In this document: in pieces, positions 1 through 64,000 of the stretch | Position numbering within the stretch: the stretch's first letter is position 1 | How the letters are laid out: every line of letters starts with the position of its first letter | Origin: Cinnamomum chago | Taxonomy: Eukaryota > Streptophyta > Magnoliopsida > Laurales > Lauraceae | Reading direction: 5' to 3' | Length of the DNA: 64,000 bases | Assembly: GCA_038049695.1 (NCBI GenBank) | Contig: CP142457.1 | Location: forward strand, 60,074,501 to 60,138,500 | Program-made: the position numbers and the translations under genes | The notes under the pieces: generated by a model | The model's database searches: none | Told to the model about the DNA's origin: nothing | Seen by the model: only the letters and a program-made list of their open reading frames with translations

Positions 1-1758
1 AAAGGTAAGATATTTTGCATTTGTCACTATAAGATATTTTTGCTTGTGTTTATTTTCTTCAGGTTGACAATATTAGCAAAGCCCTTCATAGGTGTGGATA
101 TCAGATGCGTGGCTTTGAAACCATGTACAATGGTCATACTGGGCGGCGATTGTCTGCTATGATTTTCCTTGGTCCTACTTATTATCAGAGGCTGAAGCAC
201 ATGGTTGATGACAAGATTCATTCCCGTGGGCGGGGCCCAGTGCAGATCCTTACCAGGCAACCTGCAGAAGGGCGCTCTCGTGATGGAGGCCTGCGGTTTG
301 GAGAAATGGAACGAGATTGCATGATTGCTCATGGTGCGGCACACTTTCTCAAAGAGAGGTTGTTTGATCAGAGTGATGCTTATAGAGTTCATGTATGTGA
401 GCGGTGTGGGCTAATTGCTATAGCAAACCTTAAGAAGAATTCTTTTGAGTGTAGAGGCTGCAAGAACAAGACAGACATTGTTCAGGCAATGATTCCTTCC
501 CTTTCATTTCTCCTTCCAATTATTTTTGTTGAATTTAATGACTACATCTTGCCAAATTTCTTTAAATATGTTTTTATTGAGAATAACCTATGGCTATTTG
601 TAGGGTACAACCAAAGATATTGACCTAAAGTAGGAGATCTAATTAAATCATTATAGGACTTCACGTAAAAGAACTGTACTTTAACCTAAATCCTAATATA
701 AACGAAACTTATTTTCATAATTAGATATTAACCTATAATTATAAAAAAGTTACAAAGTAGACCCAAATTGACTCTCAACACTCCCCCTTAAGCTAGTGCA
801 TAGATGATACTATGCAATAATAATATTGATTTGCTTCCATCCATGGTTGCCATGATGAGAAACTTTGTCCAGTTGATTTTTAGCATTTGTGAGATGGATC
901 TTTGATTTGTTCTCGCAACCTGACTGACGAAGGAGATGAAAATTTCTTGTGATGCAAAGCATAAACCACTCAATCAGCATCCATATTGGACTACACTTCT
1001 ACGTTGCATATAGAAATGGACTAATTGATTATAACTGACCATAAAAATTGAGCATGTAGAAAAAAGGACTAATTGATTGTTTACAGTTGATTATTTACAG
1101 AGGATCACGTGTAATCTTTATTTATTCATTTATTTAGTGTGAACAATGACGAAGTGCAGCCAAACAAATTCATGGTTTGCAATTTTATTCCACTCATTTA
1201 AGTTGATAAACAGGTTATTGGATCCTTAACCATGCAACTCAGAGCCAAACAGGGGTCCATTCCTGAATTTGGACCCAAATATGCATGTAACTTGTACAAT
1301 TTACTTGATGCACTTAGTTTTGTCATCATCCAAACCTATCTCATCAATCCTCATACCCTTCTGCCTCTTCTCCTATTTCCTCTGCTGTAGAATCTTATCT
1401 CACCCCATTCCATAAGGTTTTGACTGGCCAAAACCGGTGTTGGATATGAAGCCATACTCATTTTATTACAGTCCCTGCTGTGGACTCGAACCCGGTCATG
1501 GTTTAAAACAAGTCCAAACGTTGAACTCTCTCTCGCTCTCTCTGTTTATTTGGGTATTCAGTGATCCTTTTTTATTCATTTTTGGGTCCAGCACTGGGCT
1601 TTAGAAAAGAAGCTAAATTGGTTTTGTGAATGTCCCAGGTACACATACCTTATGCATGTAAGCTACTCTTCCAAGAGCTGATGTCCATGGCGATTGCTCC
1701 TAGAATGCTTACTAAAGAAGTGAAACCACTGAAAGATCAAAAGAAGAAAGGAGCCTGA
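1..1758 (+). CDS. NRPB2: RNA polymerase II subunit 2 (NRPB2-like), 3' end only
   Basis: Second-largest catalytic subunit of nuclear RNA polymerase II, which forms one wall of the active cleft. Only the C-terminal part is present; the gene begins left of the window. Exons read: 63-485 (after TTTTCTTCAG) and 1639-1758 with stop TGA 1756-1758. A possible donor at 4/5 (AAAG|GTAAGA) would be the end of the preceding exon. Visible signatures of the RPB2 hybrid-binding and clamp regions are [42 protein letters not shown], and the C-terminal zinc-binding cysteines CERC and CRGC. The last exon encodes [19 protein letters not shown] and ends in a short Lys-rich tail. Family length and reading frame are preserved only if the intron uses a GC donor at 486-487. 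A plastid or Pol I/III/IV paralogue is unlikely, given near-identity to plant Pol II sequences as I remember them. Confidence 0.95.
486..1638 (+). other. Last intron of NRPB2-like gene, apparent GC-AG intron
   Basis: The exon ends in GACATTGTTCAG and is followed by GCAATG; the acceptor is TGTCCCAG before GTACACATACC. Joining them gives D-I-V-Q-V-H-I-P-Y, with no gain or loss relative to the conserved RPB2 C-terminus. The nearest GT (GTTCAG, at 480/481) would delete the conserved Gln-Val step. The 1.15-kb intron is AT-rich and holds no recognisable gene. Confidence 0.75.
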
Positions 1759-3126
1759 TTGATGAACATCCGTGGCTGTACTTCACTTGATTGCATGATC
1801 AAGATGGTTGGTTCGCAATGTCTTGTTATGTAGAAATTGGGACATCCGATCCCTGGTGGGTGTTTGAAGGGACCATGTGCATACGCTCATGCCTGGAATC
1901 AAATCATCAGCTTGCAAAATTGGTGGGCCATCAAGAAGCATTACTATTTCCTTGGACTATGCACCATAGGTTTTGATTGTTGAAAGCTTGGTTGCTGCTA
2001 ATGCCTAGGCATTGAAACTACAAAAACTGAATAAACGAAATGCAAGAACTTGTTGACGGATTTACTGTCAGACTAAATCTTCCATAACCTGCAAAGAATT
2101 TTATAATTAAATATGGGGATTTGTATAGTGGAGAACTGCATATCAGTTCTAGTAAAAGGGAATGTGTTTATAGATTCATGGAGATCTCATGATTATGGAC
2201 TGTTTTTACTCTTATCTCTCTAAAGAACTTCCTCAACTGAACGGCCAGATTCACTACAAATCCTTTCTTTTTTACTATTCTGATTGTGTATTATTTCTTG
2301 TATTGTTTTTTCTGGGCTGGCCTAATGGCCAGGAGTGATACTAACCTGAAGGCGTGTGTGATATTTAGGGGTACTTGCTTTCTTTCAATTTTTATGGGAT
2401 GTCTGGCATTCCATGGATTGCAACTCTATTCAAGTCATCTGGTGTTATTTGCCAAAAAATTGGGTTTGGGTGTTATGTAGTGCGTTGATCGTGTACAGTG
2501 CTTGGGTAAGATCTATCTTTTCTCTGCTTGGGGGGGTGGGGGCGGCTTGGGTAAGATCTATCTTTTCTCTGCTTGGGGGGGGGGGGTGGATAAATGGAAG
2601 ACTTATGGAAGGACAGGAGGGGGTAAGGTTCAATACTGAAACAACCGTCATTTAAAAGTAGATACAGAGACATGGAATCATTGAACTTCGGAACGCAAAC
2701 ATTTTGGGTATAAATCTGTGACGTTGAGAGAGAGAGAGAGACCTAAGTGAGCACTAGGTACTAGGTAGCAAATGGGGGACACTTTCGGGTCGGAATGATA
2801 CCGGACCAGACTCATATCCACCGAACCAGACTCATATCTGTTTCTAAACAACTGTTCTTGGTCCGATTTTGACTCAGAATTTATTTGGTTGGTTTTAGAC
2901 CTGGTTTTTTTCAATAGAAAAATCCGGATCCAGTTTCGGAATTGAGTTTACCTAGATGATTAGAATCTAGTTCTAAAATAGGTTTTAATTTTTTCTTAAA
3001 ATAAACATATCATCCACTATAAAACACTTGTTTTTGTTTTTAGTATTTTGTTCACAATTTTTTGGTAAGTGAATAATATGATGTTAGGCCAATTTCTATT
3101 AGAATAAAATTGTGGAGGGCTCAATA
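1759..3126 (+). other. 3' flank of NRPB2, no further gene
   Basis: Probable 3' UTR and intergenic sequence. The only structure noticed is a short tandem duplication at about 2503-2586: two copies of a unit with GGGTAAGATCTATCTTTTC, each ending in a G-run. Short open frames here overlap that repeat and have no recognisable protein signature. Confidence 0.6.
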
Positions 3127-3371
3127 GTGAACATTTGTTAACCCCAAGGGGTTGGCCGAGTGGTTAGGATTTAGGACCACGGTTCCTCATTCTTCCGGAG
3201 CTAGAGGTCTTGGTATTGACCCAGGATTCCTCCCTCTTCAGAAATCGAAAGTTGAGTCCACTTAGGGCCACAGGGGTTTTATCCGGCTTTTCTCTGGGTT
3301 TGGAGGGATTAGTCTAGCCCAAAGGGTTGGGAACTCTCCGTTGGAAAAAAAAAAAAAAGTGGACATTTGTT
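3127..3371 (+). mobile_element. SINE, tRNA-related head, with target duplication
   Basis: The body (about 3140-3358) starts with GGTTGGCCGAGTGGTTAGG, which resembles a tRNA A-box with a Leu/Ser-like start. A degenerate B-box-like stretch follows near 3208-3225, and an A-run closes the element at 3345-3358. Imperfect target-site duplications flank it: GTGAACATTTGTT at 3127-3139 and GTGGACATTTGTT at 3359-3371. The 3' half (cacaggggttttatccggctt, then agcccaaagggttgggaac) recurs in four other places in the window, so this is a dispersed family. It is the most complete copy at its 5' end. Confidence 0.85.
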
Positions 3372-4226
3372 TTGAATGATTTATTTCTTTCACAAGTAGA
3401 TCCTATTAGAAGGATATAATTAAAAAATGTTTGAATACTCTAAGGAAGTAAACCACCATTAGACTGACTATTATAAAACATTTAGTTTTTTTTAATATTT
3501 TATTCTAATGACTTATAATTGACTAACCTAATAATGGGCCAATTTTAATTTGATTAAAATTTGTGGATGCCCATATCAAGAGGGTGCACTTATTCCTACT
3601 CGTTTACATTTTTATAAGTAAGTTCTGGCTTGGCTGGGTTTAAATAGTGGGGCAAATACCATCTCTTATTTGGGTAAAAACAGAAGGGTTCTTCTTTCGA
3701 CCGGTCTGGATTGATAATGGTGCGATCTACGGACTTATCACTGGACCTAAGTGCCCAAAGTGCGGAGCGGAAGTGCCGAAACGCTAAATTTTAAAATAAT
3801 TATTTATCCGTAGTGCTTATACAACATAATGATTGTGGGTTTATAAATAATTTACTAATGAGCACAAATATATTTTATGCATATATTTAAGTATAAAAAA
3901 TAGAGAAAAAAAATTAACTTTGCAATTTGATCACATAAAATAAATAATAATTAGTAAGTCAAAATAAATTTTTTATTCAAAAGATAAATATCAAGTTTAT
4001 AGAAAAAAAATATGCATAAAAAATTAAAATTCTCTAGGATTCGCTTCATATTCGGCTGAACCGTGTTTCAAGGATGATCGAATTGCGCACTGATGTTGGA
4101 TTCGCTTTACGGATCCACTCCGAGTGAGTTGAGAGGAGGTTCGGGCGGGGTGAGAGGAGGTTACGGGCACTGATTTAGTGGACACGTAAAGACGCGAGCA
4201 AAGAGGGCTCACCTTTTGCTTCTTTT
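3372..4226. other. AT-rich intergenic, nothing recognised
   Basis: A low-complexity, strongly AT-rich stretch, with GC rising after about 4070. No coding signature or repeat was recognised. Confidence 0.5.
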
Positions 4227-4363
4227 GGTCACGGACGGTGCACACTGCAGAGAGAGAGGGAAAAGAGAGGGAAGGGAAGGGAAGGGAAGGGAATACGAGA
4301 GTTGGGAGTATCAGAGGAAGAGGAAGGAGAGAAGAAAAGATGGAGCCGACGCCATGCAGCCAG
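4227..4363 (+). promoter_or_regulatory. GA-rich leader with a possible tiny first exon
   Basis: A purine-rich leader of GGGAA repeats at 4265-4292 is followed by ATG at 4340, eight codons (MEPTPCSQ) and a good donor, CAG|GTACGC, at 4363/4364. This looks like the 5' end of a transcription unit. No matching downstream exon was found before the LOL2-like gene at 7823. It may be an alternative upstream exon of that gene or the start of a lost gene. Confidence 0.3.
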
Positions 4364-4429
4364 GTACGCGCCTCTGTCTTTTTTCTCTTATATATATCTC
4401 CTGCAACTAGGGTTTGGAGATGATAATAA

Positions 4430-6457
4430 TCTCTTCATCTTCCTTTCGTTTTCATTTCTACAACTGTAACTCCCCCCCTCCTCTCCCTCCTCTTGCAGCT
4501 GCATCTCTCTTTCCCCTTTCATATAGATTTATCTTGAAAGTATCGAACGAGATGAACAGATATTAACGCGATATTTTCGAGTCCGAGTCGGATTATTATA
4601 CAAATATCGGTTCGGTACAGGCCGACACCAATACGTACCTGTTTCCCCCTCTCCTCTGAACCAGTTTGGCAGTTTTATCATGGATAGAATGTAGGCTGCG
4701 ATAAGCTGATATTAGGGGTTGGCTTTGCTGACCTGGGTTTCAAAATGCACTTGGAGTTCAGATTTGGTCCGGGTCAATCCTAGGTCTAATGTATAGAACT
4801 CCGCGGCGAGGTACATCAGTTAAAAAATCAAGCTGCTCAAAATGAACTCATTCACCATGTATGATAGATCGTATCATAAAATTTTGGTCTAATAAGAGCT
4901 GCCCCCTCCTCTTAGATTGACTATAAGATGAATAATGCAACTAGCTTGAATCAGAGTTCCAGACATTTCTAAAAGATCTAGCAGGGCAGCTTCAGGTGGC
5001 CCTAATTCAAAGCCAACTCATCATCAACATCATTAAAGCATATTTACGGAAAAAATTAATCATTAAAGCCTTGTCCCAAGTTCATGTAGCCAACCCGAAG
5101 CGAACTCATGAATTCTGTTTTTCAATTTAGCTAGAGTAACTCCACTGGTTAATTTCAGTTGGTCGTCCCAGGTTCAGATAAAAGAAGAGAGCTGCATCAG
5201 AATAAAAACTAGCATAATTGCATAAACCATTTGCAGTATGGATGTCCGAGGCAACTTGAAGTCAACTAGTATAACTCCACATTTATAATTGGAAGGACAG
5301 GAGGGAGTTAAGAATCAATACTAAAATATAACCATTCATCAATAAGGAGATAAAAAGAGAGATGTGGATTCGTCAATAAGGAGATAAAAATCTGGATCTT
5401 TGGATGTCTCTTTAAGGTGGCTGTTAGGGAGGAGATCAAATTGCAGAGCATGATTGTGGAGGAAGAGGATCAGCAATCCTGTCCAGTAGGGAGGATACCC
5501 ATTAGGGAGGGGTCGAGCTCCTTAGGCCATCCTTGCTGTCTTGTTCTCTGTTTTACAACTTAACCCTTGAAATGTAACTCACCTAATTTTGACACTAATT
5601 TGACCAATAATTATTCATGAAATCCACCAAAAACAAGAAGAAAAAAAAACCACTCAATGGTTAGATGATTTGATCTTGCGACCCCTATCCTCAGTACCAC
5701 ACAAGTTACTGACTCCACTAGCTGACTCAATAACTTGCCAAGTTGAGTCCACTCCTCAAGCTGAGGAGTTGAGTCAGTGTAGACTCCTGAATACCCATTA
5801 CTTGGCAGATTCATATACTTGACTCGGGTGATTCATTCGATCCCACTGAGTCACTTGACTAGGCCCAAATCATGCTCATTTTCATTCCGGAGCGTAGGAG
5901 AAAATTTCTAGCATATGACTACTCGCAGGATCAACTAGGTAAGCAGCAAACAAACTATAATTGATTTAATTAGCCATTCGTAGATTAATAGTAGGTGAAA
6001 ATTTCACTTCACAAGGATAACAGTGCAACCCTTGGCTTTCAAACATATCTCATCTGAACCGCTAGTTCATGTCGATGAAATTTTCAATATAAACTCACTT
6101 TGACACCTCAATAAAAAAAGGAAAAAAAAATAAATCCTGCAACCATTCAATGAAATCCAGCTTCTTAGAAACTTGAAAATTCAAAACTCGTAGAAGTCAG
6201 TGGGATCGGTTTTTGCATATACCCATGTTTGTGTATTGGTTCAGAAAATTGGTACTGCAGAGTTTTTCCTCATGTGGAAAAACACTCCACCTTCCCCTCC
6301 AAATAAGAAACACTTCTTCGAGAAATTGCGGAGAACTTAGCTCATTTTGCACTTTTCCTTGCAGAAAAGTTGTTGCATCAAATGCAAAATATTTCCACCG
6401 CAGAAAAGTAGCTAGATTTTCTACACCTTTTCCGCAGGAAAAAAAAAGAGATAAGAT
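4430..6457. other. Intergenic, degenerate repeats
   Basis: No gene recognised. Around 5070-5095 the text CCTTGTCCCAAGTTCATGTA is a diverged relative of the repeat piece at about 9503-9535, so an old dispersed repeat is likely. The stretch 6240-6440 has recurring TTTTCC/GGAAAA motifs like those in the MITE that follows, and may be an older related insertion. Confidence 0.4.
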
Positions 6458-7598
6458 TTAGGGCATGTTTATGTAACCGATTTCCACGGAAAAAAAAAAG
6501 ATGGTTTTCTGCATAAGTGCCTTTTTTCCATGTGTTTGGTGCAGGGAAGTCCTTGGAATTTAAAATCTGCCACGACACTATTTTTCCTGTGATAGGTCCG
6601 AATTGCATTTTCGAGGGGGGTTGTCGGAATTTAACTTCCGCAGAAAACCCACCATATATAAACTTTTCCGAACCTCTTCCTCGATGTCAATTGAAACAAC
6701 ACCCCCCCCCCCCCCCCCCCCGCCCGATTTGCTCTGGCGACCTCCATCTCCAATCATCTCTATCAATTTTTCTCTGGCGACCTCCATCTCTATTCATCTC
6801 TCTTGATTTTGCTCTGCCAATCTCCATCTCAAGTCATCTATATCTTCTCCGCCTCGCTCTCGGTTTGCCCTGGGGATTTCGATCTCCAATCCATCTCCCT
6901 CTCTTTCAAAGCCCATCTCTCTCCCAAAACTCCGTCTCTCTCAAACCCCACCCCTCAAAACTCCATCTCTCTCAAAACCCCATCTCTCAAAACCCATCTT
7001 GATCTCTCTCAAAGCCCATCTTTCGAAGCCCATCTCATTGAAAACCCAACTGAAGATCCCCACGGATCTGCCCAGTACATGTCACGGCCAAATGAAGAAG
7101 CTACTGGTCTCAAGCTTTCTGCACTCAGGACTATTGTGATTTCTGCTGGCCTTGGGATCTCTGATGGGTTGGCACAACATATCAATGCCCAAATCACACC
7201 TTCAAAGACTGGATGCTGCTTTAACTCCATCGTGACAAATCAATGCCCAAATCACGACATTGAAATGCGTGTTCATTATCATGTATATTTGAATTGATTC
7301 TTCTGCTATTGTTGAATTCGATTGGATTCTATAATTTGTTGATAATTATGTTGGATTGGATTTTTATGCTATTTTTGGCATTTGATCTCTGCAATGTTAA
7401 TTGGCTAGCATGGGTAAGGAATCCACAGCGGGCACCAAACATGAAAGCCACTGTTTGAACAGAAAACATTTTTGCACCAAACACAGATTTTTGACAGCCA
7501 CAGAAAAAGATTTTCCATGGTATTTATTTACCGTAGATTTTGCTGATGTGGCAATTTTCCCATTCCACGGAAAGCTGTTGTACCCAAATGTGCCCTTA
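6458..7598. mobile_element. PIF/Harbinger-type non-autonomous element, about 1.13 kb
   Basis: The element 6461-7595 is bounded by TTA at 6458-6460 and TTA at 7596-7598. The left end reads GGGCATGTTTATGTAACC; the right end, reverse-complemented, reads GGGCACATTTGGGTACAAC, and both continue into TTTCC-type sequence and CCGTGGA. A 3-bp TTA duplication with GGG-starting ends is typical of the PIF/Harbinger superfamily (established knowledge). The interior has a C-run at 6703-6721 and CT-rich tandem motifs (CCATCTCTCTCAAA) at 6890-7030. It encodes no transposase, so mobility would need a source elsewhere. Confidence 0.75.
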
Positions 7599-7822
7599 TA
7601 TAATGCTACAAGCTTCAGAGGGGAAAAAGCCAAATCAACGATCAATAATCCATGCAGCTTACAAATTCTCATGTACTTTTCTAAAGGGTAGACATACTGT
7701 CAACATCACCCTGAAAAAAGAAAAACCTCAACAGGACGTGACGAATTTTTAGAGCAAGTAAGAGCCTCGTAGATTTGAGTTCATCTCTTCCCTACTTTGA
7801 GTTGTGAAGAAGGCAAAAGAAG

Positions 7823-10800
7823 ATGGACGCAGTGATGGAGAGTTCTGATGCAGAATCAGAATCAGCCCCACCTGGATTTCAATGTCTCTGCCCCCCTCCT
7901 CCCCTCCCGGGTAATTTTCTCCCTCCTTCTAACTTCACCCATCTCAATTTCTCTAACATGTAATGCCTCCATGTTGTTAGGGGCTGTTTGTGCAGTGCCA
8001 CGTAAGAGGAAACCTCCGCGGCGGTTGAAATCTTACCATGTAAGATCGGAAAACCAAGACCCTTCTTTCGCAGAAACCAAGCCCCCAACAATGTCGATTG
8101 AAAATTCGGAGGAGGGAATCCTCACTACACCCAAACACATGGGGACGACGCCGGAAAATCCGGCGCCCTGTCGCCGCCCATTTCTGCAGAAAAGGCCCCC
8201 TGCACAAACATACCCTTAATGGGTTCCGCTAACTATTCCTTTTGTATCTTATGATTCGATTTGTTGAGCATGGGGTTTTAGATTTTCTTTGAGATTTGAG
8301 ACCTACTTTGAATTCTATGAGCTTTCTGAGCATGGAAAGAAAAACCCAGATGCATTGCATATTGTATTGTAGGGTTATGAGTATGTTTGTCATGGACGTA
8401 TGTACTCATATTTTCATGATAAGTTTTCCTGCTGGAATTAAATGGGTGTGGTATTCACTAAGCTCGAAACTGACAGTGATGTAAGATGCTTATTCACTAA
8501 GTAATGTTCTTTTATGATGGTCATCTTCTGATATGACCTGGGTTGGCCTTTGGAGTTGTACTTTTCCACCCAACCTCATTTGAATACAGGTTCTCAGTAA
8601 ATCATTTAGCATTCATATGTTTCATAGTTATAGCAGCATTCACTGCTTTGTATTTCATAATTTTAATGCAGAAATGGGTCAGGTGGTATGTGGAACCTGT
8701 CGCGAGCTAAATTCTTATCCACGAGGAGCCAGACGTGTTCGATGCTCATGCTGTCAGACAATCAATGTTGTGTTAGAGGGTATGTTGAGTTTTAGTGGGC
8801 ATGCCATTACCTTCCAATCTCAAAGCTTACCTTTTGTGATTTAGATTTGATTCAATTAATCACCAATCTCTGAACTGTGGACATTGGATGGATTTAATAA
8901 ATCCTTGTTCTCCTACCTTTTAGCCACTTTGGTTTATGAGTCAACCCTAGGCAAGATAAACCAGCAAAGCTAGTATGGTTTGCTGTTTCATAGAAGTTTT
9001 ATCATGTTTGATGTATTAGAAATGAGTTTGTTGGTTTGCACCCATAGGTTGTGGGTTCGAAACTGCACTACCACACTAGGGTCACAGGGGAATTTTACCC
9101 GGCTTTCTCTCCTGGGCCCGTAGGGATTATTTTGGCCCAAAGGGCTAGGAACCCTGCATTATCACAAAAAAAAGAAAAAAAAAGAAATGAGTTTGTTGGA
9201 GCTTAAAGAACTCCATGTCTCCAGCAGAAAGACAGTACATCTATCAAGGTTCTAGCCTACTTTTGAGGATTGAGATGATTTAGCTCAAAATGCAATATTC
9301 CCATCCAAATATGTTAATTAAGCCTATCAGGACCTTATTGGTGCATTAGTATTCATGCTTGATCTGCAGTTTGTTTTTATTTTTTTTTAAGGTTTCAAGA
9401 TTAGTGTCAAGGTTTCAGATGTAGCAATATTCAGTTTGACCTAAGTTTGTCTTGTTTAACCATCCCCAGTAGTGCTTTGATAGAACATCATCATCATCAA
9501 AGTCTTGTCCCAACTATGTTGGGGTTGGTTGCATGAATTTTGATTCTCTATTCCAATCTATCGTGGGCCAAATCCTCAGATGGGTTGCACGTCTTCAAAT
9601 CTAATCCTTACTACTTCCATCTATGTCCTCTTCAGCTTGCTCCTTTCCTTCACTATCTTTTAACTGAAAATTCTATCAAATTTGGCCGAAGAATGCCCCA
9701 TATATTTGCATGGCCCATGTATAGGTTCAAACTTGGTTTGCAAGGGGCTACATCCTAAAGCCGAATGGGGAGGCTGATGCAGGAAGATATTAAACAACCA
9801 TTTTACTCACAAAGATCAGATAAATGTTCCTCTGATATTTGATCTGGAATCTATTGTAGATGACCTTAATCGCATGCATTATCAAAAGCTTTGATGCTGC
9901 TTTATGGTGCTGACATCCAAAAGATGGACTGATGTTGCATAGTGGGAGTTCCATCAAAATGAAACAAAGAAGACGGGTTCTGCAGAATCTTGGAAAGAAA
10001 CTCCTTTTATTCAAATCCTCCTCCTTCCTGTGTAAACCGATCTTTAAGGTTTTATAGTCTTTAACAGATTCCTTTTCTAGATTAAAATTTATATCCCATC
10101 TGTAAAGTCTATAAAATAGGTTATATAGAAATCTTATAGCAATTAAACTACCTAAGAAAAGAAAGAGACAAGTTTAAGGAAATAGAAGTTATCTCCTAGT
10201 GCTAAAAATGAGTGGGATTGAAGTAGTTCCTTTTAAATGTCTTGTTTGAGCTATGAGTTTGGTTGCATTGGGTTACGATCCTTTGCGCCTTCACCATAAG
10301 ACCAACATATTTCCTTTTCTTTTGGAAGTTAGTTTCCTTTTTATTGGAAAATCTGACTTTTCTGAAATATTAGTTTTTTATTGCTGCATCAACTCAACTG
10401 TAAGCATAAATGAATGCGGCGCTGGTTAGTGTAAGATCAAGTAACTAGTTGGCCTCTTTCCATTTGTCTTAATCACAATGCACAAGTAGCATGAATCTAT
10501 CATGATGTAAAGAATCTTGAAAGATGATAAGTCCATAACATCCACAAGGCGCAAGTAGCATTAATCTATCATCATGTAAAGAATCTTGAAAAATGATTAT
10601 CAGTCCATAATATTCACAACGCACAGGTAGCATGAATCTATCATCATGTAAAGAATCTTGAAAGATGACGAGTCCATAGTCCGTTTTTATGGGACTTATT
10701 ATTTGCGTATTTTATGATGTTAACGGAAAGAAGCTTCTATTTATGTAGCCCATCAGACTGGGGATGTTAAGTGTGGAGGTTGTACTGTGTTGCTGATGTA

Positions 10801-11527
10801 CCCATATGGAGCTCCATCGGTTAAATGTTCAGTCTGTCATTTCGTAACAGAAATTGGAGTAAGTAAAATAACTCTTACTAAAGATATGTTTGCCTTTTTT
10901 GTCATTTTCTAATCAACAGTGTCATCACAAAGCGGCATATGCCTCTTTTTCATTTTATAAAATATATAACACATAAGGCTCGGGATAACTAAAACACTAA
11001 AACATACTTTACACAGCTATATTTGAAATTCATGCCATTATTGAAATGAGTTTTGGGCATATCATCATTTTTTGTTGAAACATTGGTAATGAAGTGTAGA
11101 ATTATCCATATAATGAGAAAGTTGCCATTTCATCATAGAAAATGGCGACCCTTTTGATGATAGTCCTTGCAGTGCATGTTCATGTCTGGAATTTTTATGG
11201 CTGTATGCACTTTACAAGCACAAGAATTTTGGTCAACTTAAATTTCATGTATCGGTACATGGAAATTTTATTCTTCTCCAAAATACCACTGATCAATTGT
11301 AAATGTCATTACATTCATATACAAGAAGAGCTAAACAGTATATGAGGATTCCAACTTCCAAGAACTGCGCATCATCATCATTTCTATAGTATGATTATTG
11401 TGTATCTATCTGTTGTATTATATGCTTCTTATTATTCTTCTTAATTTGTGTGTAGGTGCAAAATGAAAGGCCCCCTCTTTCTGTACAACAGGGCCAGCCA
11501 CCTCCTATTGACAATCCCATGCATTAG
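7823..11527 (+). CDS. LOL2: LSD-ONE-LIKE zinc-finger protein (LOL2-like)
   Basis: Small plant regulator with two LSD1-type C2C2 zinc fingers, a family linked to control of cell death and defence. Exons: 7823-7910, 8672-8779, 10749-10858, 11456-11527, giving 125 residues. All junctions are GT-AG and the phases agree (1, 1, 0). The N-terminus is acidic and then Pro-rich (ESAPPGF, then PPPPLP). Finger 1 has cysteines 36, 39, 54 and 57; finger 2 has cysteines 74, 77, 92 and 95, with LLMYPYGAPSVKC, the classic LSD1 consensus. The tail contains NERPPLSVQQGQPPP. Two fingers plus a Pro-rich head match LOL2 better than three-fingered LSD1 or LOL1. The ATG at 7823 is chosen because it gives the acidic/PPG head known from the family. 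Confidence 0.9.
7977..8218. mobile_element. Small PIF/Harbinger-type MITE in LOL2 intron 1
   Basis: The element 7980-8215 (236 bp) is flanked by TTA at 7977-7979 and TTA at 8216-8218. The left end is GGGGCTGTTTGTGCAGTGCC; the right end, reverse-complemented, is GGGTATGTTTGTGCAGGGGG. The core TGTTTGTGCAG is identical on both ends. It lies between exons 1 and 2 of the LOL2-like gene and carries no protein signature. Confidence 0.8.
9018..9199 (+). mobile_element. SINE copy 2, 5'-truncated, perfect 17-bp TSD
   Basis: The body 9035-9182 lies between two identical copies of agaaatgagtttgttgg (9018-9034 and 9183-9199). It contains a B-box-like GTGGGTTCGAAACTGC, the family 3' domain (GGGATTATTTTGGCCCAAAG) and an A-rich tail. 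The perfect duplication suggests a rather recent insertion. It sits inside LOL2 intron 2. Confidence 0.88.
9481..9770 (+). repeat. Dispersed repeat fragment (CTTGTCCCAACTATGTTGGGG type)
   Basis: Begins with an ATC microsatellite (CATCATCATCATCAAAG) and then a short inverted motif, CCCAACTATGTTGGG. This kind of text is widespread in plant intergenic DNA, but I cannot assign it to a family with certainty. It is intronic in the LOL2-like gene. Confidence 0.4.
10475..10680 (+). repeat. Three tandem copies of a ~70-bp unit in LOL2 intron 2
   Basis: Three consecutive units share AATCTATCATCATGTAAAG and AATCTTGAAA, starting near 10481, 10549 and 10621. They differ by a few substitutions and a short indel. 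The array ends about 70 bp before exon 3 (10749). Confidence 0.85.
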
Positions 11528-13580
11528 AGAATATTGTAAGGCTCATCCTGAAAGGTAGTTTGCAGTTCCCAGTGTGGTAAATGCTAATGTAATATCTATG
11601 GCTGACCCGTGCATAGAAAAACCTCCCCGATAGAAGAATCCTACTCTTCAATTGATGGTAAAGAAAGAAATATGAAGGAGGGCCCAAATTAGTAACTGAA
11701 AGGCTGAACAATGGATGGCTAAGATGTCACATTAAGAGAGATGTTTCACAGATGGGTCTTCCCAATATTCATGTCTATACAACTTGGACAGCTTAATACT
11801 GGGTACTATGGCGTTTTGCCCCTTCACCTACTGAGATCAATGGTTGGGATGCTTATATTTCTTAACCAGCTCTGGACTTTCAACTCTCTCAAATTTATTG
11901 TTGAGCTATGGGAGTCACTTTATTGCATGAAAATGGGGATGGTCTTTCAGGAAATAAGTTCTTTTTTTAAACAGCATTTGTTATTATTTGAGTTTAAGAA
12001 GATCTGAAGTGTCGTTGCAAAAGTTTAACAAATTACTAATCTGAATTGCGAATTAGAATTTCAGCAAAGTTACAAATTCGAAAATCTTTTTTCCAAACTA
12101 CTCAATTTCAGCAATTGCAAGTTACTTTGGCTAAAACTCTATGCTCCAACTTCACTTTACTGCTAAAACTGAAATCACGTTATTGAGAAATTCAAATTAT
12201 GCAAGTTCAGAAATGGTGTTTGAAATCTAATGCATCTTATAGTTGATTAAGGGGCCATAACTGCAGCAAAATTCAACTTAGATCATGGTTGATTACCAGC
12301 CCCTTAATAGCTCTGTAGCATTCTCAGATGTGGGTGCTGTAAATTGGTCCCATCACATGCTCTATATTTGGGATTTGACGTGGCTGAAAGGACTCACAAT
12401 GATGGCACTTTGTTGGCCCTGTTAGGGCTGTAAAAGTACCTCAACTAAGGCCCATTGTTGATGTAAAAAGCTGCCTGATCATGGCCTTTGTAGGACCCCT
12501 TGTGTTACCAAACGCTTTTGACAATCAATGGTTAGTCGATGATCAATGGTTCCTATGAATGTAATTTTCCTTTGGCCTTCAAATCTATCCAACTTGTGTA
12601 AGCCCTACATTCTGGCCTGGCCTTAATCAACCGGGCTCTTGCGACAGGTTTTGGATATCGTTGTGTTTGAGTTGGCTCAACTAGAACTCAGGTTTAGCTT
12701 GGGTTGATACTGTTGCGGGTCCCTTGCTGGACCCAAAGGCCAGTACGAGGAGCCCATTCATACTTCGTAGAGGTACAGGTTCTACATTTTAGAAGGCTTC
12801 TCACCCAAATATTTAAGTTCAATCTCTGATCAATCACTTCCAAATGGTCCATGTTTGGTGACAGCTTGGCGCCTTCCTAGGCATGCTTGGTGCATTGGCA
12901 AACCCACCCCCTTTCTCTGTACGCATTTTCTGCACTAGTGGTAATCCGAAAATCCTACCATCTGTGCCACATAATGGTTCTACACAAACGCACCCTCAAG
13001 AGTCACCTTACTTGCATGGTGGGGCTAACACCATTTCATATAGGAGGCCTGCTATTTGAAGTGGATTGGTTTCTCTACAAGCAACATATGTTCTTCTTTG
13101 ACCGCATTTGTTAGGTGGAATCACAAGTTAACTAAAGACAAAATGCAAAGATATTCTTCTTTGAGTTATCCAGATGACACTCACAATATCACCTTCCATC
13201 ACTCAAATTGACTGTTAAAATATGACATGCCAGATTCTTTGTTTATCCACCTACTTTTTAAAATATATATAACTGCCATTTTACCCAAAGAAAAGAAGAA
13301 ATTTTTACGAAAACATTAATTTTAAATCTTAATTCAACGGTTTTATGAAGAAAAATCATAAAATGATAAAGAGAGTTGTTCGTACTTTTTTTTGTTGACA
13401 AAACTACCCAGTTGACGATATCATCATCAACCCAGTTGACAATATCGTCAACTTCCATTGCAAAAAACTGCTAAATATCTTTAGACAGGTATGTACTTAA
13501 AAAAGTACAAGTATCATTATATAAAGGAAACAATGGTGAAGAAGGGAGCAAAATAAATAGTCCTGATAACATTTGTGACA
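11528..13580. other. Intergenic after LOL2, nothing firm
   Basis: LOL2 3' UTR followed by ordinary intergenic DNA. Open frames such as 11741-12007 have no recognisable domain and no partner exons. A short repeated CCCAGTTGAC/ATATCGTC motif occurs at 13408-13455. Confidence 0.5.
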
Positions 13581-13858
13581 TTTCCAAGTTTTTCCAAGGA
13601 GCAAGGCTCTCCTAAGTTGAAGCTTGTCTTATCCTAAATTGGAATAGTTGCTGGTCCCACAAATCAAAGTTGATTATATCTGTTCTTTGCATGATGAAAT
13701 TGGAAAATCCAGTTCTAATTTGATTTATCTTGATTTTGGAGACGATCATCATGCAAAAAATAACAATAATCGACTTTGATTTGTACGACTAGTATTGTTT
13801 TATCTTAGGATAAGGTAAGCTTCAGTTTAGGAGAGCTGACCTATTTTCCAAGATTTTT
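13581..13858. mobile_element. Long-TIR hairpin MITE
   Basis: Long imperfect inverted arms pair across the element. Left arm: AAGGCTCTCCTAAGTTGAAG and CTTGTCTTATCCTAA. Right arm, reverse-complemented: CAGCTCTCCTAAACTGAAG and CTTACCTTATCCTAAG. Inner parts also pair (CACAAATCAAAGTTGATTAT with its reverse complement near 13770). Flanks carry TTTCCAAG at 13581-13588 and 13845-13852, a likely 8-9 bp target duplication that would fit a hAT or Mutator relative. It encodes nothing. Confidence 0.75.
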
Positions 13859-15440
13859 AAATAACTATTTTTCAAATTAATTTTGTGCGTGTTTATTGAA
13901 ATGGGTATACCCACCAAGTCAATCAACTCAAGAAGCCAATCTTGGACTCACACGAGTCCATACTTTGTCCCATGTCCTGCAAAATGTCAAAGAGCTCGCC
14001 TTGCAACCAACAACAACCAACAACTGCAACCATTGTTGCATCATCAGACATAACCGCAGTGCGTATTTTCCTAACGGCTAGGGTTGATTCAATAGGCAGG
14101 TATTGGCGTAGAAGGGAGGAGAAGTTATGGAGTTGCAATTGTATTCTACGCCAGGGGTGGAAGAGTAGCATCTTCTCCAAAGTATTGTCAGCATCAACCA
14201 TCCACGAGCATCAGCATTATTGATAGACATGACCATAGTGACTCAAATCCCAGGAAAGTGAATCCGCATCTATAGTACTACTATCTCATATCTTTCGCCC
14301 TGCCCTGCACCTTATGTCAATGACATCTCACCTTTCGATAATCCTTTGGTAAAGTTCATTTGACCGTGAATTCATATGCATTTAAAGTTGAGAAAAAGAA
14401 ATATGAAACATAACCATCCATTTTGAATGCCAAAAAGAAATATGTTATTTTCGAGCCATTTGGTGGAGTGTTTGCATCAAATTATCAAACAGAACAATAC
14501 CAAAAAGATGATTAACAGCAACTTCAAATTATCAAACAGAACAATGCCACCTGAGCCAAAATCAAATGTATGGATTCCAAAGATCGTGATATGAGCTCTT
14601 TCGTGATAGGGGCTCTTTTTACAAAATAAAAAAAATAGAAATCTGATCTTCCTTCCTCACTGGGTCGGCTGAGAGAGATGCAGACTTCTATGGCTCTGGT
14701 CTGTGAGTCCTCTTTGCTTCCCTTCAACAAAGGAATGGGCTCAGCTCCTCCATATCTTCTGTTCCTTGATCGAGATAGAGGGCAGGATGATGGAAGGAAA
14801 TAGGTTCGATTAGAAAAAAAATGAAAGGGGGGGAAGAGGAATAAACCCTAGCACTGCGCCTGCCCCATATCTTCGGCGAGAGATGAGTTTCGTCGTTCTG
14901 GAGGAGAGGAGAGGAGATGACAGCTTCCGGCAAGCGACAGGGCCCAGATTTGAAATCGTTGGATGTCGATCGGTTCGATGAGAAACTCAATCTCTTCTCT
15001 GTGATGGAGAGGAAGATGAAGAGATGGAGATGGAGCGGAGAGGCTGCAGCTGGAAAACCTTTCGCAGAGAGGAAACCGCTCCGATCGAATGGAATGATTG
15101 GATTTTTCAAGCCCACGAAAGGGGCTCTGCAAGACGAAAGGGGTTCTGGAATTTTCAAGCCAAAGAAAGTGGGAAATGACATGTTTGGGCGCCCAAATGG
15201 TTAAATATAAAACATCAGAGCAGTTGGATCCACTTTAATGATCCAACGACTCTTAAGAAAGTTCTCATACATAAGGTGAGAACGGTTCCCACCTGAACAA
15301 ATCCCTATATATATAAAGAGAAAATAAAAAGTTTCACGTAAGAGTCCCACAAGAATTTCATGAGGCCACTCAATGTGCTCACTAACGAAAAATCCTAGAA
15401 AAAAAAAAAAAAACAGCACTCTTAGAAATACCCATCTTTC
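13859..15440. other. Intergenic, no gene accepted
   Basis: The stretch 14640-15190 is richer in GC than its surroundings and is open on both strands, but neither strand gives a known domain or good splice partners. Around 15265-15300 there is a GTGAGAAC/GTTCCCACC motif similar to sequences at 52.5 kb, so short non-autonomous repeats are likely. Confidence 0.4.
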
Positions 15441-15444
15441 TTAA

Positions 15445-15955
15445 CAATCCAGAAATGTGAAGTGTTTCTTGGAAAGAGGAGGGATAAAAACTTGTATTCA
15501 AAGAAAGAGAATGTGGGCATTTGTGACTCAAACGAAGTTGAGGTGTTAGCTATTTTGGAGGGGCTTAGGTTGTTTGCAAAGAGATATATTGGTGTTCTTG
15601 TGGTGGAAAGTGATTCTTCAAATGCGATCATTTGGGTATCTAACCAAAAAGATTTTCCTTCGAAATTTTAATTTTATTTTAATGAAATCAGGAAGCTTTG
15701 GGCCACTCTAAATGTCTCTTTTCGTCATGAGGTTAGATTAGCCAACTTGATCACGGATGTACTAGCCAAGCAAGGAGTTAAGAGGTTGTCTCCATGGGTA
15801 GGTGTGATTATGTAATTGGGTTGAGGTTGGTATAATACTTTTGTACCTTCTCTTTAACTTTTCTATGTTATAATGTTTTTTCAGCTTTGTACTTGTTTTC
15901 TCTTTTTAATGAAGTTTTGTTACCGTTTCAAAAGGAAAAAAAGAAAAAAAAAGAA
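15445..15955 (+). pseudogene. LINE 3' fragment, RNase H-like domain, dead
   Basis: Translation shows an RNase H-fold reverse-transcriptase tail. VEVLAILEGLRLFAKR and LVVESDSSNAIIW match the A/E-rich helix and the V-E-S-D-S motif. After a stop at about 15669 the frame continues with RHEVRLANLITDVLAKQGV, the usual ending of this domain. An A-rich tail follows at 15931-15955. This fits a 5'-truncated non-LTR retrotransposon copy with at least one in-frame stop. Confidence 0.75.
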
Positions 15956-16289
15956 AGAGGGGTCCGGAAAACACTCAAGCGGCTGGGAGTGAAAGGGGGT
16001 AGAACTCCATGGCGGGAGTGGGGCCCAACTATTTAGAAAACCCAAACAACTAAAAATGAACTCCCTTTTACTCCATTTGAAGCTCATCCACTTGAGTGGG
16101 ATGTTCCCAAATTTTACTCCATTTAGATGTATCACTTGTGTTTAATTATCCGACCATCTATTCTGTAATTTTTGTTTCTAATTTAATGAATGATGATCAA
16201 GCAGGGCATGAATGAACATGCCTACCTTTGTGAAAAAAAATAAAATTATATAAATGTAATAATAAGATGAGTAGTATCTGATGGCCTCC

Positions 16290-16745
16290 AACTTACTAAA
16301 TACCTTTTGCTTTCCTTTTCTTTTTATCAAGACATGTTTCTTTCTCTTTGCTATGAGGAAAGCAAAAGAAAGAGGTCCTGGAGTTCGGGTTTGTCTGATG
16401 CTCAAGAAGTTGTCCAAGCTCTTAATGGCAATGAAGGGTGGTTCATCAGTTCTGTCATTTTGGATATCGAAAACATCACGTCCTTTTTTGATTCTATCAG
16501 TTTTGGTTTTATTTCTAGGTGAATGGAGCAGCCTACATGTTAGCTAACCTGAACTATTTGTTTTGGATTCTGACCTTTATTGAGGATGGAAAACTGGGGT
16601 GCTATTTTTTTTTTTTTTTGTTTTTGTTTTTTTATTTAATTTTTTTTTTTTTAGTTGGATGTATGTATCTGTCTATTTTCCCATTTTTAATAAAATGGCC
16701 AATTCTAACAAAAAAAAAAAAAAAGAAGAAAAAGAAGAAAAGAAA
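16290..16745 (+). pseudogene. Second LINE RNase H 3' fragment, dead
   Basis: Readable pieces are SDAQEVVQALNGNEGWFISS, DIENITSFF and, after a stop, VNGAAYMLANLNY, again the end of an RNase H (RVT_3-like) domain. A TAATAAAATGGCC segment and A-run at 16688-16724 look like the retroposon tail. It lies only about 350 bp from the previous fragment in the same orientation and is diverged from it, so two insertions are likelier than one duplication. Confidence 0.6.
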
Positions 16746-16849
16746 TGTTTCTTTCTTGCACCTGAAATTCTACCATGGTTTTTGGCTTGGATGGGCTATT
16801 AGTCAGGAGAGATACTTTAAACTTGAAGACCTATGGATTAATCCTTAGA

Positions 16850-18488
16850 CTTGTATGAAACTACACTGCAACACCACTCAGCTTATCCAAATAATTAAAT
16901 AAAAAACCACTCAACGATGAGTGTGTTGGAGCATTGGAAGTTCTATGCATCCACACCATTGAAAGTTCATTGGTTTTTACCAGCTAAGGTGGTTTGACCC
17001 ATTAGAGACCCGATTGAACCCGGCACACAAGGGAGACGATTATATATATATATAGTTTACATCATGAGTGATTATTAACTAATCTTGTTTAATTAACAGA
17101 ATTCAGTTGGAACAGAACTCCCATGCAAATGTCATGACTCCTGACAGAGTTGCAACAGTATATTCTAATATTCTAAAAGTTTACACAGCTGAAACTAACG
17201 AGACTCAGTAGCTGAGTTCATTTTAGACTTGTGGCTTTGTATCTCCTTGACTATTAAGATGCACTTATTTTCTGCAGAAAATGTCACAAATCAAATCCCT
17301 CTTCCCCTCTCTCTCACTTTCAAATCCTCAAAATCATAAGATTCTGTTAAATTAAAAGTCTTTCACTAAAGTTTTGCACCAAACACCACAAAATTCTTGT
17401 TCTCTTTCCTGCACAGATGTGCCCTGTGAGCTCCCATTCAAGTGTCTAGTTGGCAGTTTGTTCATCTTCAAAGATTTGTATTTCATTCGGTTAGGTCGAT
17501 ATAAATTTTGCCTGTAAATAGGCAATTAAGCCCCATCTCTTTATAACTAAAAGTCTTACCTGTTAACCCTCTCAATCACAAAATACCAAACGAGTTTTAA
17601 AGACATCTGCAAATGGGCCTAAAATGTAGCAACAATGTGTAATGGGGCCCCAGTTGTTGGATGTAAGTTGTTTCCCCACATGGCATGCTGCCGGAATAAG
17701 TCTCAAATAAATGCCATCCCCATAACTTACTCATCAAATAAATACCATTTGATTGAAATGCCTTAGAAGGAAAAATTGGATGGCAAAAGTAAAATGCTAG
17801 CCATCCACTTCATTTATAAGAAAAGCATTCCATTGAAGGGTCACCATCGTCCTACCTCATGAGATTTTCATAGTATAACCTATCCACTAGCATAAAATCC
17901 TGTGCTAATCATGGGTATGTATGAAGTGGTAGGATTCTATATATGTTAGAAATAGAGAAGATGAGACTCTATAAGTGAGAGTGATTATATTAGTAGAAAA
18001 TGAAAGAAGAGTTTGTTAATAGTTATAAAAAATGAAAGTAACTTCTAAGTGGAATTGGATCCAAAACCTTCTAGCTTATTATAATCGCATGTCCCAAAAG
18101 ATGAAGGGTTTGGATCTCGTACATGGCCGGCCCACAATCCCTGCTGAGTAATTGACAGATACCTACCCCCACGTCTCATCCAATGAAAACACACCTGCAA
18201 ATTCAAAAAGAGGAAATTGGAGTGTTGCGGAAAAAGAAGGCCATAAAGAGGGACTTTATGTTTCCAAGGCAAACTGAAGAATTAGACATCCAATGCAAAT
18301 GGTTACTGACAGTTGGGATTTCTCAACAACATTAGAAAAATGCAGTAATACAAGTGCACCACCCTATCTGCTCCCCACCCTTACACAACTCTGAAAACTA
18401 CCCACTAACAGATCCTTTTTTTAAATTCAAGCACCATCCTCTATCTCTCTTAATCTCCTTCCCTTCACTCTACCAAACACACTTGTTC
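16850..18488. other. Upstream region of the CASP-like gene
   Basis: AT-rich with a TA run at 17041-17053. No gene or mobile element was recognised. The final 130 bp before the ATG at 18489 is pyrimidine-rich (CTATCTCTCTTAATCTCC), as expected of a plant 5' leader. Confidence 0.5.
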
Positions 18489-19399
18489 ATGGAGAAGAAC
18501 AAGAGAGCATGCACTCTTCTCTTGAGACTCCTAGCCTTGGGTGCAACCATCTCTGCAACCGTAGTCATGCTCACTAGTCACCAAAGTTCCACTTTCTTGA
18601 ACATTTCTGTGGATGCAAAATATCAATATACACCAGCATTCAAGTAAGTTACCTCATCATCACCATCATCATTCTATCAACATTCTCATTTCTTCTTGCT
18701 AAATGGGAGGATGGGTGCAGGTTTTTTGTGGTTGCAAACGTGATAGGAGGTGTATACAGCCTTCTAGTCCTCTTTCTTCCTCAAAAAAGCATGCTATGGC
18801 GCCTGGTTGTGGCCTTGGATGTGGTAATTGAAAACTGTTTGAAAAGTATTTATGTTTCTTTACTAACCCCTCGAGGTTTTGATATATAGGATTAGTTTGG
18901 GTAGGAAACTCAATATGACATCAGACTATCAGAGCCAATCAGTTGTGTGTTTGAATCCTAGGAGGGACGACTCAGCACTGAAATGTGGGCTGATCAGATT
19001 CCACAAGGGGGAGTGTTCAAAAGTAATTCTGATGTAGTCTCTACTAATGCCTTTGAGGTTTTGGTAGAACTGGTTAGCGTAGGAAATTTAATACGAACCC
19101 ACCAATGTTTATTGCATTTGAGATTTGCTGCTAGTCTTTGTGAGAATCTGATGAATGGATGTTGTGGGTGTCAGGTTGTTACCATGCTGCTTACAGCCGC
19201 AGTCTCCGCGGCCGCTGCGATCGGCTATGTGGGTAAGAAAGGGAACTCTCATACAGGTTGGTTGCCTGTGTGCAACCAGTTTCCCAAGTTCTGCAACCAT
19301 GTGACAGGAGCCTTGATCCTTGGCTTTTGTGGTGCATTGGTGTATATGTTCATCCTTCTCAGCGCCATCCACATGGTTGTCAATCCTCTTCTTCTATAG
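18489..19399 (+). CDS. CASPL1: CASP-like membrane protein (CASPL1 type)
   Basis: Four-helix plasma-membrane protein of the Casparian-strip domain protein family (UPF0497/MARVEL-like), whose members form membrane scaffolds. Exons: 18489-18643, 18721-18823, 19175-19399, giving 160 residues, normal for a CASPL. TM1 (about residues 10-28) carries the conserved Arg13 (LLLRLLALGATISATVVM). TM2 is FFVVANVIGGVYSLLVLFL (53-71). TM3 carries the conserved Asp85 (WRLVVALDVVVTMLLTA). TM4 is near the C-terminus (LILGFCGALVYMFILL). A short extracellular loop holds two Cys residues (CNQFPKFCNH). Splice phases agree (2, 0). Subfamily 1 is inferred from the short N-terminus; the exact clade is uncertain. Confidence 0.9.
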
Positions 19400-19978
19400 A
19401 TGTCATGTTAATCAGCCTTCATTGCTGGGGACGAGTCTGTTTCTACTCTATTATGGTTTTCCATTAGCTACATAAACATTATGTTATGATTCTAGTTAGT
19501 TTGATGATGGATGAATTTTTTTTTTTTTTGTTGTGGTTGTTGTTGTTGTTGGGGGTTATTTGGGTGTTAGGCAATGAGTGTAAATGGGTGGAATTACGTT
19601 TTTAGAGTGTATTTGACTATTTGGAAATGAAGTAAAATATTTGTCACATCTGGGTATGTTGGTTTTAGGAAAGGAGAGGTTACTGAAATAGGCTGATCTG
19701 AACTTTGTTTTCTTTGTATTACTGTTTGGTGTATTGCGTGGCAGAGTGGGGTCTTGTTCCTTGTATTTCAATGGATCCAAACAGAGGACTAATTAAATTC
19801 TCCATTTACTCTCCCTCTCCCTCTCCCTCTCCCTCCACTGTCAGTCCTCTTAAATTCTTCATTAAATGGATCAGGCTAGTGCAGTAGGGCTGAGCTCCTG
19901 CCTCATAAAATTGCTACAGGGTGTACTTCGTCTGCAATTTCTGCCACAAATCAGGCCCCTGCAATTTAAAAACAATAA
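19400..19978. other. Spacer between CASPL gene and the MULE
   Basis: 3' flank of the CASP-like gene with a T-run at 19517-19530, a GTT microsatellite at about 19530-19552, and a CTCCCT repeat at 19810-19833. No gene seen. Confidence 0.5.
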
Positions 19979-20160
19979 GTCTATATGGACAAACTCACTG
20001 GCCCGATTTTGGGCCAGATTCGACGTGGAGGTCCATCTGGCGCTGACCTCAGCAGGAGTTTTTCACCTTATCAAATGGGCGCCAGAATGAAAACAGAAAA
20101 GAGAGGGAAATGGTCTGAGAGGGAGAAACAAAGAAACCTGCAGAGCTCTACGAAAGCTGG
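19979..20160 (+). repeat. Left terminal inverted repeat of the MULE
   Basis: Pairs with 31465-31654. The conserved first 80 bases are followed by a gapped but clear match. Beyond it the left arm runs into a CT microsatellite (20169-20205), a GC dinucleotide run, and a duplicated unit with CAGCGCCTCCCTGCTAAAAT at about 20323 and 20371. Open frames across this arm (19985-20578) are repeat-derived, not genes. Confidence 0.85.
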
Positions 20161-20165
20161 ACTCA

Positions 20166-20218
<53 letters not shown>

Positions 20219-20579
20219 CCCTCTCTTCCGATCAGCAGCTCTCTCTCTGTCTCTCGCTCAACCCTCACTTCCGATCATCAGCTCTCTCTCTGTCTCTCTC
20301 GCGCGACCCTGTCCATCCCATCGCAGCGCCTCCCTGCTAAAATCTCAGCAGGGTCATCTTCCATCCCATTGCAGCGCCTCCCTGCTAAAATCACAGCATC
20401 TCTCTCGCCTCAGGTTTGGTATTTTTTCGAATCCCTCTCTGTTTTTGTTTCCACTTATGGTAAAGAGATTTCCAGCATCTACTATTCTCATCCATTTTTC
20501 ACAATGGAAATGGAAGTTTTACTTTACTTTACTTGTTTCAGGTTTTCTCCTTCTCTTTCATTTCTGGGGAGATTATAGG

Positions 20580-21823
20580 GTTTTTTTTGGGGGGAACCAT
20601 AGATTATTGAACCTGTGCAGGATTAAAATTAGAAACCAGGGTTTTTGTCTTTTGTGTATGCCAGATGTTTGATTGATGGCGTGTTTGGGACCTACCATGA
20701 ATTTGTAGGTGGAATGAAACCCACCTCGTTCTTTATCCAGGGAAGTATCATGAGCAGGGACCAGATTAGATGGGAAACCATTCACCTTTCCCAGCCACAA
20801 CTTTGTATGTGGTAAAGGATTGTTTTGTTTGCCTTTTTGGTATTGGATTCCTAGGAATTCATTGTAAAGGAGGTTTATGGAAGGGGAATCTAGAAAGTGC
20901 ACTGGCAACGTTGAACTACTTGTTAGACTAGTTGTTAGTCTATGGAGGTTGAACTACTTGTTAGACTAGTTGGCGAAATGAGTCTACGTTGGTTTTGGGT
21001 AGTTGTTTTTGTTTTAGTCTAAATCTGTTGCTACCTTGTAGGAATGAATGGGGTTAGAATTGTTGCTTCTTTTTTTTTTTTTTTTTTTTTTGAGTTAGTG
21101 GAAGTACTGGTCAGTTGTAAGCCACCACCTATTTAGAGATGCATGCATTGCTTCCAATAAAAGATACGAGAAAACTTGATCCAAAACGTGCTGGGTTTCC
21201 CTCTATACCCATTTGTCCTTTGTTTTCCCACTTTAAGATGATAGCCCTGTTCTCCAATTTCCATCATAATAGTCCAACAAGGTAAGAAGGGAAAGGCTGC
21301 AGCTCCATAATTCATTTTCAACACCACAATCCTAACAGGTCCATAAAAAATCAAATACGTTAAGAGAAGTACAGCAGAGTAGATGGAATGAAATGCAGGT
21401 ATCATTGTCTTCTTCCAGCAGGAAAGATCCCTTAAAACATTCAGCACCCTCTTTCATTTTGGTGGACTACACCTTTGGATGGTCTCTTGTGTCTTCAGGT
21501 CCATAGGGAGGGTGCATGTGGCATGCAACTCATGTCGTATTGGAGAGACATCTCTACTCTATAGTCTGTTCCTCCGGAAGAAGCATGTCTTGAGGTGGGA
21601 ATTGGGATCCGCCTCTGAGTGCCTGATCTTTCATCTGGGACCACTAATGACAAATATATGAATTAGGAACAGAAAGTTCGAAGCAGGAATGGATGTGTCA
21701 TGCTCTTGGAAGTAAGTAGTTATCCTTTTATTCCTTTTTAATTATGGTTTTTATAATTGTTACAATACCATAGAACTTGTGACTTTTACATCTTCACTTA
21801 CATTCTTATACCCTTTCTTACAG
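20580..21823. other. MULE 5' interior before first firm Ulp1 exon
   Basis: Contains a T-run at 21069-21091 and no confident exon. A short candidate exon (about 21667-21712, ending in CTTGGAA|GTAAGT) would join in frame to the exon at 21824, so the true Ulp1 start probably lies here or further left. Confidence 0.4.
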
Positions 21824-24073
21824 CCTTGGTTTTATGAACATGTTAACCGATTTGAGCCTATTCACCTCAATTCTTATCCACGTTATATGCGATGGGCTAA
21901 GAGTTCGAAATACATGCAAACCAAGTCTTTTAAAGCTATATTGGACAATCTTAGCTATGCAGAGGTATGTATACCTTCACTTTTCTCTATGATTTACTTC
22001 TTGTAGTAATTTATGATATTGACTACAATAAATGAAACAAATACTCTATTTTTTAGGTCATTGAGGAAATCACTCCAACTAAAGAAGAAATGACCTTGTT
22101 ATCTCCCCCAAAAGTCTCTCAGGTATTTTTAACTTATTTTTATTCTTTAATTTAAAGTACTTGGTCATGGTTGCATAGTTGCATCCTTCTTGTCACTTAT
22201 ACTTGTTTTAATTATGGGTTACAGGAGACAACGGCGATGGCTGATTTCATAGTCAGGAGAATGGAGGAACGCATGCCGGATATCATTGTAACTTTAGCCA
22301 TATTTGTTTAAAAGTGGAAAATGCTATTCAAAATCTTTAATATTAACTTCATGTTTTAAATCTATTTTTCACTAACTATATGAAAGTTACATAGGGTGAT
22401 CGCGAGAACTATATAACGAAGATTAAGGATTTGGAGCTAAGGATCACCATATTGGAGGAAGAGAATGAACGATTAAGGAGTGAAAATATGGAGTTGCGAA
22501 ATAGAGGGATCTCGGTGCCTCACTCGCCCGTGGATATTGTGGATGCCTCACTCCATCGTATGGATCATCCTTCTTCTCCAATTCCGTCAATGTCTGGTTG
22601 TGTTGATACTTCAAGAGCCGCCGAGAATATTTCAAAGAAAAATGGGGGTAGAGTTCGGAAGCCATCGCAGATGTTACGGACCCCATATGATGCATGCACA
22701 AAAGCAACTTTGCAAAGAACGAAGAATAAAAAAACTTGCCACAAGAGAGAGAGATTGATTGCGGATGAAATCCACTCAAAGATTGACATTTCGAAAGAAG
22801 AGGAGGATGCAATTGCATGTTTTGAAGCCAAAGTTGGAAAAGAGTATGAACCATTATAAACCTAATCACTTTATACCATAGTACTCACACTAGAAACTCA
22901 CTATTTATATTTATTAATTACTAAATAATAATTTCGCTTTCTTTAGTGCTGAGGAGGTGGGCATGCTAAACATTTGGCGTTCAGAAATCAAGAATTTATT
23001 GGATGAAGTAGGTTGGATATCCGATAAGGTTGGTAGTTAATTTCACATCTTATTATAAGCATTCAATCATGTATACAATTTGAAACCTTGACAACTAACA
23101 CTGAACATGCTATCTTCACTTCTAGATTATTGATTCCTATGCTAAGTTGATGAGTGGGAGAAAGCCAACAGGGAAGATGTCTTCATTGAAATGTTACTTC
23201 TTCACTTCGTGGTTTAATGTAAGTATTCTTCCTAATATTTGTAGTGTTTTTTAATTTTTGAATATTAGTGCTAACATGTAGCTTACTAACTCCCAGACGG
23301 CATTACATTCCAACAATGAAGAGTCAATTAAAAAGCATTTAAATGCGAAGAATTTGAAGTCCATCTTAACCTCGTGGGACAGAATATTTATCCCAATGAA
23401 TTGGGCTTCAAAACACTGGCTTCTCCTTGTACTTGATTCAAACAAGAAGTTGTTTTGTATATACAACTCTTTGAAGTCTTGTGGTGACGTTACATACGTG
23501 AATGAAACGGTGAGTACCCATAATAAGGTATATGCTCCTGTGAAATGTTCAAAATAAACAATGTACTTGTATATAAAACTTAACTGTTATATGGAGATTA
23601 TGCAGGTATCTTTCTTAAAAGAACAATTTGTACAAAGGAAGATTCGTAATTGGGAAAAGGCTGATATTCATTTCGTTGATGATTGCCCTCAACAAGACAA
23701 TGGGTATGTCTCTCTATTAGAGGCTCGTATGAGAAATACAATATCTATTCTAATTGGTATAACAATTAATCTTATATACCCCTTTTTTAACAGTTATGAT
23801 TGTGGCGTCTTCGTGATGAAATTTATGGACTGTCTATCGCGTGGTGATACATTTGATTTCCAGCCGGTAAATACTGTGATTTTTTATAAGCAAATTTACG
23901 TATACAACTCCTTCTCCTTGTTCTAATTTTTTTGTCTGTTTCTTTCATTCCTTCTTTTTTTCTTTCTTTTTTCTTTGTTCTTGGAATAGGATGAAATCAA
24001 GTATTATAGGAGAAAAATAGCAGCACATTTATTGCTTGGTCGAATACCGAATGACAAACATGAAGACTCATAG
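21824..24073 (+). CDS. Ulp1-type (C48) cysteine protease of the MULE, start unresolved
   Basis: SUMO-protease-fold peptidase, related to Ulp1/SENP and commonly carried by plant MULEs. Exons read: 21824-21964, 22057-22122, 22225-22287, 22395-22843, 22947-23028, 23126-23218, 23297-23509, 23606-23703, 23794-23866, 23990-24073; all GT-AG with agreeing phases. The N-terminal part includes a coiled coil (KIKDLELRITILEEENERL, from about 22420). The peptidase spans the last five exons. Catalytic His is in WASKHWLLLVLD, the Gln in DCPQQDNG, and Cys in GYDCGVFVMKF. The usual triad Asp, 17 residues after the His, reads Asn (IYNSLK). The stop TAG at 24071 may be premature, because the frame stays open after it (ADLAEFLMER). 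Activity is uncertain. Confidence 0.85.
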
Positions 24074-24346
24074 GCTGACCTGGCAGAGTTTCTTATGGAA
24101 CGGGTAAAAACAAAAGTGCACGTCTTATTAATATTTCTTCTTTATGGTGTTGGTGATCAAATTAATAATCTCTTACATTTTTATTGTCCGGTGATTTTTT
24201 TTTTTTTGTTTTCTAACATTGATCTCATATTTATTGCAGGTGGTGTACAAAATTTCTTGTATAGAAATATGTGTTCATGTGAGGGAGTTCAAGAGATTCT
24301 GAAACGATGATGTCCTTATTTTGGGATTTCAGAACTTCTTGTGTAG

Positions 24347-24732
24347 GTGGAAACGCTGACAAATCAAGAAGAGGTTGAATTGCGAGCAAAATTAGAAGCA
24401 CTGGGATTAGAGGTCACAGAAGTTCCATCTAAGCCATCTCAGCATCTTGATGAGGTAGTATGATTTCTTTTAATTTTTTTTTCATCTGTAAACATGACTA
24501 AGTAATAACCACTTTATTAGGATAAAATCCTTACATGGTTTTTTTTTTTTTTTGAATGCTTATATAGCTGGAGATAGCCAAGGAGTTGGACAAATTATCT
24601 GCCAGATTAGATGATGTGGATGAGATGATATCTTCGGCCATGGCTGCAGATCCACAGGTGCAGTCTCTCTTGAGTAGCACTGCAGAGCTTTGGATGCCTG
24701 TCATAACTGCAACTTCTGATGAAAGGGCGTAG
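24347..24732 (+). CDS. Two-exon gene-like fragment in the MULE, unknown protein
   Basis: Two exons in one frame, 24347-24454 and 24568-24732 (stop TAG), with a good acceptor (GTGTAG), donor (GAG|GTAGTA) and acceptor (TATATAG). They encode about 90 residues: an acidic, helical segment (EEVELRAKLEALGLEVTEVP), then LEIAKELDKLSARLDDVDEM and AADPQVQSLLSSTAELWMP. The clean amphipathic pattern and codon use look like a conserved host protein's C-terminus. I do not recognise the family. It may be the 3' end of the Ulp1 transcription unit beyond the TAG, or a captured host gene piece with its intron kept. Confidence 0.55.
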
Positions 24733-25094
24733 TTTCATGGTGGCAATTGATGACATTAATGAAATGATAGACTCCAAATGTTTTTTGTTTTTTTTGTTTT
24801 TCTTTAACTTTGATAAATGGAAGTTGTTGTATGAATCAATTATATATGGGGTGAATGAACGAAGAACTTATTTTTGTGTCTGTATAGCATCATTTTATCA
24901 TCTCATTTTGTGAGCACCTAATAGAGTTTGATTTGGCATATTGAATCCTGTGAGATTTTGTCGAAATAGGCCCAAGAGGCAAGTATTCTCGTTGATTCCA
25001 TTTGAAGAGGCCCAAGAGGCAACTATTACAAAGTGATTGATAAATCTAGAATGTTTGCAGAAATGAAGAAATCCTACAATGTGAATGAAATTTC

Positions 25095-26275
25095 GAAGTT
25101 GGGTACCCCTGTTTGGCACAGTTTTTCGCCCACTTCCCGATGGATTTTTTTGCTGAGATTTGGGCATTGCAAATGCAGTACTATGAACCTAAAATCTGCT
25201 AATTTTCGCTTAATTATAAGCACGTTTGCCTATGTTTCAAACCGCGCACTTTTGCAACTCGGCTAAGAAAATCTGCAGGAACCAAGTTGGGTACCCCTGT
25301 TTGGCACACTTTTCCGCCCACTTCCCGAGGCATTTTTTTGCTGAGATTTGGGCACTGAAAAGACCATATTATGGACTTAAAATCTGCTAATTTTCGCTTA
25401 ATTAGAAGCACCTTTGCCCATGTTTCAAACCTCGTACTTTTGCAACTTGGCTGATAAAATCAGCAGGAACCAAGTTGGGTACCCCTGTTCGGCATACTTT
25501 TCCGCCCACTTCCCGAGGGATTTTTTTGCTGAGATTTGGGCATTGAAAAGACCATATTATGAACCTAAAATCTGCTCATTTTCACTTAATTAGGAGCAAC
25601 TTTCCCTACGTTTCAAACCTCGTACTTTTGCAACTCGGCTGATAAAATCTGTAGGAACCAAGTTGGGTACCCCTCTTTGGCACAGTTTTTCGCCCACTTC
25701 ACAAAGTTTTTTTTTCTGATATTTGGGGATTGAAAAGACCATATTATGAACCTCTTATCTGCTATTTTCCACTTAATTAGAAGCACGTTTGCTTGCCGAT
25801 CAAAGTGTGCACTTTTGCTACTCAGTAGCTGGAAAACTGCTGAAAAAGAAGATGAGTACCCCTGTTCGGGGCACTGGTTAACCCGCTTCCCGATGGAGTT
25901 TTTGTCCGAAATTCTGGGCATCAGAAGTCCATAATACAAACTAAGAAACTGCTATTTTCCGGCACGATACGATCACATTTGCCTATTTTTAAAACATCGC
26001 ACTTATGCCACTCAGTAGCTGGAAAACTGCTAAAACATTGCTGAGTACCCCTGTTTGGGGCACTGGTTAACCTGCTTCCCGATGGATTTTTTGTCCGAAA
26101 TTCTGGGCTTCAAGAGTCCATATTACAAACTAAGAAACTGCTATTTTCCGACACGATACGATCACATTTGCCTGCTTTTGAAACGTCGCACGTATGCCAC
26201 TCTGTAGCTGGAAAACTGCTGAAACATTGCTGAGTACCCCTGTTTTTGGCACTGGTTAACCCGCTTGGAAAACTG
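25095..26275. repeat. Tandem array, ~188-bp unit, six and a half copies
   Basis: Units begin near 25095, 25283, 25471, 25660, 25851, 26039 and 26231, each with a variant of GGGTACCCCTGTTTGGCAC. They run through CCCGATGGATTTTTT, TGAGATTTGGGCAT and TTTGCAACTCGGCTGATAAA. The first four copies form one subtype; copies five to seven form a second (GAGTACCCCTGTTTGGGGC, TCAGTAGCTGGAAAACTGC). The last copy is cut short. The array lies between the 3' ends of the convergent Ulp1 and transposase genes. Open frames on it are periodic artefacts. Confidence 0.92.
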
Positions 26276-26800
26276 CTGAGTAAAATCTATTCGATGTAAA
26301 ATCTATGGCAGAGCATATACTGAGGTTTGCTTCGTTATATACTGAGGTTGAGCCTCTGTATGAGGAGGTTGAATGAATAAAATACTGAGGTTTCAGGCTG
26401 GTCGTTTAGGCACTACTTGCACCTCTATTCGATGTAAAATCTATTTAATAGATGGTGAGCGTAGGTCTCACAAAACACATTCTCAGGCCTCAGCTCTGTA
26501 TACTAAGGTTGGTTGAATGAAATACTGAGGTTTCAGTGTTTCGTTAGACTTGACCAACCTGTATTCGATATCAAACCTTGGGGATATGAGAAGGTGTGAC
26601 AGAGAATATTCATAGGTTTTAAAACTGTATGCTGAGGATGTATGCAATAAATACTGAGGTCGAAGTGTTTAATGACCTCTGTATTCGATATAAAATTTTA
26701 AATATATGGCAGAGCATATACTGAGGTTTGCTTCGTTATATACTGAGGTTGAGCCTCTGTATGAGGAGGTTGAATGAATAAAATACTGAGGTTTCAAAAG
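26276..26800. repeat. TACTGAGGT-rich repeat block with exact 92-bp direct repeat
   Basis: Positions 26304-26395 and 26705-26796 are identical over 92 bp (starting TATGGCAGAGCATATACTGA, ending ACTGAGGTTTCA). Between them are diverged sub-units sharing ATACTGAGGT and TATTCGATRTMAAA. The second copy ends 10 bp before the transposase stop codon. A diverged relative occurs at 56550-56730. Confidence 0.88.
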
Positions 26801-26806
26801 CGAAAA

Positions 26807-28519
26807 CTATCGGCAACTGCAATTAGCTTCTCTTGATATCTCATCAAAATGAACACAGAAAGTAAAAGGTCTGATATTGTCTTCTCCTACTATCACATCT
26901 TCCTCCACATCATATTCAAAAAACTCAGCTCCTACCTTAACTGAGGAAATATTGCAACGGATCTTACCTGCTATTTCATTCTGAAACTCCTTAAATTTAG
27001 CAAGAGTATACGCTTGTTGAAATTGCCTCTCAAACTGGTAAGGGGTCACACGTGGAATGTATACATTGAAACAACGGGCATCTTCCTCAGCTTCTAGTTG
27101 CACCTTCTTAGACAAAGCATTATCATACTGCTCAACAAATTGCTTCAATGTGGTCTTGGAATTGATGTAGCCATCAAAAAAAGCATGCATGCTCTCACTA
27201 CGTTGGGTTGTTGACATCCCTGCCCAAAAAATATCTTTCACGAATGCTGGCACCCATCGGGACCTCTCATCGTACAATCCAGCAAGCCAATCGTTGTCTT
27301 CTAGCTGATATGTACTAACCAACTTGGCCCAATTCTCTTCAAACTCCTCTTTTCTCATTGAATCATATACAACATTTAAAAGATGAAATTTAATTGATTC
27401 ATATTCATTATATCCCCTCAATTTTTCAGGCAACTTTTTCAAGATATGCCACAAACACCACCGATGTCGTGCTTTAGGAAATACTATTCCTATTGCATTT
27501 TGCATGGCCTTATCCTGGTCAGTGATTATGGCATTAGGAGGAGACCCATACATGCAATCAAGCCAAGACTGAAACAACCATACAAACGTATCTGTGTCCT
27601 CTCTTGATATCAATCCACAACCTAACAGCACCGATTGTCCATGGTGATTCACACCCACAAAAGGAGCGAAAGGCATATCATATTTATTAACCAAATAAGT
27701 GGTGTCAAATGTGACCACATCACCAAACTCCGCGAATGCTGCTCTACTTCTCGCGTCAGCCCAGAAGATGTTCCTTACTCGATGCTCTAAATCAAGATCC
27801 ATGACATAAAAAAAGGATCCGTTGTCTTGCTGCATTTTTCTGAAATAGCTTAGCATTGCCTCGGCATCCCCTTCCTTGAGTTCTAACCGTCTCAGTTTAT
27901 CCACGTAGTTTCTTGCATCCTTTGCTAACCATGTCAAATTCCCATGCCCCCCTGCCTCTACCACACATGAGCTAACAGTCTTGTTTAATCTAATTCCCGC
28001 TTTCTCATTCAATTCAAGTTGCCTCTTCACGTGTGATGGGATTACCCGATTACTCTTGTGGTAGAGAGCTTTATTCGGACTCATATCATGGTTATGCTCA
28101 AGCATAAATTTGTTCAGAAGCCACTTCCCGTCAAATTGCAAAGAAAGATTTATCGCTGCCTTGCAATTTGTTCTTGATTGTGGACGGGGTTTAATTGGGT
28201 TGCTTGCACTTGGGTTTGGCTTTCTACCCTTAGTGCATCCAATTGTAAGAAACCTCTTTTTTCCATCCAATCCCTTTTTTGAGGTTCGTTGGGCGACAGC
28301 AAACCCGATCTGCCTTGCATATCCTGCATAATATTCATGTACTTCTTCAATTGAACCAAATACCATTCCCCTCTGAGGTTCCATTACTACCTCTTTTAAG
28401 TGTTCACTTTCCTCCAAGGTCTTCTCCATCTCAACACTATTTAATTCATGATAAACCGTCCCCATTTCAATTTCATTGACGTCTCGATCAAATTCACGTG
28501 ATAACCCATCTTCTTCCAT
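26807..28519 (-). CDS. FAR1/MURA-type Mutator transposase, C-terminally truncated
   Basis: MULE transposase, the likely mobility enzyme of the surrounding element; domesticated relatives are FHY3/FAR1. Translation from ATG at 28519 gives 570 residues. This start is chosen because a TTTTTTAG acceptor lies 4 bp upstream (exon from 28523), which puts the longer frame's five extra codons in an intron. Domains: FAR1/WRKY-like zinc region about 54-146 (Cys95, Cys119, His142, His144); MULE catalytic domain with Asp272 (FDTTY), Asp334 (TDQD), C-x2-H at 355-358 (CLWH) and Glu442 (SESMHAFF). It ends at EANCSCR followed by TAG: the first half of the SWIM finger (CxC, 567/569) is present but the CxH half is missing. 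The DDE core is intact; function is doubtful. Confidence 0.9.
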   Translation of the reverse strand: MEEDGLSREFDRDVNEIEMGTVYHELNSVEMEKTLEESEHLKEVVMEPQRGMVFGSIEEVHEYYAGYARQIGFAVAQRTSKKGLDGKKRFLTIGCTKGRKPNPSASNPIKPRPQSRTNCKAAINLSLQFDGKWLLNKFMLEHNHDMSPNKALYHKSNRVIPSHVKRQLELNEKAGIRLNKTVSSCVVEAGGHGNLTWLAKDARNYVDKLRRLELKEGDAEAMLSYFRKMQQDNGSFFYVMDLDLEHRVRNIFWADARSRAAFAEFGDVVTFDTTYLVNKYDMPFAPFVGVNHHGQSVLLGCGLISREDTDTFVWLFQSWLDCMYGSPPNAIITDQDKAMQNAIGIVFPKARHRWCLWHILKKLPEKLRGYNEYESIKFHLLNVVYDSMRKEEFEENWAKLVSTYQLEDNDWLAGLYDERSRWVPAFVKDIFWAGMSTTQRSESMHAFFDGYINSKTTLKQFVEQYDNALSKKVQLEAEEDARCFNVYIPRVTPYQFERQFQQAYTLAKFKEFQNEIAGKIRCNISSVKVGAEFFEYDVEEDVIVGEDNIRPFTFCVHFDEISREANCSCR

Positions 28520-28539
28520 GCTTCTAAAAAACAAACAAA

Positions 28540-31190
28540 ATATTCATGTGTTTAGAATAACTCGATAAAAGAAATGCAAGTATTAAGAAAAATGAAGCAT
28601 CATTTTGCAAATCTAAGCTAGAGCATTCACCTTTTGTTCTTTTTCATTAACAACATAACTTGAGCCTACGTATCATTCATACCCAACCATAGAGAGTATG
28701 TGGGAGCTAGAGAGAGAGAGAGCCAAACCAAATCATTTATAGCCCTCCAAATGGCCCAATAGAGAGCTAGAACTCATGATTTAGAGAGGGTCATTGAGAT
28801 ATGGACCAACATTAGAGAGCTAGCCCGGCCTCCAAATTGTAATATGATTTACGCTTTGTACACTAAGGAAAACAATATGATCCAAGCTTTGTGGACTGTC
28901 AAAATTAACTCAAATCTTCAATTGAGTACACACATGAATATAAATCTAGGAAAACCAGAACTGAACAGTTACCTTCATTTTAGGTCTCAATGTTATCCAA
29001 TATGAACAAGTAAAAACTAAAAACAATGATTCAACCAATCTAATGAGATTTTGATGAGGAAATCGTGCTAGACTGACCAACTGGAAAACTACCCATAGTT
29101 TTATGCAGATTTCAAAATCCACAATCCTTGGATTGAATGTCAAAAGAAATTTATAATTAAAATACCACTAATTGTGTTACTTTACTCCACCCTACAAACA
29201 AACAATACCTACAGAGAAATGTTCATTCTCCCCACCTCACCTTCCTATAAGAAATGTCAAAAAGACTGAGGAAACCAGTCTGTGATGGACGGCTAGGATG
29301 GAGTACAGTTAGTATGATGTGCACGTTGCATGGAACATGGATCAGCTCATCCTCAACATCACAACCAACTATACATCAATACTTGAGGAGGCACCAATGC
29401 ATCATGCATCCTACTAATTGAGGAACTTGGTATAATTTTATAATGATCAGATAGATTTTGTAGATTGATCTCTCTGCCTCTCAAAAGTCATTGCCACCTT
29501 CTCTTCTCGATCACACTATAGGTTAGTCATGAACTTGGGCCCCACGTGATCATTTGTGCTGTACTATTTTTTTAAAAATCTTTATCATCTGCATATAACA
29601 ATAATTCATTAAGGTCAACGTATTCTTACAATGTCAAGACTTAAGAATGTTTTGTAGAGCATATCAACATTAGGATGCAATTTTTGGGTGTGCTTTTTCT
29701 CTGTTTTTATTTGAAATGGGGTGAAGTGCATGGGCACATTAGATTAAAACGTTTGAATCATAGAATTATGGAGGGACTCATTATGTGTTTATAAGCATGA
29801 CGGTTTACAGAATATGGAAGTGAGTGAATAGAACAATGCCATAGGGACACCTTTCGGATTGAAAGACCATGACTATTTATACCTCCGGAATAAAAATTTA
29901 GAAATTAGAACCATAGTTTTTTTTTCTTGGTATCGGAGGGTTCCCAACCCTTTGGGCTGGACTAATTCCTCCGGGCCCAGAGGGAAGCCGGGTAAACTCC
30001 CCTATAATCCAGTGTGGTAGTGCAGTTTTGAACCTACTCTTGTAAATCAAAATATATTGTGTGTGTATATGACGGGTTTTACTTGAGAAAATAAATGGTT
30101 CAGCTCCGGTGCCAATTCAGCGGAGCTTTTCTCCTGAATTCAGGGCTAGCTAAAAGAGTTTTAGTCCGAAACTCTACACAGAGCTACAATGATCCAAAGT
30201 TAGAAATGGCCAAATGGTTCCTTAAAATTTGAGTAGGAGAGAATCTCCTAAATGGAATTTAATGTCTGACCTTATGACTTACAACTAGAAATAAATTTTA
30301 AAACAAGTGATGAACGCAACAATATGAGATGGAGGAAATTGAATTGCTTTGATATTCCATTTTCATATATTTGTGATATAATATAAACAGTGAGAACAAT
30401 TGGTTGGATTGTTGGACAAAAAGTCTATATGGACCGAATCTCCAATCGTGCTAGACTGGCCAATTGAAAAACTACCCACAGTTTTTTACAGATTTCAGAA
30501 TCCACAATCCAGCCATGTAAATCTCACAGTGGGTCCCACCTTATGAAATCTTCCATGGTCAGAACTCAACCACTTTTACAACACAGTTTGCTCACTCACT
30601 TTAGATATTTGCATTGCCTAAGAATAATCAATGTGAGAGATTTGGTAGTTTACCCAAAGCTAATCTCTATCTTTAACAGAATGAAATTTCAAATTGTAAT
30701 CCACACTCACTGTGAGATACTCACCAATGACAATAATTTCCAACTACTTACTAAATCTTTGTAACCAAACCCATCTCAAATAGCCCATCTCCATAACAAA
30801 AAAAGAAAGAAATTCAACTTTTGGGACAGATGCCCAAAACTACAAATGGAAAAGGGAAAAGTGCTGTAACTGAACCCATCTCAAATAGCCAATCTCCATA
30901 ACCAAAAAAAAAAATCCAACTTTTGGGACAGATGCCCAAAACTTCAAATGGAAAAGGGAAAAGTGCATTGAGAAAGATTATTTCTTCAAACAATACAATA
31001 CAAATCAAACCCATCTCAGAATTCCAAGATTGAAGTGGTGTTTGCATTCATCATCATGAATGCAAATGAAGGGTGGAGTGGAACTGTCGTGTTATAAGTG
31101 TAATAAATTTGAAAGAGATACTATGCCTGCAACAGATTTATATCATTAAAAAAAAATGAAAGGGACAGAATATACAATGCTGTCATTTTT
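28540..31190. other. MULE interior upstream of the transposase
   Basis: Probable 5' region of the transposase gene with internal duplications. A ~75-bp unit (CGTGCTAGACTGRCCAAYTG ... TCCACAATCC) occurs at 29063-29127 and 30445-30510. A ~105-bp unit (AACCCATCTCAAATAGCC ... AAATGGAAAAGGGAAAAGTG) is tandemly duplicated at 30769-30964. At 30424 GTCTATATGGACC repeats the tip motif of the terminal repeat. No other gene was recognised. Confidence 0.6.
29917..30045 (-). mobile_element. SINE copy 3, inside the MULE
   Basis: Inverted copy: T-run at 29917-29925, then the reverse complement of the family 3' domain (GGTTCCCAACCCTTTGGGCT, GAAGCCGGGTAAACTCCCCT) and a degraded B-box-like GTTTTGAACCTACTC. 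No clear target duplication was seen. Its presence inside the MULE shows the MULE has been resident long enough to receive insertions. Confidence 0.75.
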
Positions 31191-31464
31191 TTTTACTTCC
31201 TAAGACCTTTGAGGACCAATTGCATTTGATGTCGCAAGAGAAACATGAATGTGCTTACCAGGTTACTGTCGTGGAGAGAGAGAGCGAGAGAGAGAGACTG
31301 CAGTGCTCGAGAGAGGGAGGGAGATGAGATCCAGTCGCTCGACTGTCGCGGAGAGAGAGAGCTAGAGAGAGAGACTGCCGTGCTCGAAAGAGGGATGGAG
31401 ATTCGATGCAGGCGGGCGATGAGGAGGGAGGATCGTCTGTGGAAGGGAGAAACCCAGAGGTCTG

Positions 31465-31654
31465 CAGGTTTCCTCTGTTTCTCACTCTCAGACCGTTTCC
31501 CCCCTTTTTCTGTTTTCATTCCTTCATTTTGGCGCCCATTTGATGAAGTGAAAAGAGAAAGTCCATGTGGACACTTCCTGCTGAGGTCAGCGCCAGTTGG
31601 ACCTCCACGTCGGTTCTGGCCCAAAATCGGGCCAGTGAGTTTGTCCATATAGAC
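31465..31654 (-). repeat. Right terminal inverted repeat of the MULE
   Basis: Reverse complement of 19979 onward. Inward of it (31265-31440) are two copies of a GA-rich unit with CTCGAGAGAGGGAGGGAGAT and CTCGAAAGAGGGATGGAGAT. The left arm is also CT-rich at the matching place, so both subterminal regions are low-complexity and tandemly repeated. Confidence 0.85.
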
Positions 31655-31659
31655 GGATT

Positions 31660-32949
31660 GTTTGTAGATTATGAAGGGTATTTTTGTAAGTAGAGGTTGC
31701 GTGGTGTTGGGTTGGGTGCACTTGACCCACACCATCCGCGTGGTTGAAATGCTCCCATCAGATGACCCGAGGGTCTACTCGTTTCGTTTGGGATGAGTTT
31801 TGTCAAATTTCAATGGAGTATTTTGTATATACCTCCTTTAAGATTTATATTATTTGTAAAATAAACCCTTATTGTTAGAGTATTTCACGATACATCCATG
31901 CTTTTGCATTTTAATACCTTCATGTCCCTAAATTCAGAAGTCCAACCACCATGTCCCTAAATTTATAAGAAAAGTATCATTTCACTTTTAAAACTTACAA
32001 TAGTGGAAATGTCACTTATTTCCTAAATATATAAGGTATTAAAAAGAGAAAAAGTCAGAATTTATTACTAAATACTAAAACCTCATAAGTTCTTTTTACA
32101 AATCTTAAAAATCTAAAAAATCCAAATTATTTTAAAAATTATCTACTTCAAATTCTCTACATGCAAGAGAGATAAAAAACTTATTCGATATTCAAAAGAT
32201 CTAAAAAGCTAAAAATAACATTATTTATTATGCTCAATAAAAATTCTCTACATCGATTATGGGATCCTGAATTTCTACTACAAACTAATTGTTAGATTTA
32301 GAGGGTGAAAATGTTAGAACTGTCAAAACAAGAACTCCACTTTTTTTTCATGAAAAAAAAAATAATGAATGTTTTGATTTAAACTGAGAAATTAATTTAT
32401 CTAGATAAATCTAATGAGACCCATATGATGAAGAATAAGTGATTAAATTGAGAATATATGGAGTTAATATAATGAGAATAAAAAATATTTAATCTAAAAT
32501 TAAAAAAAAAGAAACACTAAAGACACTACTATCCACCAATCTACTAAGATGACTAGGATAAGTCTAGCCAACTTTATTGCTTAGGGGCATTTTGTATGTA
32601 CTCATCAAAGGGAGGAACTTGACAGTATTTGAAAGAAATCTAAAAAATTCCAAAGTTTTTTTTATTATTAATTTACAAAGTACTTTTTTGATATTAGTTT
32701 GAAACATAGTTACTGTTTCAAAAATCTCCCAAAATCATTGAATACGCTGTGACCGACCTTGCAAGGAAAGAGAAAGATAAATATTCTTTCCCCTCAGCTT
32801 CCTTTCTCTCCATCTCTTTGAAAATCTGATCGAAGACTCCAAGAAGGGGAAAAAAAAAGAGACAAAACCCTAGTTTCTGGTTTTCATTCCATCAATTAAT
32901 CTCCATTTGCTATATTCCCGATCGATAGATTTCTCAATTCGATCCGCTC
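31660..32949. other. AT-rich spacer and promoter region of the FLOE gene
   Basis: Strongly AT-rich with no gene or clear repeat. The final 200 bp before 32950 becomes pyrimidine-rich (TTCCTTTCTCTCCATCTC) and is the probable leader of the next gene. Confidence 0.5.
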
Positions 32950-35900
32950 ATGGCCTCTGGATCATCCGGTCGAAACTCCTCCGGATCGAAAGCTTTCGAT
33001 TTCGGCTCTGACGACGTTATCTGCTCCATCGACGACTTCAGTAGTCAAGATGCCTCCAATGGAAGGCGAATGGATTCTACCATCAATACCAGTTCTGGAA
33101 TGGTATTCATCAATTGTTTTCTGTTTTTATTCTTTCTGTTCCAGTGTTCGATTTCGTCTTCTTTTTGTGCTTTCTTGTATTTGGGGATCGTCTGTTTTTC
33201 TATTGATCTAAAGATATCCTGAACAGTCGAGAATTGGTCTGAATTAGATGACCTAGAGCTTTGGAATTTGTAAATTTGATGAACTTCGCTGCAGATCTGT
33301 TCTGCGCGATGTAGGAATTTTTTATTTTTGAAAAGGAAGCTTTTTGTTTGGTGAGGCGATCATGATTTTGCTTTATACGCTGAATCATGAAAGCTGGTTC
33401 CTTTTTTTTTTTTTTTTAAATTCTATATGGTCTTCTGTGGCGTTGAATTTCAGCAAGTATATGTAATGAGATTTGGTAATTGAGCTTCATGATCATGACT
33501 TCTTGAAAGCTTTCTTGTCCTTGCAATTGGGTTTTTTATTTTTTATTTTTTCTTGATGAGAAAGTCTAGGGCGTTTTTCAATGGTGATCAGAGACTGAAA
33601 GATTATAACTTTCCAAAAAAAAAAAAAATATTATCCTTGCAATTTTGTTCTCTTTTTTTCTTGATTAGAAAGTCTGGGGGTTTTGCAATGGTGATCAGAG
33701 ACTGAAAGATTATAACCTTTTTCACCACACCCACACCCACACCCACACCCACACCCACAAAAAAAAAAAAAAAAAAAATCTTTGGAAGATCACATGGCTC
33801 ATTTTACTTCTTAGGTTACAGAGAAGAAGTCCTTATGAGAGTTGAATTTTGAATAAATGATTTGGAGATTGCTCGATTGCAATAACATGAATGAAGTGCG
33901 AATTTGGGTGCTTTGGCATTAGGCATGTGAGCTATGCATTTTATAAGCATATATTTCTACTAGCGTTTAGTACTAACTTTAGTATAATATATGCATTTAA
34001 GTATGTGTTTCATTTTAGTAGTATCTATTGAATGATTTAAAATTCTCTAACTGAGCAGGACTACCGGGAGAGCAGGCTGGGTAGATCATTGGTAAATGCT
34101 TATAATAAGCAAGAAGACTCTTTCCACCAGGAAGTGCTTGCCACTGTTGAAAAGACCATGAAGAAGTATGCTGACACTATACTGCGATCCCTTGAGGGGA
34201 TCAGCAGCCGGCTGTCCCAGTTGGAATTATACTGCTACAATGTTGAGCAATCAATCGGAGACCTTCGATCTGATTTAACTCGTGATCATGGTGAAGCAGA
34301 TGTGAAGCTCAGATCTCTTGAGAAGCATCTTAAAGAAGTGAGTTTGTCTCTGTATCATAACAGATCTTATTCTGTTACCTCCTACTAATAGAAAATCTTC
34401 AGTCATGTTTAGATAATTTGTGGGTTTTTGGAACCACTCTTTTTATTTGATGAATTTAAATATTTTAACCTTTGATCAATTGTGTTTAGTAGAAAGTGAA
34501 CATTCAGTTACTACTGCATCTATGATCAGTGAATATCAACGATTAGGGTTGGTGAAAAGTGGGTCTTACTGTAATGGGATTAGCCTTGCTAGCATCATAG
34601 AAGTAATACTTTTTCTATATAGTGGTATCAAAATAATGCTACTAATCATTGTGGGACGGGATTCTTGTGACACTGGCCATACATGATAGCAGTCAGTGTA
34701 TCATATAGACAATTGGCTTGCATCAACATATTTAAAATGTGCACCTAATTTAGTCGTACTGTTTGGGCTTTGATCGCTCATGTAGCGTTGCATACTGCCA
34801 CATCGTTGCAACAAGGCTCTTGGGCCACATGTGGGTCCTATGAAATTCTGATTTTTAATTGTTGTTAGTTTTAATTTTATCAAAGGGTGTAATTAGGATT
34901 AGTTTCTAATTTTGATAGGATTCTTATTTTGTTTCGTAGTTTGATTAGGAATGTTTCTTAGGGCTTAAGTTTCTTTTATTATAAATATGGCATTGTAAAG
35001 ATCCATGATCTCAGATTTTGGAATTAATAGAATTTTCCCTTTTGTGTGTTTTGTCGTTGGAGCGTGTCTTTATCGAGTGATTGTTTTTGTGGAAAACCTA
35101 ACTGTCCCTCGGCACTTGCGATCCTAACCCTAGGATTGCATCACATACTTGCATCTCTACATTTTACTGCCTTTTTCAGATTATTTTAAATTTGACAATA
35201 TATAGCATTTTTCATGATCTTTTTGTATATATCTTATGTCATTGATTTAAGATTTGTGTGGCTTCTCGTCATTTAAGGATTTGAGATATTTTCTTCCCAT
35301 AATCTCTAAATGAAGGAATTTTTTTTCTCCTATTCAAAATGTCATACAGCCTTGGACAATATTATGTAAATACGCCTCTCTGCCTAAATAGGGGAGCTCA
35401 AAATTGCAATAAGCAGGGGGGGGGGGGGGGGGGTGGGGTGCAGGGGGGGGGGGGGGGGGGGGGGGGGGGGGTGGGGTGGGGTGGGGGGGGGTGGGGGGTA
35501 AATTATGGTATATTTGAAAAGTGAGGAAAGAACGGGTGTTTCGAAGCAAAGAGAATCTCGTCTGAAGCTCAACAAAGAACTATATAGGCATTGTAGCAAG
35601 CTGGCGGTTTTATTTTATTTTAAGAAAGGAGTTTAGAGGCATTAGTTGGTCTTATTTTGTACCCAGTTGTCAAACGAGCCCGTAATGAAGACCCAAACCT
35701 GACTCTTTTGTTTGGGCCCTTCTGTTTGTTGGCTAAATGACCGCGGATGGCCATATTACTTGTTACGGTGAAGTGTTGGGTAACAGACCCAAGGTCCCCC
35801 ATGGGTCAACCCGCCAATAGGCCAAACCCATCCATCTCGACCAGTTCTTTGGCCCAGCCCACCTACATGCCTATTTTATTTTATTTAGGGTGTTTATTGC

Positions 35901-38358
35901 TTATGTTTTAAGTTATTTATGTTGATATTTAAATCTTGGCTGTTGATGTGTTTAGATGGCCAGGATTAGTTTCGGTGTTTTTCCCTCTTCTTATATAATG
36001 CATTGTAATGCCTCTTTGGCAATTAGACTATGATTAATAGAAAAAAAATGACTGATTTTGGGGTTTTTCGAGTTCATTCTTCTTCCTTAACCGTGATGGG
36101 GAGCTTGGTGGCGAGGTCAATTTTTAGGCGAAAGCTTGATGTATCCCTTCCACCTTCCATCTCTAGCCGCCTCACACCTGGTATCCCGCTCCGCATCAAA
36201 GGAGCTGACAAGAATGCATGTATATGAGGCTAACAGTTTTTTTTTTGGAAATGCATGTGGTATAGTGAAAATTTTGGGTTTAACCCTTAGCCCACCAAAA
36301 AAAAACCCAAAAAAGAAAAAAAAAAACCCACCACACAAAAAAAAAAGAAAAAGAAGAGTAGTAGTAGCAGTATCTTTTCCATAGAATCGCAAAAAAGCTG
36401 GCTTATTTTTGTGCTTTTCCTTTTGGAGAAGTGACTGCGCCAAAAATAGATTTTACTATACTAGAAAAGAGTTTCTGCAAGCAATTCTTACTTTTTTCTA
36501 CAGAAAATTGGCTGCACAAATGGGCTCATATTTAGTGCGACTTTTCTTATTAAAGTATTAACGCGATGCCCGTATTCGAATCCATGTCCTTCATTTCACA
36601 AAGTTCAGAATCATGTGTGTGCTCTCGGTATATATATTAATATCCATTTTTGTATTTAGGCATCATGGGTGATGACAAAGGTGAGTTTTAGGAATTATAA
36701 TTTGTAATGGAGAGGAGGGAAGTAGTATCATAGATGAAATGAGAGGACCCGCCTTCACACCTTGAGGCAGGCTTGTTCTTGGCATGGTTACTATTCAGGC
36801 CTATATTTCCAGGCCTTTGCCTGACCCACTGCCACTGGCCCACGCTAGGCGCAGCTGGTTCAATCATAGACCACTGTGTTATTCTAAAATAACTTTCTAT
36901 CCTTTTAATCCCTTGTAATGTTGGATGCAATCTTCTTTACTTTTCAGAAGTTTCTGTTTTATCATAAAATTATCTTGCCAAACTTTCTGGACTGTGAATA
37001 TGGGAAATTGGTAAAGCGTTTTTGTGCTTGCGGTACAGGTCCACAGGTCTGTACAAATCCTGAGAGACAAACAAGAACTTTCTGATACTCAGAAGGAACT
37101 GGAGAAGCTTCAACTTGTGAAGGAGTTGAAGGAGGCTGCTGCTAAGAGCCATTCTCAGCAGCAGGATGATGGAGTTGCGTCATCCGCCTCTGAGTCGAAA
37201 AAACACGACAACTCCCCAGATATGCAGAACCAGCAGTTGGCTCTTGCTTTGCCCCACCAGACAACTTTACCAGCCTCACTTCCAGCTAGAGCTGTTGAAC
37301 CACAGCATACACCCTACAAGGAATTGCAGTCAGGTCTCACGTCTTTGCCCTTGCAACCGACAATACATGCTCCACAGCCAGCTCTCCCCTCTCTGCCGCA
37401 ACAGCAGACTATGCATGTTCAGCATCCAGCTCTTGCCTCACTGCCACCTCAACAGGCTGTTCATGTTCCGTCCCAACCAAATATGTACTATTCCCAGCAG
37501 ATGCAACTGCCAAATCAGCCGCCCCAGAGCCAACAACATCCTCAAGATCAGCACTTGCAAGCTGCCGAACTCCAATATGGCCAACAGAGGGCCCAATTGC
37601 AGGATCTGTCTAGGCAGGCAGCCCAACCTCCTCATGTAAATCAGACCCAAGCTCACCCATTTCCCCCATATCAGCAGCAGTGGCCTCAGCAGTTTCCTCA
37701 AGAAGCGCAACTGCAACCCCAGGCTCCATCTTCACATGCTCAAATAAAACCCCAAACAACACCAGTTTACCCACCTTACCCACACCAACCCACAAATGCA
37801 TCACCTGAGACATATCCTGGTAGCATGCCGATGCAAGTTCCATTCTCTGGAGCTCCCCAGTCTGGTGTAAGCCGTCCTGAAGCTGTGGTTTATGGTTATG
37901 GAGGGTCAGGTAGAACTGTCCAGCCTCAGCCGCCACAGCATAATATGCAGCGGCAACCACAGCTGCAGACTAATCAAAGTTCTTTTGGTTCCAATCTTGG
38001 AGACAGTGGCTATCCAAGTGCTGGGCCCCGCCCCACTCATTCTTCAATGCATGGTTACATGATGTATGACACAGATGGCAGCAGGCAGCCCCATCCACCA
38101 CCCTTCCAGCAAGGGAGTAGCTACACTCCCAACCATGCCTCTGCTCTCCAGAATCAGCAGGCACCTCCTGGTGCTGTTGTGGGCCGGCATCCAAATTCAC
38201 AGATAATGCGCAACCATCCATACAGTGAGATGATTGAGAAAGCTGCTAGCATGGGCTATCCAAGGGACCAAGTTGCAAGCGTGATCCACAGGATGGAGGA
38301 GAGTGGCCAACCTGTGGATTTCAATAATCTACTGGACAGGTTGAATGCACGATTCTGA
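32950..38358 (+). CDS. FLOE1: FLOE-family prion-like protein (DUF1421)
   Basis: Plant protein of the DUF1421 family; the Arabidopsis founder FLOE1 forms hydration-dependent condensates in seeds (established knowledge). Exons: 32950-33102, 34059-34337, 37039-38358, all phase 0, giving 583 residues. Order: Asp/Ser-rich head (GSSGRNSSGSKAFDFGSDD), coiled-coil segment across exons 2-3 (SLEGISSRLSQLELYCYNVE; DTQKELEKLQLVKELKEAAA), a long Gln/Pro/Ser/His-rich disordered region (about residues 175-525), and a C-terminal DUF1421 domain (HPYSEMIEKAASMGYPRDQV, DFNNLLDRLNARF). This three-part layout matches FLOE proteins; which paralogue (FLOE1, 2 or 3) is not settled. Neighbours are unrelated. Confidence 0.9.
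33726..33778 (+). repeat. CACACC microsatellite plus A-run in FLOE intron 1
   Basis: About six CACACC-type hexamer units (33726-33759) are followed by an A-run to 33778. Just before it, the text CAATGGTGATCAGAGACTG with GAAAGATTATAAC occurs twice (33580 and 33687), a small intronic duplication. Confidence 0.85.
34690..35140 (+). repeat. Possible LTR-like remnant in FLOE intron 2
   Basis: Contains TATA-like TTATTATAAATATGGCATTG followed by AATTAATAGAATTTTCCC and a stretch ending CTAGGATTGCATCA, the kind of promoter/polyadenylation order seen in plant LTRs. No target duplication or internal domain was found, so this is tentative. Confidence 0.3.
35416..35510 (+). repeat. Poly-G tract of about 95 bp in FLOE intron 2
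   Basis: Almost unbroken G with a few T and CA interruptions. Open frames coding poly-Gly or poly-Pro on it are artefacts. Assembly errors are likely in such a tract, and G-quadruplex formation is possible. Confidence 0.9.
35774..36235 (+). repeat. Possible solo LTR in FLOE intron 2
   Basis: Starts TGTTGGGTAACAGACCC, a common LTR opening. It has TTCTTATATAATGCATTG as a TATA-like box and AATTAGACTATGATTAATAG downstream. The 3' boundary and target duplication are not resolved. Confidence 0.35.
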
Positions 38359-39270
38359 GCCTTATCCAGTTGTCTTTATTAGGTTTTTATTTACTTGTTT
38401 GGTGTTCACAATAACCATTTCACAAAGATGGTGTGGTACTATGGGTCATGGGAGAATCTTGTATATTCTTTGGAATGTGTTTTACACTTGTGTTCTCCTT
38501 GGTTTTTTTTTTTTTAACGTTTCGCGACTTTGGTGCTTTCTTTTTAACATGGCATCATTCTGTTTTGTGTCTCAATTACTTGCGTTTTCTTTGCAGTAAT
38601 AGAGAGATCTTTAATGTGATAGCAGGATTGAATAACGGTTGTGGTCAATGGGTTTTTTTTTATTACAGGTTGTGGTCAATGGTTTTTGGAATTGGCTGAA
38701 TCAGCATACAGCTAGGGTCATGCATTTTGTTTATTTGAGCCCTTGGTGATTCAGCCTAGGACCCTATACTTTGCATGTGTAATAAATAGTATATTAACAT
38801 CTTTGCATATGTGGCAGGTTTGAGTCACAACGACAGTTTATTACTGTGGGTCAAGGGAGAATCTATTTGTTGGACTGAGTTAGCACTTTTGTCCTCCTTT
38901 GCTTTTATATTTGGCGATTGTAGTGCCTTCTTTTTTACATGGCATCATCTTCTGTTTTGTCTCTCAACTCTGTACTGCTAGCTTTTTCTTTCCAGTGACG
39001 AGAGTTCTTAAATGCACTAACAGGATTGAATAATAGTGATAGTCAATGGGTTGTGGAATGGCCTGAACCAGCATACGACTTGGCTTATGCGTTTTGTTTA
39101 TATGAACCCTCGGCGATCCGGACTAGAACCTATACCTTCCATGTGTAATAGTAAAACCATATTAGCCAAGGTTGCAAGTTTGAGTCATGTTACAATTTCC
39201 ACATGGTGGTAAAAGGGTTACCTCTTCTCGAGGTTGTGCATGGACATGTTTTATTTCACAAGGGAATCTG
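38359..39270. other. 3' flank of FLOE with internal duplication
   Basis: Contains two diverged copies of a ~280-bp stretch starting near 38425 and 38845. Shared text includes GGGAGAATCT, TGTTTTGTSTCTCAA, AACAGGATTGAATAA and GTGGTCAATGGTT-like pieces, and the copies suggest a local tandem duplication. No coding function seen. Confidence 0.55.
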
Positions 39271-39274
39271 CATA

Positions 39275-39620
39275 TCCCATTGCCCATCTGTATTGGGCTG
39301 CAGTAGAGTAATAATTCAGACCTCTAGGGCATGTTTGTGTTTGTTTTATTTACTGGCATGGTACTGTATCTGAGCCGGTAAGGAACATGAGTATGCGAGT
39401 GTGACTCCCCAATGTATAGAAAAAAAAAGTCAAATCAGTGAGAAAGGTATTGGTTAAGTAAGGTGAACTTTAGTTCCATGTAAAGCAAAATTTGTGTTAA
39501 AAGTAATTTGACAGGGGGGTAAAATAGAGGTAAAATTCTGAGGCTGCAAGTAAAGTAAAAAACTAAACTGTTTGGCAGAACCGAATTTTATCACTCGTTG
39601 TAACAACAGAACAGGTGTAA
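39275..39620 (+). repeat. Left direct repeat flanking the F-box pseudogene
   Basis: Shares with 40235-40620 the text GAGGAACATGAGT, AAGTCAAATCAGTGA, GTTAAGTAAGGT and TTTGTGTTAAAAGTAATTTG in the same order and orientation, plus CCCATCT..TGGG and GGCA(T/C)GTTT(G/A)TGTTTG. The copies are roughly 300 bp and about 80-85% alike by eye. Confidence 0.8.
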
Positions 39621-39714
39621 TGAAGTCCGTCCTTTCATCTTTTCCTTTCCTCCGTCTGTCATTTATCTGACTGTATCTTACTTGGCATGAACGGTTCAAA
39701 TTGTGGTTTCAATA

Positions 39715-40160
39715 ATGGATGAGCAGTTAGAGGAACTTGTCCTTGATGAAGATGTATTGTGTTCGATTTTGAATCGGTGTAGCCTGCGTGACTGTTATCT
39801 GCATGGGAGCCTATGCAAATCATGGCTATCGGCTTCTAGATGGAGTATAAAAACACGCCCTCCTCAACTGCCATGGCTGATGTTGGTTTCATGGTGGTAG
39901 ATGAATTCTGATTGCAAATGGTTGATGAATCCTAAATATTGCACATCTGCAGAAGAAGTCCGATACTACTTCAGCCTCTTTGAGAAGACCGTCAAATTTC
40001 CAGAGATGCGTGGCAAGCGCTGCTGCGGGTCTTTCAATAATATGCTCAGGGGTGGTTGATGATCATAGATGATGAGAATTGCGATTGCAACTCTCTAATC
40101 TCTCTAGACTCCTACACCACGTACGCCAATTCTACAACCAGGCATATGTATGCAACTGGT
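39715..40160 (+). pseudogene. F-box/DUF295 protein fragment, broken
   Basis: The frame from ATG 39715 reads an F-box-like helix region (LNRCSLRDCYLHGSLCKSW) followed by the linker PPQLPWLMLVSWW, then TAG. Beyond the stop the same frame continues with SAEEVRYYFSLFEKTVKFPE and RGKRCCGS, the DUF295 beta-propeller start. A frameshift then moves to GWLMIIDDENCDCNSL. At least one stop and one frameshift break it, and the C-terminal half of a normal gene is absent. It is relic DNA of the SKIP23/DUF295 F-box family. Confidence 0.75.
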
Positions 40161-40234
40161 AGCGCTAACATGATTGAATAATTGCTTTCCAATGATCAAC
40201 CGAAGGGGGTTGACGGGTTCCCATGTTATAAAAA

Positions 40235-40622
40235 AAAATAAAAGTCACATTGCCCATCTACAATGGGATCAACCATCCAGATCTCTCGGGCACGTTTATG
40301 TTTGCTTTATTAACGGGCACAATGCTATAGCTTAGCCGGTGAGGAACATGAGTGTTCAAGCCTGACACCCCATTATCTAGAGAAGAAAAAAGTCAAATCA
40401 GTGAAAAATGTGATGGTTAAGTAAGGTAAGTTTTTGTTTCACGTAAAGCAGAATTTGTGTTAAAAGTAATTTGAGAGGGGTAAAATTCTTTGGCACCTTA
40501 TAAAATAAAAACTAAAGTGTCTGGCATAACTGAATTTTCACTCATCGTGAGAGAGAGAGAGAGAGAGAGCTCCTTATAAAATAAAAACTAAAGTGTCTGG
40601 CATAACTGAATTTTCACTCATC

Positions 40623-40675
<53 letters not shown>
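40235..40675 (+). repeat. Right direct repeat and GA microsatellite
   Basis: Second copy of the repeat at 39275-39620. Its end is itself duplicated in tandem: CTCCTTATAAAATAAAAAC ... CACTCATCGTGAGAG occurs twice (about 40495-40570 and 40571-40630), the second running into a pure GA run to 40672. Confidence 0.85.
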
Positions 40676-40676
<1 letters not shown>

Positions 40677-41330
40677 ATAAATTTCCATATAAATTTCCTC
40701 ATCCATGGTGTAACAACTTACAATAACTCATGCCAAAACTACTTTGAAACTGATGTCGTCCCACTCTTTAAATAGCTTCTTTAAATTACAAGGACAACCA
40801 CCACTAACCCCTCGACCCCCGACACTGGAAAATCATACTTTTACAGATTATACAGACAAAATCAACACAACAACAATTGCCTTCACTCCCCTCATCTCAT
40901 CATAAAGCAAACAAGGACTGATATATAAACCCATCACCATTGAGTACTCTTTTGAGTATTGGAGCCGCCTTCACCGGCATCGCATGAGCTTGTCGATTGA
41001 ATTATAACCCGAGCTCCTGAAGAAAGCCTGTGGAAAGAAAAATAACCAGATTTTCAGCCAGCATATATGTCAAAAGCAGTGTCAAGTGTCAACAGTTGCA
41101 TCATTGGAAATGATTTGAATAAAACAACCACAGCGAAGGTTTCATTGGGTGAAATTTATCACGATCTGATTGAAATGGATCCAACTTGATGCCAAAACCA
41201 TGTCACAGCGATCGCTTTCGAACATTATTCACCATTGGGTCAAAACAACAAGACTCAGATGCAGTGATAAATTCACTTGCTACAAGCGAGCCATTGCCAA
41301 CCTAAGAGGGACAAAGGAAATCGTCAGAAC
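40676..41330 (-). other. Probable 3' UTR/flank of the SOSEKI gene
   Basis: No gene recognised. On the minus strand it follows directly after the SOSEKI stop codon at 41331-41333, so it likely includes its 3' UTR. Confidence 0.5.
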
Positions 41331-44300
41331 TTAACTTTCTTCAATTTTGACAACCATCTCCTCTTCTTTGAAAGAGTCCAATCTCTTGGAAGGTCTCTTC
41401 CCCGATGAAGGATCAGTGACCCTTTTGCTACCATCCTTGGAGGTACCATGAGCCTTGGATTGCGAGCAATCAGCCCCTGCTGAAGAATTCCTTGGACCAT
41501 CTGAAATAGGTGACTTCATGGTTTCATTTCTTGGACGTGAATGCTTATTTGAAGAAGCTTTGATTGTCCGAGGAATGCATTTCACATGGACAGGATCTGT
41601 GTCTCTGTGTGAAGTTAGCTCCGATGACATGCAACTGCATTTCATTTCTTTCTTTCAAAAAATAGCAAAAAACAAAAGAAACTACACTTGTTTGGGTAAA
41701 AAAAAGGAAGGCAGAGCCAATACAAAAATAATTATTATACTCATTCTGCAAGGAAAGAAACATCTATATTGGTAAAATTGAAAGGAAAAGAAAGGAAACA
41801 TCTACATTTTTCAAGAAACATTGAGTAAGATGGTAAATAGACAGAGCAGAACATCAAAAAACAATATGCGTAGTTGTAAAATTCTGATACAAAATAATCT
41901 GGTACATATTATAAAAATAAATATCAAGCAATATATATATATATATAAAATAAATTCAAGACCAAAGAACTACTTTGTGTATTGCAAGAAAAGGCAGTGG
42001 TCAGGATTATTTGTTGGTCCACATTGATGATCTTGACCTATTTTTTTTTATAAGGACCTATTTTGTTATGAATATATTAACCATTCATGTTGCAGAATCA
42101 ACTAGCTGAATAGCTGATTATGATTGTCTGAAATGAATTTCACACAGCATTGCTCAGAAACATTGGCCTCTGTATGCAGAGTATAATCTGATACAGGGGC
42201 CACATCCATAAGTGGTGATTCAGTCGTGCAAAAACTGCAGTGTTACCTTTGATGGGAAACCTACCTACCTGACTCTACAAAATTACCAAAATATGTAGCT
42301 ATTCTAGTTCAAGTGGTGAGAAACGGGGTTTCAGTTGCATAAACTGGGAAAAAAGAAGTGCTTTGCCCCCCCACCCCCACCCAAAAAAACGAAGTGCTTC
42401 GTGAAACCAACCAACCCCCCACCCCCAAAAAAAAAAAAAAAAAAAAAACACACACATGCACACGCACGCGCGCACACACACACACACATATATATATAGG
42501 GAGGTGCTCTAGTGAGAGACACTCTCACCAAGTTGGTGAGAGATGGGTGGGGGCCCTCACATTTAAGTTGGGGGTCCTTGCATTTAAGTTGGTGAGAGTA
42601 GATATGGAAGTGAGGGCCCCCACCCATCTCTCATAAACTTGGTGAGAGTGTCTCTCATAGGAGCACCTCCCATATATATATATAAATAAATAAACCCTGA
42701 AAACCCCTGAAAACCATTTGTTTTTATAAAGTAATTCTGGAGTTGGCCTCCAGTCTTAACAACTAATGACCATATTTTAGCAGATAATGAGATCACATCG
42801 TCAATAAAAAAAAAAAAAAAGTCTGGGACTCCAAAGAAATTACATAAAAAAAAAAAATCAAATGCAAGTCCAGTTTTCCATGAAATCACAGTGAACTAAC
42901 ATAGATAAACCCATGAAGTTATGACCTATGATGCCCAGATACAGATATGGATATGGGCATTGATATGGGGATCGGGGATATGACTCCTCACTTTTGAAAA
43001 TCTAGGACACGGATATGGGTACTCCTAACTCCTAATTTTTTCTTTAGATCACTTTTGAATCAATGAAATTATCATTGTTTATGTCCCTTTCTAACATTTT
43101 TTATGGTGAGAAGTAAAAATATTAAAAGAACTAAATGAAATAAATGATTTTATAAGTAGGATATGTTAAACTTATTCTGTAGAAGTATTGGTGCAGTATC
43201 AGGTATCAATACAAGTGTAGTATCGGTCCGATAGAGATATATTGTTCTTGTACAAGTATCCAGGTATCATAGGCTATGGCAAATTGTTTTTTCTCGTCTG
43301 ACAGGGTAGTCACTGGAGCCAAATCTCACACTGAAGTACATGAAGACAAACAGTATCTCCATCACAAGGAAACTAGAAGAGTAACGTAAGATTTTAACTG
43401 TTGTAAAACAATAAAGGAGATGATGAGAGAATGAAAAACGTACAAAGAATAGAGTTCATAAATAGAAATTGTCTTATACGAAGAGCATGTTCCTTGTGCA
43501 ACTTTGCAATCCAAACCTTCCATAACTACATCGAAGTACTCCATAACAAAAACACCACACAAACATACAGCTATAACTTCCCATATCTAGCAAGGGGATA
43601 AGTGTCGCCTTAAAAGGCTTGCAAATAATATAGTAGGATACATTTCTACAAGAGTATCTCATAATGATTTAATGTCAAAAAGGGTACCCCACAAATATGA
43701 AATCCCTATCTGCCCATCGTCATAACCATTGAACACTATCCAGTCCACAATGGTTGGCATTGTAAGTTCTACTTGTCAATTCATCCCTATTAAGGGCTAA
43801 ATTATCTGTCACTCCACAATCTAACAAATCATTTCTAACTGTACTACATTCTAGAGAGAGGAGGGTACAGAGCATGCATTATTGTGGAGGATGCTAAAAA
43901 AATATGAAATTCCATGTTAGCATAAACTTCAAGGAACTGACTTAACTGAAGCTAGTTCAGTCACAGTGACAAACCCAAAAACTACAGAAGGATGTTGAAA
44001 CAAATCTTTCATTTTTCCTAAAAAAAACTCACTTCCCCTGGATGCATAACATTCAGGGGAGGCACATTAATGGAAAGGTTGGATGTGAATAAGGAGAATA
44101 CGAGATATGAAGCACATTGAATGATCCTAGTCCTAAGTTTTAGGTCTTCAAAGTTCAACGGCTATAAATCGTGCAAATTTATTGAGATACCAACGTTACT
44201 CATGCTAGGAATAATATGACATAAGGATTTGTGCCAATTCTACGAAGGCTGGTGTGAGAGAAAGGAGTGAACTGGTCAAAGATGGACCGCTATGCCTACC

Positions 44301-47003
44301 AAAATAAAAAGGTGGACCCTATATGAAAACCTGACAAGGAACAAAAAAAATGCATTATCCAGAGAATACCTCTAATTGAAAAAAAAAAGAAAAAAGAAAA
44401 AGAAATAAAACATCTCAATGCAATTAAAACTCCTCAGATTTAAAAATAAGCTATACCTTATCCTTAATTGGAAAAAAAATGAAACTAATAATCTACAAAA
44501 ACAATGAAACCTATTTTATAATTTTTTTCTTATTTGGATCCTTGTTAACCTGCAGGCAGCTGCATCACTTGTAGTAGGTGCTTATTAGTAACAGGGGAGA
44601 TGTGTGTCCCTTGTAATTCTACAAACTTATACTTTACATATACTTGTACTATAATTCGTGTACAAAGTTGCTGTAAGAAAGGTGAATTCAACCAGGATGT
44701 TGAATGTGAATAACAGGAAAAGGAGCAAGCTCTTTACAATCTTTACGAATAGAATTTTTTTTTTCTTTTATTCCTTTTTTTGTATTTTCTTATCCCTTTC
44801 AACTTGTACGAGGTCACTTAGCTTCTGGATTCTACTTGTATCAAAGAATGAGCTTCTCCTTTTATGAATGCCACAAGCATAGATTGTTTATCATCCGAAC
44901 TGTGAAGATAAAAATGCACCTTCCATGTTAGTCTAAAGTTGACAAATTGACTTAACTAAAGCTAGTTCAGTCACAATGACAAACCCAGAAACTACAGAAA
45001 GCAAATCTCTAACAAAAATTGATCTTTCACAAGGCCACTCCTAGTTCCTATTGACAGAAAAACACAAGTGTAGGGGGAGTGGAGCCACAAAAGGTTTTCC
45101 AAATGTGGTCGATTTAGAAGGCTAAAATTACAATGAACTGTTTTTAAGACCCTTTTGAACAACAGAATCAAAGCATCTAAATTAGGATAGATCTTATTAG
45201 ACAGGAGGATAAATATCTCCATCCCTGGTTTATGAATTTAGACAGCGAAAGATGTTCCAGGGATGGAGACTAATTTTCATAACCAAAATAGAGATAAAAC
45301 CTTTGGTGCATTAATATAAAACTCAAAAAAAATTTGCACTAATACTGGTGAAAAACTACAATAAAACTAATGCTCTGCACCTCCTAACAGAAATTACCTG
45401 TCTGCATTGTAGGAGGAAGACCGTTTGAGAACTGTATATCCAGCTTCCTCATGCTTCTTAGTCTCAATCAAGCTACCGCTGAAGTACTCCTTGTCCTCCA
45501 ATCTAATCCCTAACAACCTCGGATTCTCAGCCAAGCAGTCAAGCTCCCCCAACATCACCGAACTGGATAAGAATGGTGAGTGGAATTTTACTTGAGAGAA
45601 TGTTGGCTTGTAAGTCGGAATGAGGCCAAAGCTGTGGTGATCCTTCACAGTGAATGACCCACAGGAAATCAGTTGCATGAGGATATTTGAGGCCTTGACT
45701 TTTGTATTCATAGGGGCACAAACTTCTTCTTCTTCCAGTATCCTGAAGCTGTTGACCTTACAAGCTTCAGCTCTAATCAAAGACTCTAAGGTCTCTGTCT
45801 TCCCACCTGAAGAAGTACTCGAGGAAGATGGAGGCGGAGATATATCATCTATGCCAAACTCAGAATTCTCCTTTGATTTTGAATTCAAGTTCCGCGGATG
45901 ATTCCCAATGCATTCCAAACCAAACAACTCATCATCAGTTGAAACCCCTCTAGTACAAGTTTCTTGGATTTGACCTCTTTTTCCTCTATCCTCCGTTTGC
46001 GTTGAAGCGTCTACTGCTCCACTGGCCTTGTGAACCTTGTACTCCATTAAACTAAGAGAACCACCCCATGGGGGACTCTTTCTAGCAATAGACTCCAAAG
46101 GTATACCCGAGGAACTTGTGAGGTGCCTAGAAGGGGATGTGTTTTCTTCTTGAGGAGATTTGGACTCTTTTCCAGCAATACTTGAAGAAGAGGACGAACC
46201 TTCTGGGCTTCTGGATGATATGGGTTCTTGCATCTGCTTCAGAGTCTGTGATTTTGTACTACCACTGACATGGACACGATCTGGAAAAAGAAAAAAAAAA
46301 GAGAGATTAGAAACAATTCAAACCTTTCCCATGAGGGGAAGAACAGAAAAAAAAAACTTTCCCTGAGCATTCACTTTTGTGCATTACTTTCATTTTACCT
46401 GAATTAGTTTCATCCAAGATCTCTGAACCTTTGAGAACATACTCATTTCCATGAGAAGGAAGAATTAAGTCATCCTCACAGAGGTCATGCCACACAAAAC
46501 CATTCTTGTAGCTCCTAAAAGCACCAAGAAAATCAATCAACTGATATGAACTCAGAAGAAATATCACACAAGCAGAAAGACCCCAAAACAGGATAACAAG
46601 AAAGAAACTTCACCTCTTGCAAGACCATGAATACATTGCAGCCATCCCTTTCCCTCTTAGAACATTTAGCCGGTCAATCACATCTGCAACAAAAATCAAC
46701 AGAAACAAAAATAAAAGATGACTGGAATGCAATTGGGGTTCTCTCAACCAATTTTTTTGTGTGTGTGTGTGTGTGTGTGTGTTTTACTTTACCTCTAAGG
46801 TAGAGGCCTTGGGGAGAGGGGAGAGGAACTTCAATGAAATGAGGATGTTCCAGATGCCGATTTCTACATAGATAGTAAACCACAGGAACCTTTCTAACTT
46901 GCAGCATCTGCTGCTGTTGCTGCTGATGCTTCGGTGATGGTTCTGTCCGAACCCTAGTCCTCTCCGGGCTCAGTTGCCTGCATTTCTTCATCCGCCCTTC
47001 CAT
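41331..47003 (-). CDS. SOK: SOSEKI protein (DUF966, DIX-like polarity protein)
   Basis: Plant polarity protein that localises to cell corners or edges through a DIX-like polymerising domain (established for Arabidopsis SOK1-5). Exons (minus): 47003-46793, 46683-46614, 46514-46399, 46280-45398, 41634-41331, giving 527 residues; phases 1, 2, 1, 2 agree. The ATG at 47003 ([18 protein letters not shown]) is chosen over an upstream in-frame ATG at 47057, because SOSEKI proteins typically start this way. DIX-like domain, about residues 35-125: [71 protein letters not shown]. The mid region has [13 protein letters not shown] and [12 protein letters not shown], and the last exon has [13 protein letters not shown], both typical of the family. 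The GA-rich stretch at 47530-47600 is probably leader or promoter. Confidence 0.95.
41635..45397 (-). other. Large last intron of SOSEKI with repeats
   Basis: A 3.76-kb intron. It holds a hairpin MITE (42489-42681), a CA/TA microsatellite, and a direct duplication of about 80 bp (CTAGTTCAGTCACARTGAC with CAAACCCARAAACTACAGA) at 43915-43992 and 44928-45000. On the minus strand, 43562-43440 shows a piece like the Ulp1 active site ([16 protein letters not shown]), a possible relic of a MULE protease. Confidence 0.7.
42489..42681. mobile_element. Near-perfect hairpin MITE inserted in a TA run
   Basis: The left arm 42499 onward (GGGAGGTGCTCTAGTGAGAG, ACACTCTCACCAAGTTGGTG, AGAGATGGGTGGGGGCCCTC) is matched in reverse by the right arm ending at about 42671 (GAGGGCCCCCACCCATCTCT ... 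GGAGCACCTCCC). The element is flanked by TATATATATA on both sides and is therefore in a TA dinucleotide target. Nearly the whole 173 bp folds on itself. Superfamily uncertain: TA target favours Tc1/Mariner-like, but the GGGAGG end is atypical. Confidence 0.85.
46758..46783. repeat. GT microsatellite next to SOSEKI exon 1 donor
   Basis: About 12 GT units on the plus strand just past the exon 1 donor (46791-46792). On the transcribed strand this is a CA run starting about 10 nt into intron 1. Confidence 0.9.
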
Positions 47004-49548
47004 TTCCTCTCCAAAATCCAACCTCAAACCAACCAGATCTATACAACAATTAACCAAAAACTCTATGAACTGAACTCAAAATGAAGGCCAAACCCAAATC
47101 CAATATCCAAAATCCAAAATCCACATTTCCCATGTTCTACTCTAAATATCCACCGCTTGCAAGCAGCCCCACTGCAAATCTCCACATCGCAATAAGGTCT
47201 GATGATCAAAAGAGTAGAAACAAAACATAGATTAAGGTCTAATGATCAAAAGAAAAACTCACATCAAGAGAGAGGATGATTCAGAGACATTTGACTTTAA
47301 CAAAATCCCAAACACAACACAACCCAACCTTCTAGAATGATGAAAGAAAGGAACCTCAAGATATTAAAGGGATTGAAGTGGATCTGAGAAAAGAGAAAAA
47401 GCTGTGATTAAGGAGTGACTGAAATTGAAAGGGGATTACCTGAAATAAGACCTACTGAACTAGTAATCTAATACATATGGTTGAGATTTTGTGGCAAGAA
47501 GGAGTACATTTATTGAAAAGGGCAAAAGGCTTGAGAGAGAGGGAGAGAGAGAGGGAGAGAAAAGCGGATGAGAGGACTGAGAGAAAGTGACGGGAGATGA
47601 CAGAGAGAGCCAGGAACTGGGTCCTAAACAGCTGCCGAGAGAAAATGCACTGAAAAGTAAAAAATGGAATAAGCAAGGCTCGGTGTGTCTGTGCAAGTTG
47701 TGGCAGCACACGTCATTCCAGACTGGCCACATTGTTAGCCATTAGATTGGATTGGGTTGACTCAGGTCAAGCCCTCGCCTTATAAATCATAAATATATAT
47801 ATATATATATAATATTTTAACAATGCAGGGTGTCCCAACTCAAAACCGGAAACAAGCCTCGGATAATTCTCCCTGTAGTAGCGTTATAGAGGAGAAACTC
47901 TCCTAACCCATGTGGGGCCCACCTGAGTATTGATCTATTTACACACCAACAGTTGGATTTACATTGATATGAATGGGTTGGACTGTTAGGACAATGGGTA
48001 AATTTTTTTCTTTAAAGTAAACCTTTTTTCTTTAAAGACTATGAATCAAAAGGTTAAAATGATTAAATAAACTTACGAATTTGCACTTAGGTTGGTCACA
48101 TCTGGATTTTTTAACCTCCCTACACCTTCCCCTCCATAAGGCCATCCGCATGAAGGCCTATGAGAACAATATATGGCATAATGTGAATGTTTTATTAAAC
48201 TGTAAGGAAGCTTAATTAGTAGTTTAATTATCTTTGAAATCAAAACTACTCAAAACTATTGTCCCACTGGTTTTCACCACTCGGTCAAATTTCACTTGAA
48301 TGAAAGTTGGGCTCACGTCACTTTTTTTTTTTTTTTTTGTACTTGTAAAATAGTTGAGTTGACTCTTTTTGTTTCTTCTGATTTTGATCACACGTTCTAA
48401 AAATATCAATAAGTGGGTGGTTGGTATCAATAAGAGAGGGAGTGGTTGCAACTGATTGGAGTGAAGTTTTTCTCTATAACAACACAAGGTGAGATTAGGT
48501 GTGGTTCAAATTTCAAATGAAACATCTTAAAGAATTCTAGAGACCCCTACTCAAAGTAATCAGACTTAAGTGGGGGTTAAATAAGTTTCTTGTGTCCCTC
48601 ATTGTAACTCTCACCTGGATCTCATCATGATATATGGGTTTGGACAAAAAGTTAGCTTTATCATATTTAATCCCACCCATTACAGATTGAATTGCTATCC
48701 CTAAAATATAAATTAGGTAAGAAATAAATTGAACTACTACTGATTTATAAAGAAGTACTCAAAATGAGAGGGGAGATGAGTTGATGATAAATAAACCCCC
48801 CATAACATCGAATAAAAGTAAAGGACAACAAAAATTACATCAACATCAGGTTGATCTTAGTATTAGCCTTTTGTAAATGGAGTGACGAAACTAGCAAAAA
48901 TATGAGAAGTGCCTTTTTCTCAGAGGTTATACAAACCTGCCCTCCAAGGAGTCAAGCTCTTGTTAGGCAAGATATTAGTGTGACTTGAACGTGCTCATTC
49001 TGACTGCTATGGGATACCTAATTATATAATAATGATGTTTGGCTACTTGAAACAGATAAGAATTCCACGTAAATGCATGTAAAAATGCATGTTTGGGCTC
49101 GTTTTGGTACTTTGTCAGTATATAAAATCAGAAAGAGAACATGCTACTTGAATATGTCAGTTTTTAGAAGAAGAATAATAGTTCCTTCCTGCCAGGATAC
49201 CTCTCAAGATTCTTTAGAAAGAAACTTCATTTGACTCTTTTATCATCTCCCGCTATATAATGGAAGAGGAATGAAGAAGTCTACATTTTCAATTCTTATT
49301 GTTTCTGAAGGTTTTCACAGACAGAAAAGGATTGAACATTGTATTCTGCATCCTTTTTATTTATTTTAAAAGGCACTTGAATGGGACTACTGAGAGAAGA
49401 AAAATAACACTGCTGGATTGATATTGGTACCACATGCATGGGCTGACACCTGAAGTTTCAGCATCAGTGTGATGGCCAAACTGCACCTATATCTAATGTA
49501 TATTGATGAGAATGGTTGATATGGGTATCTAATGTGTATTGATATTTA
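47004..49548. other. SOSEKI upstream region and intergenic
   Basis: Positions 47004-47740 are probable 5' UTR/promoter with GA-rich text (GAGAGGGAGAGAGAGAGGG). A TA microsatellite lies at 47794-47812. Positions 47815-48120 resemble the repeats at 52.5-52.8 kb (GTGGGGCCCACC, GGTTGGACTGTTAGG), so they are probably a related short element. Positions 48200-49548 show nothing recognisable. Confidence 0.5.
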
Positions 49549-49650
49549 TTTTTTTTGCTATCGGAGAGTTTTCAATCCTTTGGATTGGACTAACCCCTTC
49601 GGGACAGAAGGAAGCTGAGTAAACTTCCCTGTAGCCCCTGAAGTCCACCA
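49549..49650 (-). mobile_element. SINE copy 4, short 3' piece
   Basis: T-run at 49549-49556, then the diverged reverse complement of the SINE 3' domain (TTTTCAATCCTTTGGATTGG, GGAAGCTGAGTAAACTTCCC). Only about 100 bp remain. No target duplication was resolved. Confidence 0.65.
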
Positions 49651-51786
49651 TAGGTATAAAAAGAGAAAAAAAGGGGAATGAAATAAAAAAAAGAAGGCGA
49701 ATGATGAAATAATAAGAAATCTGTATAAACTAAAAGGGCAACAGCACATTTCATGATTGTAGCATCTTTTTAGCCAAGGACCCCCCAACTGAAGTAGTGG
49801 ATGATTTTATTGATTGTAGCATCTTTTTAACATTAATGGACCCTCCAACTGAAGTAGTTAGCGATTTTATTGTAGGAACCGCAGGATCTATATCTATATA
49901 AATCATCTCTTAACTGATCATTTCCCTTTCTGCAATTTTGGTCAACAGCTCACACCCTCCTTTTTTTCTCCCTCATCAACCCACACCCTTCAATCTTTTG
50001 AAAGCCTGTTGGTGTCCTCAATGCGCAGACACTATGACACTTACTTATCTGTTGTGTTTTATTTGATGGCTACTCTTATCACTTTAGAGGATATTAAATG
50101 TATCATGGATGGGAATGTCTTCATTGAACTTAGCCTGTAGGGTATTCCTTTATCTCCACTTTTAGTTTAAAATACAACCATCCCCGTGCCTGGACTCTTG
50201 AGAGTAGGAGTGAAGCATCTGTATGTAGTTATTGGTCTCAAGTTTAATTCCTTCAGTTTCAGAAGTTCATTATTAGTTATTAGTCTCATGCATTCAACTG
50301 GACTCTGTAGGTATTAATATTAATGCATCTGATTAATTTCAACGGCAATATCATTTTCCTGATTCAAAGTGGAAATGTTTTAGAGAAAAAGAGTGGAAAT
50401 ACTTACTATGGCCCTTTTGTTTTTATAGAATATATAAGAATTTATGATCAAATGGGCTCCGGCAAGAATTATCAAAGAGATGAAGCAAATACTATAAGGT
50501 AGGGATGTAGAGGTAACCCTCATTTTTTTTTCCCTAAATTTTGAATTACTAAAGCGATGGTTGGTTACTTGTATCTCATCTTTTCCATTAAAGGGGGGTG
50601 TATTAATTTGATGTTCAATTTAAAAAAAAAATCACTTTTTTTTTTCACTTTGAAAAATAGAAATCCTACTGTTTCAATGTATTAATCGCAATTATACGAA
50701 CAAAAGTTGTTAGTTGCCTTATTTGGTCATTAAGTTTGTGTTCTATTGTAAATGGGCTGGCTCCAATATTTCTTCGAAAACATGTTATTGTAATGTTTCT
50801 TTCTCCATTTATCATCCATGAAAACCTTCTTTGATTGTTTATTAATCTGAGGTTTTGAGAAGAAATTGGCATTTGGGACCTTTATGTATTCATAGAGTGC
50901 GTAGGAATTAAATACATAATAATTCATGTCATTAAGTGATTAAAAGTAAAGATCATAGAGAATATACAAAAGAGACCATAAATAACCTCCCTTTCGAAAA
51001 TGAAACAAGGGAAGGTTTAAATTGATACCGATTGAGCGAATCAAGTAAAGATGGAAAATACATAACAATTCATCATCCTATTAATTCAATACCTGAAAGT
51101 ATATATACCCACCATATAGCTTAACCCGTCAATTCTCCTCATATCATATCATTCATGCCTCACCTCTTTACTAATCCTCTAGTGGAGCTCATTCAACCAT
51201 GCGGCATTCCGGGAATATTCAATTCATATATAATCTAATGCAAACAAACAGGTCCTTAACACTAGCTAATCAGTTGAGCGTGCATTTTTGTTCCATTTAA
51301 TAACATCATAGGGTATCAGGCACTATCAGCACTCATGCTCTCAGTTCGAATGCATATATATCATATGATTAAGTTGATAATGATGATGATTATTATTTAA
51401 AATATAGTCTTTATATTATTATAATAAACCACTCTAAAATTATTAAGATCAGTACTAGTAATGATAATAATACTGTTTTTATTTTTAAAAAACTTAATAT
51501 ATAATAGTTCTACTACTGCTATTTTTTAGGGATTTTTACCAAGAAATAAAAAAAAAAAAAAAAAACCCAACCAAGTAGCATTTAATGGTAAGAATTTGAT
51601 TTTTCTTTCAAAGAGCGATAATCACAGGTTAGGGAATTATATCTTGACTAAACTACCTATAGGTCGCCATATTTGATACTTAAGATTCTATGGTTCTCAC
51701 AATCCATGGTCAAAAAACCTGAGTGGGCCCAAATGCATGGCTCACATTTTTTTGATATAGGCTTATTTTTTGGTCTACCAACTGCT
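49651..51786. other. AT-rich intergenic, small local duplication only
   Basis: GATTGTAGCATCTTTTTA is duplicated at 49755-49772 and 49814-49831, with GGACCCCCCAACTGAAGTAG/GGACCCTCCAACTGAAGTAG after each copy. No gene recognised. Confidence 0.5.
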
Positions 51787-51952
51787 GGGTTGGGCCTTTG
51801 GACCACCCGGATGTTGTGGGTTCGAAACTACACTGCCACACTGAGGCCACAAGGGAATTTTACCCCATTTTTTCTCCTGGGCTTGTAGGGATTATTCTGG
51901 CCCAAAGGGCTGAGAACCCTGCGTTATAAAAAAAAGAAAAAAAGGTTGGGCC
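51787..51952 (+). mobile_element. SINE copy 5 with target duplication
   Basis: The body 51797-51943 contains GTTGTGGGTTCGAAACTACA (B-box-like), GGGATTATTCTGGCCCAAAG and an A-rich tail. GGTTGGGCC lies on each side (51788-51796 and 51944-51952). It is closely similar to the copy at 9035-9182, including the same 5' truncation point region. Confidence 0.85.
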
Positions 51953-52284
51953 CCTGGATGTGTATTTGATGGCTCGGCTGAAATATTTAGCATGGAGGAT
52001 AAATATATTTTCCAAATGGGTTGGGCCAAAGCTGCCCCTGGATGGATGCAGGCCAAGTACTAAGCCAGTGGCCCGAACATGAACCAACTTCGGTCCATTG
52101 CAACCCGGGGCACTTGATATGGATTTGAACATCAACTTTTGTGCCAGCAGGAGGTGCTTGTACTGTATTGTAAACAGGTCCATCTTGGCTAGGCTCTTCT
52201 CAAATCCAACTGGGCCTGCCAAAATCCATCTGATTTTGTGTTGATTAGGGTGGGGTCCACCTTTATTTGTTCCAAGATATTCAT

Positions 52285-52860
52285 ATTGTTTATATATATA
52301 TATATTTATCCAAATGGATTGGACCGTTGGATAGATTGTCAAACTTTTTCCTTTAATATAAAGTTATTAAATTTGTGGGCCATGGATGAAAGGGTTAGAG
52401 GCATGGGATTGACCCCAAACTTAATATATAGGCTCATCCAAGATGTCTCTTTCCATCCCCCATAAGTCCCATAATCAATGGGTCCCTAGGTGGGCCTCAT
52501 TAAGTTTATCCCTCAGCATATGGCGAGGAACAAACTATATATGAGAAATATTCAAGTGAGAACTAGTTCTCACCATACTAACGTGAGAACTATTGGTGGG
52601 GCCCACCTAGAAACCAATCCAAACCGTGCATAAACAACGACCTCCTTCATAGTTACTAATCAAGAGGTTTGACACCTATCCAAATGACTGGCCGTTGATG
52701 GATGATTTGGTTTTTTTTTCTTAATATGAAACTATTAAACTCGTAGGAAATAGATGAAGGGGTTAGAGGTATAGGATTAGTGTCAAACTTGATACTTGGG
52801 GTGCTCTCATCTTTCCATTCCCTCTTGTCCCATCCCTAAATGGGACCCACAAAGGGGCTC
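52285..52860. repeat. Paired copies of a short dispersed repeat
   Basis: Two related segments, 52305-52470 and 52675-52860, share TATCCAAATG, the GGCCGTTG/GGACCGTTGG motif, ATGAAAGGGGTTAGAGG-like text and CCAAACTT. Between them is a CAAGTGAGAACTAGTTCTCAC palindrome with GTGGGGCCCACC. They are probably nested non-autonomous DNA elements of one family. Confidence 0.6.
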
Positions 52861-52904
52861 CATAAAAAGTTCTCACAGTGACTGTGAGATCAATTCTCAC
52901 TATA

Positions 52905-53777
52905 TATATAGGGTCAGCTTTTCTAAGCCCAAGTTTATGGTAAGCTCAAGTGTGTGGTGGGGCCCACCTGGGGACCCACATAGGGATTTGGGGGGGGGGG
53001 GGGGGGATTCCAAGGACTCCATATGATCTTCTTCTCTGCAAAAAAATCAGTCCCAATCGTGATTTCTATCATTTCCATATGGGTCCAAAAGTTTAATGGT
53101 CAATAGTTAACCTTGAGCTTAGGAGAGCCTTGCTCTATCTATATATAATGAGAATGGGGGGGGGGGGGGGGGGGGGGGGGGGGTGTTTCAAGTACTCCCT
53201 GAGATATTCTTTTTTGTAAAAAATCAGACCCCAACCGTGATTTCTATCATCTCTATATGGGCCCAAAAGTTTAATGGTCAATAGTCTATTCGGATTGATA
53301 CATAGTCGATCCAACGATCCAGTAAATTCGAATCTGACAAAAAGTTGGTGGATATGTGCAATTTAGAGGGGTCATGTGTTTGGTCCATTTTGTCCCTACA
53401 AGCATGAGCTTACGAGATTTTATTTTAAGCTTGAGCTTATGATAATGTAAGCTCAAGTGTATGGTGGGGCCGACTTGGGGACCCACATGGGGATGGGGAT
53501 GGGGGGGATTCCAAGGACTCATTGGGATCTTCCTCTCTAAAAAAAATCAGCCACAACCGTGATTTTCATCATCTCCATATGGGCACAAAAGTTTAATGGT
53601 TAATAGTCCATTCGGATAGATACATAGTCGATCCAACGGTCCAGTAAATTTGGATATGAGCAAAAGTTGGTGGACATGTGCAATTTAGAGAAGTCATGTA
53701 TTTGGATGGACCAAAGGTTGGCCCCACAAGTATGAACTTACAAGATTTTATCATAAACTTGAGCTCGGAGAACCTTG

Positions 53778-53795
<18 letters not shown>
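52905..53795. repeat. Three copies of a ~300-bp G-run-containing repeat
   Basis: Units near 52910-53130, 53155-53440 and 53445-53795 each contain a G-run (52989-53007; 53157-53183; around 53496-53508). Each then has GATTCCAAGGACTC or a relative, AACCGTGATTTCTATCATCT, CATATGGGCCCAAAAGTTTA and ATGGTCAATAGT. The second and third also share GATACATAGTCGATCCAACG. The outer ends carry AAGCTCAAGTGTRTGGTGGGG on one side and CTTGAGCTTAGGAGA on the other, i.e. inverted ends. Confidence 0.8.
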
Positions 53796-53799
<4 letters not shown>

Positions 53800-53810
<11 letters not shown>

Positions 53811-56545
53811 CCTCTTTTTTTCAAAAAAGGCCAAAATCCCATTCTCTCCGCTCCTCTTCCTCTTCCCTCCAAGTTTATTGTCACTTGAACGAGCATTGTC
53901 TAACTGGTTGAGCATTGTCTAATTGACTCAAAAGCCGAAAATTACATCCTTCAATTGAAACTGTCAATGGTTTAATTTTGTACGAGAGCCAGATCCCACC
54001 TCACTCGGGCAACATAAAACATTTGACAAGTGAAATTTTCTGGCTACTGGTTGGCCAGCCAGTTATGATTTTCTCAGTGGAGAGACTTTTGGGCTGTGGC
54101 TCATCAATGCTGCTGAGATCCATTAATGGAGCAGGCAGTCCTTAATCAAGTCCCGGCCCATATTAATCGGGGTCCAAATATTACATCCAAGCCCAGCCCA
54201 AATCAGACTGGGCCTGGGCCAGCCCATTCCATGAGCACCTCTACCTATGTATTAATTTAACAAGTTAAATTAAAATATAAACAATGTATAAACAAAGCCC
54301 ATGTCAGTGAGCCTCCCTTGGTTGAATGGTGATCAAGGGCAGTATAGCGGCCGAAAGGTTTTTGGACCTATAGACGAAGGGATCAATTTTATTTGTGTTT
54401 CTTATCATGCCTTCATTATGGTCAAAAAGTTTGACTTACATGACGCAAATGAGCTCCCCAATCCTCAATCATGGGAAATGTTCTCCTGTGAGTAGGCTTG
54501 CATATACTTAATATGTAGTCCAGCTCATGATGCCTATTTAAATCACGTTTATTAATGAGAGAAGACAAATAGAAAGCTCTTATAATGGAAAGGAGGATCT
54601 AAAAAATCAACCCCACTTAATTATCCTAACCCTAAATTTAATAGTCATAATTGACATTTTAATTGTAGAATCTTTTGAGATTCAGTCTAATAGTGATCAG
54701 TGAATGTTCAATGAGTGTAAAATTAGATTTGATGCTAGATCATGGGATGAAAAGGCCATCAAAGGGGCTGTAATGATAAAAGGGGAGCTGTACTGATAAA
54801 AGGTAGACCCTACAATATTGGACTGCACTTTTATAGTTGCTAATAGGAGAATGTTTTCCCCCAATCAAATGAGTAGAATGTGGAACCATTGAATGGAACT
54901 GCAAGGACCAATGGAACATGGACCACCTTGCAACTTCTTTAAGTATAAAAAGTCTGCTATTTGTCTGTCAATGATCCATCCAGAAGCCACAGTATCATTA
55001 ACAACATGATCACTAACAAAAGGATGACCTCCATGTGGGGCTATCTGTGGTTTTTTTTTTTCCCCTTCCCACCAACTTAGAGCCAAGTTTGATTCCTCCC
55101 TCAGCCAAAAGTAATTCTTTTTAAGTGCAACATCTTTGAATATCTAGGGCTGTCTCCATAGATTGGACTCATGCTCTCGTTGGCCGGCTAGGTTTAGCTT
55201 GCCCCCCACTCCACTCCCCTTGACCATTACTAAATAAAAAAAGTGCAACACGAAAGGTAGAAAAGAACTAACTCTTTGGCCTTTTGGTTGGATGTGACTT
55301 ATATGAATATATCACATGTAGAGCATACGTAGAAGTAGAACGACCTAACTTAATTTACAATAACAGATTTTATACTAAAGTAATATTATGGTTAGCTAGA
55401 ATCTACAGTCAAGAATTTTCTACAACAACTTCCAAGATTTAAAAACCTAGACAGATGACAATTGATACATATGAAGAGAAATGGCAGACATGGTGGTGCA
55501 ACATGTGGCCAGTATTAAATCACAGAAGAAAGCCTGCTTTTGCCTATTGCAGACTTGCATATCAATTCCATTCCAGCTTTCCATCTACATGAGAAAAAAC
55601 TGGAAACAAAGCACAGAGACGAAATCTCCATGGAGGATCCTGTAGAAGCGCGTGTACAATTGACCACACAATTACACCGACACCTATAGTCTCAGTCCCC
55701 GATCATTCTCTCTCCCATCTCTTTTCATTCATATACTCTTTTCAAAACTCATCATTCGGTTCTTCTTCTAAAAAGCAAGTACAAAAAGAAATCGTTTGGG
55801 TCCTTCTAACCTTATGATAATAGCATATGACAAAACCTAGACCCCACTCGGCATGCGCTTTTTGTTAGCTTGAGTCCGGATCTCTGTTTCGTCTAAACAG
55901 TGGTTGTCTGTTTTGGCCAATCCTAATGTGCCACCTAGCAGATTTGTCATCTCAGCAAGTTGTCTCTCTCCTTTAATTAATAAAATTGTAGAGTGGTTTT
56001 TGCAAATCTGTAAAAATCTGTTTCAAGCCACAAACCCTATTACAAAATGAACTTCTTTTCTAATTGTTTATCTCTTTTATGAAAATTCATCGGCAAAAAT
56101 ATCCTCTCCGCGCTTTCATCTCCTCTGGCAAAGAGTCCCTCTCCTCACCCTCTCATCTCCTCGAAGAGAACCTATTAGAGTATGGCCTTCCTCTTTTCAT
56201 ATGTATTTCAAAATCTGAAAGACAAATGTTATGTATTTCCTTTTTTTTTTTTTTTATTGCTTTTGAACGACACTGTTGCATATGATTGAAGGGTGTGTTA
56301 TGCGTGCTAATGTGGTGATCAAAATGAGAGAGTTTTAACTATCGAATCTTCTTTTAAGTAGGTTTTAGTGTTTTGAGAAGATTGCAGTCGTATAGAAATT
56401 TTCAAAAAGAAAATAAACAAGAATAAAAAAAAAAAAGTTTGAGATGAATCCAATTAAAGATGAGGTTTTCATCCAATTAACTTAATTGCTTCAATACACA
56501 CAAAATCAAGCAATTAGTGCACATGACATGAAATAAGGTTATAGT
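53800..56545. other. Gene-free stretch
   Basis: A TA microsatellite occurs at 53789-53810. No coding region, RNA gene or mobile element could be supported. A 64-codon open frame at 54301-54495 has no recognised domain. Confidence 0.5.
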
Positions 56546-56549
56546 CCGA

Positions 56550-56804
56550 TCTAATGGCATAGTGCACTATAGTCTGAATCATGATATATTGAGGTTCAGT
56601 TCATATTTGAGAACATTGTTTTAACAAAATACTTAGGTTTCAGTGTTTCATTACTAAAGAGTCTCCTTTGTAATCGATATAAAATCTTAAATATTAGGTG
56701 GCACATATTTTGGCTTGAAATTTTTTTTACAAATTTCAATTCTGTGTACTAAATTGAGTGAAAAAAAGTTCTAAAAATTAGAGTCTCATCTTATGGCATC
56801 AGGT
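56550..56804. repeat. Repeat related to the MULE's TACTGAGGT block
   Basis: AAATACTTAGGTTTCAGTG, TCGATATAAAATCTTAAATA and GGTGGCACATATTTTGGCTT parallel the block at 26640-26720. The unit start (ATGGCATAGTGCACTATAGT, with TGAATC) recurs at 56794 and, after the inserted hAT element, at 57812-57870. A tandem repeat of about 240 bp is therefore interrupted by the insertion. Confidence 0.65.
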
Positions 56805-57819
56805 TAGAGATGTCAAACCTGGCACGGCCCGCCCGTGCCACTGGCCGGGCTGGCACGGGGGTGGGCTGGAGCGGGCCGGGCCAGGCGGGCATGCTCTGTT
56901 TTTTTTTTTTTTCAGTATTAAAAAAAAATAGAACACAAATACACAATTACGGAGAATGACAAAGAGATTTAAGTGGTTCGTTAGTGACACCTTTTCCCCT
57001 AGTAGTGGGGAAGATTGATATGAACAGTTATTATCCTTTTCTAAATGTAAGTAAAAGAAGATAACTGATCAGTTTTAGTTGGTAGTTCATGCTGTGGATA
57101 TACAGTAATTTTTGTTCATTTTATTTGATGATGCGTTCTTCACAAACGTTTGAACTCATTGTGCCGGAAACGAGTCCCTTGGGCTTCCTCTGGAGCAAAC
57201 CAAATGCACAGGTAAATTGGTTGCATATAAAAGCCGATTCATGCGTTTGGATAACTTGGGTAAATGTGGGTAATTTGATTAAAGGCAAACTGATTTCCAA
57301 GTATCTAAACGGGGCCTTTGGTAGCCATTGGTATCGTATCTTATTCCATTGGCTGTTGTGGCATTTTCTACTTGGCACTTACCGGAAGAAGTGGTCTGTT
57401 ATTGTCAATTGTCAATGACAGTAGTATGGGAGCTTGAGGACTGCAGGTTCAGAACTTCAGATCCTATCTGCTACTTGAAGAGGACCATAGAGAGGCCTTT
57501 GGATAACAACACTAATGATTGTAAATGGTTTCGTCACTGATATATTGCATCCCTAAATTTCTCTCTTCATAGCATATTTCCTCTTTTGAACAATTTGTTT
57601 GGTTGGAGTTGTAGCTCCAATTTCAATTGTTGGACTCGTACGTGTAACTGGGTAAAAAAGTCCTTACAGCCATAGTAGCAACAGGATTTGTCTGGGCTTT
57701 GATACAGACCTACTCCACTGATACGGGCTGGCGGGCCCGGGCCGAACGGGCCAACTGGCCCAGCCACCTCGGCACGGGCCGAGGCCCGGCCCGGCCCATT
57801 TGACATCTCAACATCAGGT
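56797..57819. mobile_element. Non-autonomous hAT-type element with 8-bp TSD
   Basis: Element 56805-57811 (1007 bp). Left end TAGAGATGTCAAACC; right end, reverse-complemented, TTGAGATGTCAAATGGGCC. Both then run into GC-rich GGGCCGGG text. It is flanked by identical CATCAGGT (56797-56804 and 57812-57819). An 8-bp duplication and this type of end fit the hAT superfamily. The interior has no transposase. It contains a fragment of a different repeat (AGATTTAAGTGGTTCGTTAG near 56965) and anonymous sequence. Confidence 0.88.
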
Positions 57820-58060
57820 ATGCTATAGCTTGAATCAATATATAGGGAGGTTCAAATCTAATTTGAGAAGGTTGTCTTACGTGCCAAAAGTCTCTCTCGC
57901 ATTTCATGAAAATATATTGGATATTGGATCACACGTGTCAACCGGTCGCCTGCTACTCCCATGTCATGAAAAGACCTCGTGTTGTCAGAAATTGAAGTGA
58001 GATAGATAGAAGAGCAGGAGCAGCAGCAGCAGAAGAAGAAGAAAGCAGAAAGGAGAAGCG
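57820..58060 (+). promoter_or_regulatory. Leader and proximal upstream region of TAT
   Basis: Between the hAT element and the ATG at 58061. Contains AGCAGCAGCAGCAGAAGAAG just upstream of the start, typical of a plant 5' UTR. No convincing TATA box was singled out. The hAT insertion end is only 250 bp from the start codon and could affect regulation. Confidence 0.4.
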
Positions 58061-61000
58061 ATGGAGAACGGAGGAGTCGCGAGCAGTTGGAATTTCAAGC
58101 CAAACGCCACGCTTGAATTCGCGGCTAATCTCACCATCCGTGGAGTTCTTGGCACGATCATGGCCAATCTCGACCATCGAGACACAAGACCCACCATCCC
58201 TCTCGGCCACGGCGACCCATCTGCTTTCCCCTGCTTCCGCACCACTCCCATCGCAGAAGATGCCATCATCTCAGCCGTACGATCCGCTCAATACAACTCC
58301 TATGCCCCTTGTGTTGGCCTTCTCCCCGCCAGAAGGTCTCCAACAACAAATCATCTCTCTCTGGGTTTTCTTTCATTCGCTTTCTTCTTCTTCTTCTTCT
58401 TCTTTTGTGTGAATTTGTGGGTGTTCTTCTTTTTTGGTGTGTAGGGCGATTGCAGAGTATCTGTCGCGTGATCTTCCATGCGAGCTATCGCCAGACGATG
58501 TTTTTCTTACAGTTGGATGCACGCAAGCTATCGAGGTTATAATGTCTGTTCTCGCTCGCCCGGGTGCGAATATCTTGCTTCCAAGACCTGGGTACCAATT
58601 CTACGATGCGCGTGCGGCTTTTAATGGTGTTGAAGCTCGGTTTTTTGATCTGATTCCGGAGAAGAATTGGGAGGTTGATCTTCACAGTGTTGAGTCTGTT
58701 GCTGATGAGAATACTGTTGCTATGGTTATTGTGAATCCTGGGAATCCTTGTGGAAATGTCTTCACATATGAGCATTTGGCCAAGGTTGGGGAGTATGGAA
58801 TTACATGTTTGTTTCTTTTAGGTGGAAAGAATTTTGGGTTTTTGGGTAATCATGTTTGATTTTGATTGTGTTGTATTTAGGTCGCGGAGACTGCTAAGAA
58901 GCTTGGGATTCTTGTGATTTCCGATGAAGTGTATGCCCATCTGACATTTGGGAACAACCCATTTGTGCCCATGGGAGTTTTTGGGTCTGTGGCTCCTGTT
59001 ATTACTGTTGGGTCCATATCCAAAAGATGGGTGGTGCCCGGATGGAGACTGGGTTGGCTTGTAACAAATGACCCCAAGGGCATTCTGAAGGAAACCAAGG
59101 TGCAATTTGTCTTTGAATTTCTGTTTCCTTGATTTTTAACTTCCCATGATGACAATTGTTGGTGGACTAATTAAACCATGTGCTAGTGTGACTTCTGTGA
59201 CTCTGTAAGTTGGGCTATGAGAAATGAACTGGATCCTTAATCTTGATCATTAATAGATATGAATTGCCCAACCCTGCAAATGCAACTGGGTGCAGTGTTG
59301 CTTATAGTGCATAGTATGCTCTGGATCTTTTTCCATATTTTTGGAGTTTGGACTCTTGCTATAGTACTCATCATTGAGAAATCTTTTGTTTTCATGATAA
59401 ATTTATAATCACTAGTGTGTTGGGAGGAATGCAGTAATGGAATGCTTACCTGCTTTCACAAAGGGAACATGTTGCTTTTCACTTTGATAAACAGTTTATA
59501 ACTGGATGCATCATGGTTTTCAGTTCAAGAATGATTCAGTTATTGTCCTCGGATTAAGACTTAATTTTTCTTATTCTTCTCTCAGATTGTTGACTGCATC
59601 AAGAACTGTCTCAATGTCTGTACTGATCCTGCAACATTTATTCAGGTTTGCTTCTTAAATACAAGATCAACAGCTCTTTCTTTACTCTTGATTATTAGTC
59701 TTTTTCCCTGTTCATGTTCACAAAAATCTTCACTTTAATTCACGAAATTTTAGTAGGAATTAATCCTGTTTAGTATTTTTTTTTTTCATGCATCAGGTTT
59801 TATTATACGATTCCACTTCTATTTTTATTTATTTTGTGATATTTAAAGAAAGTTATTTTCTTAGAACCCTCTACAAAACTTATAGAGCCATGTGTAAACA
59901 GGATTCGGAACAGGTCTTTTATTTTATTTTGCAAACTCATCATCAAATTTATTCTTTTCCTGAGAGATATGAAGAAGATACCACCACAGCCATACACAGA
60001 ACAGTCCAATAATAATAGAATGGACAGGGCACCACAAATAAACCACAAGCAACAGGTCTCGCAGAATGGAATCCTCAACACAAAATCCTCATCACAAAAT
60101 CCAAAGGGAAGATCATGTGGCGCCTGTCTTTTCTTGCCTTCATTTGGATGATTTGGGAAGAGAGAACCAGGAGATATATGTTTTGAAGGAACTTCCTCCT
60201 CCCAAGAAGACCTAATCTTTAAAATGAAATTAACTGTAGCCTCTTGGATTTCTATTCTCCCAGTTTTTCAGGACTTATCCATTGATGCTTTATGTTTTAA
60301 CTAGAGGGAAGTCATATCGTTTTGATCTAGCACTTTTTCCTTTTGTCTGTGGCCTTTTACCGCTTTTGTATAGCTTCTCCTTTTTTGGGTGATGGCTGTA
60401 TTTCTAGGGTCCTCTCAGCCGCTTCTCAGTATAGCCCTTTTATACTGTAAAGCTTTTGATTAATTCAAGTTACCATTTTAAAAAAAAAAAACACAAAATC
60501 CAGCTTTTCTGATCATTTAGTTCAATTTAAGTTATAACTGCATGGATCCATTTATGCACTTCTCGTTCCCTCATTTTTAATTTCCCAGTCTTTTATGTTT
60601 TCTTTGATTGTTATCAGTTTTTTTTTTATTATTATTAAAGATAAAAAAAAGAGAAAATATAAAAGATAGGCACATGTCATAACTCTACCAACAGTATAGG
60701 AAAACTTTACTATTGCTTGCTACACCTTAAAAAGCACCCCATTCAGCTTAGTGTGCTCTCATCCTGTGCAAGAAGAAAGCTAATGAGATGATTTGTTGAG
60801 TTTTTGTCATTTGTCAACTCCCCATTGCATGTATACAAATTTGACTTCCATATCATTTACAGATTTCAACTTCCTCTTAGATTATCATAATTTAGCAATA
60901 TTCTTATGTCTTAGTACCATTCAGGTATTTGTTGTCAGAAGTGATATTCTTCTCACAGATTATAGCTTTTGCTCCAATTTTGTTGTTATTTAATGGGTGG

Positions 61001-63124
61001 GCGTGATACTTTCCGCCCTATAAAACTGGGTATGCATTTTTCTCTTCTTGCTGACAGTGAGTCGAGCCATTTCTCTCTTTTCTGCTACTATAGGAGCAAT
61101 TTATACAGCTCAATATGCCACATTTTTACTATTGATAAATATAAAACTTAGGCAGTCCAAAACTGCTTTGTTGTTCATTTCTGCAAAATATTCCTGTAAT
61201 AGCAATTCAGTTCAGACCACATTTTTACCTTACTGAATCTTTTCCACCAAAAGTAGCTTAATCTAATTGTTCCTCCTGGTGGGTTAAATATATCAACTAT
61301 GCCAATTACTGGAGTGTATTCTACTTTGCTTTGGTGTCAAGATTATTATGTGGTAAACATCTTTCTAGTTTTATGATACTCTCAATGTTTAATGAACTAG
61401 GGTGCAGTTCCTCAAATAATTGGCAATACGAGAGAGGATTTCTTTAACAAAACAATTGAAATACTGAAGCAAACAGCAGATATATGTTATGAAAGACTAA
61501 AGGAGATTGATTTCATTACTTGTCCATCCAAACCAGAGGGGTCTATGTTTGTGATGGTAAGGAAATAGTGAACTGTGTTTTATTAACTTGAAATATCTGG
61601 AGCCCAAAATTCTTATTTTATGTGATGCAGGTGAAAATGAATCTGTCACTTCTGGAAGACATTCTTGATGATGTGGACTTCTGCTGCAAGCTAGCAAAAG
61701 AGGAATCGGTGGTAATTCTGCCAGGTGAGATGGATGGATATAGTACTACTGGAGGGTGGAATTTCATCATGATATGGTTGCATTTATGCTTGTATTAAGT
61801 TTCTATGAGCATGTAATCTTGATTTTTCAGCCAACCACTTTTCCCTACTTCCTGTTCTTTCCTTGTTCACCCCATTAAATCGTTAGGTTTGCATTTTCAT
61901 CATCCAATCAGATTGTCTCTTCTTTGGGGTTTTGTCTGAATAACACCCATTTATTGCACCCAATTTGTTACTCAAATTCTATTGCCGCCTTACCTCTCAC
62001 TTTTCTCCTTGCTTTTCTGCATGATTACATTTGTATGCATTTTTACTCGGGTTCTTTATTTTCCCATCTTCATCATTCCATTTAAAGAATTAGTAAGTAT
62101 ATTCGGATGTCAGTGGGCCGGGTTAGACTTGGTCAGGGGTCAGCCTGAACCTGATCTGTTTGTACCAGAGTTGGCCTGAGTCTGAGTTCTAGTTTCCAAG
62201 GCTTAAGTCTGATCTGTTCGAAGATCAGTCTGGCTGAAGCCCACTCAGTAGGCATTTTTGTTATAATTGAGGCCATGACATGGAGGAAGGTGCTCACTAT
62301 TGCAACATTGACGCTGTGGGTTAAAGTCATGTTGCCAATAAAAAAGGGTATTTTATTGGTAACATATTATGATTGACTTGAGTTTTGGGAACTTGGATAC
62401 ATAGGTCACTTGGAAGTTGGATCTTTTGTGCCTCTTGCAAAACCAAAAAACGAAATTTTCAAGACGATTTGACAAGCGAAGCCTATTACAGGCCCAATTC
62501 CCAAGACAAGCTCAAGCAACTCCAAACCCAGTCTAATTGATCCAATGGCAAGTTTAGATCAATAATCCAAGGGAAAGAAGGATTCTCAAGAGAAAATGAG
62601 AAAACAGGCTTAGGCATAGAATTCAAAAGCTTAAACAAGGAATTCTGGAAGCTTTGAGGTTGCCTGTAATAGGTTTTGGCGAAGAAGTACAAACGAAAGA
62701 ATTATAAGTTGTAGGCAACATGCAAATTGAGTTATTTGCAGTTGAGTTACACAGATCCAACAGTTGCCAAGCATTCCCTGGTTGGTAAAGGAGTCCTTAC
62801 TGCAGACCATCTTTCCCAGGAGTCTACAACCGTGCATGATTGTTGTGGGCCAAGGCACAAATGATGATTACCCAAGTCTTCCAGTTTAAATTAGTGACAT
62901 GAGAATGTACTTTGAAAAAGATTTATCAGTAAGTGTGACAATTGCTGCTTGGTGGGGTTAATGGAGAGTGGAGACACTGACCGAGTATTTTTTTTTTTCC
63001 TCCAGGAAGTGCAGTTGGATGGACAAATTGGCTTCGCATCACCTTTGCTATAGACCCTTCTTCTCTCGAAGACGGGCTTCAAAGATTGAGATCCTTCTGT
63101 CTGAAGCATGCAAAGAAACAATAA
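58061..63124 (+). CDS. TAT: Tyrosine aminotransferase (PLP class I/II)
   Basis: Converts tyrosine to 4-hydroxyphenylpyruvate with 2-oxoglutarate as acceptor, feeding tyrosine breakdown and tocopherol/plastoquinone synthesis. Exons: 58061-58335, 58445-58784, 58881-59099, 59586-59645, 61401-61556, 61631-61724, 63006-63124; all GT-AG, phases agree; 420 residues, the normal plant TAT length. Signatures: N-terminal [53 protein letters not shown] (189-196); [11 protein letters not shown] (Asp220, Tyr223); PLP lysine Lys253 in [15 protein letters not shown]; substrate Arg392 in NWLRITFA. All catalytic residues are present. The main alternative is a nicotianamine aminotransferase-like paralogue, which shares the fold. 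The start is fixed by the in-frame ATG with a GA-rich leader (GCAGCAGCAGAAGAAGAAG). Confidence 0.94.
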
Positions 63125-64000
63125 GCTTTTGACTTGGATTGGTATCATTGAACAGGGTGGTGATTGAGATCGACAACAACGCGTTGGATCTCCCTGGTGG
63201 CACACTGCTATTTAGATTTCTGCTATTACCATTGGACTTGAATAAATCAGTGGCTACAGTAAATGATGGTGATTTTCTGCTAAAAGAAACAGCTAAAAGA
63301 AACATTCTTAAAATATTATGTCTAATGGAATTTGGTATCCATCTTTTGTATGCATTTTGGGACCTTTTGTTTGTGCTTGTTGATTGCTCTGCCCACCTAC
63401 GCTGACTGCTGACTGCCTAAGTTGAGCTAGAGATCACAACTGAAAAAGATAATGACTTTAATGGGGTTTCTGCGATTTCTAGATTGGTCTACTCAAACAA
63501 TCAACACAATAGTGTGCAGAAATAAATAATATACAATGAAAATAAAATAAACAATCACACACCATAAGGACACCAAATTTAAGGTGGAAAATCCTAATCG
63601 GGTGAAAAACCACTGATCCGAACTGGATCAAATCAAACACTATAAATTTCGCAATTACAAGAAATTCAAATTTCTTCCCCAGATATCCCCTATCCAAGGA
63701 CTGAAGTTACCTTGTGTCGCTTCACGCTTCAACGACTTCACACTGTTGATTGCAACAGATTCAATCTAGCGTCTGACTCCTTAAATATTCTCGCAAGAAG
63801 AAAATCTTCTACAAAGGATGCAGAAGAACTGACTCTAGAGAACTTGACAGCACAAGTTCATAAAAACTCTAGAGAAGAAAACTCTCAATGATAATTTCTA
63901 ACTCAGCACTTTTAGAGGTGAGGATCCTATCTTTGGAATACCCCTTGAGTCCTTTAAATAGCCATAAGGACATGCTTAAAGTTGCCTAAGATGATTAGGA
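63125..64000. other. TAT 3' flank and repetitive right edge
   Basis: Positions 63125-63470 are probable TAT 3' UTR. From about 63485 the sequence changes: GGTGGAAAATCCTAATCGGG with TGAAAAACCACTGATCCG resembles the text often seen in plant LTR retroelements and related repeats. It continues to the window end without a coding signature. Confidence 0.4.

What the first reader, a model, noticed from the sequence alone, without database searches (positions are those of the whole stretch)
19979..31654. Large MULE pairing an Ulp1 protease gene with a FAR1-type transposase
Long inverted ends (19979 onward and 31654 backward) enclose two convergent genes, an Ulp1/C48 protease (+) and a FAR1/MURA transposase (-), separated by tandem arrays. 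Ulp1-carrying MULEs are known in plants. What is unusual here is finding the ends, both genes, introns and organised repeats all readable in one copy, with both genes pointing at the array. The organisation and the role of the protease in transposition are poorly understood. The lack of a visible 9-11 bp target duplication means the exact tips are not settled.
Basis: partly seen in the sequence, partly recalled or inferred. Interest (0 to 1): 0.75.

Follow-up and report, generated by a model that had tools for sequence, protein, structure and literature searches.

The report
Crippled MULE with exchangeable protease-array cassette
This stretch is a broken copy of a large plant jumping gene; its longer relatives pair the enzyme that moves the element with a second conserved protein and a mirrored repeat array, and nearly the same protein-plus-array package also sits beside a very different moving enzyme, which hints at a portable helper, perhaps one that resists host silencing.

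Summary
The inverted ends, the convergent Ulp1 and FAR1/MULE genes and the arrays are real. The tips lie 6 bp further out (19973 and 31660; 11,688 bp). It is not a complete element: against 20-26 kb relatives in the same genome it has two internal deletions. One removed most of the first plant-mobile-domain (PMD) exon of the Ulp1 gene, the other the transposase SWIM finger and half of a palindromic array. It has no target duplication; some relatives have 9-bp ones. What is new lies in the family. The accessory gene is PMD-Ulp1, under purifying selection (dN/dS 0.3-0.4), with Asn for the catalytic Asp. The 25 of 33 Ulp1 loci with a detected transposase within 25 kb are all convergent with it. 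Almost the same gene and its ~400-bp array also sit beside a second FAR1-type transposase only 32% identical to the first. That array follows the accessory gene, with one remnant as exception; a 188-bp array goes with the first transposase. The array's most conserved core resembles the VANC21 anti-silencing motif. I read it as a VANC-like anti-silencing cassette shared between MULE families: identity well supported, mechanism inferred.

The parts
   Evidence: copies elsewhere share from 19973 inward
31456..31660 (-). right terminal inverted repeat; tip CAATCCGTCTATATGG read on the minus strand
21688..21693 (.). deletion junction 1: about 2.25 kb present here in the two C9 copies (4.6 kb in C4:77M) is missing, including nearly all of the first PMD exon; only its last few codons remain
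21824..21964 (+). second part of the PMD region of the Ulp1 gene
   Evidence: PF10536 0.00079, below its cut-off; exon ends by eye
22395..22856 (+). open frame holding the coiled-coil / basic exon of the Ulp1 gene
   Evidence: only sub-threshold coiled-coil families; open frame
23297..23509 (+). C48 exon carrying the catalytic His (HWLLLV) and Asn (YNSL) where SENP1 has Asp
23606..23703 (+). C48 exon with the Gln preceding the catalytic Cys (QQDNG)
23794..23866 (+). C48 exon with the catalytic Cys (YDCG)
23990..24073 (+). last C48 exon, ending at TAG; exon ends by eye
   Evidence: in L010 the downstream frame likewise begins after a stop
25096..26266 (+). 188/189-bp tandem array, about six units; seen beside transposase A, not in family B apart from one 60-bp match
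26299..26796 (+). ~400-bp array unit with ~130-bp subrepeats carrying ATACTGAGGT in one orientation (8 copies, none elsewhere in the window); goes with the PMD-Ulp1 gene
26797..26803 (.). deletion junction 2: about 6.2 kb relative to C9:38M (rest of the palindromic array plus the transposase 3' end) missing; the size depends on which array unit is matched
26807..28519 (-). truncated transposase A: FAR1 + MULE core, stops at CSCR, SWIM finger and C-terminus lost

Best explanation
SHOWN: 19973-31660 is an internally deleted member of a FAR1-type (Jittery-like) MULE family whose longer copies run 20 kb or more: TIR, PMD-Ulp1 gene (+), palindrome of tandem arrays, FAR1-MULE-SWIM transposase (-), TIR. 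INFERRED: the transposase moves the element. The PMD-Ulp1 protein is a separate helper that recognises the ~400-bp array units through a short repeated motif (ATACTGAGGT) and counteracts silencing of the element, as VANC does in Arabidopsis VANDALs. Helper and array travel together as a cassette that has joined at least two different transposases. This copy can do neither by itself; it could at most be mobilised in trans through its ends.
For: Deletions and lost domains. PMD in 12 of 12 copies scanned (12 of 20 in hand). Purifying selection: PMD exon dN/dS 0.37 (0.25-0.56, 20 copies), C48 0.30 (0.17-0.51, 22 close copies). Fixed architecture: 18 of 18 C48 loci with a detected transposase A within 25 kb are convergent, and 7 of 7 with transposase B. 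Cassette sharing: nearly the same gene, 96.8% identical over 1374 bases to the nearest fully read family-A copy, beside a transposase 32% identical. Gene-array coupling: among 46 TpA loci, listed arrays lie near 11 of 18 with C48/PMD and 0 of 28 without; in stretches read directly the ~400-bp array is in 9 of 9 loci with the gene and 1 of 5 without. Motif core: most conserved 10-bp window over 260 subunits; its reverse complement is an 8-of-9 match to VANC21's YAGTATTAY. Precedent: VANC binds motif arrays in non-coding tandem repeats (PMC5735166, passages); anti-silencing use of MULE-borne PMDs was speculated on by Ikeda et al. (PMC5418596, passages).
Against: No methylation, expression or binding data. 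DUF1985, the VANC domain, scores below cut-off (best 0.0014, 9 of 12 members), and DUF287 did not appear in the exons scanned. An 8-of-9 motif match occurs somewhere in 21% of shuffled units; only its coincidence with the most conserved window is unusual (P about 0.011, simple base shuffles). One transposase-A locus without a detected gene, L025, keeps 155 bp (two subunits) of the ~400-bp array. The array listing scored 40 of 93 candidates, was cut off and favours close matches: it misses L027 and L028, which have arrays, shows arrays near only 3 of 8 transposase-B loci, and 21 of its 39 clusters have no detected gene near. Transposase searches scored few candidates (75 of 2857; 58 of 2525). 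The right end of the family-B element at C9:8.6M was not found in the fetched stretch, so its link to the family-B ends rests on its left side. Low dN/dS could reflect a protease role alone. The two 20-kb C9 copies carry a stop in a C48 exon, so which copy, if any, is active is unknown. 8 of 33 C48 loci have no detected transposase.
Confidence: 0.45

Rival explanations
1. The accessory protein works as a protease: a SUMO/ubiquitin-like protease that edits host silencing factors or the transposase, and the arrays are irrelevant to it.
For: C48 homology to SENP1/Ulp1 over nearly the whole domain; the His is kept in 25 of 25 copies and Gln and Cys in most, and C48 dN/dS is about 0.3.
Against: The catalytic Asp is Asn in all 25 copies read (a papain-like Cys-His-Asn triad could still work, recalled). 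It does not explain why the ~400-bp array goes with the gene across two transposase families.
Confidence: 0.25
2. The Ulp1 gene is a captured host fragment (transduplication) carried as a passenger.
For: MULEs often capture genes, and Benjak et al. (passages of PMC2528002) interpret ULP in MULEs as repeated transduplication or, alternatively, frequent loss.
Against: dN/dS well below 1 in 20-22 copies, fixed convergent layout in 25 of 25 loci with a detected transposase, multi-domain PMD-Ulp1 structure with introns, and inheritance through two transposase families.
Confidence: 0.12
3. The palindromic arrays are recombination products or terminators; convergent transcription through them makes hairpin or double-stranded RNA, and the gene-array link is only physical linkage during exchange.
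For: Arms of 2.1 kb at 98.4% identity about 0.95 kb apart in the C9 copies, and 3.1 kb at 92.8% in C4:77M. The block shared between families, about 6.4 kb (1.6 kb of it not fetched), contains gene and array together.
Against: The motif core is kept at 0.95 while the subunit averages 0.78. Array-bearing, largely palindromic elements without full genes have perfect 9-bp duplications, so they moved.
Confidence: 0.18

Closest known systems
Jittery-like MULEs with a ULP region in grapevine (PMC2528002, passages; families Jitvine-1 11.9 kb and Jitvine-2 14.4 kb are listed, the text says some Jittery-like families carry ULP without the passages saying which) and in melon (van Leeuwen 2007, seen only as cited there)
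   Same: transposase distant from MuDR, ULP downstream of the transposase, elements over 10 kb
   Different: no PMD, no palindromic array and no exchange of the gene between transposase families appear in the passages read; whether those ULP genes carry a PMD was not checked
Kaonashi / KIU VANDAL elements of Arabidopsis (seen as described in PMC13317346 and PMC2528002, passages; Hoen 2006 not looked up, Sasaki 2022 not held)
   Same: ULP gene in reverse orientation to the transposase; Ulp1 joined to a VANC-type gene; anti-silencing of motif-bearing copies
   Different: non-TIR, with mudrA there; here about 200-bp TIRs and a FAR1-type transposase
VANC / VANDAL21 and VANDAL6 anti-silencing (PMC5735166 and PMC10398659, passages)
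   Same: accessory gene, non-coding tandem repeats carrying a short motif in one orientation, motif similar to VANC21's
   Different: PMD rather than a clear DUF1985, Ulp1 added, arrays in mirrored arms, function untested
PMD-carrying MULEs of grasses and Amborella (PMC5418596, passages)
   Same: plant mobile domain inside a MULE
   Different: there PMD is fused to the transposase; here it is in a separate convergent gene with Ulp1

Membership tests
MULE superfamily | MULE-type transposase domain | tested here: met
   PF10551 5.3e-36
MULE superfamily | long terminal inverted repeats (common, not universal) | tested here: met
MULE superfamily | 9-11 bp target duplication at this copy | tested here: not met
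   4 of 9. Family-A relatives: 2 of 8 perfect 9 bp, 1 perfect 10 bp by inspection; family B 2 of 2 perfect
FAR1/Jittery-type MULE | FAR1 + MULE + SWIM in the transposase | tested here: met
   met in relatives L011 and L014; this copy lacks SWIM
FAR1/Jittery-type MULE | grouping with Jittery in a transposase tree | not tested
   no Jittery sequence was on hand; the label rests on the domain set as given in PMC2528002
Kaonashi/KIU VANDAL | non-TIR ends | tested here: not met
Kaonashi/KIU VANDAL | ULP gene reversed relative to the transposase | tested here: met
   25 of 25 loci with a detected transposase
VANC anti-silencing protein | DUF1985 domain | tested here: inconclusive
   9 of 12 members, best 0.0014; member 1 scores 13.9 bits against a cut-off of 35.1; PMD is the clear hit
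VANC anti-silencing protein | DUF287 domain | tested here: inconclusive
   no hit at E up to 1 in the exons scanned; the full spliced protein was not scanned
VANC anti-silencing protein | binds its motif array and removes methylation | not testable with these tools
   needs binding assays and bisulfite data
C48 / Ulp1 peptidase | C48 domain homology | tested here: met
C48 / Ulp1 peptidase | complete His-Asp-Cys triad | tested here: not met
   Asp is Asn in 25 of 25 copies; His kept in 25 of 25, Cys in most

The most novel reading that the evidence does not exclude
A self-contained anti-silencing cassette, PMD-Ulp1 protein plus its cognate motif array, is a selfish module of its own: it is exchanged between MULE families whose transposases share only a third of their residues, and it supports swarms of gene-poor palindromic elements that keep the array.
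Probability: 0.3. Interest if true: 0.82.

Novelty: new variant of a known kind. Interest (0 to 1): 0.55.

Why it matters
Ulp1 genes recur in plant MULEs, and their role there is described as unknown (PMC13317346, passages). Here one genome offers two transposase families sharing one accessory gene and one array, relatives in which neither was found, and gene-poor elements that keep the array. That is a natural set of controls which makes the roles of the protein and of the array separately testable. If the VANC-like reading holds, anti-silencing reaches FAR1-type MULEs and can spread as a module.

Tried and rejected
Rejected: that this copy is a complete element (deletions). Considered: that the transposase simply has a last intron beyond the array. 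The reading frame in relatives runs straight on through CSCR into the SWIM finger, so it is a deletion. Considered: that the copy arose by recombination between two elements. Its Ulp1 half groups with C11:22.4M (support 0.79) while its transposase is closest to C9:38M (98% against 96%), and it lacks a target duplication. This is suggestive, not settled.

Led nowhere: VANC6 motifs do not match the array (best 5 and 6 of 8). Sasaki et al. 2022 (EMBO J) is not held. No plant collection other than the window's own genome was available, so distribution in other species could not be tested.

Rows dropped and capped lists: searches scored only part of their candidates (40 of 74, 75 of 2857, 40 of 93, 150 of 980, 58 of 2525); one search scored 60 of 60. 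In one search the 67 transposase loci, 38 PMD loci and 33 C48 loci are merged from the listings; PMD hits of about 22-29% identity and many short fragments were left out. In one search only the 19 better transposase-B places were used, and one C48 copy (L087) was left out of the tree. In one search I used 46 transposase-A loci, leaving out distant or short ones, 8 transposase-B loci, and 39 array clusters merged by hand from a listing that was itself cut off. In one search I gave 12 of the 20 PMD exon copies (those without stops, less one identical duplicate). My first direct array comparison left out L025 and L026; one search added them, which gave 9 of 9 with the gene (L026 keeps a 275-bp remnant) and 1 of 5 without (L025, 155 bp). 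For L024 and L027 the gene lies just outside the fetched stretch and is known. For the three sister loci only 5 kb downstream of the transposase was read. Codons with stops or gaps were skipped in the dN/dS counts, and copies are related, so none of the counts are independent events.
Full report
What is there. The window lies in a 1.06-Gb, 14-contig genome, to judge from its gene content and elements a plant's, at C7:60074501-60138500. Inverted arms at 19963-20066 and 31567-31670 are 89% complementary and continue inward, with gaps, to about 20149 and 31456. A search of the same genome with 201 bases of the left end gave 40 matches (40 of 74 candidates scored). With flanks fetched, the copies share CAATAA, CAATCC, CAGTAA or CAGAAA (CAAAAA in L029, CAATCT in L034) outside GTCTATATGG and then diverge, so the tips are 19973 and 31660, not 19979 and 31654. 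The window copy has no duplication there (ATTTAAAAA against TTTGTAGAT). Of eight other family-A elements with both ends, C9:38M and L022 have perfect 9-bp duplications, L021 8 of 9, C9:10.6M and L009 7 of 9, L020 a perfect 10 bp by inspection (5 of 9 at the 9-bp offset), and C4:77M and L019 none (3 of 9 each).

The copy is broken twice. C9:38M is 20,342 bp between its tips (495-20836 of the joined stretch). Relative to it the window lacks about 2.25 kb at 21688/21693 and about 6.2 kb at 26797/26803; C9:10.6M and C4:77M also have extra sequence at both places. The first missing stretch holds a 270-aa open frame with the Pfam plant mobile domain (7.9e-12), whose last codons lead into the window's Ulp1 gene. 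The second contains the transposase C-terminus: relatives read on through CSCR to a SWIM finger (PF04434, 7.6e-8 in L011; 769-aa open frame in L014), while the window stops at CSCR.

The family's layout. The longer copies read TIR, PMD-Ulp1 gene (+), tandem arrays (+), spacer, the same arrays (-), transposase (-), TIR. The inverted array arms are 2.1 kb at 98.4% in the two C9 copies, 3.1 kb at 92.8% in C4:77M and 1.5 kb at 87.5% in L024; L028 showed none within the fetched stretch. The window keeps one arm. From capped listings I merged 67 transposase-A loci, 38 PMD loci and 33 C48 loci. 31 of 38 PMD loci have a C48 exon on the same strand within 8 kb; 19 of the 67 transposase loci have C48 or PMD within 25 kb; and all 18 C48 loci with transposase A within 25 kb are convergent with it (copies are related, so these are not independent events).

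A second transposase with the same cassette. C9:8.56-8.58M carries the PMD-Ulp1 gene and inverted ~400-bp arrays, but its convergent transposase (768 aa, FAR1 + MULE + SWIM) is only 32% identical to transposase A over 631 aligned positions. Searching the genome with it places it beside 7 of the 15 C48 loci that lacked transposase A, all 7 convergent; 8 of 33 remain without either. The accessory gene of the young family-B group is 96.8% identical over 1374 bases to the family-A copy at C3:7.2M. In a FastTree of 25 loci that group (support 1.000) lies among family-A copies, a 0.990 split dividing it and some family-A copies from other family-A copies, while B_C4_79.8 sits elsewhere. The accessory gene therefore has a history different from the transposase; exchange between families, at least once, is the simplest account. 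Homology between the family-B element and family A spans about 6.4 kb including gene and array, of which 1.6 kb was not fetched. The right end of the C9:8.6M element was not found in the fetched stretch. Two largely palindromic elements with family-B ends and no full gene seen have perfect 9-bp duplications: C1:120680711-120689780 (9,070 bp, ACTTATAAA) and C5:6830915-6836551 (5,637 bp, AATGAATTT).

Which array belongs to what. Read directly, the ~400-bp unit is present in 9 of 9 loci with the PMD-Ulp1 gene (both families, window included; in L026 only a 275-bp remnant). Among five transposase-A loci where no such gene was found it is absent from four, which carry 188-bp units instead, and L025 keeps a 155-bp remnant (three of the five seen for 5 kb downstream only). 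Family-B stretches lack the 188-bp unit apart from one 60-bp match in C5:6.83M. On a wider but capped listing, arrays lie near 11 of 18 transposase-A loci with C48 or PMD and 0 of 28 without (Fisher 2.4e-6, copies not independent), near 3 of 8 transposase-B loci, and 21 of 39 array clusters have no detected gene near. That listing misses arrays known from L027 and L028, so its zeros are soft. In 260 subunits from 17 fetched pieces (several from one element) the most conserved 10-bp window is AAATACTGAG (0.95 against a mean of 0.78), and ATACTGAGGT occurs 8 times in the window's array and nowhere else in the window. Its reverse complement CAGTATTTC matches VANC21's YAGTATTAY at 8 of 9; such a match occurs somewhere in 21% of shuffled units, but in the top window in 1.1%.

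The accessory protein. PMD is found in 12 of 12 copies scanned; DUF1985, the VANC domain, appears below its cut-off in 9 of 12 (best 0.0014). dN/dS is 0.37 (0.25-0.56) for the PMD exon in 20 copies and 0.30 (0.17-0.51) for C48 in 22 close copies; nine transposase-A copies give 0.44 (0.32-0.60). The C48 domain aligns with SENP1 and yeast Ulp1 (7e-16 and 3.8e-15), with Asn at the catalytic Asp in 25 of 25 copies. Individual copies have stops: of 20 PMD exons 7 have one or more, and the two C9 copies carry one in a C48 exon, the window none there.

How it probably works, and what is known. ULP genes in MuDR-like and some Jittery-like MULEs, in both orientations, are described for grapevine (PMC2528002, passages) and cited there for melon, rice and Arabidopsis. 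VANC proteins bind short motifs in non-coding tandem repeats and remove methylation (PMC5735166, passages; PMC10398659, passages). A 2026 review (PMC13317346, passages) says KIU, the Ulp1-bearing VANC, acts likewise and that the function of Ulp1 there is unknown. Ikeda et al. (PMC5418596, passages) found PMDs fused to MULE transposases and speculated on anti-silencing. I found no paper in the held library with both 'plant mobile domain' and 'Ulp1' (0 papers); this does not cover abbreviations or papers not held. On this evidence I read PMD-Ulp1 plus the ~400-bp array as a VANC-like anti-silencing cassette. Steps shown: structure, selection, gene-array association, sharing between families. Steps inferred: binding, demethylation, benefit in trans to deleted copies such as this one.

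One search was added; it brought in L025 (an exception) and L026, and showed that L022 keeps 128 bp of the transposase.

Noticed in passing
L050+L047+L051 (C1:120680711-120689780) and L048+L046+L049 (C5:6830915-6836551): Largely palindromic MULE-like elements without a full gene seen, built from mirrored array halves, with perfect 9-bp duplications; 21 of 39 array clusters in the capped listing had no detected gene nearby.
   Followed up: partly
L009 (C1:90610317-90612692): A 1.4-kb derivative made of about 400-bp ends and little more than one array unit.
   Followed up: partly
L025 (C2:7283461-7293460): A transposase-A locus with a remnant of the ~400-bp array but no PMD-Ulp1 gene found; perhaps a deleted copy.
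   Followed up: partly
G000, listing: Dozens of PMD matches at about 22-29% identity, mostly with 255-aa open frames, a separate and numerous group, perhaps retrotransposon-borne PMDs (guess).
   Followed up: no
window 33-620 +: End of an RNA polymerase Rpb2-type gene (domains 6 and 7).
   Followed up: no
window 37015-38355 +: 447-aa glutamine/proline-rich frame ending in a DUF1421 UBA-like domain.
   Followed up: no
window 45397-46317 -: 307-aa frame that by recall resembles a SOSEKI protein C-terminus; no Pfam hit at 0.001.
   Followed up: no
window 35416-35498 and 40496-40673: An 83-bp run of mostly G, and a perfect 76-bp tandem duplication running into a GA microsatellite.
   Followed up: no
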